Positions 1 through 64,000 of a DNA stretch of 64,000 nt are shown here, piece by piece. This DNA is from Owenia fusiformis. Taxonomy: Eukaryota > Annelida > Polychaeta > Sabellida > Oweniidae. Position numbers and translations under genes: made by a program. The DNA is taken from NCBI GenBank assembly GCA_903813345.2, contig CAIIXF020000004.1, positions 15,733,513 to 15,797,512 on the forward strand, read 5' to 3'. Each line of letters opens with the position of its first letter. Within the stretch, counting starts at the first letter, position 1. Under the pieces are notes generated by a model that saw nothing but the letters and a program-made list of their open reading frames with translations, was not told the origin of the DNA and ran no database searches.

Positions 1-194
1 TTGAAGTCTGTACTACAGCATTCCTGTGAGACCTTGCCATGTAAATATTCATTGTACATATTTCATATCAGTTTGTTTCGGATTACTTAATATTTTTCTT
101 ACGAATGAATTCTTACTTCATGAGAAATAAACATTTTATTAAATATAACGAATAAAATCAGTAACAAACGCAAAGAAGGAGGTCAAAATATATA

Positions 195-1286
195 CAGGGT
201 GGTCCAAAAAAATGAGACACTAGTATTTCGAAAATAGATATTGACTTTCTTGATGAAAACATGTCATATTATATACCAGTGGATAGGGAATTTACTCATC
301 TTTATTTGGTATATCATAGTTGAAATTTATTATAATGTCTGTCAACCAGCGTCCATAATATAAATGACGTCATTTTCGTTTCAAAACGGGTTTTCCAAAA
401 CTAGCAAAAACCAAGTTTTATTGTCAACTTTATTTACATAAACAGACTCTCAATATGTCCACCATTTTGATCAATTGCAGCCCTCCATTTTGGCCTAAAT
501 TGGTCAATAGCATCATTGATATGCTGTTGAGACAATGAATTTCACTTCTCAATAATTCTGTCCTTAAGGAGCTGAATAGATCTTAACGATTTATGGTATA
601 CCAATTCTGTCAGTCCTCCCCATACGTGTTAGTCGCAGACGTTGGGTAATCGGGTGATCTGGGCGAGGCAGTGATTAAGGGGGGGGGGGGGTGAATCTAG
701 GCACATTTTCTTTTAAACATTTGACACTCTTGTGAGATCTATTGCTTGGAGCCCCATCTTGTTAGAAAATGCAATGATTCGAAAATGAGTTCATATCAGG
801 ATGGTCCAAAACAACATAATTGGATCATCCGATGTCAACATCTGCGACTACCGCATATTTGGAGAACTAACATCATGAACCCCTTACATCTACTCAGTCG
901 GACAGTCCCTTAAGGTCAGAATTATTAAGAAGTCGAATTTACTGTCTCAACAGCATGTCAATGATGCACGCATTTGACCAATGTAGGCCAAAATTGAGGG
1001 CTATATCTGATCAAAATGGTGGACATATTGAGAGTCTGTTTATGTAAATCAAGTTGACAAAAAACTTGGTTTTTGCAAGTTTCGGAAAACCTGTTTTGAA
1101 ACGAAAATGACGTCATTTATATTATGGACGCTGGTTGATAGACATTATAATAATTTCAACTTATGATATACCAAATTAAAGATGAGTAAATTCCCTATCC
1201 ACTGGTATATAATATGACATGTTTTCATCAAGAAAATCAATATTTTTTTTCGAAATATGGGTGTCCCATTTTTTTGGACCACCCTG
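195..1286. mobile_element. Foldback Tc1/mariner-type element, TA target site
   Basis: The ends are inverted copies beginning CAGGGTGGTCCAAAAAAATG, each flanked by TA. The two arms are inverted repeats of about 470 bases around a unique core near 660-830 that includes a G run. Read outward in each arm is a decayed C-terminus of a mariner-like transposase. On the minus strand at about 448-560 one can read SQQHINDAIDQFRPKW and then a short tail ending in SLFM and a stop. The right arm carries the same tail on the plus strand near 940-1050. No arm has an intact transposase, so the element is non-autonomous. It was probably built from two inverted copies of an element end. Confidence 0.85.
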
Positions 1287-1288
1287 TA

Positions 1289-2608
1289 GAAAGGTTATTT
1301 TCGCGGGAATTTAAAGAACTGGATGAGGTAAGGCACAGGAGGTACGGATTGCACTGGACGAAAGGCTCGGAGATTGTGAGACTGCATCAAATCCGAACAA
1401 TCAAAACGCAGCATTTCTTTTGTGATACTTGGAATTCCAGAAATCGTCGTTACCCTCGATTTGCCCATTTTCTCGCAATTCGGTCACTACAAATGTAGAG
1501 TCATCGGAAAGATCTCTTGCCGAGCCAAATCATGGTCTCTCGTTTGAGCTAGCATTGTTTAATTGTCATACATTTTGCATTTTGTAATAGCTATTGAACT
1601 TCTAACTGTAGTCATAAGATGTGTCAAACAAAATTACATCCAACGGCGATGACAGATCGTTGTGCCACGACTATGTTTTCTATGAAACGAGTTCCATTCA
1701 CTCTCTATGGAAAAAGTAAAAAGGGCCATTATATTTAGCCGGCAAGTCACAACAGAGATGGCATTTCATCCAAAATTAATGAGACGTGAACATAACGTCC
1801 CGTCATTTTGAGTCGTTTTTCTCAAACTACTTCTCTGTTTTGTTGTTAAGCCATCAGGATAATAACTATCATTGGTATACTCGTTTTCAATAGTATGACA
1901 GTTATTCAAATTAACATGGCAGATTTTTCCTCTCTTAGCAGGATCTTCCACTCTACTATACCTTGCATTTGGTGTTTATGAGCAACCCATTTGGCTTATT
2001 AGTAATGATTATGTATTTGTTTTTATTTGTCTGTTCCTTATTAATGGTTTACCAGTTGAATGTTAGATGTTACTAAGGCACTTTCCAAAATATACTAAAC
2101 AATACAATTTGACAAACAAAGTATCTTATGCATTTCTAGGTGTTAGGTATAGTAGAGTGTCTTCGTCTGACATGAATATCAACTCATGGGCGAATGCCCA
2201 TGACCAATTCAAACGGTTCATTTCATAGTTCTCGCACTGGCCAAACTTATATAACGCACGTTTGACCTGTTCATGTATGTAAGTTTATACATGAACAGAC
2301 CATGTAGTCAAGCGTGACGATGTTAAAAACAGTGAAGACTGTAAACTTGTAGTTTTTAAATGTTCATTGTGTCCGTTCAACTTTTGCATGGCAAAGTGGT
2401 TCAGTTGTGCATGATTCGAACCATTATGAATACTGGCTATTTCTAAAAAATTATTGAATCAACTTTGATTAAAAAGATTAAACATTTTTTACATGCTATA
2501 CATTCGACCTTTAGTATAGAATCTATGTGTAAAAGCCACGTTTTTCCTAAAATGAGCCACGCCTTGCAAACAACTATGATAATCATATCTAAACACAGTG
2601 ACACTATA
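1289..2608. other. Intergenic DNA, no gene recognised
   Basis: I see no convincing exon or long reading frame here. Two small inverted repeats are present. About 18 bases of CACTCTACTATACC-type sequence at 1945-1964 pair with 2144-2164, and a short stem lies around 2259-2300 (CTGTTCATGTAT and its complement). Both may be remnants of short MITEs. Confidence 0.4.
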
Positions 2609-2610
2609 TA

Positions 2611-3703
2611 CGAGGGGTGATCCAAAAGTCTTGGACGCCCTACTCTAATTTTGTTGGTTTTTGATAAAGTTACTTTAAACTTTCCAATAATAAAGACCAA
2701 CGATCTAACTACTTTGTGTATTAATTTCATGGAGAAATGATATATTTTATGTAGTTTTCTTGATAGTTTTTAATATAGGGACCCTGCCACCCGGAACGGT
2801 ATTCGCACATGGCAACTTTTAGCCTTAAATGTTGCCACCATTTCACTTGTTTCGCAAGTCTTGACCACAATCTTTGTTTGAATTTTGAATGTTAAACCAT
2901 GTTAGTTTACTTCCTTTGTTACTAGGCAATCAATTAATTGTGTTTTAATTATAATGTCACAAATGACAATGGCCGTATATGTCAAATTCTAAGAAAATGA
3001 CATCAGACAAGCAACCCTCATTCTGGTATCATTTTTGCTGCAAGATGCCTGCTGAAATGCAGAACATGAAAGAAATCAAAGTGAAACAAAGAATACTACA
3101 AGATATTCTCCCTATTATTATCCTTGAGCAGCTACCATATGCATGATACAGTCTAGATATGGCTCCATGTGATTTTCTTCCTTTTCTCCAAGTTGAAAGG
3201 AGGGTTGAAAGAAAATGTTTTTTACTCATTGGATGAGGTTAAGAGTGGCACTCTAGCAGCATTTGTATCACTTAAGCAATGGCAGTTTCATAAATGTCTT
3301 CCATTCATTGGTAGAGCGGTATGAAAAATGTGTTCAAATTCGTGGAAAATATGTTGAAAAGTAGGCCTTAATATGTGAAGATGATGATGGCAGATGACAC
3401 TCAGGTTGAAAATTGGAGATTCTCTCATATCATGACTGGTGTTAGGTTGTGCACCTGCACCTAAAGTATTTGCCATATTATAACAGTTGTGACGTGATTT
3501 GCTATATCTAAATACCGTTCCGGGTAGCAGGGACCCGGTATGAAAAAATATTTAGAAAAGTAGCTAAAATATAATATTTTCTGTTGAAACTTATACACAA
3601 AGTTGTTAAGATGTTTATCTTAATTATCTGAAAGTTTCATGTAATCATATTAAAAAATAGCAAAGTTAGAGCGGGGCGTCCAATACTTTTGGACCACCCC
3701 TCG
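2611..3703. mobile_element. Mariner-type relic with a second inverted-repeat element nested inside
   Basis: The outer ends are inverted (CGAGGGGTGATCCAAAAG on the left, the complement of CTTTTGGACCACCCCTCG on the right), next to TA on the left. A second pair of ends, GGGACCCTGCCACCCGGAAC and its near complement, bounds an inner element at about 2778-3535. The plus strand at about 3140-3360 of the inner element reads as a broken mariner-like transposase C-terminus. It has the YSPDLAPCDF-like block (here SLDMAPCDFLPF), then SLDEV and a RWEKC-like region with stops and frameshifts. The relic is old and cannot encode a working transposase. Confidence 0.75.
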
Positions 3704-3705
3704 TG

Positions 3706-5309
3706 TTACAGGTATCTATATATTGTAAAACTAAAAACAGTTTATGGATGCTGAGTAGGCCTATATATTTTAATAATATTTAACGGTAAAAGTATAAAGC
3801 GTCCATTCACATTCAAAGGTTTGATTCAGTAGAACTACTTCCTGGTTTAAGAGGCAACGAAGTAATGGATGAGCTGTGCCGCAACAGTGTCTGTTTCTAA
3901 GGTAGTGTATCGGCATTTTACTGAATAATGTATGCTTTATATGCAGAGAACCGTTTATAGTTTTCTATTGTTTTAGTGCTTCCCTGTATTTATAGTGCGT
4001 TGCAGAAAAATCTTTAAACTTAGAGTCGATCAAAACATTTAGGCGTAGATCATGTGAAATTATTTATCAGTGGAACTTGTATAGCAGATCGATTTAATAT
4101 AGCTTCTTCCTAAAAAATGGTGAGAGCTTTTGGAGAAATAATGGTCAGGTTACTGCTTACCACTGTTCTTCCAGGTGTGCCACTGCAACAAGGGTGAAAC
4201 AAATAGCCGAATACAGGGGACCAAGTTGAGGTAATAGCCTATTCGAATGGTAAAAATATGTATTTGGGTATTCTAATCTAGTGACCAGTACACCATTAAC
4301 AGTAAACGTATACTAGGAAACAGGGACGTAGAAAGATATGAAAATAAAATTATTTGTTTATTTTGTAATGAATCCATACATACGCATAAAAAGTCATAAT
4401 GAACTTTTCTACCCAATGATTTTGTTCACATTCTATAAAGGCATACTTTTGAATACGTGACACAAGTCATCTTTGGTTGTATCTAGAGAGTTTATCTCTT
4501 GGTAATGCAGTATTAGTATAGACATAAAATAACGTTTGAGAAACAATTAAACTATTATTTCACTTCAAATAGATACATCAATACCTGAGAAGACTGCAAC
4601 AGTTTAAACTTAGACCTGCCAGGACTACAGTTGATTTTTACGATTTTGTATAAGGTAATATAGGTATATTATTTCCATTCTGACACAAAGTGTATTATTA
4701 CTGTTTTGTAGATTTTTATCATAGGGTAGGACTGAGGGGGTAGGGTAGGCGACTTAAATCACTTTATTCTGTAAGTTCCTATTTTGTGGATAATATCCCC
4801 AATATTATTTAAAGAAATAAATACTTTAATTAAAGAAATTTTAAAAGAAATTTAAAGAAATAAATACTTTAATTAAAAATCTAAAAACCACTAGAATCTT
4901 AAAATATAGCAATAATTGTAAAAATTGCAAACAATCTTACTATTTAGAGACAATGATTTAAAACACATGACGCGCGATATGACCAATCCAAAACGTGAAA
5001 CTAATGATTTGGGCATAGACGCTCAAATGTATCACCTTTAACGGAAAATGTGTGGATATTAATATTATATTCCAACTTCCAAGTGTGTTCTGAGACCGAG
5101 TCCTGAATTAATAAATCATCTGTCCATCTCAAACAATCCTTTAGATTATCTTTGCCAGAAATTATGTTAGACTAGTTCATCTGCAATGATTAAATTGGAT
5201 CTTCCAGGTTTCTATTCTTCTTATTCTCTTATTTGATGTCTGTAAATCAGAATTTTCCGTCTTTTTAATTTATTAATAGTAGAATTTTCAGTTTTGTTTT
5301 GAAATATTA
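3706..5309. other. Upstream flank of the ADPRH-like gene
   Basis: No exon is recognised. A direct duplication of an AT-rich segment (AAAGAAATAAATACTTTAAT) lies at about 4808-4873. A splice acceptor ending ATTACAG lies just before position 5310, so a non-coding 5' exon of the downstream gene probably sits somewhere in this stretch. I cannot locate it. Confidence 0.4.
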
Positions 5310-5640
5310 CAGTGGGAAATGAGTGATATGGTAGAAATGTCAAAGGTCCCGATGAAAGTCAGATATGAAGCCGCCATGGTCCTCAGCGGAGTTGGCGATG
5401 CATTGGGCTACAGAAATGGATCCTGGGAATTCTGCATTTTTGGAAAAACCATACACGAAGAATTGAAAAGTTTAGGAGGAGTTGAAAATATTGAGATAAA
5501 GTGTATGTACTTGATCATCGACGATTTTTGTCGATTGACTTGATCTAGCAATCATATCACCTAATCAGTTGTTTAACATTTTGAAAATGCACTTTTTGTT
5601 TTCCATCTACATTGTATTTCTTACACTTTTCGATAGACCT

Positions 5641-6230
5641 TTCCAATAAACCCTGCCACCTTTTGGTACATCAAAGAAACTATATTGACTAAATTGATGA
5701 TGTCATTGGTTGAAGTAGCAATCTGTCGAAGCAAAAACAGAATTAACTTATTGCTAATCCTGAAAAAGTACAATCTATGACATCATCAATCGGTAACCGG
5801 ACAACTCATCCCCTAGACAACTCATCCCTGGACAACTCATCCCCTAGACAACTCATCCTTGGACAACTCATCCCCTAGACAACTCATCCCCTGGACAACT
5901 CATCCCCTGGACAACTCATCCCCTGGACAACTCATCCCCTAGACAACTCATCCTTGGACAACTCATCCCCTTGACAACTCATCCCCTGAACAACTCATCC
6001 ACTGGACAACTCATCCCCTAGACAACTCATCCTTGGACAACTCATCCCCTAGACAGCTCATCCCCTGGACAACTCATCCCCTAGACAACTCATCCTTGGA
6101 CAACTCATCCCCTAGTCAACTCATCCCCTGGACAACTCATCCCCTAGACAACCCATTCCCAATCTAGACAATATATCATAGCTTATTTCAAATACGTACA
6201 GTATACCAAAAGGTGCCAGGTTTATTGAAA
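5641..6230. mobile_element. Inverted-repeat element filled by a 16-bp minisatellite
   Basis: Inverted ends of about 28 bases (CAATAAACCCTGCCACCTTT at 5644 and its complement at 6201-6228) enclose an array at 5799-6160. The array unit is GGACAACTCATCCCCTA with TTGGAC and CCTGGAC variants, about 16 bases repeated roughly 22 times. It lies in intron 1 of the ADPRH-like gene. Confidence 0.7.
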
Positions 6231-6287
6231 AAAATTAGTATTCCTTTTTATTTCAGTACCCGATTGGAAGGTCAGTGACGATACAGT

Positions 6288-7865
6288 TTAGTTTAAGTTT
6301 AATATAGTTTATTTTTGTGTCACAAGCATGTTAAAATACATTTAAAACATTTTAAAAACATTTGCTTCCAGCCGATGCCGGCTTATGAGACACCATATGG
6401 TACATGTATACAAAATATTCATTTTTCAACAAAATATTCAATTTTCAATGTAAACTTACTAAATGCAAAATAAACAGTCATAGAGACCATGTATACAAAG
6501 TTCATTGTTCCTTTACTTATACTGAAAGGAGACATCTTCCCCAAGGTTGATGTTCCTGTAGATAAGTGGAAAAAGAAACCATGATCAATTGGTGATGTGA
6601 GGGCCCTCTGGTTGGTCCAATACCCCCAAAGGGGTCCCCCCAATGTAGTAGATTTACAGAGTTGCTATTATGTTATACATTATTATGGAAATATTTATGC
6701 ATCATTTATACATTATGACAGTATCACAATTCTAAATAGTGAGTAAAAGGTGCTGTAAAGTGGCAAAATCGATTTTATATGGCCTCCATCCAGTCATACT
6801 ATATAAATATATAACTGACCATTGACAGATAACATTTCTGTGCTTATAACAAAATAGAATATGAGACAATTCATTAGTTTGCTATTCTTGAGTAATTACA
6901 AATATAGGTTCTGTTAAAGTCTTTCTAGATCAAAGTTCCTTTTACTGAACATCTTAAACAGTGTACTTGCAAAGGTTCTCTGTATACAGGGTGTGTGCAT
7001 AAGTCTAGAGAACAGCATAATATGATCATTTGTACCAGTATCAATGTTAGGGGCCAGTGTATTAACAGAAGCTAGAAAATTATTTCTCAAATCATTGTAG
7101 TGAGAGCACCTGAGAGTGAAGTGTATCTCATCCTCAATCTCATTAGTGTCACATAAAGCACATTTTCGTTCCTCTAGGGGTGTATTGGTATAACGGCCTG
7201 TTTCAATGTTCAGTTTTAATGCTCCAGTTCTTAGTTTTGCAAGGATACTTCTATGATGGCGAGGCATAAACATTTCAATGTACGCTTCGGTTGATGCACC
7301 ATATTTAAATTGACGATATGTTCTAAGTTTGTTGCCATTTGTTTCATTATTTTTATCGTTCCAGATATTTCGAAGAAAAGGATCAATAGTTTGGAGGTGA
7401 TATTTAATAGCTTTAATACATGGTTTTATCTCAATGTACTGATTGTTCAGAAGTATACCACAAGATTCAATGAAATGTTTTGTGCGGAAATTCCAGCTTG
7501 ATTTTCTTCGTAGTGACCATATATGTATCCGGTTATTTAGTCTGGTATTTTCCATATTGTGGAGTCGCAAATATAGTCGGGCACACTCCAACTTTTGCTT
7601 GTGGATAGGAGGGCTCCATCCCATGTCACCTCTCGCTCCTTCATTGCTTGTCTTTTGGCCTACTCCTAGGAATATTTTTGTTGCTTTATTTTGTACATTA
7701 TTGATACAGCGATGCTCATTTAGACCAATGATTGAGGTACCATAATTTATGATTGGCTGAACTATTGTATCATATAGCTTTGTATAAACTGCATAGTCCA
7801 TTCCGCCTGCAGCTTTGAATTTACATGTTAACACTGCCAGGGCACGACTAGCTGACTTTGCTATT
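6288..7865 (-). mobile_element. 5'-truncated non-LTR retrotransposon inserted in ADPRH exon 2
   Basis: The element reads on the minus strand. It is flanked by a direct duplication of TACAGT (6282-6287 and 7866-7871). Removing the element and one duplicate restores the coding order SDDTVMHIATAE. The 3' end is AT-rich (TTAAACTTAAACTAA on the minus strand) with no long poly(A). The 5' end stops inside the reverse transcriptase frame, typical of incomplete target-primed reverse transcription. The clade is not clear; the C-terminus resembles CR1/I/jockey-type LINEs more than L1. Confidence 0.85.
6914..7865 (-). CDS. LINE reverse transcriptase C-terminal fragment
   Basis: This is an uninterrupted frame of about 317 codons running from the truncated 5' end of the LINE to a stop. 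It begins in the thumb/post-RT region (AKSASRALAVLTCKFKAAGG, then QPIINYGTSIIG). It ends with a cysteine-histidine cluster, CALCDTNEIEDEIHFTLRC, typical of LINE ORF2 C-termini. The catalytic palm with its YxDD motif lies beyond the truncation and is missing, so the product cannot be active. The lack of stops indicates a fairly young insertion. There is no AUG start at the beginning; the first in-frame methionine is internal. Confidence 0.8.
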
Positions 7866-8242
7866 TACAGTCATGCACATTGCAACTGCTGAAGGTATGC
7901 AAACGTGTGAATAGATTTACGAGCCTAAGATCATTTTGACATATATTCGCCAATATTTTTTATATATATATTTATTTTCACATGTTATTTACAGATTATC
8001 ATTGTTTGTTTACTGAATACATATTATATTGGCAATGGCCATGGTATCATGGTATCCTACGTGACAGAAAGCATCTTACTATAAAGCACGGTCGTCCTTC
8101 TGTCCCTCACTCTGCATGTCCGGATATCTCCTTGATCGTTCAACCTTGGGTCATCACTTAGGGGCTTGTTAGAGCCCTCATGTGCGTCAGATCACATCTT
8201 TTAAGAAAAGGAAGGTCATTATTGAAACATAAAAAAGTTTGT

Positions 8243-8345
8243 GCTTTAATACGATAGATCATCCCCATGATCCACATACATATCATTGAAAAAATTATTT
8301 TTATACTTTAATACGTTGGGTCATTCCCATAATCTACATACATAT
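8243..8345. repeat. Two-copy tandem repeat in intron 2
   Basis: A segment of about 65 bases is repeated once with changes (CTTTAATACGATAGATCATC then CTTTAATACGTTGGGTCATT). It resembles dispersed intronic repeat DNA. The rest of this intron (7895-8942) shows nothing I can name. Confidence 0.5.
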
Positions 8346-9371
8346 TCAACAAGTAAAAAATCAGGGTAAAAAACAATGGAAGCAATACATCGACTAGTTG
8401 TTGAGAAATTTGACTAAGTCTTGAAAATACTAGGAAATCAGAAAATCTTATTTCGACCTGATGAAAAATTAGTACATTTCAGTCTATTGCTTTCTTAATA
8501 TATGTTAGTTCCAGGGAGTACTTCATCTGATTATTGATGATTGGTTAACATGAAGTCAAATTTGTGGGTCAAGGTCATTCCAAGGCCCAATATTGATATC
8601 TAGGTATTTGGCGTTTTAAGGCCATTTTGGCGCTGCTGTAATCATTGGTAATGGTGACCCACTCGAACGGATAGATAATACCGGCAAAGCACAAAATATG
8701 GAATTAAACACAAACACCTGGAGCTATAGAACATGTTGAACTCGTTGTAGGTCCACAAATATAGATCATTATAAGCAAGGTAAGATTTGAAGAACAACCT
8801 GAGTATATGTACAAGGCCAAATCCCACATAGTGCACAAGTGGCGTGGGTTGACCACCAAAAATCTTTCAAACATGCTTTGATACTATACTCTATTTAAGA
8901 ATTTCTGTAAAGTTATATCGTTTTAACACGTTTTCGTTTTAGCTTTGATTCAACATGGAACAAGAGATGATGTAGGCTTATTGTATGTTGATCTTGGAAC
9001 TAAATACAAAGAATGTATGCGTGATATGAAGGGCAGAGCACCTGGTAATACTTATTCTAAAGAGGCAAGATTTTTTAAACAAACTTATGGTTGACGTTTG
9101 TTTGAAACCTTATTTAACATGGTACCTCACTGCTAGCCAAAGCTTCCTCATCGTTTAAAGTAAAGATGTACTGTTTAAATACGTAATATCAGTTTATACG
9201 TTGTCCCCTTCTTCTGTAGGTCTTACATGTAAAGTAGGGCTAAGTAGTCTACGCCCTCTTGAAAAGGGTGGTTTAAATATACCCTTCAACCCTAGGTAAG
9301 GGCTATTTCTGTTCTAAAACACTACAAAAATAACACGTTTTACTCTTAAATTATATTTCATTTACAATATA

Positions 9372-9821
9372 CAATGCGTCCCATAAAAACGCAACAAAGA
9401 CATAAGATGCCACTTTTTCCATACGTTTCGTTAACTAAACCAACAAGGATAGTGATGAACACTTGAAGTTAATTCTTTTTCATTTTTTCTTTTTTTCTTA
9501 GTAAATCTAAAACAGAAACTTATGGTATGTAAATCTTGTGACAAAAATTTAATCCCCAGTGCCAATTACATTATGATTTACCTGATTCGCACAACAAGGA
9601 TCAGTTGATTAATATTTCATAACTTGGCACAAAGGCCTTTTCACCCATGTAAGAAAAAACAATGATTTTTCAGTGGTCCATAATCAGATATGAAAAAATG
9701 ACATATCATTGGAAAGGGGAGACACGTGGCTTCATTATAAACTAAATGAAATTGATGTTATCATCACTGCTTTTGTGATTTTACAATGTTTTTCTTTGTT
9801 GCGTTTTTTGGAACGCACTTG
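9372..9821. mobile_element. Tc1-like MITE, TA target site
   Basis: Terminal inverted repeats CAATGCGTCCCATAAAAACG and the complement of CGTTTTTTGGAACGCACTTG are each flanked by TA. The length is 450 bases with no coding capacity. It sits in intron 4 of the ADPRH-like gene. Confidence 0.8.
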
Positions 9822-10500
9822 TAGATTAGCAGATGTTTCATTTCTGTGTTCCTAATGTCAGGCAACAATTGTTTAAGGATTTAAGCACTGGACTAGATAC
9901 ATTATTTGCTGAATCGTACCATGAAGGTGTAAATTCCAAATCGTTGCATGACTGCGCAGCGGGAATGCAAAGTTTAGAAAACAACGCTTGCGTTGAATGA
10001 AACAGCTACGATGCATTGAGTCTTGGGCTTAAATTATTTTCACACATTGCAAAATATTTTCTACAAACTCACATAAAATATACAAAATCAGAAAGAACAT
10101 GTTTTCAATGAAACTTTTTGCAAGGGTCAAGTTGATCTGGCAAAGCATGACTTTTAATCTCCTCACCTTGACAACCGTAGACAACAAATGCGTTATTGAT
10201 TATTTCACGCACTGTTGTCATGCGAAATGCTGTGTTCGGATTGGCAAGAATCGGACACACCTTGCCTAGCTATGTGTGAATTACTATTAAATGTTGTTTA
10301 TAATGTTAGGGGAGTAGGATGTGGGGCCTCTATGCGAGCAATGTGTATAGGACTGCGTTATCCAAAGTAAGTGCTTTGAACATGCTTAAAAGTATAGTCA
10401 TACATTACCTGTAGCATATCGTTATATTTATTACACATTTGAAAAAATTGATTAAAACATGAAAGATGATTTGGAAATGGAAAAACGCTTTAGGGAGGGG

Positions 10501-10592
10501 GTATTTATTTAGCTGAGCGGTCCAGAGTACTAAACATGCTAAATGGGTGCTAATGCAGTAACCATAAGGTCGTGGGTTCGAAACAAATGAAA
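10501..10592 (+). repeat. tRNA-like relic or SINE head
   Basis: An A-box-like TAGCTGAGCGG (10510-10520) and a B-box-like GGGTTCGAAAC (10574-10584) are spaced as in a class II (Leu/Ser) tRNA. The acceptor and T stems pair poorly, so this is not a working tRNA gene. It is more likely a decayed tRNA-derived SINE or pseudo-tRNA in intron 5. Confidence 0.4.
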
Positions 10593-10753
10593 TCCGGCGT
10601 TTATTCATTCATGATCAAGTAAGAAGTCTTGAGTTAAGACATTTAAGCTCTGAATTCCTTGTTATATTTACAGAGAAGAAGATATTGGTCAACTGATTGC
10701 CGTTGCCATGGAATCGGGGAGAATGTCACACAATCATCCGACCGGTTACCTAG

Positions 10754-11039
10754 GTGAACAGTACTGTAAGTATAAGGGGCCAGTGGCCACGACGCTCCAA
10801 TGATCGCCTATGATGCTTTACTCTGTGCTGGTATCGACTGGGTGAAACTATGTGAACAGTAAGTATAGGGGGCCAGTGGCCATGATGCTCCAATGATCGC
10901 CTATGATGCCTTACTCCGTGCTGCGAGTGACTGGGTGAAACTATCTGAACAGTACTGTAAGTATAAGGGGCCAGTGGCCATGATGCTCCAATTATCGCCT
11001 ATGATGCCTTACTCTGTGCTGCGAGTGACTGGGTGAAAC
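10754..11039 (+). repeat. Exon-derived tandem array, block 1 (three copies)
   Basis: Each unit of about 95 bases holds one copy of the ADPRH exon encoding GHDAPMIAYDALLCA through DWVKLCE, followed by its donor GTAAGT and only about 17 further bases (ATAAGGGGCCAG) before the next copy. The array starts directly at the end of exon 6, with no normal intron between. Copy 1 (10784-10858) has an open frame and ends in the phase required by the exon at 12781. Copy 2 is also open. Copy 3 has point changes and runs into the transposon at 11040. Confidence 0.85.
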
Positions 11040-12073
11040 TGTGGCGAAGTTGAGTCTCTCTATCTTTTACAAAACATGAAAACAAATATAGTTTAAAATA
11101 TAAATTTATTAAAGAAAAGTCCAAAAATATCATTTCAATCAGTTACTTACAGTTTTTGGTTAGTCCCGAGTTCACGCAACGAGGTTCTGAGGTTTCAATG
11201 CTAAAAATGCCTCTTTTATAATGTTAATTTTGAGGTGGGCAGAGCCGAAATAAGAGGTCTTATTCAATAAAATATGAAGAAATCTCATTAACTAAAATTG
11301 GCCGAAAAATGAATGTTTAATTTTATAGAAAGTCAATAAGGAATAGTGATGATTTTCTGCCCACGAATCTTGAATGTTTACCGAAAGTTTGAGAATTTGG
11401 CAGAATTTGGTGGGAAAGGAATGTCTAGACAAAACCTCTGAGCCTCGTCTCATGAACTCTGGATGCTTAATCTAATTATCTAATTTAGTTCATTATCTAA
11501 TTTATGTCCAAAACACATATTTATACGTCAATTTTCACCCTAAAAAGTATACAATTATTCGTAAAATGTGATGTAGATTACAAAGGTATAAACATTTGCA
11601 AAGTATATACAGCAGTATTGATGTTTTGGTCAGTTGTACTCCAGGTCGTTAGGTTTAATCGCTTTTTACTTTGTTTATCAGAAATTTGCAGTCTTCAAGA
11701 TGATGCCAAAAACTATCCAAACTTATAAACATCTTAACTAAACATTGCAAAATTTCCCATCAGTTGACTTCATATATCATTTCTGCCACTCATATCTCAA
11801 GAATAATCCGTTCGTTTGATTGGCTCTAGATATATTTCATGCCTAAAAACTGCTCTAATATGATGATAAAACATAGGAAATTAAACAGTTGATTTGTGAA
11901 ATATCACACTGAGTTCAAAGATCCCCAAAACAATGGTTATAATACAAATATAAACTAATCAAAATAACGCAATAATTATAAATATGAGTAACAGAATAAG
12001 ATCATTGTGACATCAACTGATGTGAAGTGAAACAAGTAGACTGACCAACGAGGTCAGCTATGACTTCGTCACA
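11040..12073. mobile_element. DNA transposon inserted in the exon array
   Basis: Inverted ends TGTGGCGAAGT and the complement of ACTTCGTCACA are flanked by a 4-bp duplication AAAC (11036-11039 and 12074-12077). Other array copies show the uninterrupted site GGGTGAAACGATGTGAACAG, which confirms the insertion. A second inverted repeat of about 28 bases (GAGTTCACGCAACGAGGTTC at 11168; partner ending at 11462) marks a smaller element nested inside. No coding sequence is seen. Confidence 0.75.
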
Positions 12074-12692
12074 AAACGATGTGAACAGTACTGTGAGTAT
12101 AAGGGGTCAGTGGCCATGATGTTCCAATTATCGCCTATGATGCCTTACTCTGTGCTGCGAGTGACTGGGTGAAACTATGTGAACAGTACTGTAAGTATAA
12201 GGGGCCAGTGGCCATGATGCTCCAATTATCGCCTATGATGCCTTACTCTGTGCTGCGAGTGACTGGGTGAAACTATGTGAACAGTACTGTGAGTATAAGG
12301 GGTCAGTGGCCATGATGCTCCAATTATCGCCTATGATGCCTTACTCTGTGCTGCGAGTGACTGGGTGAAACGATGTGAACAGTAAGTATAAGGGGCGAGT
12401 GGTCATGTTCCAATGATCGCCTATGATTTTCTACTCTGTGCTGGTATCGACTGGGTGAAACTATGTGAAACATGCCCATGGTGAAACTATGTGAACAGTA
12501 AGTGTAAGGGGCCAGTGGTCATTATGCTTCAATGATCGCCATGATGCTTTACTCTACTGTGCTGGAAGTGACTGGGTGAAACTATGTGAACAGTAAGTAT
12601 ACATGTAAGGGACCAGTGGCCATGACGCTCCAATGATCGCCTATGATGCCTTACTCTGCTGGTAGCAACTGGGTGAAACTTTGTGAATACGT
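12074..12692 (+). repeat. Exon-derived tandem array, block 2 (six copies)
   Basis: This continues the array after the transposon. Copies 4-6 are close to each other, sharing the ATTATCGCC variant and the TACTGTAAG/GTGAG spacer. Copies 7-9 are diverged, with frameshifts (GATTTTCTACTC, GCCATGATGC, CTCTGCTGG) and an extra partial piece near 12455-12490. The last copy, nearest the next true exon, is frameshifted and reaches a stop, so normal splicing from it would not give a full protein. Confidence 0.85.
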
Positions 12693-12907
12693 TACCATAA
12701 AATTGAGGGGCCAGGTCAAAATATCAGTATTTAAGTTGGGGTTATTCTGTATTTTACATGAGTTTATTTTTATACTTTAGTGGTGCATTACATGGTGGTG
12801 ACTCTGATAGCACGGGTGTAATGGCTTGCTGCTGGTTTGGTGCACTCTATGGATTTCAAGGTGTACCAGTGTGCAATTATAAAGTAAGTGATCTATGAGA
12901 TTGAAGA

Positions 12908-13013
12908 TAGCCTTGCCCAAGTCGGTATTTTTTCACTTATTTGATCTTGAATTATTACCGGCGGTCATAATAGAAATCAAGATAAGTAAAAGGGACCAAC
13001 ATGGGCAAGGCTA
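12908..13013. mobile_element. Short MITE with 9-bp target duplication (Mutator-like)
   Basis: The ends TAGCCTTGCCCAAGTCGG and the complement of ATGGGCAAGGCTA form inverted repeats. GATTGAAGA occurs immediately before and after the element. A 9-bp duplication is usual for Mutator-like elements. A diverged relative lies at 57936-58115. Confidence 0.75.
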
Positions 13014-13213
13014 GATTGAAGAGGAAATAAAGAAAAATTGAATGTAACTTTAAAAAATATTTTGCAGTATATTTAGCGGGCTTTTCCTATTTTTCTGATT
13101 TTATTTCATGACAATCCTATTTCTTTCCGATGAATTCTTACAATGCAATTTTTATACTCATTCAAAACCTCTATATTCGACGAGCTTTTTATGAAACTAT
13201 TGGCATGCTTTAT

Positions 13214-13339
13214 TGGGTATTGATTGGAATTAATGGAAATTGTAAAATCATATTATTTATTGTTATAAAATCCTAATCTTGTTATTTATGACACCTGGCA
13301 TGGGTATTGATTGGAATTAATGGAAATTGTAAAATCATA
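13214..13339 (+). repeat. Direct repeat in the last intron
   Basis: A 38-base segment (TGGGTATTGATTGGAATTAA and onward) is present at 13214 and again at 13301. Confidence 0.7.
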
Positions 13340-13587
13340 AATCCCATTGTTTGTTCAGTCTTGTTTTAAAATCTAGCTTCAAAAAAATAAACATTTCTAT
13401 CGCCTATAGATCAGAAGGAAGATTTGAACTATATCATATTGTTTATTGTTTATTATTATTATTATCAAAATATAAAATCATTCAATACAAAGTAATGGAT
13501 GGATGTTGGCACAATGCACATGTTGCATAAGTTACCTGTTGTCAAAAATACTGTTGCAACAATTTCGTTATAACAGAAAAGTGTATA

Positions 13588-14233
13588 CAGGGTGTCCCGA
13601 AAGTATGCCCCCCCCCCCCTAGGCAGACATATTCCAGTGTCCTCATAGTATGTGTCATATATCATTTTAAAGCTTATCCAAAGTTACATTGATTTGCCAA
13701 GTATCATGGTTTAACTCCCAAATGGTAAAAAGTTACAGTCATTTTAAAAGTTAGTGTTTTGTCAAAATAAAGTTCAATTTTACACCACATTACTAGTCAA
13801 TGAGTCCCCCCTTGGCCATGTTAACACCCGCAATTATTTTCAGATATGACCTTAAAAGCCCTTTAAATAGCGGTGTGGAATTTTATAACCTTCTTAAAAC
13901 CTGTTAAGGCACTTTAGAAGAGTTTCCTTAGAGTTTCTACCCTCACCGTTCTCTTTTTCCAACTCAATATCCATCCGACCGGATAAAGATTGCTGCTGTT
14001 TTAGATGGCCCAGGAGGACACACTGACGAGTGATTTGGTGTAAAATTGAACTTAATTTTGACCAAACACTAAATTTTGAAATGCCTGTATTTTTTTCACA
14101 TTTGAGAGTTGAACCATGATACTTGGTGAATCAATGTAACTTTGGATAAGCTTTAAAATGATATAGGACACATACTATGACGACACTGGTATATGTCTGC
14201 CTAGGGGGGGGGGCATACTTTCGGGACACCCTG
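13588..14233. mobile_element. Foldback element with CAGGGTGTCCC ends, TA target site
   Basis: The termini CAGGGTGTCCCGAAAGTATG are inverted and flanked by TA, as in Tc1/mariner elements. The inverted arms are long, about 200 bases, and start with a C13 run on the left and a G9 run on the right. The core, about 13790-14035, has no coding sequence. Confidence 0.85.
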
Positions 14234-14502
14234 TAGATAATTTTTTTATTTCAGAGAGATAAAACAAGCTCAAATATGAAGGGGTGAAATATGTGTATAG
14301 CATCGTGAATAGCCCTATTAAGATTAATCAAATATTATTTTGGTAAATAAATGTCATATTTATAAAAATTATAAATGTGTTAAGCACAAACTTCAATAGT
14401 TGATAATTTTATTTTGGAAAATTAGCATTTTAGTCCCTCATTCTTTCAAAATTCATCAATATCATACCATGAAAATAGTATATCTATTTGTTTTTTTATG
14501 GT

Positions 14503-14630
14503 GGGGTCGAGTTGACTAAGGGTTGAGATGACCAAGGGTTGAGATGACTTGGGGTCGAGTTGACTAAGGGTCGAGATGACTTGGGGTCGACTTGACTAAG
14601 GGTTGAGTTGACTTGGGGTTGAGTTGACCA
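14503..14630 (+). repeat. Minisatellite, about 20-bp units
   Basis: Six imperfect copies of GGGTCGAGTTGACTAA / GGGTTGAGATGACTTG occur in the last ADPRH-like intron. Confidence 0.8.
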
Positions 14631-14660
14631 GTTACCACTTATTATACCTAAATCAAGGTA

Positions 14661-15686
14661 CAGGCCCGTAGCCAGGGGGGGGCTCTGGGGGCTCGGACGA
14701 GCCCCCCCCCCTGATATCTCCTAAAAAAATGTGGACCTACCTTTTTGCTTCCTTGAAGAAAAACTTGCTCTTCCCCACATTCACTGGGCAATTAAGATTA
14801 AAAAAACTGGCACTACTGTGCATTGTTTTTCGAATTTGGGCATTATTTTTCAAAATTTGGCCCAATTTTTTTCGCGGACATACATGTATTTGTGCCCCTT
14901 TCCCTCTGTTTTTTAGTATCGTCCTTTGTGTTTTGTTAAAAATGGCCTCCTGGCGGTTCTGGGAAGGGGGGGGGGCATGGGGCCAACTCCCTAGGATGGG
15001 CCCAGAAAAAACGTTGGCCCAAAAATATTGTAGGGCCTCTTTAGAGGACCTTTTTTGGCATTACTTGACCTTGTAGGGCCTTATTTTTTTCAATGTTAGG
15101 CCAAATTTTCAAAAACAGGTATTTGCAAAATTTTGGTTTTAGGGCACTAAAAATTTTACGCGTGCCCAGAATGGGCCCAGAAAAGAATGTTGGGCCAAAA
15201 TCATTGTAGGGCCTCTTTAGTTGGCCTTTACTTGACCTTTTTGGGCCATTTTTTCAATTTTAGACCAAATTTTTAAAAAATGGGCCATAAATTCTTAAAA
15301 GTTTGGTTCTAGGGCCCTAAAAGCTTTTCCGCGCGGCCATAGGATGGGCCCAGAAAAAATGTTGGCCCAAAAATATTGTAGGGCTTCTTTAGTGGGCCTT
15401 TTTGGGCATAACTTGACCTTTTGGGCCTTATTTTTTCAATTTGAGGCCAAATTTTCAAAGAATGGGCCATACATTTTCTAATTTTTGGTCCAAATTTTGG
15501 TTTTAGGGCCCTTAAAAGTTTTTCTGCGCAAGCGCGGATATTTTTTCCTGACTTGAAGTGTGGGTACCCCCTTGTTAGGTTCCGGATCTGCCACTGTCCT
15601 TTACAATACAAAGGGGCTTGGTTTAGCATGGGGATTTTTTTTGGGGGGGGGTCGAGCCCCCCCTTACAAAAAGCTGGCTACGGGCA
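14661..15686. mobile_element. Inverted-repeat element with a tandem-triplicated core
   Basis: The ends CAGGCCCGTAGCCAGG and the complement of CTGGCTACGGGC match those of the shorter element at 24701-24899. The interior holds three direct copies of a segment of about 180 bases that starts near GATGGGCCCAGAAAA (about 14995, 15170, 15342). A motif resembling the end of the 34342 element (CCGGATCTGCCACTG) lies at about 15582, so the structure may be composite. The short open frames inside look like by-products of the repeats. Confidence 0.65.
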
Positions 15687-15959
15687 TGAGGTAATGTAAT
15701 GAAACAAGATAACACGCCATGTTGCAGACGTGATGATCTTTCTTATTCTGATTGCATTGAATATCATATTGCAGCTATTGTTATTTTCAAATGAAAAGCT
15801 ATCGACTTGGTAGATTTTTAATCCTTGGCAACCCCAGACTGAAAGTCTTGCAAAAGTAGGCTAATACATAATTTATTGACAATTTAATTTTAGGATTTAG
15901 AGTATAAACAACGACTCATGGACTGCGCTGATGGGTTGTATGCCTTGAGTCAGATCTAA

Positions 15960-16619
15960 AGGATAGTGGAACAAGTCGTCATAAAAACAAAAAATGTGAT
16001 GTGTTGTGAAAGTGCAAAATGGATCACAAGGTTTTTGATTTCATTGGCTGGAAAGAGAATGCTTCTAAGACACTGCCAGACTTTGGTTCAACAAAGAACA
16101 AGAAAATAACGTAAATTGAATATAAAGACGGCATTTTTCTTCTTCTCAATTTCAAGTGTGTGTGAGGATTTAATTGGGGAGATCACTGAATTTTACATTG
16201 TACAGTACAGTACCTGTATGACAATACAATAGGATATTTAATTGAGGAGACCAAACATGCCAAGATATCATGGATTTCTTAGGCATGAAAAAGTAATTGT
16301 GAATATTGTCACAATAAAAACATGTCAGATATGTAAATTGTCATAATAAAAACATTTTTTTAAAAAGTGAAACAAAATGAATATCTATAGATTAAATAAA
16401 TTATATTTAAACAATTATTTTAATTTATACATGTAACTGCCCTAAATACTCTGATACGTTTTGCTACAGTAGTAAGAACCACTTTACAACTGCTTCATAA
16501 ATGAAATATCAAAACCAAGAAAACTAACATTTCTAATTCTATTTACCAGTAAACTAGATAAAAACTGTCTCGAATTAGGTCTTCATAGATATGATAGCAG
16601 GACACATCTATTCATTGTT
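15960..16619. other. Region between two convergent genes
   Basis: It holds the 3' flank of the ADPRH-like gene and probably 3' untranslated sequence of the minus-strand coiled-coil gene. It is AT-rich. No other feature is recognised. Confidence 0.4.
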
Positions 16620-16782
16620 GTTTTCCATTGTCTCATATTGTCTATGGACTTACACAAATTGTTCTGCAGTTTGAAATAACAAGTCTAGCAGCTAACATTA
16701 GGTAGTCAATACACCTCTTTGGTGGTTTTCATTGTCTCATATTGTCTATAGACTTGTTATTATACAGTTTGAGATAACAAGC
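16620..16782 (-). repeat. Tandem copies of the coiled-coil gene's terminal exon
   Basis: Read on the minus strand, the last part of the terminal exon and about 45 bases of 3' flank are repeated twice more downstream. Diagnostic pieces are CTATAGACAAT, ACAATGGAAACCACC, GAGGTGTAT and TAATGTTAGCTGCTAG. The unit is about 105-115 bases. The extra copies carry in-frame stops and lie after the true stop codon, so they belong to the 3' untranslated region. Confidence 0.8.
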
Positions 16783-19700
16783 CTAGCAGCTAACATTAGG
16801 TAGCCCATACACCTCATCATTTGGTGGTTTCCATTGTTTCAATTTGTCTATAGACTGGTTGGTAATGTTCAACTGTGTTGCATACGATGTCACTTTGTTA
16901 TTCAGACTATCATGTTCGCTCTCAAGGGAGTTTCTGAAAATATAAATTACAAGACATGGTGAACAACATTTGACCGGAATGCTCAAAAACTAATCATTTT
17001 AGATTTGTATACAAAGAAACATCCCTGATTTTGAAAGCAATCTGCATACAGAAATTGGAAGTCTGCCGATCACAATATAGCATGCAATGGGTGGAAAATA
17101 TTGAAGCATGAAGTCTTACAATCTTTTGCACATGTATCATTCTGTAAAATCATAAAATTACAAGGGGCTGGTTAGGTATGAGGTACATGTAAGTGACTTA
17201 ACTCATATTTTCATCCCTTATTTAGAATTTGCTTGACCTACTTTTAGATCCTGAACTAAGTAGCTCCAAATAAAGAACATTCAAAAATATACTTACATGA
17301 TATATCTTTGAATAAGAGCAGATATCTCCGGTTTTGGTTTAGCCTCTAGGCTGTTCTTCAGTTCATCCACATTAGCCAGGACTTTAATCAATTCCTCATT
17401 TTTCTTTCCAGCTAAAAAATGAACCAAAAGCTGTTTACAAACAATGACTTTTTCAGAGAAAAACTGTCAAACGAAATGTTTCTATAACATCAATTTATGG
17501 ACATAAATTTAGAAAGTGAACCAAACGTAGTTGAACAGTTGAATGCAAATCTGAGAATGATTTTTCATAAAGGTAAGTCCAGACAGTTACATGTATCTAT
17601 CAATATCATCAATTTATGACATAAGTCCTCTGTGTCAATGACATGTTAAAGCAAACGCTACAGAGATGTATATCTCATTTTGCTATATATGTAGGATAAT
17701 CATATTTCATTGAATGGGGCTGAGTGTCACCAAAATATAGTTTAATTTACCATCAGCTGACTTTTCTCCAGTTGCTTCTTCTGTGTTGAGAATCTCTGAT
17801 GCAACATTCTCTGGGGCCTGTTCAAAATAAAAGCAAAACTAGAAAACCGCAACTCATGAAGAAGAAAATCCCACTAAACAAAACATATTTTTATCAAATA
17901 GCTTGTCATTTCGGATGTTACATGAAAGAAATAATCATGATATAGTCACCACTTGAGCTTGTCTTTTTTGACATAACAAAATGGTTTTCCAGAAAAAATT
18001 GACATTTTAGTCTAACTAAGTCATGTTTACTTACATATACGAGTTGAGCACCAGAGAAGCACTCAGTTAGCCTGGAGAGTTGGCTCTCATAGTTCTTACT
18101 GGAAACACAATTTATAACTGAATGTATACAAGGAATACAGGAAATAGAAAAGATACAATGGGGCGAAGCAGGTTAGAAAACATACTTACTAAAATAACAT
18201 TTGAAGCATAAATGTAACATGTGGTTTCTGTATTGCCAAAGACAAGTTTGTTGAATTTTTCAATAAATGGTCCATAGAGGGTAAGAAGGGAGGCCTTTAT
18301 GCATGTGTCTCTGCATATTAAACCTACCACAAGGATAATATTAATAATTAATATTTATTAATCCCATTTTTGTTGAACAATTGCAAAAATGATTCATCTC
18401 CACCAAAAATATTTTGAAAATCTTATGCATTATTTAAAAGGATAATAGAATAGAATAATAGAAATATGGACATATTTTGCCCACCCTGTACAATAGGTTC
18501 ATTACATTGGTGACATCATTACAATATTGTAATCTTTTATTGTACATTTATACTTACATGTAATTGTCTTGATTTTTAGTGCACTCATCAATCTTGTCAT
18601 TCAACTCTTGGAGCTTGGACCTCCTATTGGCACTCAGCTGTTCTAGACTACAATTACAATTGACATTTGATTAAGCCTATTCACAATGATTTGGAAGCTG
18701 AGAAGTACAAAATGTCATCACCTGCCATTGTTACAGATGCCAATGGCTGAATGCCTAACACCAACTGCCAAACACCATCCACAAAAAGTAAGAGACTATA
18801 ACAATATGTCACCACTTCTGGTGGTGACATAATTAATATGATGGTAATATCTTCTATCAAATAGAATTAAATTTTACCCTACATACCCTAAAGCCAATGA
18901 GCTCATAACAGAATTTAAGGTAACAAACTACATTGTTTTTAAGTGGATTTAGGGAAGCACAGAATATGTATTGAGCAGCTGTCCTCAACTCCTGATCCTG
19001 TGACTCAGACGCCAGATGGTGATCTGTCATGGTGCACTCCATTTGTAAATACAAATAACAACAATCAAGAAAACAAACAAACAGAGAAACAAAAGAACAT
19101 TGAATGCACTAAAATTAAGATCACCTTTCAGCCTGTGACTGTGTCTGAGATACCTTATGTTGAGCAACCTTTAGTGTCTCTAGTCAATAGAAGAGTGTAA
19201 CAAAGTCAAGCATTGTGGTAACTTATATAATTTCATATTCATGATTCAATACACATGATATTGATGTAACATACATATATACATACTCAAAACAAATACT
19301 CAAAAGAAGATTTGGTCAATAGGGGGGGGGGTGTACAAAGTCAAGCACGGTGGTAACTTCACCCTCCCCCCTCTTCATCAATGCAAGTAAAGCACATATA
19401 CCCAAGTTAAATATAGTTAAACAAAGTACCTGTACTCTCATTTTAAGGGAACTCAAGATACATGTAAGAACTTCCAGTGGGATTTAGCAAAATAACATGA
19501 GAAATTTATATTTACAATATGCTTTAATTTATTATCTATGCAGTAAACCTGCCTGATTCAATCATCATTTGGACCTGCCAAAAGTGTTTCTTTAACGAGG
19601 GAGTCAAAAGGAGATTACGTGATTGAAACAGAGAAAAAGTGTTCATATTACTTGTGTTCCGATTACAGAGGTGTTCAGATATACAGATTTTATTATCCTA

Positions 19701-22700
19701 ATTTTTATTTTAGATTCTATAATTTCTAAACAATTCTGGTAATTGTTCCACCTTTAAATTGATATATATCTGAATAATTAGTTTTCCTATAAGAGGCAAG
19801 TTCCCCATAGCCACTATAGCTGATAAGAAGAATGTCACACAATCCAAGAATATGGAAATCAAGGGCCACCTTTTTCAAACCGATACAAGCTGAGTTTTTG
19901 TCTTCAGTGAGATCAGTATGTGTTATGGGACCTTCTGTATCCAGTATAATATCAGGGAATTCCAGCAGCGCCATCTTTCTAACTTCCTCAGAATCAGTTG
20001 TGATAAAAACTTTTGTTGTTGATGGATTCTCATTTACTTTACCATGTAGGAAGTCCCAAACTTTTTCTATGGTTGATATGTCATTTCGGGGGCCATAATC
20101 AATTGGTATTGTTGGATTGGTGCCTATACGGACCTGGCCACACAAAAGGGTTGAACCTTGGTCTGGTTTGGCCACCTGCATAAAAGAATTCAATTCAGCT
20201 TGGAGAGAGGAGTTTAGTTTGAATAACTTATCATAGAAATGGGTGAAAATTTGGTGAGCCCTTTGACTTTTAAATGGTATGTTGGTTTGAGCACTAGTGG
20301 TGCTTTCCATTGGTTGTGCATTTGTAGTCATGCCTGAGTCGCTTCTAATTGGTATATGCTCAGCATTTTTTAATTGTTCATTACTTTCCAATGGTGTATT
20401 ACTTATGCTTTCCAACAATGTTTCACTTTTTGCATCACTGAAGTTTTCCAATGGAGTATTTTCAGTGACAACTTTTTTGTTTTCTAATGGTACATCACCA
20501 TTTACACCAATATAACTTTCCAAAGGTGTATTATTTCCAGCTGGATGGTTATTAATACTTCTATCAATGAACCTAAACTCTGAAGGATTATACCCTAGTT
20601 TCCAAATATCATGATGATATAGCTCATTCCCTGCAAAGTCCTTAAACTGATCTATATTGCTCTGTATCATCAAAACATCTACTTGCCTATATCTTTCACT
20701 TACATGAATTGTACTATTACGAACAATGTATTCACTCCCCCGTTTGTTGTTCACAAATCCTATCCAATCAGCAGTTACATTCATGGTATCAATTTCAATA
20801 TCCTGATTCCATTGTATTTCATTTGGGACAAGGACATTGGTTATAGAACATGGATTCGTGTAATCCATAAGGAATGTCCTGTTCATCATAATTGACCATA
20901 TATAGGCGGATAACATGCCTTTGAGTCTATCTGCCCAGCCTCCACATGGTACAGGAATGTCCTTGCTACACTGGTATACAACATATTGTTCTGGTTTGAC
21001 ATTATTGACATCCCAGTCTTCAGTATTATTATTGACATCAGATTTGTAAAAATTATTGGCATCGGGTTCCGGAGTGACACTGACATCAGAGTTTGAAACA
21101 TTAATGATGTCAGCTTCATGAATATTACTAACATCAGGTTTAGAAAAATCATTAACATCCAAGTGAAGAACATTCTTTACATCAGAATAAGGAATATTGT
21201 TGACACTGTAATCAGAAATATTGTTGACATCAGATTCAGGAAAGTTTCTGACATCATTTTTATAAATATTGTTTATTTCAGTTTCAGGAATATTGCTGAC
21301 ATCAATTTTGTAAATATTGTTTATATCAGATTCAGGAACATTACTGACATCATTTTTGTAAATATTGTTAATATCAGATTCAGGAATATTACTGACATCA
21401 TTTTTGTAAATATTGTTGACATCGGATTCAGGAACATTGCTGACATCATTTTTGTAAATATAGTTAATATCAGATTCAGGAATATTTCTGACATCATTTT
21501 TGTAAATATTGCTGACATCAAATCCAAGAACATTGCTGACATCATTTTTGTGAGAGCTGTTTTTATCAGATTCAGGAATATTGCTGACATCATTTATGTA
21601 AATATTGTTGATATCAGGATCAGGAACATTGCTGACATCATTTTTGTAAATATTGTTGACATCAGATTGTTCATGAATATTATTTTGCTTAATGTATTCA
21701 CTTGTACTGGATCCAATATCTCCATAGCTTGAATTTCTATCTAAATCTCCATGTGTCTCATTCTCAGCAATGACTCTATCCATGGAGACATATCCTATCT
21801 CATAATGTTCATGTTCGGAAAGTAGTATGCTATATATGACGTAGAAGATTAGAAGTATGAATATTATAGCTCCAATTCTGTTTTTCGTCATTGTTTTGCT
21901 GTTTGTTCTCATTGTGTTAAAAATGTCAGAAATTCATTTTATGGATTTAGCTCTTTTGTTTATGATTACTGGAAATTGCATGTATATTATGTAAAATAAC
22001 ACTAGTGTGTAAATCATATACTAGTGTGCATCTAGAAGGGTATAATGGCCTTACAAATACACATAATCATGACATGTGTTATGAATAATTTATGGTATCC
22101 AGATTCCAGAGGAACTGTTTTATTGACTGTCTGATGGGCAAATGATATGATTACATGACATGATTATCATCAACCATATGTTTTATGCGTCTTAAAACAT
22201 ACTCTTGTCCTGGTCTTTCTTGGAATTTCCTTCTCTGTACTGGATAGGGTTCCTATATACTGTACGACAGTCCCTCTTGAAGCTTTACATGCAAAATTAA
22301 ATGTTTTTGATAGTGTTATGATCACTGGCTAATTTATGCTCACATGATATCAAAAAAGTGAAGATTGTCCCTGCAAATTAGTTATCCCTGCTAACAGGGA
22401 AGAAGAAAAGTACTAATGACCAATACCTTCTGTGACAAGTCAGATATTTTTTTATTTTCCATGTTAGCAGATATAAGGAGTTTTAAAATCCAATCCTTTA
22501 AATGTTCTGTTAAGACTCCTCTTTATTTATTTTTTTCCTAAAATACATATTAGATAGAGATAACAGCTTAGGTTGTCTGCTTCATCAGATTCATTAACTA
22601 TTCCCTCAATGGGTGACAGTTTATTACAATGTTAAGTTTGTTGTTCAAAATGCAAAAAACTACATACTTTCGAGAACTTATCTCATAGTTGTTAATAATG

Positions 22701-25002
22701 CACTGAAACAATGAAAATGACAAAAATGTCAACTGTCTTTACTTAATGATGATATAAGAGGGTACTTGACCTCCAGCATCTGTCATCATTTGTCAGCATA
22801 CCAATAAATGTCATTCACAGTTTTGCATTATGTATTCATTAACTAAACATGTTTCACCTAGAGGTGTTGTAATATCATGTATTAAGCAAAACATTTGTAT
22901 GGAAGTCTGAAGTATGGAGCTGAAGGTTGTTGAGCATCTAAAGTTGTATAGGTATGGAGTAAAATGTCAAAAGGTGGCAAAAAAGAAAAATTCTCAAATT
23001 TTCAATCGATTTTAGAGCCTGGGATTCAAGAGGTTAATCTTTGTTTTATAAAATTTATTACAATGTGGAACTACTAGACATATTTATTTAATTGAGCATA
23101 TTTCATAGATGTATATTTTAAGCAGCCTTTAAGAGAACCATCCTTTCAAATAATTTGTATTACTAATAACTGTCAAAAAGCTACCCCCCTTGGCAAAAGC
23201 TACCCCTTTGTAAAACTGCTTCCCCAGGAAAATCCGGGCATCGGGCCTGCATTTATATTATGCAAATGAACTTTTAAAAAGAACTTACCCTTCATTTTGT
23301 TGTTAGTGTCCATTGCCTGGGCATGCTTGCTTGAAACTATAAAATACACAAGTGATACATGAGACAGACACAAGGGCAACATTCAGAGAAAAAGACCTTG
23401 TACTCATTTAATCAAAAATCTCAAAAATAAATATACATTAGTTTAGAATTGTGCAAACAAGCAACACAATTCCTAACCAAATGGTTCATGTATCATTGTG
23501 ACTTCCCTTAATAAATCAACTTTACCTGAGAATGTAACCAAAAAAAGTGTAATAACCCAGATGCGAGTAGAAATAATCTTGATTTATGTCATTAAAAATT
23601 CAGTCAAAGTAATATCATATTTGAAATCTACATGTACAATTACATCTAGAAATGTGGTTTTAAAAAGTGTTTATCAACTTTGAAAAATTAATTTTCTTTG
23701 AAAATGTGACTTCTAGCTCGAGGAGATTCCCCATAGACCCCATGCTATAAAATCACAAAAAATGAAATATCTTTTCTTTTAGTAGACAGATAATATTTTG
23801 CTTCACTGGACATATTTTCATTAGTATAAGAATCAGACACATAAGGGTTACATGAAAATTGAGCCACTTAAATTGATAATATTCAAGTTTAAGGGAACTT
23901 TCTTACATATCTGCCATGTTAATTGACCCGAATCAGCCACCTGGTGGTGAAACTGGTAACTACCTACTCGCATCGCAAAATTATGCTTCATTTGTGTATT
24001 CATTCAGAAAACAAGTTAATCTTAATGACCGCCTTACAAGCCATTCAAATAAAAGACAAGATTATTTGTACAAATCCAAATTCATGTAATAACTTATAGT
24101 TATTAGAGAGAAGCACTAGCAAAAGAGACTGGAGAGCACAACAAACAACATTGTGAGAGTAACAAGGAAGGGGTCAACAATGTACAAAAATCATCAATTT
24201 TTGTTTTTACCTTGTCCATGTGTCACATCTAACTGTCTTCTCTGCTTCCTCAATGCATTCAGCTGCTGTTCAAGCTGGCTTTTAGCTGCAATAATAAATA
24301 TAACACATTGACTTGGTCTAGCTGTTATAATGAATACAGCATCATTGACAAGTTGCAATAATGAGTATGATACATCGAGTTTTAACTGCAATGATATATT
24401 CAGTAAACTTGGTCTTAGCTGCAATAATACATACAAAATATTGTCTAAGCTGCAATATAAGGTATTTGCTAAGCTACAATAATAAATTATAGCATGTTGA
24501 CTGAGCTACAGTGCTGATACAAATTAATTGATAAGTCGCATAGTTGGCATATTTTCTTGAATTTAAAAAATGTAATTTCCCGTTTGTTTTTTTTAACGAT
24601 AGGATGTTCACTTCCATTTCATTTAACATTTTAAGAAAAAGCTCACAGGACCTTGAAAACTATTCCACCTATTTTTATTGTATAGAAATGTGAACCTGAT
24701 CAGGCCTGTAGCCAGGGGGGTTCATTGGGTTCGAGCGAACCCCCTGGCCAAAAAATCTTTCAAAATCATGCAGTTTTTCACCATTCTGAGCACTTTTTGA
24801 GTGTTTTTGGCCACTTTTGGACCAAAATTTTCACAAGTGAACCCCCCTTGGAATTTTTCAAAAAGTGAACCCCCTTGGCAAATCCTGGCTACGGGCCTGC
24901 CGATCAAACTACTAGAGTAAACCAATATAACTTCTCTATACCTTGCTGTAGATTCTTAGCTGTATCAAGGATAGAGTCAACTGCAAATGTATCAGCAGAC
25001 AT
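16783..25002 (-). CDS. Coiled-coil protein, eight exons, unknown family
   Basis: Exons in order of translation: 24942-25002, 24211-24285, 23289-23336, 18558-18642, 18035-18098, 17751-17817, 17297-17411, 16783-16933. All borders are GT-AG, phases agree, and the total of 666 nt gives 221 residues. The start is MSADTFAVDSILDTAKNLQQ; no upstream in-frame exon is needed. The chain is hydrophilic with heptad-like helices (KSQLEQQLNALRKQRRQLD; KLQELNDKIDECTKNQDNY; NSLESEHDSLNNKV) and an acidic linker near residues 115-135 (ASEILNTEEATGEKSAD). It ends KQWKPPNDEVYGLPNVSC. There is no signal peptide or membrane segment. The length and helices recall small kinetochore, augmin or centrosomal subunits, but I cannot match it to any of them. 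Intron 3 contains the fucosyltransferase-like gene on the same strand. Confidence 0.75.
19196..19365. repeat. Imperfect direct duplication
   Basis: ACAAAGTCAAGC followed by GGTGGTAACTT occurs at 19200 and again at 19334, the second time next to a G10 run. Both copies lie in intron 3 of the coiled-coil gene, downstream of the glycosyltransferase. Confidence 0.5.
19726..21912 (-). CDS. Type II membrane fucosyltransferase-like protein, intronless
   Basis: This is a single-exon frame of 728 residues. Residues 12-31 (IGAIIFILLIFYVIYSILLS) form one N-terminal membrane anchor, as in Golgi glycosyltransferases. Residues 84-290 are a stalk of 16-residue repeats (NDVSNIPESDINNIYK). The catalytic part starts near 312 with CGGWADRLKGMLSAYIW and NRTFLMDYTNPC (323-355). 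It continues to CGQVRIG (591-597), VFITTDSEEVRK (635-646) and DILLISYSGYGELAS (693-707), a pattern of GT-B fucosyltransferase-like proteins. A low-complexity insert of NTPLES/PLEN repeats (461-545) splits the catalytic region. Several N-glycosylation sites are present. The donor and acceptor sugars cannot be read from the sequence. Lack of introns and position inside another gene's intron suggest a retrogene origin (inference). Confidence 0.8.
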   Translation of the reverse strand: MRTNSKTMTKNRIGAIIFILLIFYVIYSILLSEHEHYEIGYVSMDRVIAENETHGDLDRNSSYGDIGSSTSEYIKQNNIHEQSDVNNIYKNDVSNVPDPDINNIYINDVSNIPESDKNSSHKNDVSNVLGFDVSNIYKNDVRNIPESDINYIYKNDVSNVPESDVNNIYKNDVSNIPESDINNIYKNDVSNVPESDINNIYKIDVSNIPETEINNIYKNDVRNFPESDVNNISDYSVNNIPYSDVKNVLHLDVNDFSKPDVSNIHEADIINVSNSDVSVTPEPDANNFYKSDVNNNTEDWDVNNVKPEQYVVYQCSKDIPVPCGGWADRLKGMLSAYIWSIMMNRTFLMDYTNPCSITNVLVPNEIQWNQDIEIDTMNVTADWIGFVNNKRGSEYIVRNSTIHVSERYRQVDVLMIQSNIDQFKDFAGNELYHHDIWKLGYNPSEFRFIDRSINNHPAGNNTPLESYIGVNGDVPLENKKVVTENTPLENFSDAKSETLLESISNTPLESNEQLKNAEHIPIRSDSGMTTNAQPMESTTSAQTNIPFKSQRAHQIFTHFYDKLFKLNSSLQAELNSFMQVAKPDQGSTLLCGQVRIGTNPTIPIDYGPRNDISTIEKVWDFLHGKVNENPSTTKVFITTDSEEVRKMALLEFPDIILDTEGPITHTDLTEDKNSACIGLKKVALDFHILGLCDILLISYSGYGELASYRKTNYSDIYQFKGGTITRIV
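21913..23288. other. Upstream flank of the glycosyltransferase, within intron 3
   Basis: No exon or RNA gene is recognised. Around 23180-23245 lies a decayed fragment resembling the ends of the CCGTAGCCAGG element family (ACCCCCCTTGGCAAA, ATCCGGGCATCGGGCCTG). Confidence 0.4.
24701..24899. mobile_element. Short MITE with CAGGCC(T/C)GTAGCCAGG ends
   Basis: Terminal inverted repeats CAGGCCTGTAGCCAGG and CCTGGCTACGGGCCTG bound 199 bases. An inner inverted pair (GGGGTTCATTGGGTTCG / GTGAACCCCC) follows. It lies in intron 1, only 42 bases from the first coding exon of the coiled-coil gene. Related ends occur at 14661-15686 and 34914-37736. Confidence 0.8.
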
Positions 25003-25195
25003 CTTATGTGGTTGGCTTGTCTGGTTTCTATTAGATCATCATCCAGGTGTGCACAATAGCCAGCAACTACAAATAACAATTATATTCTAACAATACAGTG
25101 GCCTTTGAACCTGGGGGGTTCACTGTATATAAACCTTGACGGGGATCCTCAGCGCACATGGGGTACCTTTTTGGACATTTGGTATGGCAATTGAC

Positions 25196-25897
25196 CACGG
25201 ATAGTGGGAAGTCCTCCATCTAGGAGGTATATATTATACACCAGGTAACGCAGCTAAAAATTAAAAAAATATGAAAAAAATATGGTCACCTGTCCTCTAG
25301 ATTCAATTTTTGAATGAATCGTAGCATAATGTACAGATTATTTGATATCATGCTATTCTTGAAACATTTATACGCAAAAATAACTGGGTCGCTCACCTCT
25401 TATGCCTATATGTGTTCAGTAATCATCAATTATCGTGAGTAAAATTTCTCCAGGCCATTGAAGGGTCCGCTCAGTAAATTGACAATTTCTACTGCGCATG
25501 TGTGAAACACTGGACGAAATGGTTTGGTAAATTTCAAGCTATTTGATTGGTCGAAAAAATCACGCGCCTTTGCGTGATTTGCTTTATTCTCGCGAGATGG
25601 TGCGTGATTTGCTTTATTCTCGCGAGATACGGTGCTCCGTCCCCTTAAATTTTTATTTTGAACAACCATTATGATTTGGTGCATTATCTGACCAATAAAG
25701 CAGATTTGGAGGTATGAATATTTTTTTTATTTTTCTGTTTAGTGTTTTCTACAGGCCCTATGCGTCTCAGAATATTTGTTTAACGAAAACTAGACAAATA
25801 ATTTATTTTAAAAATACATATTTTTTATTTGGATGGAAGCTGCGTTACCTGGTGTATAATATATACCTCCTAGATGGAGGACTTCCCACTATCCGTG
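25196..25897. mobile_element. hAT-like MITE nested in the 25110 element
   Basis: Inverted ends of about 58 bases start CACGGATAGTGGGAAGTCCT. The direct duplication CAATTGAC is present at 25188-25195 and 25898-25905, which marks a hAT-type insertion. Inside, a segment of about 31 bases (GCGTGATTTGCTTTATTCTC) is tandemly duplicated near 25570-25630. No transposase is present. Confidence 0.85.
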
Positions 25898-26302
25898 CAA
25901 TTGACCCAAATTTTAGGATGTGGTATGAGAATGCCCCCTCATTATGACTTTTGAGGGATGGAAATGGTCAGATTTTTCAACTTTCTGGTATGAGATTGGT
26001 CATGGAAAATATGTTATCTCACAATTATGGTTCCTAACAACCTCATATCCTAATATGAGGTTGTTTTGGTTCGTTTTCCTCAAAGATCGCCTTCTTTTTG
26101 GGACCTTCTTCAGTTTAAATAAATAGATTTTTTTCCCAGGAAATATTCTACTTTGGAACAGTCATGGCATTGGTATGGCATTGGTCCTATATTTTGACAT
26201 TTGGTATGGCATTGGTTTCATATTTGGGCATTTGGTATGGCTCATTGGGCACTATATCGGTTGGTATGGGAACACATCCAAATTTGACATTTTGGTATGG
26301 GA

Positions 26303-26306
<4 letters not shown>

Positions 26307-26337
<31 letters not shown>

Positions 26338-26391
26338 GATTTAATATTTTTTTATTAACTATTTTTTCATATTTATTTGTTTATTATATCT

Positions 26392-26428
<37 letters not shown>

Positions 26429-29365
26429 TCAAGTAATAATTTAATACAATTCAAGTACAAGCTTCATTAAATACAAGTAGTTCTTTCATATAGATATATG
26501 TACTATGTCTATAAATCATTTTTAAATAGTAATAATAACACAAAATTATTACATGATCTTACTGACTCCATTCACACCCATTCATTACGTTCGTGCATGC
26601 ATTCATTCACCCACTATTCATACATTGACTATGACACAAATTTGTAAAATAAGAATTTATTTGTTTATTCATAAAAGTCTATATAAAGCATGTATGTCTA
26701 CACCCTTTTGATCAAGCAGCTTAACACTGTTCAAATATATTCTCAGATAATTGGTAAATTTGAAAAAGTACGGTAATTCATTTTCTAAAAAAGATTTGTA
26801 TATGACATATTTCATAATTAGTATGCACAGATTTAGTTCTGCCCCTTTTTCTCTATTCCCGATAATACCTAATAAAATATCATTTTCAGTTAGATTTAAT
26901 TCTTTATTTAGTTTTAGTTTCCACCATTCAATAAATTGCTTCCATATATCTTTTGTTATTCTACACTTCACCAGCAAGTGCTCCATGGTATGAGTATCAT
27001 CACACCATGGACATTTGTCTGTCTGTGAAATGTTCATCATTTTTAATTTACGGTTGCACGCTAGTGTATTCGTAAGTATTTTGTACTGAAAGCTCCACAT
27101 TTTAGTTTCATATGTAACCTTTTTTGCAAGTGTATAATAGTATTTCATGTCATTTTCATTTACATTGTTATTTTGTATCCACTTTGTTAGTGATGTGGGT
27201 TTCTCGATTTCTTTTTCAAGGATTTTGTTGTAAATAGCTTTACACGACAATTGACTAGGGTTAGGAACATTTTTCTTTGAAGGGTTGTTTTTCAATGTGC
27301 TATTTTTAAGAGTTTTCCATTTTTTGGGAATAGCACTGAGTATGCTGGCATACTTTAAAAAGTCTATAGGAATGTTGAATTTTCGTTCAAGTTCTGTCAG
27401 GGATAAATAGTTATTATCTCTGTCTAGGATGTCATAAATTGTTGCAATACCTGCTTGATGCCATGTTTTATCGTACACCATTTTATTATTGACTAAAATG
27501 TTTTTATTATTCCATATAACTTCATCTTTAACATCATTCCAATTATTGACATCATGATGGGTTACTTCAGCCCATGTTCTAAGCATTGCTAAGTAAAATT
27601 TGGGAATTGCTTTATAGTTTTCAAAATACTTTATGTCATAATTACACTGAGAGAGAAGACCAATTCCACCATGTGGTTCAATGAATAAACTTGGAATTTC
27701 TTTCCATGCTGACTGCCCTTTCTCTAACAATCGTTTTATCCATGTGCATTTTAGTGATTGATCCATAATATCATAATCTTTCATTTTTAACCCCCCTTGT
27801 TCAATTTCAGCAATAAGTGATTTTCTTTTTACTTTTGGTGGTTTCTTTTTCCACACAAATTCGAAAATAATTTTGTTTATTTCTTGTAAAATTTGGGGTG
27901 GTATATGCATAACTGAACTAACATATGTTAGCTGAGAAATACCTAAAGATTTAATAATTTGAATTCTACCTATTAGTGTTAAGTTTCTCATATTCCATAA
28001 TTTTATTTTATTTTTCATTTCATCAATTTTCTTTTCAATATTCAATTTTGTTCTATCATCTATATCATAAGTAAATGTTATTCCCAAAGCTTTTACACTG
28101 GTTTTTGATTTAATTCCATTTATGTCTTGTTTGTTTCCTTTATCTCTTCCGATCCACATTATTTCAGTTTTGTCTTTGTTAATTTCTAAGCCAGAGCATT
28201 TACCAAACTTTTCCACTAATTCTAAGGCATTATTTGCAGACTCTTGATCATTTAAAAATATAGTAGTGTCATCAGCATACTGACAAAGCTTGACTTCATA
28301 TTTATCCTTAATAGGAATTCCTTTTACATTTCGATCAGATCTAATTGCAATACTTAATAATTCGGCAACAAGTATAAAAATTACCCCAGAGAGTGGGTCA
28401 CCTTGGCGAACTCCCCTTTCTAATTGGAACCATTCAGATGTGTATCCATTATTTATGACACAACTCTGTGGTTTTGCATATATCGCATTAACATAATTTA
28501 TAAGTGTTTCCCCAAAATTGAATTTTTCTAGTGTTTTTATCATAAACTTCCAGTCAATGCTATCAAATGCTTTCTTATAATCAATTAAAAGAAGAAGACC
28601 TTTAATGTTGTTTGTCTTTGTGTAATCCAGCATATCATAAATTAGTCTTATACTTTGTCCTATATATCTGTTTTTAACATACCCAACTTGGTCACTGTGT
28701 ATCAGTTTTGGTAAAATATCTCTGAAACGTTCACTAATAGTTTTTGTACATATTTTATAATCCACGTTTAAAAGAGTTAATGGTCGCCAATTTGTGAGAT
28801 GTTGCCTATTTTTCCCCTTTTTTGGAATAAGAGAAATAATTCCTCTATTTTGCGAAATTGAGAGTTCTCCTTTTATAAGTGAATAGTTGAAGCTATCTGT
28901 CATTTCTAGTTTAATCTCATCCCAAAAGATACAATAAAATTCAGCTGTAAGACCATCTGTCCCTGGCGTTTTATTCTTTTTAAAAGTTTTTAACGATTTA
29001 TAACATTCTTCACATGTAATTCTCTTGTCGCAATTTTCTTTATCAATATTATCAATTGTTGGAATTTCATTTTGAAAAAATATGTTTGAATATTTACCAT
29101 CCGGGTCATTATTCTTTTTACTATATAAATCTTTGTAAAATGATTCTTCTGTTTGTAATACTTGTTTGGGGTCATTAACAAAAACACCTCTTTTATCATA
29201 AATAGAATTTATCACTTTATTGGAGTAATTATGCTTTTCTAAATTTAGAAAGTATTTGCTTGATCGTTCACCATACTCACACCACCGTGCTTTGGATCTC
29301 ATTATACTACTTTGTGTTTTTCTATCCTGTATTAATTCTACTTTAAGTTTGCATGTATTATATTT
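26307..29365 (-). mobile_element. 5'-truncated L1-like LINE
   Basis: This is a minus-strand LINE flanked by GTATGGGAATAT at 26295-26306 and 29366-29377. On the plus strand it begins with a T run (26306-26336) and a second T run (26391-26426), meaning a 3' poly(A) tail with an internal interruption. It is 3.06 kb long and lacks the 5' region, the endonuclease and the start of ORF2. It is inserted in the MITE at 25110-29439. Confidence 0.9.
26669..29302 (-). CDS. L1/Tx1-like ORF2 reverse transcriptase, N-terminally truncated
   Basis: This is an 877-codon frame without stops, and it is open further to the LINE's truncated end at 29365. RT motifs appear in order: KNKTPGTDGLTAEFY (about residues 109-123), NWRPLTLLNVDYKI, LLLIDYKKAFDSIDW, LERGVRQGDPLSG and the catalytic YADDTTIF. 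After the thumb come a long linker and a cysteine-histidine cluster, CPWCDDTHTMEHLLVKC, near the C-terminus. The apurinic endonuclease domain expected before the RT is missing because of 5' truncation, so it is not mobile alone. The long intact frame suggests a young insertion. Confidence 0.9.
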   Translation of the reverse strand: MRSKARWCEYGERSSKYFLNLEKHNYSNKVINSIYDKRGVFVNDPKQVLQTEESFYKDLYSKKNNDPDGKYSNIFFQNEIPTIDNIDKENCDKRITCEECYKSLKTFKKNKTPGTDGLTAEFYCIFWDEIKLEMTDSFNYSLIKGELSISQNRGIISLIPKKGKNRQHLTNWRPLTLLNVDYKICTKTISERFRDILPKLIHSDQVGYVKNRYIGQSIRLIYDMLDYTKTNNIKGLLLLIDYKKAFDSIDWKFMIKTLEKFNFGETLINYVNAIYAKPQSCVINNGYTSEWFQLERGVRQGDPLSGVIFILVAELLSIAIRSDRNVKGIPIKDKYEVKLCQYADDTTIFLNDQESANNALELVEKFGKCSGLEINKDKTEIMWIGRDKGNKQDINGIKSKTSVKALGITFTYDIDDRTKLNIEKKIDEMKNKIKLWNMRNLTLIGRIQIIKSLGISQLTYVSSVMHIPPQILQEINKIIFEFVWKKKPPKVKRKSLIAEIEQGGLKMKDYDIMDQSLKCTWIKRLLEKGQSAWKEIPSLFIEPHGGIGLLSQCNYDIKYFENYKAIPKFYLAMLRTWAEVTHHDVNNWNDVKDEVIWNNKNILVNNKMVYDKTWHQAGIATIYDILDRDNNYLSLTELERKFNIPIDFLKYASILSAIPKKWKTLKNSTLKNNPSKKNVPNPSQLSCKAIYNKILEKEIEKPTSLTKWIQNNNVNENDMKYYYTLAKKVTYETKMWSFQYKILTNTLACNRKLKMMNISQTDKCPWCDDTHTMEHLLVKCRITKDIWKQFIEWWKLKLNKELNLTENDILLGIIGNREKGAELNLCILIMKYVIYKSFLENELPYFFKFTNYLRIYLNSVKLLDQKGVDIHALYRLL

Positions 29366-29456
29366 GTATGGGAATATATTGATATCTGAGGGTTCAGCCT
29401 AGGACCCCGGCCAAATTTTGTACACAGTGAACCCCCGAGCCTTAGAAGAAGGTAAC

Positions 29457-29630
29457 CCGGTGTAAAAGGGTAGGAGGTCCTATCAAATTATGGTCCTACT
29501 TTCCATTGATTTATATGGTGACCTAAATACAACGCTTTCCCTCGTTACCTTATACGCAATCGGGGCCAGTAAGGGCCATTAACAAAGGGGACCATAATCC
29601 CTGGGGGACCATCATTTCTTTCACACAGGG
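29457..29630. mobile_element. MITE of the CCGGTGTAAAAGGG family
   Basis: It starts CCGGTGTAAAAGGGTAGGAG and ends CATTTCTTTCACACAGG, about 174 bases. It matches the four copies at 53649-54409 in the same internal order (ATTATGGTCCTAC, GGGGCCAGTAAGGGCC). Confidence 0.8.
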
Positions 29631-30150
29631 ATCGAGTTTGTCATCAAGCTAATTTTCGATTTGAATGGCGAGTCAAATGATACAAATTAGACTCAAAGTT
29701 ATTACTTAGCCTATATCAATCATATCATATCAATAGATCTATTTATTTCAAGTCGGATAATTTTTGTACAATAAACATTAGGCCTGGCGCAAGCGCTATT
29801 GACCGACATATTCAATATTCAATACAGTTAATTGGTCTAGAAAACATCCATGTTTTGAATCAGCACCTCGCCTGACACCTATTACTCGAGTCTCTAGCTT
29901 ACAGCTAGACGAAACTTCATTGATTTCGTATGTACTGTGCTACACGCACCTACACGCACCTAGAACTCATTTTTAATAAATTTTATAAATATTTTTAAGA
30001 ATATTAATCATATTTAGGATGAAGCGTTGCTTGTCTGGATTTAGATATTTCAAAATTTCATTTCGGAGTTTGACACATGGTGAAATTTTCTCGCTGTAGC
30101 TAAAAATGGCTTCCGGTTCTGGACGTGAATAACATTTGAAATTATTCTCG
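29631..30150. other. Unassigned DNA
   Basis: No repeat or exon is recognised. It precedes the inverted duplication that begins at 30152. Confidence 0.4.
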
Positions 30151-30156
30151 CTTAAG

Positions 30157-30312
30157 GTCTCATGGAAGTTAACAGGAAATGACAAAACAAAAAATGACAA
30201 AGCCATGCTGGATTTTGAAAATTTTTTGAACCAAGATAACAGAGTTCTGTTTGGACCTCCAGTCAGTTTAACTAGTTCCACATATCATTTACATGACCGG
30301 GAACACAGTTGA
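30157..30312 (+). pseudogene. Exon-like segment, plus-strand copy
   Basis: It is 52 codons from a CTTAAG acceptor-like site to a stop, reading VSWKLTGNDKTKND, MLDFENFLNQDNRVLFGPP and VSLTSSTYHLHDREHS. It is the inverted partner of 31333-31488, with only a few substitutions, several of which change the amino acid. No upstream exon is recognised on this strand. The protein family is unknown. Confidence 0.45.
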
Positions 30313-30356
30313 AATGGTCAGAATGACCATAAACATGATAGAATAACCTTTTCAGC

Positions 30357-30925
30357 CCCGGGGGGTTCACTGTATATAAAACTCGACGGGGGTCCTAGGC
30401 TGAAGCCTCAAATATCAATATGTTCCCATACCAATCTGTCAAATTTCAATATGTTCCCATACCAACCAAAATAAAGCCCAAAGGCCATACCAAATGTCCA
30501 AATATAGGACCAATGCCATACCAAATGTCCAAATATAGGACCAATGCCATACCAAATGCCCAATTATGGGACCAATGCCATACCAAATGTCAAAATGTAG
30601 GACCAATGCCATACCAAATGTCCAAATATGGGACCAATGCCATACCTTAATTCAAAGTAAATGAAATATAGGATCAATGTCATACAAATTTGCAACTACT
30701 GGAACAATGCCATACCACGCATGTTAGGTAACGTATCTACAACGACCATTCTCATACCAGAAGAGCAAAAGTCCGACCATTGCCATACCTCAGAAGTCAG
30801 AAATTTCCGGGCATTCCCATACCAAATCCTAAAATATGGGTCCATTGCCATACCAAACGTTGAAAAAGGTACCCCACGTGCGCCGAGGATCCCCGTCAAG
30901 GTTTATATATAGTGAACCCCCCGGG
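30357..30925. mobile_element. Intact MITE, 8-bp target duplication TTTTCAGC
   Basis: It runs CCCGGGGGGTTCACT to AGTGAACCCCCCGGG. TTTTCAGC lies at 30349-30356 and 30926-30933. The interior is a minisatellite of about 31-34 base units (CCATACCAAATGTCCAAATA), roughly six good copies at 30480-30655 and more diverged ones after. It is the inverted, uninterrupted relative of the 25110-29439 element. Confidence 0.9.
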
Positions 30926-31332
30926 TTTTCAGCCCTCTGAAAATGTGACTAAAAAATAGCTAAGAGTAGGTGCTCAGGAAAGGTCACTGAACAGAATATT
31001 TTGACTTTTTCAGAAAATGTGCTCAATATATTGCTCTAAATGATACAATTCAAAAACATTTGATATCATTCTTAGAAAAAGAAAAAATTGAAAAAAACTG
31101 AATTGAAAATCGATCTATTTTCCTTTTTACGACAGCCATTATTGTTTCAGACGATTTTTTAAAATTTCAAAGATTGTGTCATTTAGAGCAATATATTGGA
31201 CACATTTTCTGAAAAAATCAAAAGATTCTGTTTATTGACCTTTCCTGAGCACCTACTTTTAGCTATTTTTCAGTCACATTTTCAGAGGGCTAAAAAGGTT
31301 ATTTTCTCATGTTTATGGTCATTCTGACCATT

Positions 31333-31488
31333 TCAATTGTGTTCCTGGTCATGTAAATGATATTTGGAACTAGTTAAACTGACTGGAGGTCCAAACAGAA
31401 CCCTGTTATCTTGGTTCAAAAAATTTTCAAAATCCAGCATGGCTTTGTCATTTTTTGTTGTGTCATTTCCTGTTAACTTCCATGAGAC
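31333..31488 (-). CDS. Possible terminal exon, minus-strand copy
   Basis: It reads VSWKLTGNDTTKND, MLDFENFLNQDNRVLFGPP and VSLTSSKYHLHDQEHN to a stop. The frame stays open upstream to 31557, giving 74 residues from an AUG (MYRFEEHQLTSPSESIVIFD at the N-terminus). Either a CTTTAAG acceptor at 31489 or a TATAG acceptor near 31545 could serve. Conservation of frame between the two inverted copies hints at a coding origin. I do not recognise the family and cannot assemble a gene around it. Confidence 0.4.
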   Translation of the reverse strand, partial: VSWKLTGNDTTKNDKAMLDFENFLNQDNRVLFGPPVSLTSSKYHLHDQEHN

Positions 31489-31557
31489 CTTAAAGAAATC
31501 AAATATAACAATAGATTCAGACGGGGATGTGAGCTGATGTTCTTCAAATCTATACAT

Positions 31558-32944
31558 AAAGGTAGGCTATATTTCATCTATTATTATGCCATATTTAGAC
31601 TAGTATATTTACTGTGCGTGTGACACGATGATTTACAATATTTATAATACTAAGGCAGCTCAATCTTCCTCCTCAAAGCCGGAATATAGAGAAGGCTTTG
31701 GACCGAAGTAAGACACCTACCTTATCAGATCTCTCATAAAAATACAAATATTTATGAAATTTCGTCTGCCCTCTGCATCAGTCAGCAAATACACGATGAC
31801 CCACTTAATTTTCCTGCGCACATTTCTTGCGCATGAGAGTAAAATCAACTTCCGGTTTACTCTCACACAGGAAGTCAGTGTAAAATTGTTCATAGGTCCC
31901 ACAAATTCTTCTCATATGCCACAACCATGCTGTTTTGTTACTTATTTTACATTTCAATATTGATATAAGGTCCCTTTGTATCATTTCCCTTAAATTGGTG
32001 AAATTTACACCATTAATAAGTGAGAACATACCCCCTCATTGGAGCAGACGTTTTGTACGACTTTTCGTTGACATTGATAACTGGTCCCGGGCAACTGGCA
32101 GTGGTTCATCAACTCATAGTATTCCTATCATGTCATCATGTAGATAGTCTTTAAAAAACTATTATTTGAGCTAATGACACTTAAATATACAACATTTGGT
32201 AGCCCTGGATGTCTTGGCGCTGAGCTAGTTTGACACCCTTTGGAGGGAATTCTCTGGGAAACCCCTTGGGGTCATTGAGTGCATATGGTTAAATAAATAA
32301 TTCATTTAATAAATTTATCTGGTGTTTTCCAGTGGTTTATTTCATTTAAGCCAAAAGGACATCAAAACAATTAATAACCAGTCTTACCCTGTGATTCAAG
32401 CACTGCCAAGCACAGCCAAGCATCAATCAAGCACCATTGGGACTTTATTCCAGCACCATTTAAAGGCAGAAGCAGATCTAGCAAAATCCAGATGGTTACT
32501 CTTTACAAAAATTGTTTAGTTTCAAAATATTTTGGACTCATAGCACTCCTTGTCGTCATGCCTATTTTCATTGGCTTTCAATATTCTATTTCAATATTCC
32601 AAAGTACATGTAGCTCAGCTGTTTTATTTGAGAAAAACTTTAGGATTTTTACAATAATACATTCTATTTTAATTTTATGGTTACCATTATTTGGGAGAAT
32701 TTAAACAATTTTCCCCATTTTGGCACATTGAATCCTAATTGATAATTTCACCAGTTCATAACATACAGGTATCATGGATCTTTAGGGAGATATCATATTT
32801 TAATTTTAGCCCAAAGGAATATACATGTACATGTATTGGTAGGTCAACTGTACATGTCGCTTGCAATTTGTCTCTCCCAATAGATCTGATTCTCCCTTTA
32901 ACTGTTCTTTAAATAATTTGAATGTTATACTATGTAATTTTTAA
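31558..32944. other. Unassigned DNA with one exon-like stretch
   Basis: On the minus strand at about 32039-32150 a frame reads DYLHDDMIGIL, a stop, then VDEPLPVARDQLSMSTKSR, preceded by a TTTTTTAAAG acceptor-like site and followed by a GTATGT donor-like site. The internal stop makes it a degraded exon or chance. No other feature is seen. Confidence 0.3.
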
Positions 32945-33072
32945 ATTAATATGTAATATGCCGCACTGGGACCTAAGGACCCATGTGCCACTGCTGTACC
33001 GCACTGGGACCTAAGGACCCATGTGCCACTGCTGTAAAAGTGTGTGAAAATAAATAAATAAAAAAATAAACT
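32945..33072 (+). repeat. 42-bp tandem duplication with an A-rich tail
   Basis: CCGCACTGGGACCTAAGGAC through TGCCACTGCTGTA occurs twice in tandem. It is followed by GAAAATAAATAAATAAAAAAATAAAC. This looks like the 3' end of a SINE or LINE on the plus strand. Confidence 0.5.
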
Positions 33073-33128
33073 TTTTAGATGAAACTATGTATATGCTTCT
33101 ATAAAAAGCCAAAATAAAAGTGAAATGT

Positions 33129-33225
33129 GAATACTATATCAAGTCATTTGGGAATTGAACCCAATCCAAGGAATGATTAGTTCCATGGTGTAAGCCTACA
33201 CAACTTGCAGGATATTTGTATAATC
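33129..33225 (-). repeat. tRNA-derived SINE, copy 1
   Basis: The minus strand carries TTACACCATGGAACTAATCA, ATTCCTTGGATT and a B-box-like GGGTTCAATTCCC, then ACTTGATAT. The same order of blocks recurs at 34262-34600, which identifies a dispersed family. Confidence 0.6.
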
Positions 33226-33325
33226 ACATCACATTACTTTTGACTTTTTCTTGAAAATACTTTCCGGTTTCACAATGACATGGGACCTTCTAACAAAGAT
33301 AAGTACATGATGTAGCATTATATGT

Positions 33326-33480
33326 TTGTTGGTGTACACTAAACTTCCAGCTTGGTGCCTCATCATCAGAAATCAAAGTTGGGTGGAGTGTGCCAGGGTC
33401 ATACACCATCATTCTTTCTCATTGTCATGTTGCGTGGGATCACCAGAAATCATAATCAGGTTGGGTGTGCCAGAGTTGAA
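33326..33480 (+). repeat. Two-copy degenerate tandem repeat
   Basis: CATCAGAAATCAAAGTTGGG with TGTGCCAGGGT is repeated as CACCAGAAATCATAATCAGG with TGTGCCAGAGT about 75 bases later. Confidence 0.5.
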
Positions 33481-33640
33481 AAAAATAAAACAATACAAAA
33501 TTATTTGAGTAGATACAAACATATAAAAATTGTGAATTTAAATTTTTCCCTTTGCATTTCTCAATAAATATTTTTTCAGAATATTCTTCAATTTTATACT
33601 TAAAAGTTATACATTGAGACAAATATAATCTAAATATGTA

Positions 33641-34003
33641 TTTAAGGATGTTCCCTGGACGAAGTTGAAAACGATGAACACCAACCCCTAATTTTTCTTT
33701 TCAAAATGTGAAGTACATAGCATAACTAAGTGTTTCTGTGAGTTTAAGAAAAAGTTAAATATTCAAAAGTGTGTTTTGGGGTGAAAACCTGATTTTTAAC
33801 ATGGGTTTCAATGAGAAAGTGCCACGCCCACTTTTGTCAAATATTGACACTTTAGAGGCCTCTTGCTCAGAAAAAAGCACACTAACATATGGTTTTTAAA
33901 GTTTTAATATTCTTTGTTGCCCGTGAGAATCCCAGAAAACCATTTTTGAGAAAAAGTTAAATACTATTGAATATTTTCCTATCTGACCAGGGAACATCCT
34001 TAA
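33641..34003. mobile_element. MITE with 18-bp inverted ends
   Basis: TTTAAGGATGTTCCCTGG opens the element and its near complement CCAGGGAACATCCTTAAA closes it. It is 363 bases with no coding sequence. Confidence 0.8.
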
Positions 34004-34017
34004 AATAATTATCTCAC

Positions 34018-34125
34018 CATAGGGGATGGTCGGGTAGTGCTTGGAGGACCACTGACGAATCTTCTGCTACTTGCAACAACTCTGCATCGGTCTCATAATC
34101 TTTAAAAACTGCTGCATTTTTTTAA
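34018..34125 (-). pseudogene. Exon-like sequence with a frame fault at its start
   Basis: A good acceptor (CTATCTACAG) and donor (GTGAGA) bound 108 bases. Most of it reads NAAVFKDYETDAELLQVAED then SSVVLQALPDHPLW, which looks like real protein. However, a TAA lies in this frame at the exon's first codons, next to a run of seven A. A one-base error or mutation in that run would explain it. The protein family is unknown. Confidence 0.35.
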
Positions 34126-34261
34126 CTGTAGATAGAAAAATAAAGATATTCATACAATATATTAAATTGACCCTTATTTTAATGTGGTTTAGTTAAAATT
34201 AGTGTACGCCTCGGAGTGTTCAGTAACCCTGGCCTGGATAATTATCAACTTCAAGATAATT

Positions 34262-34600
34262 GAAATGTAGATACAAATATCAAGTTGTTTGAGAATCGAA
34301 CCCAGTCCAAGGAATGTTTAGTTCCATGGTGTAAGTGCACTCACTGGCAGATCCAGGGGGATCCAAGGGGGGCCATGCCCCCTCCCCCCTTATCGGGGCC
34401 CAGAAAAAAATGTTAGGGTCCCAAAAAATTTTGAGCACATGACTTAGCATTTCTGGACTTTTTAGGCCAAATTATAAAAAATAGGCCTAATTTTTGGTTT
34501 TAAATCTTTTTGCCGACATGTAATGTGCCCCCCTCTGTTGGCTTCTGGATCCGCAAGTGAAGCCTACATAACTTTGAATGATATTTGTATATTATAAAGA
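34262..34600 (-). repeat. tRNA-derived SINE, copy 2, split by a MITE
   Basis: It has the same blocks as copy 1 (CCATGGAACTAAACATTCC, GGGTTCGATTCTC). Homology stops at GGTGTAAG near 34335 and resumes after the MITE at 34560 with AAGCCTACATAACTTTG. Confidence 0.65.
34342..34559. mobile_element. MITE inserted in a SINE
   Basis: The ends CACTGGCAGATCCAGG and the complement of CTGGATCCGCAAGTG are inverted. The interior has facing C and G runs (GGGGGGCC / CCCCCTCCCCCC). It splits the SINE at 34262-34600, which proves insertion after the SINE. Confidence 0.8.
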
Positions 34601-35471
34601 CATTGTGTTTTATTTCAAGCTCTCACATGAATTCCCAAATTAATAGGCTAATTAAAATAATCTACTAAAGAAAGCTAAATTTTTGCATGACACTCATGAC
34701 TTGATGAGTTAAAGTGGCAACAAGGCCTGTAGAGAGTAAATAGGAAAATTTCAACTTTTTCTGAGCTATCAAGGCAGCATTTTGCTTAACATCTTCTTTG
34801 ACATACCTTTTTTCTTAAAATGTAAGGATAAACTATCAATTTCAGCATTAAGAAGTGTAAATTCAGTTCAAAGCTTCAAAAAGGGGAAATCCACTTTTAT
34901 ATAACAGTATATCACATAGCCGTAGGCAGCGGGGGTTCGGTGGGTTCGAACGAACCCCCGGTCAGGATTTCCCAAAATATCATTTTGCAGAAAAATGCAT
35001 ATAACCAGAAACATTAAATTACTGTGCTATTTGAAAACTACATAATATTATATTATATGAGCAGTAAATGAATCGATATTTGTTATGGTGAACATGAGAG
35101 CCTTATCTTGTTAAAAACATGTCATAGTGAAGTTACACTTCCCTCAAAACGTTTGGCAACCTTAGGCACGGGGTGAGATTTAATTTTGGGAAGACCCCAG
35201 AGCATGAGATTTTACATTTAGAAATATCAATAATTTCGCACAATTAACTTAAAAGCTGCTTTTTCTCGGACAAAATAACCCATCTTGGGCAATGGCTGAA
35301 TCAGTCCTTTGTAGGAATTTTGTTTTAAGCCAGTTCTGGTCCAACACGAAGTTATTGAAAGTTATTGAAAACAATGCAGACGTCCCATACTCCGAATGAT
35401 TTTTACAACATGACGAATCATGAAATATCTGGAATAATTGTAATATTGATGAAAAACATTTTTTTCAAATG

Positions 35472-36012
35472 TGTAATGGAACATGGGGCAAAACACCCCT
35501 AAAAATTTATTTTTCGAGTGTTTTATATTTGCCTAAGACTATCTTCTGTGATTCTTCAATTGCCAAAAATAATGTCGAGAGTGTGGCAAATCAATTGTTC
35601 TTGTATTACGATTTTTGTATGTTATAACTTTTGTGGGCCGTTTTGCCCCAAAGACATGTGGATTTTCAAATAGTCGTTTTATTTTGCCTAATATTTGAAG
35701 CTCGAAATGTTTACAAATAACGAATAAATATCCATACCCTATGTAAAATGTTAAATCAGAACGATATTGTATTGTTGCCGGATTTTTAAAGATTCTCATG
35801 GGATGGGTGATTTGCAAAATAGAGAGTGAAAAGTAGAATTACCTCTTACGTATAGCGAGACGCTGCTAGGTTAAAAATGGGCGGTCGACAAGGTGGCGGA
35901 AATTTCAAAATTCGATTATGTGACTTTTGAAGAACCACCTTTTTATAGTTCAAAAGATATTTCGATGGGCCATTTTGCCCAACAGGGCCGTTTTGCCCCA
36001 TGTTTCCTTACA
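35472..36012. mobile_element. MITE with TGTAATGGAACATGGGGCAA ends
   Basis: Inverted ends of about 23 bases are read at 35472 and 36012 (right end GTTTTGCCCCATGTTTCCTT). Internal copies of CCGTTTTGCCCCA near 35637 and 35985 suggest further internal repetition. The 92-codon minus-strand frame inside is not convincing. Confidence 0.7.
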
Positions 36013-36051
36013 TCTCTGTTTTGTTTTATTTCAATTGAAATTTAAAATATT

Positions 36052-36502
36052 TCTTGGGACGTCCCTGGGGCTGTTAAGTCCCCGAAAGAAATTGCGTTAA
36101 ATAATTAAAAAAGTCATCACTTTTCCAAAGAAAAATCAATCATTGCAAAAAATGATTTTGTTTTTTCAGATACACTCCAGTCATCTAAGAGATTGTATAG
36201 AATTCAAATTGTTATCGTTCCAGTTTACTTGCTCTCCATTTTCATGTTAATGTCATGATATATTTAGCGAATAAATTACATAATAAAGAAAGATTGAAAA
36301 ATCATATGGTATTAATCTTTAAATAATGAAGGCCTAATTTGTTATCAAGCTGTTTGAACTTAACAAAATACGTTTTATATTCGAACAGTCGCTTGTATTT
36401 ATATATGATTTCAATAGTATATCCACCAAAACGTTTTTATTATCAATTGCAGTTGATCTGCTCCGGGGGACTTACTACTGAACTCCAGGGACGTCCAAAG
36501 AA
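36052..36502. mobile_element. MITE with GGACGTCC ends
   Basis: CTTGGGACGTCCCTGGGG at the left pairs with CCAGGGACGTCCAAAG at the right, with a further pair TTAAGTCCCC / GGGGGACTTA inside. It is about 450 bases. Confidence 0.7.
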
Positions 36503-37143
36503 ACATTAATAACTCTCTAAAACAAAGCATAACTGAGACCCACTTATTTGAATAATAGATATTTTCATCAGTGATACATCTATCCCGGATAGTTTAAAAT
36601 GCCTTTGTGTAAACGTTGTGAAAAGTATAGTAGAACGACCTTTCGGAATTTTGTCCTAGATGAAGTAGCTTAAGTTAGAGAATAAATTGTGCAAAATAGT
36701 TGATATTCCTTGGAAACAAATTTTGCTCCAGGGTTTTCTTGAAATCAGACGAAATAATGTTGGATTCTCGGCAAATCAGATTTTTTGCGCGTTTGCCTAT
36801 TTATTTTACTTGTGAACATTAAAGTTACAAAGCTACAAGGTCATTTTTGAAAATCATTTTTACGTCCTTTGTTATTTCAATGGGAGAGATTTCTTAATAA
36901 AGCCTATTCTTTCAGACTTTGCTTGACGTAAATAAAGGCATCATTTTTATTAAATAAAATTCGAATTCAATTGTCTATTTAACTTAAAGCAGATATGAAA
37001 TGGTATTTTCAACCTAAAGGAATCAATATAATTTTTTGATAGATGTATTTGGACGTGTTTTCTCATCAGTAGTGTGAAAACTATTTCACTCTAACGATCG
37101 TTATAACTGCTTAATAAGCAATATTCGAATTGGTTGTGACGTT

Positions 37144-37340
37144 ATTGGCCCCCACGTGATCTCTCACTGGTCCCCACGTGGCCCGTTTTGGTCCATTATA
37201 TCATGACGTCATAATGCTAAAATGTTTTGTTATTTGTTTACACAACAATCCTATGGTTGCCGTGACGTTGTGATTACTATGGAACCAATAAACCAAAGCT
37301 ATATTTTGTATATGACGTTACTCATCACGTGGGGGCCAAT
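37144..37340. mobile_element. Short MITE with ATTGGCCCCCACGTGAT ends
   Basis: Nearly perfect 17-base inverted termini (ATTGGCCCCCACGTGAT / ATCACGTGGGGGCCAAT) bound 197 bases. Confidence 0.75.
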
Positions 37341-37740
37341 TTGATTCATCAGTTAGTTTTATTTCGTTATCTATGACCGTCAGCAGTTATCTAACATTTA
37401 TTTTATAATGGCTATCGCAAGAACTGTACGGTGGGCTTACAATGGAGAAAACCGCATTTTTGTAGCTGCAAGTTGAGAAAAGCTATTTCAGTTGTCCTTT
37501 AATGAAGGAATGAACATGAATTATATTTCCCCTCCAAAAATAGTTTTTTCTTTACAAATAAGAATTCAAACTTAAAAATGCTTTAATACGTAATCCAATG
37601 GGTTAGTTAGGATTGCCAAACTTTTGGAGGGGGTGTAGCTGTACAAACTGCATTATTTGAGGAACCCTAATGAAGGGGGATTTTTGAATAGCATAAAAAT
37701 AGAACCCCCGGTCACCAAATCCTGGCTACGCCACTGTATC

Positions 37741-38252
37741 AGTACATCTTGGATTGCTTTTGGTTTGGCTAATGAAATGCGTGGCCTCTTATACTAGTAT
37801 TAGTACTAGACATGTGAATCAGAATTAACAGAAGTATTCAACAGTATAAGGACTGTGTCGGACAATTTTTAAAAGCCTATATGTAAATGTTGTAAAAAGT
37901 TATAATCAAAAAACCATCTTTCAGAGTAAAGTGCGTCTGCGCCGATTTCAATAACTTCTTACTTGATCAGAACTGGGTTCCAACAGAATTCCTTCAAACT
38001 CATGAATGAAATAGTCATTGCATGGAATACTTACTTTTGTCAAAATCAAAGTAGAACTCTAGTTAAAAAATATATTGTGCTAAATTATTGCCATTTCCTA
38101 GTAAAATGTCATTCTCCAGTACGACCCCAAAATTATTCGATGGCACCCCGTGAAAATATACCCAAGAATTTATATTTGGTAGGTTATTTCAGTCTGTGGG
38201 GTGTTTTTAAAACTCAAAAAGTATTTTTTGATTCAATACTGTATAACTTATG
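37741..38252. other. Unassigned DNA
   Basis: No exon or repeat family is recognised. The small plus-strand frame at 37963-38307 runs into the MITE at 38253 and is not supported. Confidence 0.35.
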
Positions 38253-38451
38253 CAGTGATCTCCCCAGCATTAAAGGAAGTGGGCGCAGCACCCACCTGAG
38301 ACTTTGAAAATAGGCTTGCACCCACCTGGAAATCCATTTGCACCCACTTGAAAATGACAAAAATCATAAAAATGGGCACATTTTGACCAATTTTGGTCTA
38401 AATTGTGAAAATTTTGCACCCGCGTGTGAAAAAATCCTGTGGAGATCACTG
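38253..38451. mobile_element. MITE with CAGTGATCTCCCCAG ends, 5-bp target duplication
   Basis: CAGTGATCTCCCCAG and CTGTGGAGATCACTG are inverted. TTATG lies directly on both sides. The interior has repeated GCACCCACCTG-type blocks. Confidence 0.8.
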
Positions 38452-38473
38452 TTATGTGTACTGTACTTACATG

Positions 38474-39773
38474 TGTAACATCCCCTCAAAATATACTTTG
38501 GTAGCGTGGTTAAAAGAGAGGGAGATGTTATTGGTTAAAATTATGAACTTTATTTTTAGTTAATTATGGGGGGTGTAAAACATCTGTCTTTACAATGAGT
38601 CTTATAAGAAATAAACTTTTATGTCAAAAGAAAGATGGCGTTCTGGTAAAAATCTCTACATCTTGATTATACTGGAAATTGCCTCATGAAAGGGGGGATA
38701 ATATCATCTTAAAGAAATATAACACGACAAAAGTTTTAAATAAAGAAACATATTTACATGTGTATATTGTTTGGATATAAAACATAAAAAATGACAATAG
38801 TACAGTAATAATTAGTTATGAATATTCAAACTGTGTTCTGGGAGAAGTTTCTATATAAAGTGACTAACATGGACTAACAATGACTAGCACGAATTATAAC
38901 AAGTGACTAACACGAGCTAACAAGTGACTAGCAAGTGACTAGAAAGTGACTAGCAAGTGACTATCAAGTGACTAGCAAGTGACTAACACGAGCTACATGG
39001 TTGGAAATTTGCAATATGAATGCCGGAATTTCCAGAGACTGGGAAAGCTGGACTATGGGGTACTTTGGGAAGGGGAAATACATCTCTCTAATAGGATACA
39101 TGGTCCTGGGACTAGAGGAGATGTAAAGGGGCTCCTGGGCAACTTTTGGGCCGGAGCATTATATACATTTCAAGGTAACTTTCATGTCAAATCTCGAAAC
39201 AGAATGTCATAAAACATATATCAATTTGTTGATCATCATTTGATTAATATAAATATATATTTACCTAACACCAATAGAGTCGGAACACTGCAAAATCGAT
39301 CGAAACGCAGGAGATATATCCATTAGCAGCCTTACAGTTGAAATCTAAACAGAACACAAACCAAACTTCTCAACTGAGGAAAACCTTACGCCGAATTAAT
39401 AAACTAACCTAACAAATAAAAGTATTTCACACCTAACACAGATACCAAAATATGATTAACATAAATACGCTGAATACAGAAGTTGTGATTGAAGTAAATT
39501 GCTTATAATTAATGGTAATTACTGGATAAAATCCTGGGACTATATTCTGCACTATTTGTACCTTTAATATCAATACGCCATCACTGAAAAGTATTTATGT
39601 GGAGATAGGCATTCTTCTTATAGAGTGAATATCATCTGAATGCATATAAACATACAACTTATAAACAATTAAAGTCAAAATCTAATTAAATAAAGAGATA
39701 AATACAGTAACAGCACACCAAATAATAAGAGAAATTATGTTATAAGTATATATGAATTTGGTGGGTTGTTACA
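38474..39773 (-). repeat. LTR copy 1
   Basis: 1,300 bases. A minisatellite of about 11-base units (AAGTGACTAGC) lies at 38859-38993 within it. With the element on the minus strand this is the 3'-most LTR. Confidence 0.85.
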
Positions 39774-42152
39774 CAGCTTCCCTCTTTAATAAGTGTTCGA
39801 CCCGAACACGCTTTAAAAATAAAAAATGGAAGTCCTTGATTTGATAAACATGTAATGTCAGCACCTAAAATTATAGTAATTTTACACTGTCATTATTTTA
39901 TTAGTCTATATATCGCTGCATTCTTCTCTGGATCTGCAATATCAAAGTTCAAAAGTTCATTCACTGCAGTTTATTATCTGCCATCAATCATGGAATGCAC
40001 CAAATGTTCAAACTTCATGCATTTGAGATTATTGCTCAGTGTTCTTTAATGTCTGTAGATTCCCGTAAAAATATGTGAGAGGTTGACAGGTCTGGAAATT
40101 GTAGTGGTGAATCTTCAGCTTGCATCTGATTATGTTGACATCTTCTGTTCTGCATCCCTGAAACATTGCTACACAGACATCCTATCGTGTAGTAGCAATT
40201 CACCAAAAAGTAAACCAATAACGGGACAGGGTCACACCATCACCACAAGCCAAATTTTCATATTCTCACAAATATGGGACACGGGACACATCTTCTCATC
40301 TACAGGGGCAATTTGAATGATCAATTCATTTCTACGGGGATTGGGATACCTTAACAAGTCATCAATCCTGGATAATTCGTAACATTAAGATAAATACAAT
40401 AGCATTCGTTTCCAGGTATCTCGGGACATTGGGATTTTCCTTTGGGACATCCATTCTTTTCGGGTCTAACTTGGACTTTTGGACTAATAATGAGATACTG
40501 TTTCATATAAACAATATGTATTCAAGTTTCATAGAAACCTTCTTATTTGAATTCTATTTGAATTCATTCACCATGGGACAAATGGCTCCATCTTTTGGAA
40601 CTATGTGGAATAATGGGACAGCTCGGACTATCAAGCAATACTACTACGGTCTTTATTAGAACATCACTTGTCTGACTTGATCTACTTGAACAACATCCAC
40701 CTTGTTAATTCATTAAGAAAAATGTCTGGCTGTTCCGGGACTATATACATTATTTACATTGTCTAAGGGGCTACTGTTTACTAACCAGTCTCCAGCTGGC
40801 GAAAAGGACATTTGTACCTTGAGCTCTTTGCCCAAAAGTAACAAACTCAAATGGGAAAATTGCCTTATATACATCAATAAGAACTAATTTATACGGGAAC
40901 AATAGAATCTGTGAGTGTGACTTCACACCAATCCACATCGGATTTAAGCTCAATAACAGACTTCCTACTATTCAGGACAATTAACCCGGCCGGGGCAATA
41001 ACAACATTAAAAGGGTATATCGGACCCTCATCACATCAAATACAGTCTCTGAACTATTCAGGGAATCCAGACCCAGAATGCATGGATGTTGGATACAAGC
41101 AACATACATTGACTATAAGATATTAACCCCTACCCACAGATATTTGACACATCAACTTCCCCTGGGATGGGACATTGATTGCCACTGGTGACAGTTATGG
41201 CCAAAACTGCCTCGCTAAATGTGGGCTTTTAGACCACTCTCGATCTTGACCACCCTCGGTCTCGTTATATGCAAAGGCTATTCGCGATTACACTGACATT
41301 AGCCCCTATTTCGAACCAAACAGTGGAGAACACTGCCTAATCATATAGACAATACTACTTTAACTTATAGGCAATAACACACCTGAATTTCGTATCATCG
41401 GCCCCTTGACTATTTACAAAGATCTCATGTGGGCTGGGATGAGATCTTACTTACAGGTATATACATTATATTTATTATCTAAAAAAGAGCACCTGAATAC
41501 TCAACTTATCGGGTCGGTCTGGTGTACGCACTGTGGTTAGGACATGTGCCATGTTCTGTTGGTGGAGAGACAACAGAACTAGTTATAATTGATGCCAATG
41601 GTATTGACATCATGGACTATAAGAGATTTGGATACAGTGTGTAATATATCACATCTCATGACTGATATTATTGGACACAGTCTGTGATGTACTTGGACTT
41701 AAAGGTAACATTAAAATGGGCATTCATTACCTCGTATGGGTATGCGCGTACCCAAGCTATCTCTTATATGTTCATCATGCCCATCATGACAAACAAAAAG
41801 AGAAACTCACAAACAAGGTATAGACAGGGATAAAACATATCACTATAAATGTGTTACAAAGGCCTTTATGGGCATCGTTCAAGTATCGATGGTTTCACTG
41901 TATTAGAATAATATGGTATGCAAGGTGGGGAAAACATACCATAAGGGTGTATAATGGAGGTGGCCACTATAACAGGAAGTAGATTTAGGGAAAAACTACT
42001 TCATCAATCAAAAGGGACAGTCCCTATGGTAAGCTATGGGGACTGGGTGGTCTGTATAGTTTCATTGTAGGTAACTAAAAACGGACATAGAATCACAAAA
42101 ATCGTGGGTCTTGATAGGGCGGGACCTATCAAAATCCCACCACTGCCACCAG

Positions 42153-43452
42153 TGTAACATCCCCTCAAAATATACTTTGGTAGCGTGGTTAAAAGAGAGG
42201 GAGATGTTATTGGTTAAAATTATGAACTTTATTTTTAGTTAATTATGGGGGGTGTAAAACATCTGTCTTTACAATGAGTCTTATAAGAAATAAACTTTTA
42301 TGTCAAAAGAAAGATGGCGTTCTGGTAAAAATCTCTACATCTTGATTATACTGGAAATTGCCTCATGAAAGGGGGGATAATATCATCTTAAAGAAATATA
42401 ACACGACAAAAGTTTTAAATAAAGAAACATATTTACATGTGTATATTGTTTGGATATAAAACATAAAAAATGACAATAGTACAGTAATAATTAGTTATGA
42501 ATATTCAAACTGTGTTCTGGGAGAAGTTTCTATATAAAGTGACTAACATGGACTAACAATGACTAGCACGAATTATAACAAGTGACTAACACGAGCTAAC
42601 AAGTGACTAGCAAGTGACTAGAAAGTGACTAGCAAGTGACTATCAAGTGACTAGCAAGTGACTAACACGAGCTACATGGTTGGAAATTTGCAATATGAAT
42701 GCCGGAATTTCCAGAGACTGGGAAAGCTGGACTATGGGGTACTTTGGGAAGGGGAAATACATCTCTCTAATAGGATACATGGTCCTGGGACTAGAGGAGA
42801 TGTAAAGGGGCTCCTGGGCAACTTTTGGGCCGGAGCATTATATACATTTCAAGGTAACTTTCATGTCAAATCTCGAAACAGAATGTCATAAAACATATAT
42901 CAATTTGTTGATCATCATTTGATTAATATAAATATATATTTACCTAACACCAATAGAGTCGGAACACTGCAAAATCGATCGAAACGCAGGAGATATATCC
43001 ATTAGCAGCCTTACAGTTGAAATCTAAACAGAACACAAACCAAACTTCTCAACTGAGGAAAACCTTACGCCGAATTAATAAACTAACCTAACAAATAAAA
43101 GTATTTCACACCTAACACAGATACCAAAATATGATTAACATAAATACGCTGAATACAGAAGTTGTGATTGAAGTAAATTGCTTATAATTAATGGTAATTA
43201 CTGGATAAAATCCTGGGACTATATTCTGCACTATTTGTACCTTTAATATCAATACGCCATCACTGAAAAGTATTTATGTGGAGATAGGCATTCTTCTTAT
43301 AGAGTGAATATCATCTGAATGCATATAAACATACAACTTATAAACAATTAAAGTCAAAATCTAATTAAATAAAGAGATAAATACAGTAACAGCACACCAA
43401 ATAATAAGAGAAATTATGTTATAAGTATATATGAATTTGGTGGGTTGTTACA
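42153..43452 (-). repeat. LTR copy 2
   Basis: Middle LTR shared by the two internal regions; matches copy 1 wherever I compared them. Confidence 0.85.
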
Positions 43453-45831
43453 CAGCTTCCCTCTTTAATAAGTGTTCGACCCGAACACGCTTTAAAAATA
43501 AAAAATGGAAGTCCTTGATTTGATAAACATGTAATGTCAGCACCTAAAATTATAGTAATTTTACACTGTCATTATTTTATTAGTCTATATATCGCTGCAT
43601 TCTTCTCTGGATCTGCAATATCAAAGTTCAAAAGTTCATTCACTGCAGTTTATTATCTGCCATCAATCATGGAATGCACCAAATGTTCAAACTTCATGCA
43701 TTTGAGATTATTGCTCAGTGTTCTTTAATGTCTGTAGATTCCCGTAAAAATATGTGAGAGGTTGACAGGTCTGGAAATTGTAGTGGTGAATCTTCAGCTT
43801 GCATCTGATTATGTTGACATCTTCTGTTCTGCATCCCTGAAACATTGCTACACAGACATCCTATCGTGTAGTAGCAATTCACCAAAAAGTAAACCAATAA
43901 CGGGACAGGGTCACACCATCACCACAAGCCAAATTTTCATATTCTCACAAATATGGGACACGGGACACATCTTCTCATCTACAGGGGCAATTTGAATGAT
44001 CAATTCATTTCTACGGGGATTGGGATACCTTAACAAGTCATCAATCCTGGATAATTCGTAACATTAAGATAAATACAATAGCATTCGTTTCCAGGTATCT
44101 CGGGACATTGGGATTTTCCTTTGGGACATCCATTCTTTTCGGGTCTAACTTGGACTTTTGGACTAATAATGAGATACTGTTTCATATAAACAATATGTAT
44201 TCAAGTTTCATAGAAACCTTCTTATTTGAATTCTATTTGAATTCATTCACCATGGGACAAATGGCTCCATCTTTTGGAACTATGTGGAATAATGGGACAG
44301 CTCGGACTATCAAGCAATACTACTACGGTCTTTATTAGAACATCACTTGTCTGACTTGATCTACTTGAACAACATCCACCTTGTTAATTCATTAAGAAAA
44401 ATGTCTGGCTGTTCCGGGACTATATACATTATTTACATTGTCTAAGGGGCTACTGTTTACTAACCAGTCTCCAGCTGGCGAAAAGGACATTTGTACCTTG
44501 AGCTCTTTGCCCAAAAGTAACAAACTCAAATGGGAAAATTGCCTTATATACATCAATAAGAACTAATTTATACGGGAACAATAGAATCTGTGAGTGTGAC
44601 TTCACACCAATCCACATCGGATTTAAGCTCAATAACAGACTTCCTACTATTCAGGACAATTAACCCGGCCGGGGCAATAACAACATTAAAAGGGTATATC
44701 GGACCCTCATCACATCAAATACAGTCTCTGAACTATTCAGGGAATCCAGACCCAGAATGCATGGATGTTGGATACAAGCAACATACATTGACTATAAGAT
44801 ATTAACCCCTACCCACAGATATTTGACACATCAACTTCCCCTGGGATGGGACATTGATTGCCACTGGTGACAGTTATGGCCAAAACTGCCTCGCTAAATG
44901 TGGGCTTTTAGACCACTCTCGATCTTGACCACCCTCGGTCTCGTTATATGCAAAGGCTATTCGCGATTACACTGACATTAGCCCCTATTTCGAACCAAAC
45001 AGTGGAGAACACTGCCTAATCATATAGACAATACTACTTTAACTTATAGGCAATAACACACCTGAATTTCGTATCATCGGCCCCTTGACTATTTACAAAG
45101 ATCTCATGTGGGCTGGGATGAGATCTTACTTACAGGTATATACATTATATTTATTATCTAAAAAAGAGCACCTGAATACTCAACTTATCGGGTCGGTCTG
45201 GTGTACGCACTGTGGTTAGGACATGTGCCATGTTCTGTTGGTGGAGAGACAACAGAACTAGTTATAATTGATGCCAATGGTATTGACATCATGGACTATA
45301 AGAGATTTGGATACAGTGTGTAATATATCACATCTCATGACTGATATTATTGGACACAGTCTGTGATGTACTTGGACTTAAAGGTAACATTAAAATGGGC
45401 ATTCATTACCTCGTATGGGTATGCGCGTACCCAAGCTATCTCTTATATGTTCATCATGCCCATCATGACAAACAAAAAGAGAAACTCACAAACAAGGTAT
45501 AGACAGGGATAAAACATATCACTATAAATGTGTTACAAAGGCCTTTATGGGCATCGTTCAAGTATCGATGGTTTCACTGTATTAGAATAATATGGTATGC
45601 AAGGTGGGGAAAACATACCATAAGGGTGTATAATGGAGGTGGCCACTATAACAGGAAGTAGATTTAGGGAAAAACTACTTCATCAATCAAAAGGGACAGT
45701 CCCTATGGTAAGCTATGGGGACTGGGTGGTCTGTATAGTTTCATTGTAGGTAACTAAAAACGGACATAGAATCACAAAAATCGTGGGTCTTGATAGGGCG
45801 GGACCTATCAAAATCCCACCACTGCCACCAG

Positions 45832-47131
45832 TGTAACATCCCCTCAAAATATACTTTGGTAGCGTGGTTAAAAGAGAGGGAGATGTTATTGGTTAAAATT
45901 ATGAACTTTATTTTTAGTTAATTATGGGGGGTGTAAAACATCTGTCTTTACAATGAGTCTTATAAGAAATAAACTTTTATGTCAAAAGAAAGATGGCGTT
46001 CTGGTAAAAATCTCTACATCTTGATTATACTGGAAATTGCCTCATGAAAGGGGGGATAATATCATCTTAAAGAAATATAACACGACAAAAGTTTTAAATA
46101 AAGAAACATATTTACATGTGTATATTGTTTGGATATAAAACATAAAAAATGACAATAGTACAGTAATAATTAGTTATGAATATTCAAACTGTGTTCTGGG
46201 AGAAGTTTCTATATAAAGTGACTAACATGGACTAACAATGACTAGCACGAATTATAACAAGTGACTAACACGAGCTAACAAGTGACTAGCAAGTGACTAG
46301 AAAGTGACTAGCAAGTGACTATCAAGTGACTAGCAAGTGACTAACACGAGCTACATGGTTGGAAATTTGCAATATGAATGCCGGAATTTCCAGAGACTGG
46401 GAAAGCTGGACTATGGGGTACTTTGGGAAGGGGAAATACATCTCTCTAATAGGATACATGGTCCTGGGACTAGAGGAGATGTAAAGGGGCTCCTGGGCAA
46501 CTTTTGGGCCGGAGCATTATATACATTTCAAGGTAACTTTCATGTCAAATCTCGAAACAGAATGTCATAAAACATATATCAATTTGTTGATCATCATTTG
46601 ATTAATATAAATATATATTTACCTAACACCAATAGAGTCGGAACACTGCAAAATCGATCGAAACGCAGGAGATATATCCATTAGCAGCCTTACAGTTGAA
46701 ATCTAAACAGAACACAAACCAAACTTCTCAACTGAGGAAAACCTTACGCCGAATTAATAAACTAACCTAACAAATAAAAGTATTTCACACCTAACACAGA
46801 TACCAAAATATGATTAACATAAATACGCTGAATACAGAAGTTGTGATTGAAGTAAATTGCTTATAATTAATGGTAATTACTGGATAAAATCCTGGGACTA
46901 TATTCTGCACTATTTGTACCTTTAATATCAATACGCCATCACTGAAAAGTATTTATGTGGAGATAGGCATTCTTCTTATAGAGTGAATATCATCTGAATG
47001 CATATAAACATACAACTTATAAACAATTAAAGTCAAAATCTAATTAAATAAAGAGATAAATACAGTAACAGCACACCAAATAATAAGAGAAATTATGTTA
47101 TAAGTATATATGAATTTGGTGGGTTGTTACA
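45832..47131 (-). repeat. LTR copy 3
   Basis: The 5' LTR in element orientation. The primer-site-like TGGTGGCAGTGG lies just below 45832 on the minus strand. Confidence 0.85.
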
Positions 47132-47135
47132 CATG

Positions 47136-48296
47136 TACAACCATTATTGGTTGTAAAATATCGATAAGGTAAGTCCCTAGGGAGTTCACTTCAATATTTT
47201 AAGCATTTTTTCGATGTTAATTTCCTCTCAAGTTTGAAACTTGCAATGTTAAATTCCTCTCAGACTTATAAAAGTCCATTTTATTCCTCTCAACTTCATA
47301 GATGTCCATGTCAAATTCCTCTGGAGTTTGCTGGGACTAAATTTTCAGAAATACTGGTAAATTGACTAAAAATTCACTTTTCGGCTGGTTTGTCCCGACC
47401 CTCGGCAACTGATTTAGCCAATTTAGTACCATTTTTTGTAGAAGAACTGATTTTTGACCTCAAAAAGGTACTCTCGTAGAGTCGTATACAATTTTTCCAT
47501 TTTTTCTCAGATTCGCCAATTTCCATGGTTGATGCCCAAAGCCAAAATTGGCCGTGCTGCACATACATTCCAAAATTATTTAGAATGAACCCTCCGGAAT
47601 CAGTCCCATTCTATTAAAGCCTAGACCTACTGAGGGACTTTATTTTCGGTAGTGCACATTAGCAATGTTTGTATAAGACAGACATCCTGACCATGTTGTT
47701 GTTAGGGACTACTGACCTACTTAGTACTGGGTAAGGTCTAGAGTAACCTAGACAAAAGGATCAAATGAGGTTATGTCTTCGAGTCTGAGTACTTCTTTGC
47801 CCTTGTTGGTTTGTACTTGGGCATGATTCTGTTTTTCTGACGGTGTGGAACTGCAATAAAAAATAAACTTTCAGGCTATTTTAATTCTAAGGGAATGTCA
47901 AACACCTAAATAACTCACAATTTTAAGAGAAACCCGTGTTTAGTCATCACAAACATAGACAGTATCAAGTATGAAGCTGAAAATGTGAATATATATGGGC
48001 GATATTAGGTGAAATTACGACGTATAATTCGATCTATTTCCTTTCCAGAACGACGGAGACATGAATATATACAATAAAATGTTTCTGTATAATCGATTCT
48101 TACTTATAGCAAGCTATGCACAATCAAGTATTTATATTAACGGTGATATTCTAAATAATAACGAGAAATTCAGCAAAATCTCACTTTACTCTCAGGAAGT
48201 AGAACTGGCGCATGCGCACTCGCTAAGTGGGTCATCATGTATTCCAAAAATAGGTCATGACACACCCCAAGAAAATCTTGAAACCGCGAACGGTTA
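47136..48296. other. Unassigned DNA with a weak repeat
   Basis: At about 47222-47330 four imperfect units of about 37 bases start with TTCCTCTC (AAATTCCTCTCAGACTT and relatives). Otherwise no gene or element is recognised. Confidence 0.4.
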
Positions 48297-50091
48297 GGCA
48301 AAACTGCCCTAATTCACGTCACCATACTAGTCAATGGGCAAAAGGGCAAACGCCTGACTTTTTATCTCGAGTTATGGATTTATGTGGCCTCACTGGCCTA
48401 TCTGAGGTTCTAAAGCTATGTCTAAGCTACATCTTGACACTAAACTCAATAGGGGCCAATCATCTACTTTTTGAAATAATTGGTCAATTGTGACACTACC
48501 CCCTCTCTCTGCAGACACAAATTGAAATTCACAAAAATGAAGGCAAAATTAATACGCCACTTGACTCGAAATTTTCCTTCAGATAACCCAAATAAACGCA
48601 TTTTCAGAAGAAATGGCATGTTGCCATTGCAAAAAGATTACAACTGTGCCTACATACTAGCTTACTGACTCGTCATGATCACAATTGTGTTGGGACTACA
48701 TTTATTTTTGAATACTACTTTTTTCTATTCAGCGGAAGTGACGTATTAGGGCATTTTGGCCTAATAGCCACATGGTTGGATGATTTCTGGCTTCAAATTG
48801 CGTTTTTCCAATTCACTAGAGTTTTTCAAGTAGTTTTGTGCAGTTTAAGAATATTCTGACAGCAATTATGAAAAATATGGCTACTTCATTACCCCTGGGG
48901 TCATTTTTCCAAGAACCCAATGGTTTTCCTATAAATTTGACTAGTTTTTCATTTACATCATGAAATCCACTGCCTGATGGTGACATTTTTCAGTATCGTG
49001 TCAAGAAATTGAGTATTTTATTGCATATTGCGATTTTTAGCCAAAATCACTGAACCGTGAACCAGAAAATTGGACAAATTTGGCCCACTTTTTGGCAAAA
49101 TCTTACTAAAATCATCACTTTTTCATACTTTATTCCATTCAACAACCTCCTGATTTGAAAAATGATGACAAATTTGATCAGTTTTGACTCTGGCCTAGAG
49201 AATTGGGACTTTTGAGATATTTTTTAGCTCGAATGTAGTCATTCAGAGTGAACAAATACATCAAAAATTGACACTTAACTCACCAATTTCTGACTGCACC
49301 CCCGATATGTACCTTCTTTCTATACTGGAAACCATAAGATGGAAAATTCAATCTTTATGATGAATAGCAACTCGTTGGCTTCCCCATTTACGACAACAAA
49401 TGACATTTAGGGGTCACTAAGGACAAAATTGTAGCCAAATATCGTCAAAATCAGTGGTTTTTGGGGTAAAAAGCGAAAACTGCTGATTCAGCAAAAACAT
49501 TAAATTTGTTCATGAAAATTCCCCTTTTTGCCTCCGTCCAAAATATGTTTCACACTAATAAACTTCAATTCTGGGCGATTCTGAGTAGTTTTAAAAAAAT
49601 TTGGTCACTTTCACATGTGACTAATAGGCAAAACTGCCCTAATTCACGTCACCATACTAGTCAATGGGCAAAAGGGCAAACGCCTGACTTTTTATCTCGA
49701 GTTATGGATTTATGTGGCCTCACTGGCCTATCTGAGGTTCTAAAGCTATGTCTAAGCTACATCTTGACACTAAACTCAATAGGGGCCAATCATCTACTTT
49801 TTGAAATAATTGGTCAATTGTGACACTACCCCCTCTCTCTGCAGACACAAATTGAAATTCACAAAAATGAAGGCAAAATTAATACGCCACTTGACTCGAA
49901 ATTTTCCTTCAGATAACCCAAATAAACGCATTTTCAGAAGAAATGGCATGTTGCCATTGCAAAAAGATTACAACTGTGCCTACATACTAGCTTACTGACT
50001 CGTCATGATCACAATTGTGTTGGGACTACATTTATTTTTGAATACTACTTTTTTCTATTCAGCGGAAGTGACGTATTAGGGCATTTTGGCC
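48297..50091. mobile_element. Harbinger-like MITE dimer around an 865-base spacer
   Basis: Two 465-base direct copies (48297-48761, 49627-50091) look identical. Each has inverted ends GGCAAAACTGCCCTAAT and ATTAGGGCATTTTGGCC. The whole composite is flanked by TTA on both outer sides, the 3-bp duplication expected of PIF/Harbinger elements. The inner junctions read TAA and ATA. The spacer 48762-49626 has its own weak inverted ends (TAATAGCCACATGG / CACATGTGACTAATA). The small frames in both copies are repeats of each other and not convincing genes. Confidence 0.75.
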
Positions 50092-50183
50092 TTAAACGAA
50101 TGTGTATATTCACCCTATGCTTAGTGAGCGGACCTAATTTCAAGGGCGATGGTAAAGACGAGACAGGGCGCCCAAACCTAACT

Positions 50184-50849
50184 ATGGCGGACCAGCAGTA
50201 AGTTTATTTCTCTAAGTTCTACTCTTTATTGGCCATGTGCTGGCCTGTAACTAGGTGCACTGATGCTTCAGATGCCCATAATTAGATTTGTAATGTAAGA
50301 AAGATTCATACTTATATGTGAAATGGATACGAAGTGATGTGAAAAGAAAAATTAATTTTCTGCATATTTTTTTTCGATTATTTTCAAAATAATGATACTT
50401 CTCCTGCATAGAATTCCTTGATATTGCATGTAATTATTGTTGATGAACGTATTTATATCGTAAACCCATCCATTTCCCAATTTGAGCCGTAATTGCAGTC
50501 GAATCAGGAGATTTTGATTCCTCGAAAGGAAGAGCAATGGTTATGGTAATAAAAGCATGTTTGGACGAGCCGTGGAATAGGGATTACATTTATCCTGTTT
50601 ATTTTCAGATATGTGGGATTCCAGTGTTACTACTGTCACGGAAAATCAAAAGACTTTGATGAAATAATACACCACCTGATCAATAAACAATTTACACAAT
50701 GTGTTAACAGTGATTTTGTTGTCTCAGAAAAAATTAATCTGACAAAAGTTTATCCCACAGTGCAGAAACTTGTGACTACATCTGTCATGTTAACAACCTC
50801 TGACTACATCTGCCATGTTAACAACCTCTCACTACATCTGTCATGGTAA
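50184..50849 (+). CDS. Zinc-finger-like frame, two exons, inside the TIR element
   Basis: Exon 1 (50184-50197) encodes MADQ and two bases, ending in the donor GTAAGT. Exon 2 begins at 50609 after the acceptor TTTATTTTCAG and restores the frame. It gives YVGFQCYYCHGKSKDFDEII and HHLINKQF, resembling a C2H2 or BED-type finger with a CxxC pair and histidines. The frame continues to TKVYPTVQKLVTTS, then enters the minisatellite and stops at 50849. It is probably the N-terminal exon of the element's own or a captured protein, with the rest lost. The family is not identified. Confidence 0.5.
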
Positions 50850-51530
50850 CAACCTCTGACTACATCTGTTATGTTAACAACCTCTATCTACATCTGCCAT
50901 GTTAAAAACCTCTGACTACATCTGCCATGTTAACAACCTCTCACTACATCTGTCATGGTAACAGCCTCTCACTACATCTGTCATGGTAACAACCTCTGAC
51001 TACATCTGTTATGTTAACAACCTCTTACTACATCTGCCATGTTAAAAACCTCTCACTACATCTGTCATGGTAACAACCTCTCACTACATCTGTCATGGTA
51101 ACAGCCTCTAACTACATCTGTTATGTTAACAACCTCTAACTACATCTGCCATGGTAACAACCTCTGACTACATCTGTAGTGTTAACAACCTCTGATTACA
51201 TCTGCCATGTTAACAACCTCTCACTTCATCTGTCATATTAACAACCTCTGACTTCATCTGTCATGTTAACAATCTCTGACTACATCTGTCATATTAACAA
51301 CCTCTGACTACATCTGTCATGTTAACTATCTCTGACTACATCTGTCATATTAACAACCTCTGACTACATCTGCCATATTAACAATCTCTGACTCTATCTG
51401 CCATGTTAACAGCCTCTGACTACACTTGTCATGTAAATAAAGTCTGACTTCATTTATTATGTTAACAATTTCTGAATACACCTGCCATGTTAACAACCTT
51501 TGACATCAACAATCTCTGACTACATCATGC
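50771..51530 (+). repeat. 28-bp minisatellite, about 27 copies
   Basis: The unit is CATGTTAACAACCTCTGACT plus ACATCTGC, with variants (CATGGTAACA, CATATTAACA, CTCACTACATC). The unit length is not a multiple of three, so it shifts the reading frame at each copy. Confidence 0.9.
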
Positions 51531-52270
51531 GTCTGATTTTTTATGACTTTGTCAACATTTGTTAAAAAGTGTGGGCCAGTTACCATTTATACAATTTTAA
51601 AATTCTTTTAAGTTATTCTATTTATTCGTTCAACAACCAACACTTTTTGATAAATCATAAAATCAAGTGACTACATGTTTTGCAAGTTTTTACCATTGAT
51701 TGAAGCCTATGACAACCTTGCCCAAATTCATTAATTTATTAATTGACAGTGTACATTTTAGCTGAATTTAGCAGTACACGTAGCAGCTAAGTGCTTGCCC
51801 ATAGCCACTCCTCTTGGCAAATTACATCGCCATTGCTCGTCATCGAAATTCTGATCGCCGAATAGTAAACATTCATTTTGTATTGGATGTACATAACTAG
51901 AGACCGCCTTATTTCGCATATATGAAAAAATAAAACATATCTAGGTACATGTATCTTTATATGTGACATCGATCAGGAATTATTGACATATTGACAATAT
52001 TAGGTTGTAATTTCTTGCGGTAAATTCAAATTGTATCTTTAAACGACTGTTTCATCTTAACTATTCGTTTTATTGGATGTAAAACAAACGGTATGCATAG
52101 TTTAACATCTTTCACTTCTAAAACAGCATAAAATATCACAATACCATCACCTAATGCTGCAATAATACGACTTAAAATGTTATGGTACTGATATTCTTTG
52201 GTTTTTGGGCGCCATGCCTCGTCTTTACCATCACCCTTGAAATTAGGTCCGCTCACTAAGCATAGGGTGA

Positions 52271-52360
52271 TATTATTTACTCACGTCGAGAGCTACGTTA
52301 GATTTTGAAAGTATAGCTATACTTTCAAAATCTAAGTAGCTCTCGACGGGAGTAATATAT
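52271..52360. repeat. Near-perfect palindrome without spacer
   Basis: The centre is GTATAGCTATAC. The arms of about 43 bases include GTCGAGAGCTAC and TTAGATTTTGAAAGTATAG with one extra G on the left side. It directly abuts the right end of the 50110-52270 element. Confidence 0.85.
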
Positions 52361-52530
52361 TATAAAATACAACTCCTGTGTGATAACTGATAAGAGTGTG
52401 GATCGGATCCGTCCTGCAAACACTTATTTGTTTGCTGGACGGCCTACTCCTACACTCTTTGTTCCAGGGAGAACCTGTGATCTTATCCCCCGTCTTATCC
52501 TTGGATCTCATCTTGGGATAACCATACCTT

Positions 52531-53059
52531 ACTTAAGTTTTTCTCCATCTAAAGTGTCACTCGACTTTTTGGCAATTAAAAGTCCCTGCCTGCATTTAGT
52601 AGTCATATATTGTCATGTGCATAATTTTGAAACCATATCCTAATTATTTCACAAACCCTTTGTTGATTCTGCCATAGTTTCCAATTTGTAAACAGCATTT
52701 AGCCTTTTTAATTGGGAACTTTTTTGAAATTTCCAAAATGGCTGCCATGTGATTCCAGAATTAACATGAGTGTGACGTGACATCACAGTTGCTCGTTCCT
52801 AGGTAACAACAATATCACAATTGCTCGTTTCTAGATATAGCAACAAGATTTTTGATAAAATGGCACACAATTACCCTAATTAACACCCTTAAACTCCGAT
52901 TTTCAAAGAATATATTTGGAGAAACAATAAAAGGTAGTGGAATAAATTAGAAGATGGTTTCAAGTTACCACAGAAGTCAATTTGAAACTCAAGAATGCCT
53001 TCTTTGACTCATAATCACAAAAAAGTCGAGTGACATTTTAGATGGAGAATTTCTTAGTT
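52531..53059. mobile_element. MITE with inverted ends of about 35 bases
   Basis: TTCTCCATCTAAAGTGTCAC then TCGACTTTTT on the left pairs with AAAAAGTCGAGTGACATTTT then AGATGGAGAA on the right. A 31-base direct repeat involving ACAGTTGCTCGTTCCTAGGT / ACAATTGCTCGTTTCTAGAT lies inside near 52790-52845. Confidence 0.7.
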
Positions 53060-53648
53060 TGCACAATTAAGCTATCTCCTGAGACTTTTAACATGGGCTG
53101 GGAATATCCATTTTTTGCATAGCCATCTATCTAAAAGATGGATGTGCAAATATAGTAAACCATACCCCCATAGGTAATGTGGGTTCGGTTTGCTTTTTGT
53201 AATTTTTGACTTTGATGAGGCAAACCATCACTAATGTAAAAATAAGAAAAATGCAAAACACCCCCATATTCATTGGGGTAGGATATAATATTCACACTTG
53301 GTTAGGCAAGGACTTAGGTGTGTCTGATTCCAGCCAATCCGTACACAGTATTTCAGATAACTGCATTGCATACCAATCACCGAATCCAAAGTCAATCCTT
53401 AGATGGTTGTCAAGGTGTTAACTTGACGCTACAGATTAAAATTGATGCTTTGCCAACTAGACCCTTGCAAAAAACTTCAATATTGAAAATACTTTATTTT
53501 AGTGATTTCGTATCTTTTTTGGTAGAGAATATTTTGCAATGCCTGTGTAAAAATAATTCAATCAGTACCGTAGGCTACCGGCGCCCGGCCGATGAGTATT
53601 TTGTTCAAAATTGCATTCTTTCGGTTTAGAACAACTTACTCTTCTGGG
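53060..53648. other. Unassigned DNA
   Basis: No exon is recognised. A segment at about 53577-53615 (CCGGCGCCCGGCCGATGAGT, then ATTTTGTTCAAAATTG) is a half-copy of the palindromic element at 62538-62677. Confidence 0.4.
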
Positions 53649-54409
53649 CCGGTGTGAAAGAAATGTTGGTCCCCCAGGGATTATGGTCCCCTTTCTTAAC
53701 GGCCCCTACTGGCCCTGATTGTGTATAAGATAATGAGGGAAAGAGTTGTATTTAGGCTGAGACTAACATAAAAAATGTTAGTCTCAGATTTAGGTCACCA
53801 TATAAATCAATGGAGAGTAGGACCATAATTTGATAGGACCTCCTACCCTTTTACCGTGAAAGAAATTATGGTCCCCCAGGGATCATGGTCCCCCTTTTTA
53901 AAGCCCCTTACTGGCCCTGATTGTGTATAAGATAATAAGGGAAAGAGGTCACCATATAAATCAATGTAGAGTAGGACCATAAATTATAGGACCTCCTACC
54001 CTTTACGTGACACCGGGCGCAAGTTGACAGATATAGGAGTAAATGTGACTAGGGCATTTTACTAAAACCCGGTGTGAAAGAAATTATGGTCCCCCAGGGA
54101 TTATGGTCCCCCCTTTTAAAGGCCCTTATTGGCCCTGATTGTGTATATGATAATAAGGGAAAGAGCACAAAGAGGTCACCATATACATCAATGGAGAGTA
54201 GGACCATAAATTAATAGGACCTCCTACCCTTTTACACCGGTGTAAAAGGGTAGGAAGTCCTATCAAATTATGGTCCTACTCTCTATTGATTTATATGGTG
54301 ACCTAAATACAACTCTTTCCCTTATTATCTTATACACAATTAGGGCCAGTAAGGGCCTTTAAAAAGGGGGACCATAATCCCCAGGGGACCATTATTTCTT
54401 TCACACCGG
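53649..54409. mobile_element. Cluster of four CCGGTGTAAAAGGG-family MITEs
   Basis: Copies lie at about 53649-53866, 53862-54017, 54069-54240 and 54237-54409. The first three have the same orientation. The fourth is inverted and meets the third head to head at ACACCGGTGT, making a palindrome of about 340 bases. Shared blocks are GAAAGAAATTATGGTCCCCC, GGCCCTGATTGTGTATA and AGGACCTCCTACCCTTTTAC. A fifth family member lies at 29457-29630. Confidence 0.85.
53757..53787. repeat. Tiny perfect hairpin with a target duplication
   Basis: A 13-base stem (CTGAGACTAACAT and its complement) with a 5-A loop interrupts MITE copy 1. ATTTAGG occurs on both sides. The other copies show the uninterrupted site. 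Confidence 0.8.
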
Positions 54410-55670
54410 CATTGACTAACCATATGTCACATTTCAAAATACATTTTCATTGGTTGTGTGTTGATTGTATGTCTCATCGCATTCGTTTTCCAAAAAAGCC
54501 TTACAGCGAAGATAGAGAATACCTGCTCCATTTGCAACTTCACTGTCGCCTGTATCCCTTTTGAAGCCATACAGGCTACAGTAGCCTATGGGAGAAGGGT
54601 GGTGTGGTAGTGTGTATTGATTGTAGTATTATATGCAATGGAGGAAAGGGAAATACCCTTCGGACCAAGGACTCAGTTGATTGTTTTATTTTTAAGGGAG
54701 ATAAAGTTACTTAGTATTTGTTTTATTCTATGGCGTAAGATATCAAGATGATATGAATAAAGTTGATTTGTTTTCATCAAGGTCAAAGGAAAATAAATTA
54801 TATTTCAAATAAATTCTAAACAAAAGAAAATTTTGAAAAATGACCGCCTTCTTCAAAAAGTGTCATTAGACAGTGTGCCATGCTTAGTACTATAGTATTC
54901 ACATACAAAATATAAACAAAATCGCTCCACTACTTTTCGAGTTACAGCAAAAATCGTATAATAGCGAGTAATCATTTTTCAAGATTTCTGCTATGTGCTC
55001 CTTTAAGATCTACACTAGCTTTATAAATGTCCTATATAATTTTTTTACATTTAAAACATATTGCTCTTACAGTTTTACATATTGTACCTAAATTACTGTA
55101 AAATCGGCACTAAAATGGCCGCCATTTTTGAATGAGCGTTTTGAAAATCGGCTTTCGGGCAGAACTTCTATCCCCATAGCGTATATGTTTACAAAATATG
55201 AACAAAATCGGGCCAACGGTATTTGAGTTATTGCTCGGACGGACGGAAAGACGTACGGACGGACAGACGGACGAACAGAGGCGTTCCCTATATCCCTCCC
55301 GTCCGAACTTCGTTCGATGGGAAAATAATTTATCGTCAATTGCGTCTGAGAGCATTATCAATGCCTTCCCATGCTCATGCATGATTCCACGAGTAAAGAT
55401 TACAACAAGAGATTACGATACCTTTTAAAGCTAGCAACATGAATCTAACACAATAAACTGCCAACAAACCATCTGTGTGTTGTTTAATTGTGAGTACACG
55501 CCAAGGATTTGAAAAGAATCTAAACATATCTCTTAATATAAATGACAAATGAATAGTAAAATATACAAGTGAGAGGACATGAGGATAGCTACTGATCGAA
55601 TGTTAAAATAGTCATATATAAGTAAAACTTTGTTCCACATGTCTTCTAGTACGCAAATTGCCATATAATA
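54410..55670. other. Repeat-like DNA with a GGAC tract
   Basis: A (GGAC/GGACA)n tract lies at 55236-55279, followed by TCCCTCCCGTCCGAACTTCG. It looks like the end of a dispersed element, but I cannot define its borders. No gene is recognised. Confidence 0.4.
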
Positions 55671-56989
55671 GAGAGGTTTCGCAAAACGATTTTTAGCTTA
55701 ACGGATCCGTAGCCGTAACGTATTTACCAGATTTATGCGTAGTCAGTTCAATTTATACGTGATGCGATACGGAAAACACGAAAAATGAGGCTTTTCTACG
55801 TTGGTCATTTACGTATCCCATTTTATCCTTCGATTATATTGATTTTAGTTCTAAAGGTATCACTAAATGAACAAGCACAGTGTGTTGTGTATAATTTGAC
55901 TTAAATTTGGTGAATGTATCTGTTTATTGTTTGACAAAAATCGAGTTTTTCAAACGGTATGTTCAATTAATTTTACACTGTATGGAATGGTATCGCAATA
56001 TTTACAGTGTACATGTTTCGCACAACGTTTTAGCTACCCGTATCAAGCTCCGTAACGTATCGATGGAGAAAAAGTGTACTCAATACGTTTGTCTAACCGA
56101 CAGCAATACCGAAAGTACGTAAACTAGCGCTTTCTGTGCGTAGTTGTGTCCGTATCTATTTTGTCCTTCAAATCTTGATAAAATTTTCCCTAAATGTATC
56201 ATTCTAGTAACCCACATGTGTTATCATGTATATCGTGTTAATTTTGATGAAGTAATAGGCCTATCTGTCGATAAATTTGATTATTAGTGGGTGACCTGCA
56301 ATTTTTACGAATAAAGCTTTAGTCATATTTGTTGGTAGGCAGCCGTACGGTCTATAATTTCTAGGGTCAATAGTAATACCGTGGTCGATTTCTTAGGGAC
56401 ATCAAACCAGTGGTTAGCAGCTAGGCCACCTGAATTTATATTTTGTGCCCCAAGTCACGCTCTAAATTCCTATAGAGCGGGGTTTTGAGTATAGCAGCTT
56501 GGTCCTGACCTCGACTATGAATGTGATATTGGGTCTAAAGGTTGCGTTCCGCATAAATTTCTAGCCAGGGGAGCTTCTTCCCCTGGTATGACTTGATCAC
56601 GCATCAAGTCATGCGATCTGTGTAAAATAGTAAGCAGCCTCGTTTGGGGGTCCAGGGAGACTAGTGCCCTAAAGCTTGGTGCCCAAGCTTCCCCGAACCA
56701 CCGTTAGTTATTATGTGACAGGTAGAGTATATTTAGTTGAGCATAAGATGATGATATTGGCGTGTACTTTCCTATTTTGATTTTTTAAAGAAAGGCCTGA
56801 CATCCCGATCCTGTAACATTCCTTCTCCCTTACATAGTTGTCACGGTAGGAGCCCCAGATGTATCTAACTCGTGAGTGGTGGTCCATGATATGTTCTTCA
56901 TCACCATCTTTATGATGATGGGGAAAGGGAAGGGAGGAGGGTGGTTGTAATTCAAGTAGATATCGGGTTGTCCCCGATTGTGTTTTGTG

Positions 56990-57870
56990 GTTGTCTCCAG
57001 TTGGAATATGTTAGTTGAGTATATCGGTATCAACGTTTCGTTGTGGTTTATTGGTTGTGCCTGATTTTGTTTTGATGGGTTGATTAAATCGATTAGTTTT
57101 TAGTTGAGCCTGGTTGTGTAATGATGGGTTACTGTCAGGTAGATATTGCCGAATTGTGTTGTGTCAGATTGAGAGTCGGTTGTCTTTTGATGGTTCTTAG
57201 TGATCTAGTATCGGGTTGTGCCCTATTGTGTTATGTTAATTTTATAATGGGTTGAGTTCTCTTATGAATATGTTATGTTGGTTGGGTAGCTGGTTGTCGG
57301 GTGGGGTATCTGGTTGTGTCTGATTGTGTTGTGTTATTGGCGTTGCCTCCAATTTGAGTAAGTTAGTTGTGTATATTAGTATTACAGTTTGATTGTGTTT
57401 TATTGCTTGCGCTTGATTTTGTTTTGATTGTTTTGTTTTGGGTTTTGGAAAATTGTGATGTGTTACTTGAACAATGGGTTGTGTTTGCTCTTTTTGGTTT
57501 ATCATTGGGTTGTGCCAAATTGTGTGGTGATAATTTCACAGTTCGTTGTGTTTTCGTGGTTGTTATTTTAGTTGTGTTTTATTGGCTGTGCCCGATTGTG
57601 TTTTAATTGTTTAGTATTGGGTTGTGCACACTTGTGTTGAGTTAGTTCAACAATTGGTTGTGTTTACCGTTGTTGTGTTTTCATTGGGTTGTGACATATT
57701 GTGTTAATTTGACAGTTGGTTGTGTTTTGGTGGTTGAAAGGCAGGTTGCGCTATTCTGGCTTTGGTGCTGGGTTATGCTCTGTTGCATTCTGTGTATGTT
57801 GTCACTGGGTTATGTTCTATTGAACTGTTGTATGATTGGTGACCTAGGTTGTGTTTGGTTGTAAAAGGTT
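56990..57870 (+). repeat. GT-rich degenerate minisatellite
   Basis: Roughly 25-55 base units contain GGTTGTGTTTTGATTGTGTT and GGGTTGTGCC(A/T)AATTGTG variants. Nearly all G lies on the plus strand, so strand composition is very skewed over about 880 bases. The frames here are products of this composition. Confidence 0.75.
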
Positions 57871-57935
57871 ATGGTCGATCGGGTTGTGGTGTACTTTTTC
57901 GTTAAGATACAAATGACCGTGATCAAATATGTTAC

Positions 57936-58115
57936 TTTGCTTCCACCAAGTCGGTATTTTTTACTTATCTTATCTTAAAGTATTACCAAAATATACAGCT
58001 GCAAAAACATGAAATTAAAGGTCCTTGTGCAGTGTGGCAAGTGATTTTAGACGGTTTCATCTTACACCATGGAATAGAAATCAAGATAAGTAAGAGACCG
58101 ACTTGGGCAAGGCTA
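57936..58115. mobile_element. Diverged relative of the 12908 MITE
   Basis: It has CCAAGTCGGTATTTTTTACT on the left and AAGATAAGTAAGAGACCGAC with TTGGGCAAGGCTA on the right, as in the 12908-13013 element but with a longer interior and a decayed left end. Confidence 0.65.
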
Positions 58116-59290
58116 CGAATGCCCATATGGTTTGTTATATCTAAGAAACTATTTATTGGAATCACTCCGTAATAGACATTATGCATATGCTTAAGATGGA
58201 ATTCTACTTTTGAGTGAAATAAAAAGAAGGCTTTATGAGTAAATAGGTGTTGCAATAGAGGTCAAATATTTGGTTTGGCTGGATGGATTTCACTCAAGCT
58301 TGATATGGCATAATGAATCACTTCATTTCATTTGTTTAGATTGCGTGTGCTCCTTCGGAACTAATTATAGCATTATATTGATAAGTATATTTATAAGGGC
58401 ATACTTAAAAAGATAATGAGGTCAAAAAGGATATGATGATGTTACGCCAAGCGTGCATACTTTTGTGTTAAGTCAAAACGCACTTGCTGCATTCTTAATA
58501 TTCTCAGGAAAAAGTAAGTAAACGCAAATGTACACACTAATTTCAAATATCAAATATCATTTCTACCGAAAACAGAAATGTTTACGCATTTTGTAACATA
58601 ATGCAGTCACTGCACTTCACTTAATGACCACTATTTCAGCCTATCTGTGTTCAAACCCTTAAATATTCCCCAAAGTATAGTTTGACAATGAATTGGTTAT
58701 TGTAAACCTAGAAGTCTTCTTTTCTGGCCTAAGGGATATTCTCCATTTTGAAATTGATTTCATGAAATTAATAAATGACCCCTTGGGGAGGAAAGGGTTA
58801 ATATGTATTTTTGCATTCACCAATGATAATTATGGAGTTGTGATTCTGAAAGCTGACACTCTCAAGGGTGTATTGAAAGCTTAGTGCAGATGAATTATTT
58901 TGTTTGATCCTAGTTTTCACTAGTACTATTAAACACGGATTGAGATGCGTATGTAATTACATACTTCAAAAAACGAACTGCGAAACGAAAATTATCGAAA
59001 TACGTTTCCGTAAACGTAACGAGATACGGATGCGGATACGTTTTAGCCAACCCGTTGTGCGAAACCTCTCTAATAGTAATCAAGTACTCGTAACGCTGTT
59101 TTTGCGTTAACTTAGCCTTTATTCCGAATAAATAAAAATCATGGATAACATGTGCGTAAGTTTAAGCTTCGTGTGTAATTCAGGGTACGATCATGATACA
59201 GTTTTAGCTTCATCTTTGGTTGGTTGGTACAAGTGTCTCTCGACCTTCTTTCAGCCGCTGAGAGGAGAGAGCTAGAAATTGTGATTCAGT

Positions 59291-60538
59291 TTATCTAATC
59301 TGCTTGGTTTGAGACAAAGTCGGCATTCTATCCACATTTGTCCGGGAGTTTATTTCGCTCTGACTCGTCATCATACTTTGCGTGTTCGTCTGTCTTCTGT
59401 ATGTTGATTTCCTTCCACATAATAACTCTCGCAACGAATTGCGGAATTTCTTCCCACTCAAACAGTACATGACGAAATTCAAAGCACTGTTCATATACAT
59501 CAACAGATTCACAACAGCCACAGTGAGTTTCTCACTTGCTTTTTCAGCCACCGTTGGAGCTCTTGTTATGTCAGGTTGAATTATTATATCGAGGATAACA
59601 GCTGGAGACGTAAAAGAAAGGAACAAAAAGGATATCATCACGAGCATGATTGTCATCGACCGTGTGGCGTCGTCCGTTTTCGAACTCGAGGCGTTCATTT
59701 GCTTCTTCCTGCGTATAGCTGCTCTAACCAACTGTGCTATGATGAGGATGTTACTGACGAACAAAACAGTAAACGGGATAAACGAACGGACTGATGCATC
59801 GATTAACGGCCAGTATGTTTGATGGAATTCTTCAAATCCCCCTAGGAAGGCGCAAGTTAACTGTACCTCCTCGATCAACTTGGTGAAATCACGTTGCCCA
59901 ACTGTAACGAACCAATGGCAGTTCACCCCAACGAGGAAAAGGGTAACAAGGCATATAACAATGGTGGTTTTCTTTCTTGTGCAGATCGACTTCGCTTTCA
60001 AGGGCAAGTAGACGAGAATGACTCTATCAATCGTAACACAGACCAACATCCAGGCGGATAGGTCAATAAACATATAGGTGAAGAATATGTGGATTTTGCA
60101 CGCCCATTCATGCGTTGCCCGAATGTCAAAGGCAAACATGTTACGAGACCACTGTCGTCCGAGACCAACGAGGAGTACTCCCGTGTCGAATATCGCCAAC
60201 GCAGCAAGATATATGGACGAGGCATTTTTATTCATACTTGTAAATTTCATAACAAGAAACGAAAGAACATTTCCTGTCAATCCAAATATAATTACGACCA
60301 GTGTCATATATTTCCACAGAGCGACTCCTATTTGGTATTCTAGAAAATCTTCGATGGATTCAGTTTTCACGGTTGTTGCTATTGTTGAATTGAGATATTG
60401 CTGAGCTGAAGTGTTTCCATTATTTCTTACAACAAATGACCCCATCGTGATGTTTGAAATAAAAGTTGCAGCATTAGTAGCATTTGTTGTTGTGATTGCA
60501 GAATCATATGGAGTTTGAGTCGTCCAATTATTCTCCAT
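59291..60538 (-). CDS. Class A (rhodopsin-like) GPCR, peptide-receptor type
   Basis: This intronless frame encodes 415 residues from the AUG at 60538. The frame also has an upstream AUG at 60613, but the paralogue begins at the MEN start, so I prefer 60538. The N-terminus (1-75) is rich in N-glycosylation sites. Seven membrane segments follow. Diagnostic residues are GN at 89-90 in TM1, D118 in TM2, C147 before TM3 with C229 in loop 2 as the usual disulphide, DRV at 171-173 in place of DRY, and SP at 311-312 in TM6 rather than CWxP. TM7 has NSALNFVMY (350-358), then helix 8 KKFRNSLRELLC. The pattern fits invertebrate peptide (FMRFamide/TRH-receptor-like) GPCRs. The ligand is unknown. It is the downstream partner of 61045-62298. 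Confidence 0.88.
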   Translation of the reverse strand: MENNWTTQTPYDSAITTTNATNAATFISNITMGSFVVRNNGNTSAQQYLNSTIATTVKTESIEDFLEYQIGVALWKYMTLVVIIFGLTGNVLSFLVMKFTSMNKNASSIYLAALAIFDTGVLLVGLGRQWSRNMFAFDIRATHEWACKIHIFFTYMFIDLSAWMLVCVTIDRVILVYLPLKAKSICTRKKTTIVICLVTLFLVGVNCHWFVTVGQRDFTKLIEEVQLTCAFLGGFEEFHQTYWPLIDASVRSFIPFTVLFVSNILIIAQLVRAAIRRKKQMNASSSKTDDATRSMTIMLVMISFLFLSFTSPAVILDIIIQPDITRAPTVAEKASEKLTVAVVNLLMYMNSALNFVMYCLSGKKFRNSLRELLCGRKSTYRRQTNTQSMMTSQSEINSRTNVDRMPTLSQTKQIR

Positions 60539-61044
60539 TTTACGTTTTGAGCTCGCAGACACACAGCAACAATCTGAAGCAACCGTTCGTTGAATACCTC
60601 TGAAGTGATACAAATTACAGAATTCACGCTCAAATCGTAGTATTCAAATCTGTCAATTGTAGTTTCATAACCAAAGACGGAAATGATAAATAATTGAAGA
60701 GTCATCATTTGGTAGCTGTTGTGACAATAAGTTCGGATATCTCAAAGCAGAATTGTTGAATTGTTCGAAGACGGAAATAATAAATAATTGACAAGTCATT
60801 AGTTGATAGCTGTGGTGACAAATCGAATATCTCAAAGCAGAATTCTTGAATGGGGTCAACATGTAATAAGAGGTCGTAATAGGACTGAATCATATTTCCA
60901 TTAATCAAATTATTCCATTAATCAAATTAGTTTGTCGCGTGTTTATTAAGTCGGTACATGTTTGTGGTCTCTCGTGAATCCAAGTGTTCTCCGACATCCT
61001 TTCAACCACTGAGAGCCGAAAATTGATAGGTTATTTGATCTAAC
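60539..61044. repeat. Region between the two GPCR genes with a tandem repeat
   Basis: A segment of about 93 bases (GGAAATGATAAATAATTGA to ATATCTCAAAGCAGAATTG) at 60678-60765 is repeated at 60772-60855, with a weaker third copy before it at about 60600-60660. It holds the promoter region of the downstream receptor, but no TATA box or other element is clear enough to call. Confidence 0.6.
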
Positions 61045-62298
61045 CTAAACTTGGTTTGAGTCCGGCATTCTATCCACATTTTTCTGAGAGTTTATTTCGC
61101 TCTGATTCGTCATCATACTTTGCGTGTTCGTCTGTTTTCTATATGTTGATTTCTTACCACATAATAATTCTCGCAACGAATTGCGGAATTTCTTCCCACT
61201 CAAACAGTACATGACGAAATTCAAAGCACTGTTCATATACATCAACAGATTTACAACAGCCACGGTGAGTTTCTCACTTGCTTTTTCAGCCACCGTTGGA
61301 GCTCTTGTTATGTCAGGTTGAATTATGATATCGAGGATTACAGCTGGAGACGTAAAAGAAAGGAACAAAAAGGATATCATCACGAGCATGATTGTCATCG
61401 ACCGTGTGGCGTCGTCCGTTTTCGAAGTCGAGGCGTTCATTTGCTTCTTCCTGCGTATAGCTGCTCTAACCAACTGGGCGATGATGAGGATGTTACTGAC
61501 GAACAAAACAGTGAACGGGATAAACGAACGGACGGATGCATCGATTAACGGCCAGTATGTTTGATGGAATTCTTCAAATCCCTCCAGGAAGGCGCAAGTT
61601 AACTGTACCTCCTCGATCAACTTGGTGAAATCACGTTGCCCAACTGTAAAGAACCAATGGCAGTTCACTCCAACGAGGAAAAGGGTAACAAGGCATATGA
61701 CAATGATGGTTTTCTTTCTTGTGCAGATCGACTTCGCTTTCAAGGGCAAGTAGACGAGAATGACTCTATCAATCGTAACGCAGACCAACATCCAGGCGGA
61801 TAGGTCAATAAACATATAGGTGAAGAATATGTGGATTTTGCACGCCCATTCATGCGTTGCCCGAATGTCAAAGGCAAACATGTTACGAGACCACTGTCGT
61901 CCGAGACCAACGAGGAGTACTCCCGTGTCGAATATCGCCAACGCAGCAAGATATATGGACGAGGCATTTTTATTCATACTTGTAAATTTCATAACAAGAA
62001 ACGAAAGAACATTTCCTGTCAATCCAAATATAATCACGACAAGCGTCATATATTTCCACATAGCGACGCCTAATTGGTATTCCAGAAATTCCTCAACAGA
62101 TGGAACTTCAGCGGTAGTGGCTGCCATTGTTGAATTGAGATACTGTACTGATGTATTTCCAGCACCTCCTGTAATTACAGTAGACGTCTCCATTATACTT
62201 GACATGAACGTAACAACGTCGGACATGTCGGTAGCGTTCGGTTGTGTGATTTCAGAATTATTTTCAGTTTGATTAATAGTTGTTCCACCGTTCTCCAT
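61045..62298 (-). CDS. Class A (rhodopsin-like) GPCR, tandem paralogue
   Basis: An intronless frame encodes 417 residues starting MENGGTTINQTENNSEITQP. From the membrane-proximal FLEYQ onward it is nearly identical to its neighbour, with roughly ten substitutions over about 300 residues (for example FTVG for VTVG in loop 2 and FLEG for FLGG). The first 70 residues share little beyond GNTS...QYLNST, although both are rich in N-glycosylation sites. The family residues are shared: GN at 95-96, D124, C153 and C235, DRV at 177-179 and NSALNFVMY. The C-terminus is shortened to RMPDSNQV. The pair arose by recent tandem duplication or is kept similar by gene conversion. Confidence 0.88.
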   Translation of the reverse strand: MENGGTTINQTENNSEITQPNATDMSDVVTFMSSIMETSTVITGGAGNTSVQYLNSTMAATTAEVPSVEEFLEYQLGVAMWKYMTLVVIIFGLTGNVLSFLVMKFTSMNKNASSIYLAALAIFDTGVLLVGLGRQWSRNMFAFDIRATHEWACKIHIFFTYMFIDLSAWMLVCVTIDRVILVYLPLKAKSICTRKKTIIVICLVTLFLVGVNCHWFFTVGQRDFTKLIEEVQLTCAFLEGFEEFHQTYWPLIDASVRSFIPFTVLFVSNILIIAQLVRAAIRRKKQMNASTSKTDDATRSMTIMLVMISFLFLSFTSPAVILDIIIQPDITRAPTVAEKASEKLTVAVVNLLMYMNSALNFVMYCLSGKKFRNSLRELLCGKKSTYRKQTNTQSMMTNQSEINSQKNVDRMPDSNQV

Positions 62299-62537
62299 GC
62301 TTACAAGTTTTTAACCTCTATAAAAATTATTAAACAACGTGTAAATTAACATGTATTAAATAAGGGTTTATTGGTCATATTTAAATAAATAATGTATACA
62401 ATTTGTATATAATTTCCCGGAAAATAACTATTTTCTGAACTTATTATGGAGGCTTTGTATACGGGCATGAATGTTTTAATGTGCAAATTAGTGGATCATG
62501 TCCAAATGAAGTTAATATATGAAAAAGAACGTTTGCT

Positions 62538-62677
62538 AATGGCATGGTCACATTTGCTCCGATCTTTACTACAGTCCCCGGCTGATTGATTATTTTGTTC
62601 AAAATTGTATTCAATTTTGAACAAAATACTCATCGGCCGGGCGCCGGTATGATCAGCAAATGTGACCACGGCATAAA
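62538..62677. repeat. Palindromic element of about 140 bases
   Basis: The arms of about 65 bases include GGTCACATTTGCT, CCCGGC and TATTTTGTTCAAAATTG, with a spacer of a few bases at the centre. The CCGGCGCCCGGCCGATGAGT half also occurs at 53577. It lies about 240 bases upstream of the GPCR start at 62298. Confidence 0.75.
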
Positions 62678-64000
62678 AGGATGATTTATTTCATGACGTG
62701 AGATGTTTGTTTTGTGTTCTTGTTAACTTCCCTATAAATATAGTCTTTATATTGTACTTAATACCAGGGACTTCCTAACTGTTAAAACACAGAATATATT
62801 TTCAAATAATTTATTTCAATGTATGATAAAACGCCATATACAATGTATGTATACCACCAGACAGTATGTAGAAAATAGAAATACAGTCATGCAAGATTCA
62901 AATGGTAAAAGATTCATATTGGTAAAAGTAGGATTAAAATGAGACAGAGCTGCATGAGCCAATGGTCTTAATACATTCTAGAAAGAAATTTGAAAATTTT
63001 TACAATTTTGTGTATTTTGACTTCAATCATTGAAATGCATGTTAAGAAAATCAGACAAAACTATGTGGGTGATAATGATTGGGTTTGGATATGGGTATTA
63101 TCCAGAAATGAATTTACTTCTCTCACTAAAGTATGTCTGGGAATGAAGGGGAGATAAATATTTTCATATTCTAAAACCTTATATCCAATACTTCATCAAA
63201 CCCTCATATTTCACCCAGAACTGATATATATTGTATTTTTTCTGTTATCAAATTTTTCAGTTTAGACTGTAACCCATTCTGTAGAAGTGCTCTAGAAATG
63301 CAACCTTCCTTACATGAAAGGTTACACATTCCAACCTATTTCAAACCATCTGTATGATTATACTGGACACTTTCTGGGTAGTTGGACTTTCTATAGGGGT
63401 GGCAGACGGCCCTCAGACCAATTTATACCCCTACCCCCAAAAAACCATGGGGGTACTTTAATACCACCCAATAAAAAGAATACTAATGCATGTCAGATAT
63501 TCATTGTTTTATATTGGGTAGAGCATGTTATGGTTAATAAGTGCCAGAAATTTCCAATCTCTAACTTATATGGTTACCATAGAAACAGTATTTATATCTC
63601 GAAATATTCTCAATTTGACCCCCTCCCAAATGTGTCCCTTTGTTCTCAAAGTGAAATATTTCAAAATCTGTTTGGATTTTATGGCTGCTACTTTGTCAAA
63701 ATTTGTAATATTATGTCTATATTAACACTAAAACACTTAAAAGTTGATATAATGATCCTATAAATCAATAATATTTATCAAATATAGTCACACATAGCTG
63801 CTTTCAGGGAAAAGTGGGCGTGGCACTTTTTGGTACTTGTGCGCTTGTTGCAGCATTAAATGAAAAATGCAGATTACACTAACAATAATTGACATTTAAT
63901 TAGCATCTACTAATGTTGTGTAACATTGTAATATGTTCATTATCATTATTAGACACTTTAAATATTTTATATAAGTGTTATCCTGACCCTTCCCTATCAT
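62678..64000. other. Unassigned DNA to the window end
   Basis: A 149-codon plus-strand frame (63314-63763) shows no recognisable domain, signal or splice context and has the composition of its AT-rich surroundings. I do not call it a gene. No repeats with clear borders are seen. Confidence 0.35.

What the first reader, a model, noticed from the sequence alone, without database searches (positions are those of the whole stretch)
10754..12692. A coding exon turned into a minisatellite
Nine units of about 95 bases each contain the ADPRH exon encoding GHDAPMIAYDALLCA plus its GTAAGT donor and only about 17 bases of intron. Each unit keeps a donor, yet the sequence before each exon copy (ATAAGGGGCCAG) is too short for a normal intron. 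This creates a ladder of donors without usable acceptors.
Basis: seen in the sequence. Interest (0 to 1): 0.75.

Follow-up and report, generated by a model that had tools for sequence, protein, structure and literature searches.

The report
Exon-intron border multiplied in dead gene
In the broken remains of an animal enzyme gene (ADPRH), the end of one exon together with its splice-donor site was copied nine times in a row; it looks like a harmless relic, of a kind described before in amphioxus.

Summary
The array is real, but its anatomy was misread. Nine units (10784-12714, with a 1-kb gap), preceded by the tail of a tenth (10756-10783), each hold the last 75 nt of ADPRH exon 7, its donor, and the first 18 nt of the FOLLOWING intron. 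In the full-length paralog L001 (contig C9) exon 7 is 225 nt long, so the 'CCAG' before each copy is coding (Ser of Ser-Gly-His-Asp) and ATAAGGGG is the start of the downstream intron. The unit holds no acceptor. Nine GTRAGT donors remain; unit 9 lost its own. A 1,034-bp solo LTR with a 4-bp target duplication splits unit 3. The host gene is a broken ADPRH paralog: a multicopy element (probably a LINE) splits exon 2, a deletion fuses exon 5 to the array (removing the exon 5 tail, exon 6 and the first 150 nt of exon 7), and the last exon stops early. Exon-intron-border minisatellites are known in amphioxus as 'mirages'. Most likely it is neutral slippage debris that once lay in the intron behind a working exon. 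New member of a known kind; modest interest.

The parts
10756..10783 (+). Remnant (unit 0): last bases of an array unit plus its donor (GTAAGT at 10766), fused directly to truncated ADPRH exon 5; the joint lies within GTG (10754-10756), so its exact base is ambiguous
10784..11039 (+). Units 1, 2 and the first part of unit 3: 3' 75 nt of ADPRH exon 7 + donor + 18 nt of intron 7
11040..12073. Solo LTR (TGTGGCGAAG...CTTCGTCACA) inserted in unit 3; 4-bp target duplication AAAC; one search lists 41 matches in the genome, this copy included (a lower bound: 40 of 133 candidates were scored)
12074..12616 (+). Rest of unit 3 and units 4-8
12617..12714 (+). Unit 9: donor lost; after GGGGCCAG (12707-12714) the ancestral intron 7 resumes
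5319..5502 (+). ADPRH exon 1, open frame
6257..6286 (+). 5' half of ADPRH exon 2 (with the Ser-Asp-Asp-Thr codons)
6287..7866 (.). Multicopy insertion splitting exon 2 at ACAG; the 217 nt at its right junction are 100% identical to three other genomic copies. Probably a LINE judged by eye from its 316-aa minus-strand frame; that frame has no Pfam match. The left edge was not tested against other copies
7867..7894 (+). 3' half of ADPRH exon 2 (donor GTATGC follows)
8943..9044 (+). ADPRH exon (2b), open frame
9220..9295 (+). ADPRH exon 3, open frame
10310..10366 (+). ADPRH exon 4, open frame
10674..10755 (+). ADPRH exon 5, truncated after ...HPTGYLG (82 of 122 nt)
12781..12883 (+). ADPRH exon 8 with the GGDSDST motif, open frame
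15894..15959 (+). Last ADPRH exon found; reads into an early stop relative to the C9 paralog L002

Best explanation
This is a 'mirage'-type minisatellite: a tandem array whose unit spans the 3' border of an exon. In a single-copy ADPRH exon 7 a segment running from exon base 151 to about 18 nt into intron 7 was tandemly duplicated, probably by replication slippage or template switching between two similar GGGGCCAG-like octamers, one in the exon and one at the intron start (inferred). The first, complete exon could keep splicing from its own donor to exon 8, so the extra copies would simply have lain in intron 7 (inferred). The array then grew and was homogenised inside, most clearly u3-u6, which differ at 0-1 of 59 exon positions (differences shown, process inferred). 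An LTR retrotransposon landed in unit 3 and left a solo LTR (shown). A deletion fused exon 5 to the tail of a unit, removing the rest of exon 5, exon 6 and the 5' 150 nt of exon 7 (shown by comparison with L001), and a multicopy element split exon 2 (shown). What remains is a broken ADPRH paralog with nine donor-like sites, most likely neutral. No function is needed to explain it.
For: Two single-copy paralogous exons on C9 match the unit at 89%. In both, the unit start is internal to a continuous exon (225 nt in L001), and in L001 the donor is followed by GTAAGCATAAGGGGCCA, i.e. the unit's own intron part. Behind unit 9 the ancestral intron resumes: GGGGCCAGGTCAAAATATCAGTATTT against L001 GGGGCCATGACAAAATATCAATATG. 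L001 is a collinear ADPRH/ARH1 (Pfam PF03747, 213.8 bits; PDB 6iux, 3hfw and 6g28, E 1e-126 to 9e-126), and the solved protein also reads GSSGHDAPM through this point. The would-be acceptors in the array have 25-35% pyrimidines at -23..-4 (n = 9), against 55-80% in the 20 real acceptors of the three genes that I tabulated. Inner units u3-u6 are nearly identical; u7 and u9 are divergent. The LTR ends and 4-bp target duplications agree with three other copies.
Against: No RNA, reads or second haplotype were available, so neutrality and past splicing are inferred. The founding junction can no longer be read: the octamer GGGGCCAG is matched at 6 of 8 bases in the L001 exon and 7 of 8 in the L002 exon, and at 7 of 8 (L001) and 6 of 8 (L002) at the intron start; the L002 intron has a further insertion there. 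Residual exons look constrained (pairwise omega 0.14 and 0.21 against the two paralogs), which only bounds when the gene died. Unit 0 could itself be the founder, so the order deletion-then-expansion is not excluded.
Confidence: 0.88

Rival explanations
1. One reading: each unit is a complete mini-exon with a donor and a too-short upstream intron (18-nt GT...AG segments that might be spliced or skipped).
For: The segments between copies, such as GTAAGTATAAGGGGCCAG, do start with GT and end with AG, and splicing from donor i to unit i+2 would span about 110 nt.
Against: The AG is coding in both C9 paralogs and the segment is continuous in the solved ARH1 protein. There is no polypyrimidine tract (0.25-0.35 against 0.55-0.80). 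Reading on from exon 5 stops in unit 1. Indels change the frame between units.
Confidence: 0.04
2. The array is functional: a ladder of U1-binding donor sites that suppresses premature polyadenylation or buffers splicing in a still transcribed gene, possibly now a pseudoenzyme or non-coding RNA.
For: Nine consensus donors in 895 bp, 0.31 expected. Exons 1, 2b-5 (5 truncated) and 8 are open, with low dN/dS over exons 2b-5 and 8. A splice from the first GAACA|GT to exon 8 would keep frame (by eye).
Against: Donor 9-mers are not better kept than the exon part of the units (3 of 81 changes, counted by eye on nine donors with the lost donor of unit 9 left out, which favours the donors, against 40 of 643; Fisher p 0.46). 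Exon 2 is split by an insertion. By the L001 model 296 nt of coding sequence are absent, 371 nt in a product that skips the array.
Confidence: 0.05
3. Assembly artefact (collapsed or falsely expanded repeat).
For: Only one assembly was available, and tandem arrays are often mis-assembled. Elsewhere in the window two neighbouring 3,679-bp units are 100% identical, which could be such an error.
Against: Unit sequences differ (all-site pairwise 1-25%), the LTR interrupts one unit with its own target duplication, and the flanks on both sides are gene-derived. Exact copy number could still be wrong.
Confidence: 0.03

Closest known systems
Amphioxus 'mirages': minisatellite-like tandem duplications of exon-intron boundaries (globin BflGb6 and BflGb9; Adh3)
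   Same: Unit spans an exon-intron border and repeats the splice signal; unit identity 81-100% in BflGb6, with homogenised units and array edges excluded from it; either 5' or 3' border can be copied (PMC3087553, section 16 read).
   Different: Here the copied border is the donor side, nine-plus units of 93-116 bp, in a gene that is now broken, with a solo LTR inside. Matches fall on contigs C1-C12 only, which does not suggest amphioxus (19 chromosomes, recalled). Length polymorphism and splicing were examined in amphioxus, not here.
Lancelet PGBD5 (60 and 108 bp) and troponin C repeats over splice sites
   Same: Tandem repeats over splice sites (imperfect in PGBD5), judged not to disturb mRNA (PMC3902484, one passage seen).
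   Different: Functional genes in lancelet; here a pseudogene.
[quoted passage not shown] potato RdRp)
   Same: Tandem duplication places GT and AG sites next to each other (PMC4974935, passages seen).
   Different: No usable acceptor arises here, so no new intron can be claimed.
Internal tandem repeats in human segmental duplications
   Same: Minisatellite expansion reshapes exon and intron borders in duplicated genes (PMC2812944, passages seen).
   Different: Human genes, with transcript evidence; here a broken gene without any.

Membership tests
'Mirage' exon-intron-boundary minisatellite | Head-to-tail tandem units | tested here: met
'Mirage' exon-intron-boundary minisatellite | Unit spans an exon-intron border of the single-copy ancestor | tested here: met
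   75 nt exon + 18 nt intron, by comparison with L001; exon part also with L002
'Mirage' exon-intron-boundary minisatellite | Many but not all units keep the splice signal | tested here: met
   8 of 9 units plus the remnant keep GTRAGT
'Mirage' exon-intron-boundary minisatellite | Interior homogenised, edges divergent | tested here: met
   u3-u6 differ at 0-1 of 59 exon sites; u9 from all others at 5-9 of 56-57; u1 from u2-u6 at 6-7 of 59, but u1 is close to u8 (3 of 58); u7, not at the edge, is as divergent (5-12 of 57-59) (its first 15 exon nt left out because u7 is misaligned there). No tree was built
'Mirage' exon-intron-boundary minisatellite | Copy-number instability among alleles or tissues | not testable with these tools
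   One assembly, no reads
'Mirage' exon-intron-boundary minisatellite | Regular splicing of the host mRNA is undisturbed | not testable with these tools
   No RNA; host gene is now broken
ADPRH (ARH1), PF03747, for the source gene | Whole-length match to the family and to solved ARH1 | tested here: met
   For paralog L001:
ADPRH (ARH1), as a working enzyme in the window | Uninterrupted coding sequence | tested here: not met
   Exon 2 split; exon 6 and parts of exons 5 and 7 not found in the window; early C-terminal stop
Solo LTR | TG...CA ends and short target duplication at a single LTR | tested here: met
   AAAC here; matching 4-bp flanks at 3 of 3 other copies examined, chosen from the 40 other matches listed
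Intron gain by tandem duplication | Usable new acceptor with polypyrimidine tract | tested here: not met
   (pyrimidine content only; no splicing assay)

The most novel reading that the evidence does not exclude
Exon-border minisatellites ('mirages') are not a peculiarity of amphioxus but arise in other animal phyla. Here a donor ladder lived for a long time in the intron of a working, constrained ADPRH gene, because only the first exon copy had an acceptor. Donor-side copies are thus invisible to splicing, and such arrays accumulate as raw material for intron and exon change until an accident breaks the gene.
Probability: 0.35. Interest if true: 0.45.

Novelty: new member of a known kind. Interest (0 to 1): 0.3.

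Why it matters
It offers a case, with two single-copy paralogs in the same genome for comparison, of how a tandem array starts at an exon border. It also suggests why a ladder of good donors can be harmless: the duplicated segment starts inside the exon, so no copy carries an acceptor. If such arrays are common outside amphioxus they would be a source of gene-prediction errors (false exons) and a possible route to new introns.

Tried and rejected
Rejected: an 18-nt mini-intron between exon copies (the AG is coding; no polypyrimidine tract). Rejected: the missing exon parts having moved elsewhere in the window (searched with L001 pieces, found only chance-level hits, best E 0.025). Rejected: donors under special selection (p 0.46; unit 9's lost donor left out of that count). 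Unresolved: whether the array is older than the death of the gene. Window-branch dN worked out by hand from the three pairwise values is about 0.058, an upper bound on neutral time; u9 against the other units at exon sites gives 0.044-0.079 per lineage (half of the distances). The ranges overlap, so timing is only suggestive.

An early thought that exon 2 had lost its Asp-Asp codons was wrong: searches showed exon 2 split by an insertion, with those codons in the 5' half. I first called that insertion a LINE; its longest frame has no Pfam match, so 'probably a LINE' rests on reading the frame by eye. The search with a wrong-frame translation of exon 5 gave nothing useful, and the exon 3 translations printed are in a wrong frame (the right frame is). 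tblastx of L001 against L003-L005 gave no match, so these other PF03747 loci were not used. Searches for such arrays in print; one search found nothing. The original Adh3 paper (PMC117041) is not held and is known here only through PMC3087553. That minisatellites may start by slippage between short direct repeats is taken from a passage of PMC2820488. The dS/dN counts use a simple Nei-Gojobori script on 417 nt (exons 2b-5 and 8 only).

Full report
Observation. TRF finds 93-98-bp arrays at 10755-11040 and 12074-12469. Cutting at AGTGG[TC]CA gives nine units starting at 10784, 10877, 10975, 12111, 12209, 12307, 12400, 12516 and 12617. A tenth, partial unit (its last bases and donor, 10756-10783) precedes unit 1. 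Lengths are 93, 98, 98, 98, 98, 93, 116, 101 and 98 nt, the third with the LTR taken out and the ninth counted to the end of GGGGCCAG at 12714. Units differ by 1-25% over all aligned sites. Within the array nine GTRAGT donors occur on the + strand; the rest of the window has 22, which predicts 0.31 for the 895 bp taken as array.

The LTR. The array is interrupted by 1,034 bp (11040-12073). The search lists 41 matches in the genome, this copy included, with 40 of 133 candidates scored, so a lower bound. Some lie in groups 5.5-5.6 kb apart (on C3, C5, C8 and C9), as LTRs of one element would. Its ends are TGTGGCGAAG and CTTCGTCACA. AAAC stands on both sides, and taking out the insert with one AAAC leaves a normal unit, identical at that place to unit 6. 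Three other copies, chosen from the 40 other matches, end at the same bases with matching 4-bp flanks. It is a solo LTR inserted in unit 3, so the array most likely existed when it landed.

What the unit is. Searching the genome with the array finds, outside it, two single copies, both on contig C9 (such counts are lower bounds). They lie in two ADPRH genes about 8.5 kb apart (L001 and L002). In L001 the exon is 225 nt, starts after ...ATATCTTTGCAG, and contains the unit start as an internal point...GGTTCCAGTGGTCATGACGCTCC.... The unit equals the last 75 nt of this exon plus GTAAGCATAAGGGGCCA(T), the first 18 nt of the following intron. L002 agrees in the exon; its intron start is less similar, with an insertion (GTAAGCATAACTTAAGTGACCAG). 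The spliced L001 product is a collinear ADPRH/ARH1 (PF03747, 213.8 bits; solved ARH1, human as I recall, E about 1e-126), and the solved protein also reads SSGHDAPM without a break. After unit 9 the ancestral intron resumes (GGGGCCAGGTCAAAATATC).

Splicing signals. Pyrimidine content at -23..-4 is 0.25-0.35 at the nine would-be acceptors and 0.55-0.80 at the 20 real acceptors of the three genes that I tabulated. The ladder of donors without acceptors is therefore real, but it follows from where the duplication began. Reading on from exon 5 into the array meets a stop in unit 1. Five of nine donors are shifted by a TACTG insertion. The donor 9-mers are no better kept than the exon part of the unit (3 of 81 against 40 of 643 changes, p 0.46; the first count by eye, unit 9's lost donor left out).

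State of the host gene. Exons 1, 2b, 3, 4 and 8 are open and keep splice sites. Exon 2 is split at its ACAG by a multicopy insertion (6287-7866) whose 217 nt at the right junction are 100% identical to three other copies, so it is probably young. It is probably a LINE by eye, but its frame has no Pfam match. Exon 5 stops after ...HPTGYLG and is fused to the array remnant. The exon 5 tail (40 nt), exon 6 (106 nt) and 150 nt of exon 7 are missing and were not found elsewhere in the window. The last exon meets an early stop relative to L002. Pairwise dN/dS over 417 nt is 0.14 (window-L001), 0.21 (window-L002) and 0.26 (L001-L002): the lineage was constrained for much of its history, which fits a fairly recent death but does not date it.

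Order of events (inferred). A duplication between GGGGCCAG-like octamers in exon 7 and intron 7 (6-7 of 8 matches in the paralogs) made the first extra copy. This would be harmless, because only the first copy has an acceptor and its own donor comes first. Expansion and interior homogenisation followed: u3-u6 differ at 0-1 of 59 exon sites, u9 from all others at 5-9 of 56-57. Then came the LTR, the deletion and the exon 2 insertion, in unknown order. Whether the array predates loss of constraint is not settled: the neutral-time bound (about 0.058) overlaps the array's age (0.044-0.079 per lineage). Expansion after the deletion is not excluded.

Comparison. Tandem repeats over exon-intron borders were named 'mirages' in amphioxus Adh3 and globin genes (PMC3087553, section 16 read) and are mentioned for lancelet PGBD5 and troponin C (PMC3902484, one passage). 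The structure here meets the sequence criteria; instability and splicing could not be tested. The two papers using the name are both on lancelets; the library holds only open-licence papers, so cases elsewhere may be in print. The genome (498 Mb, 525 contigs; all matches on C1-C12) fits the published Owenia fusiformis assembly (505.8 Mb, 12 chromosome-scale scaffolds; PMC9977687, passages); this identification is a guess.

Verdict. A real, well-explained relic: a donor-side exon-border minisatellite in a broken ADPRH paralog. New member of a known kind, modest interest.

Noticed in passing
L002 (contig C9), positions 1686-1761 and 1841-1916 of its reverse complement: The neighbouring ADPRH paralog carries two tandem copies of exon 3 (76 nt each, 62 of 76 identical, 155-bp period), each with AG before and GTTAGT after, and both open in the gene's frame. 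76 nt is not a multiple of 3, so using both would shift the frame: candidate mutually exclusive exons.
   Followed up: partly
window 19726-21933 (-): 735-aa open frame (no Pfam match) containing an in-frame 48-bp minisatellite (21216-21668, 9.4 copies) encoding NNIYKNDVSNIPESDI-like repeats.
   Followed up: partly
window 38858-46215 and on: Two neighbouring 3,679-bp units are identical at 3,679 of 3,679 bases, and a third begins after them but matches only in part (1,670 of 3,679 without gaps): a very recent tandem duplication or an assembly error.
   Followed up: partly
window about 13585-14235: Inverted-repeat element with ends reading GGGTGTCCCGAAAGTATGCCCCCCC, probably a MITE, in the intron after exon 8 (read by eye).
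   Followed up: no
window 26669-29398 (-): 909-aa open frame with a reverse transcriptase (PF00078, 136.1 bits) and zf-RVT domain, probably a LINE.
   Followed up: partly
window 59291-60643 and 61045-62310 (-): Two very similar single-exon rhodopsin-type GPCR frames in tandem (PF00001, 75.5 and 76.7 bits).
   Followed up: partly
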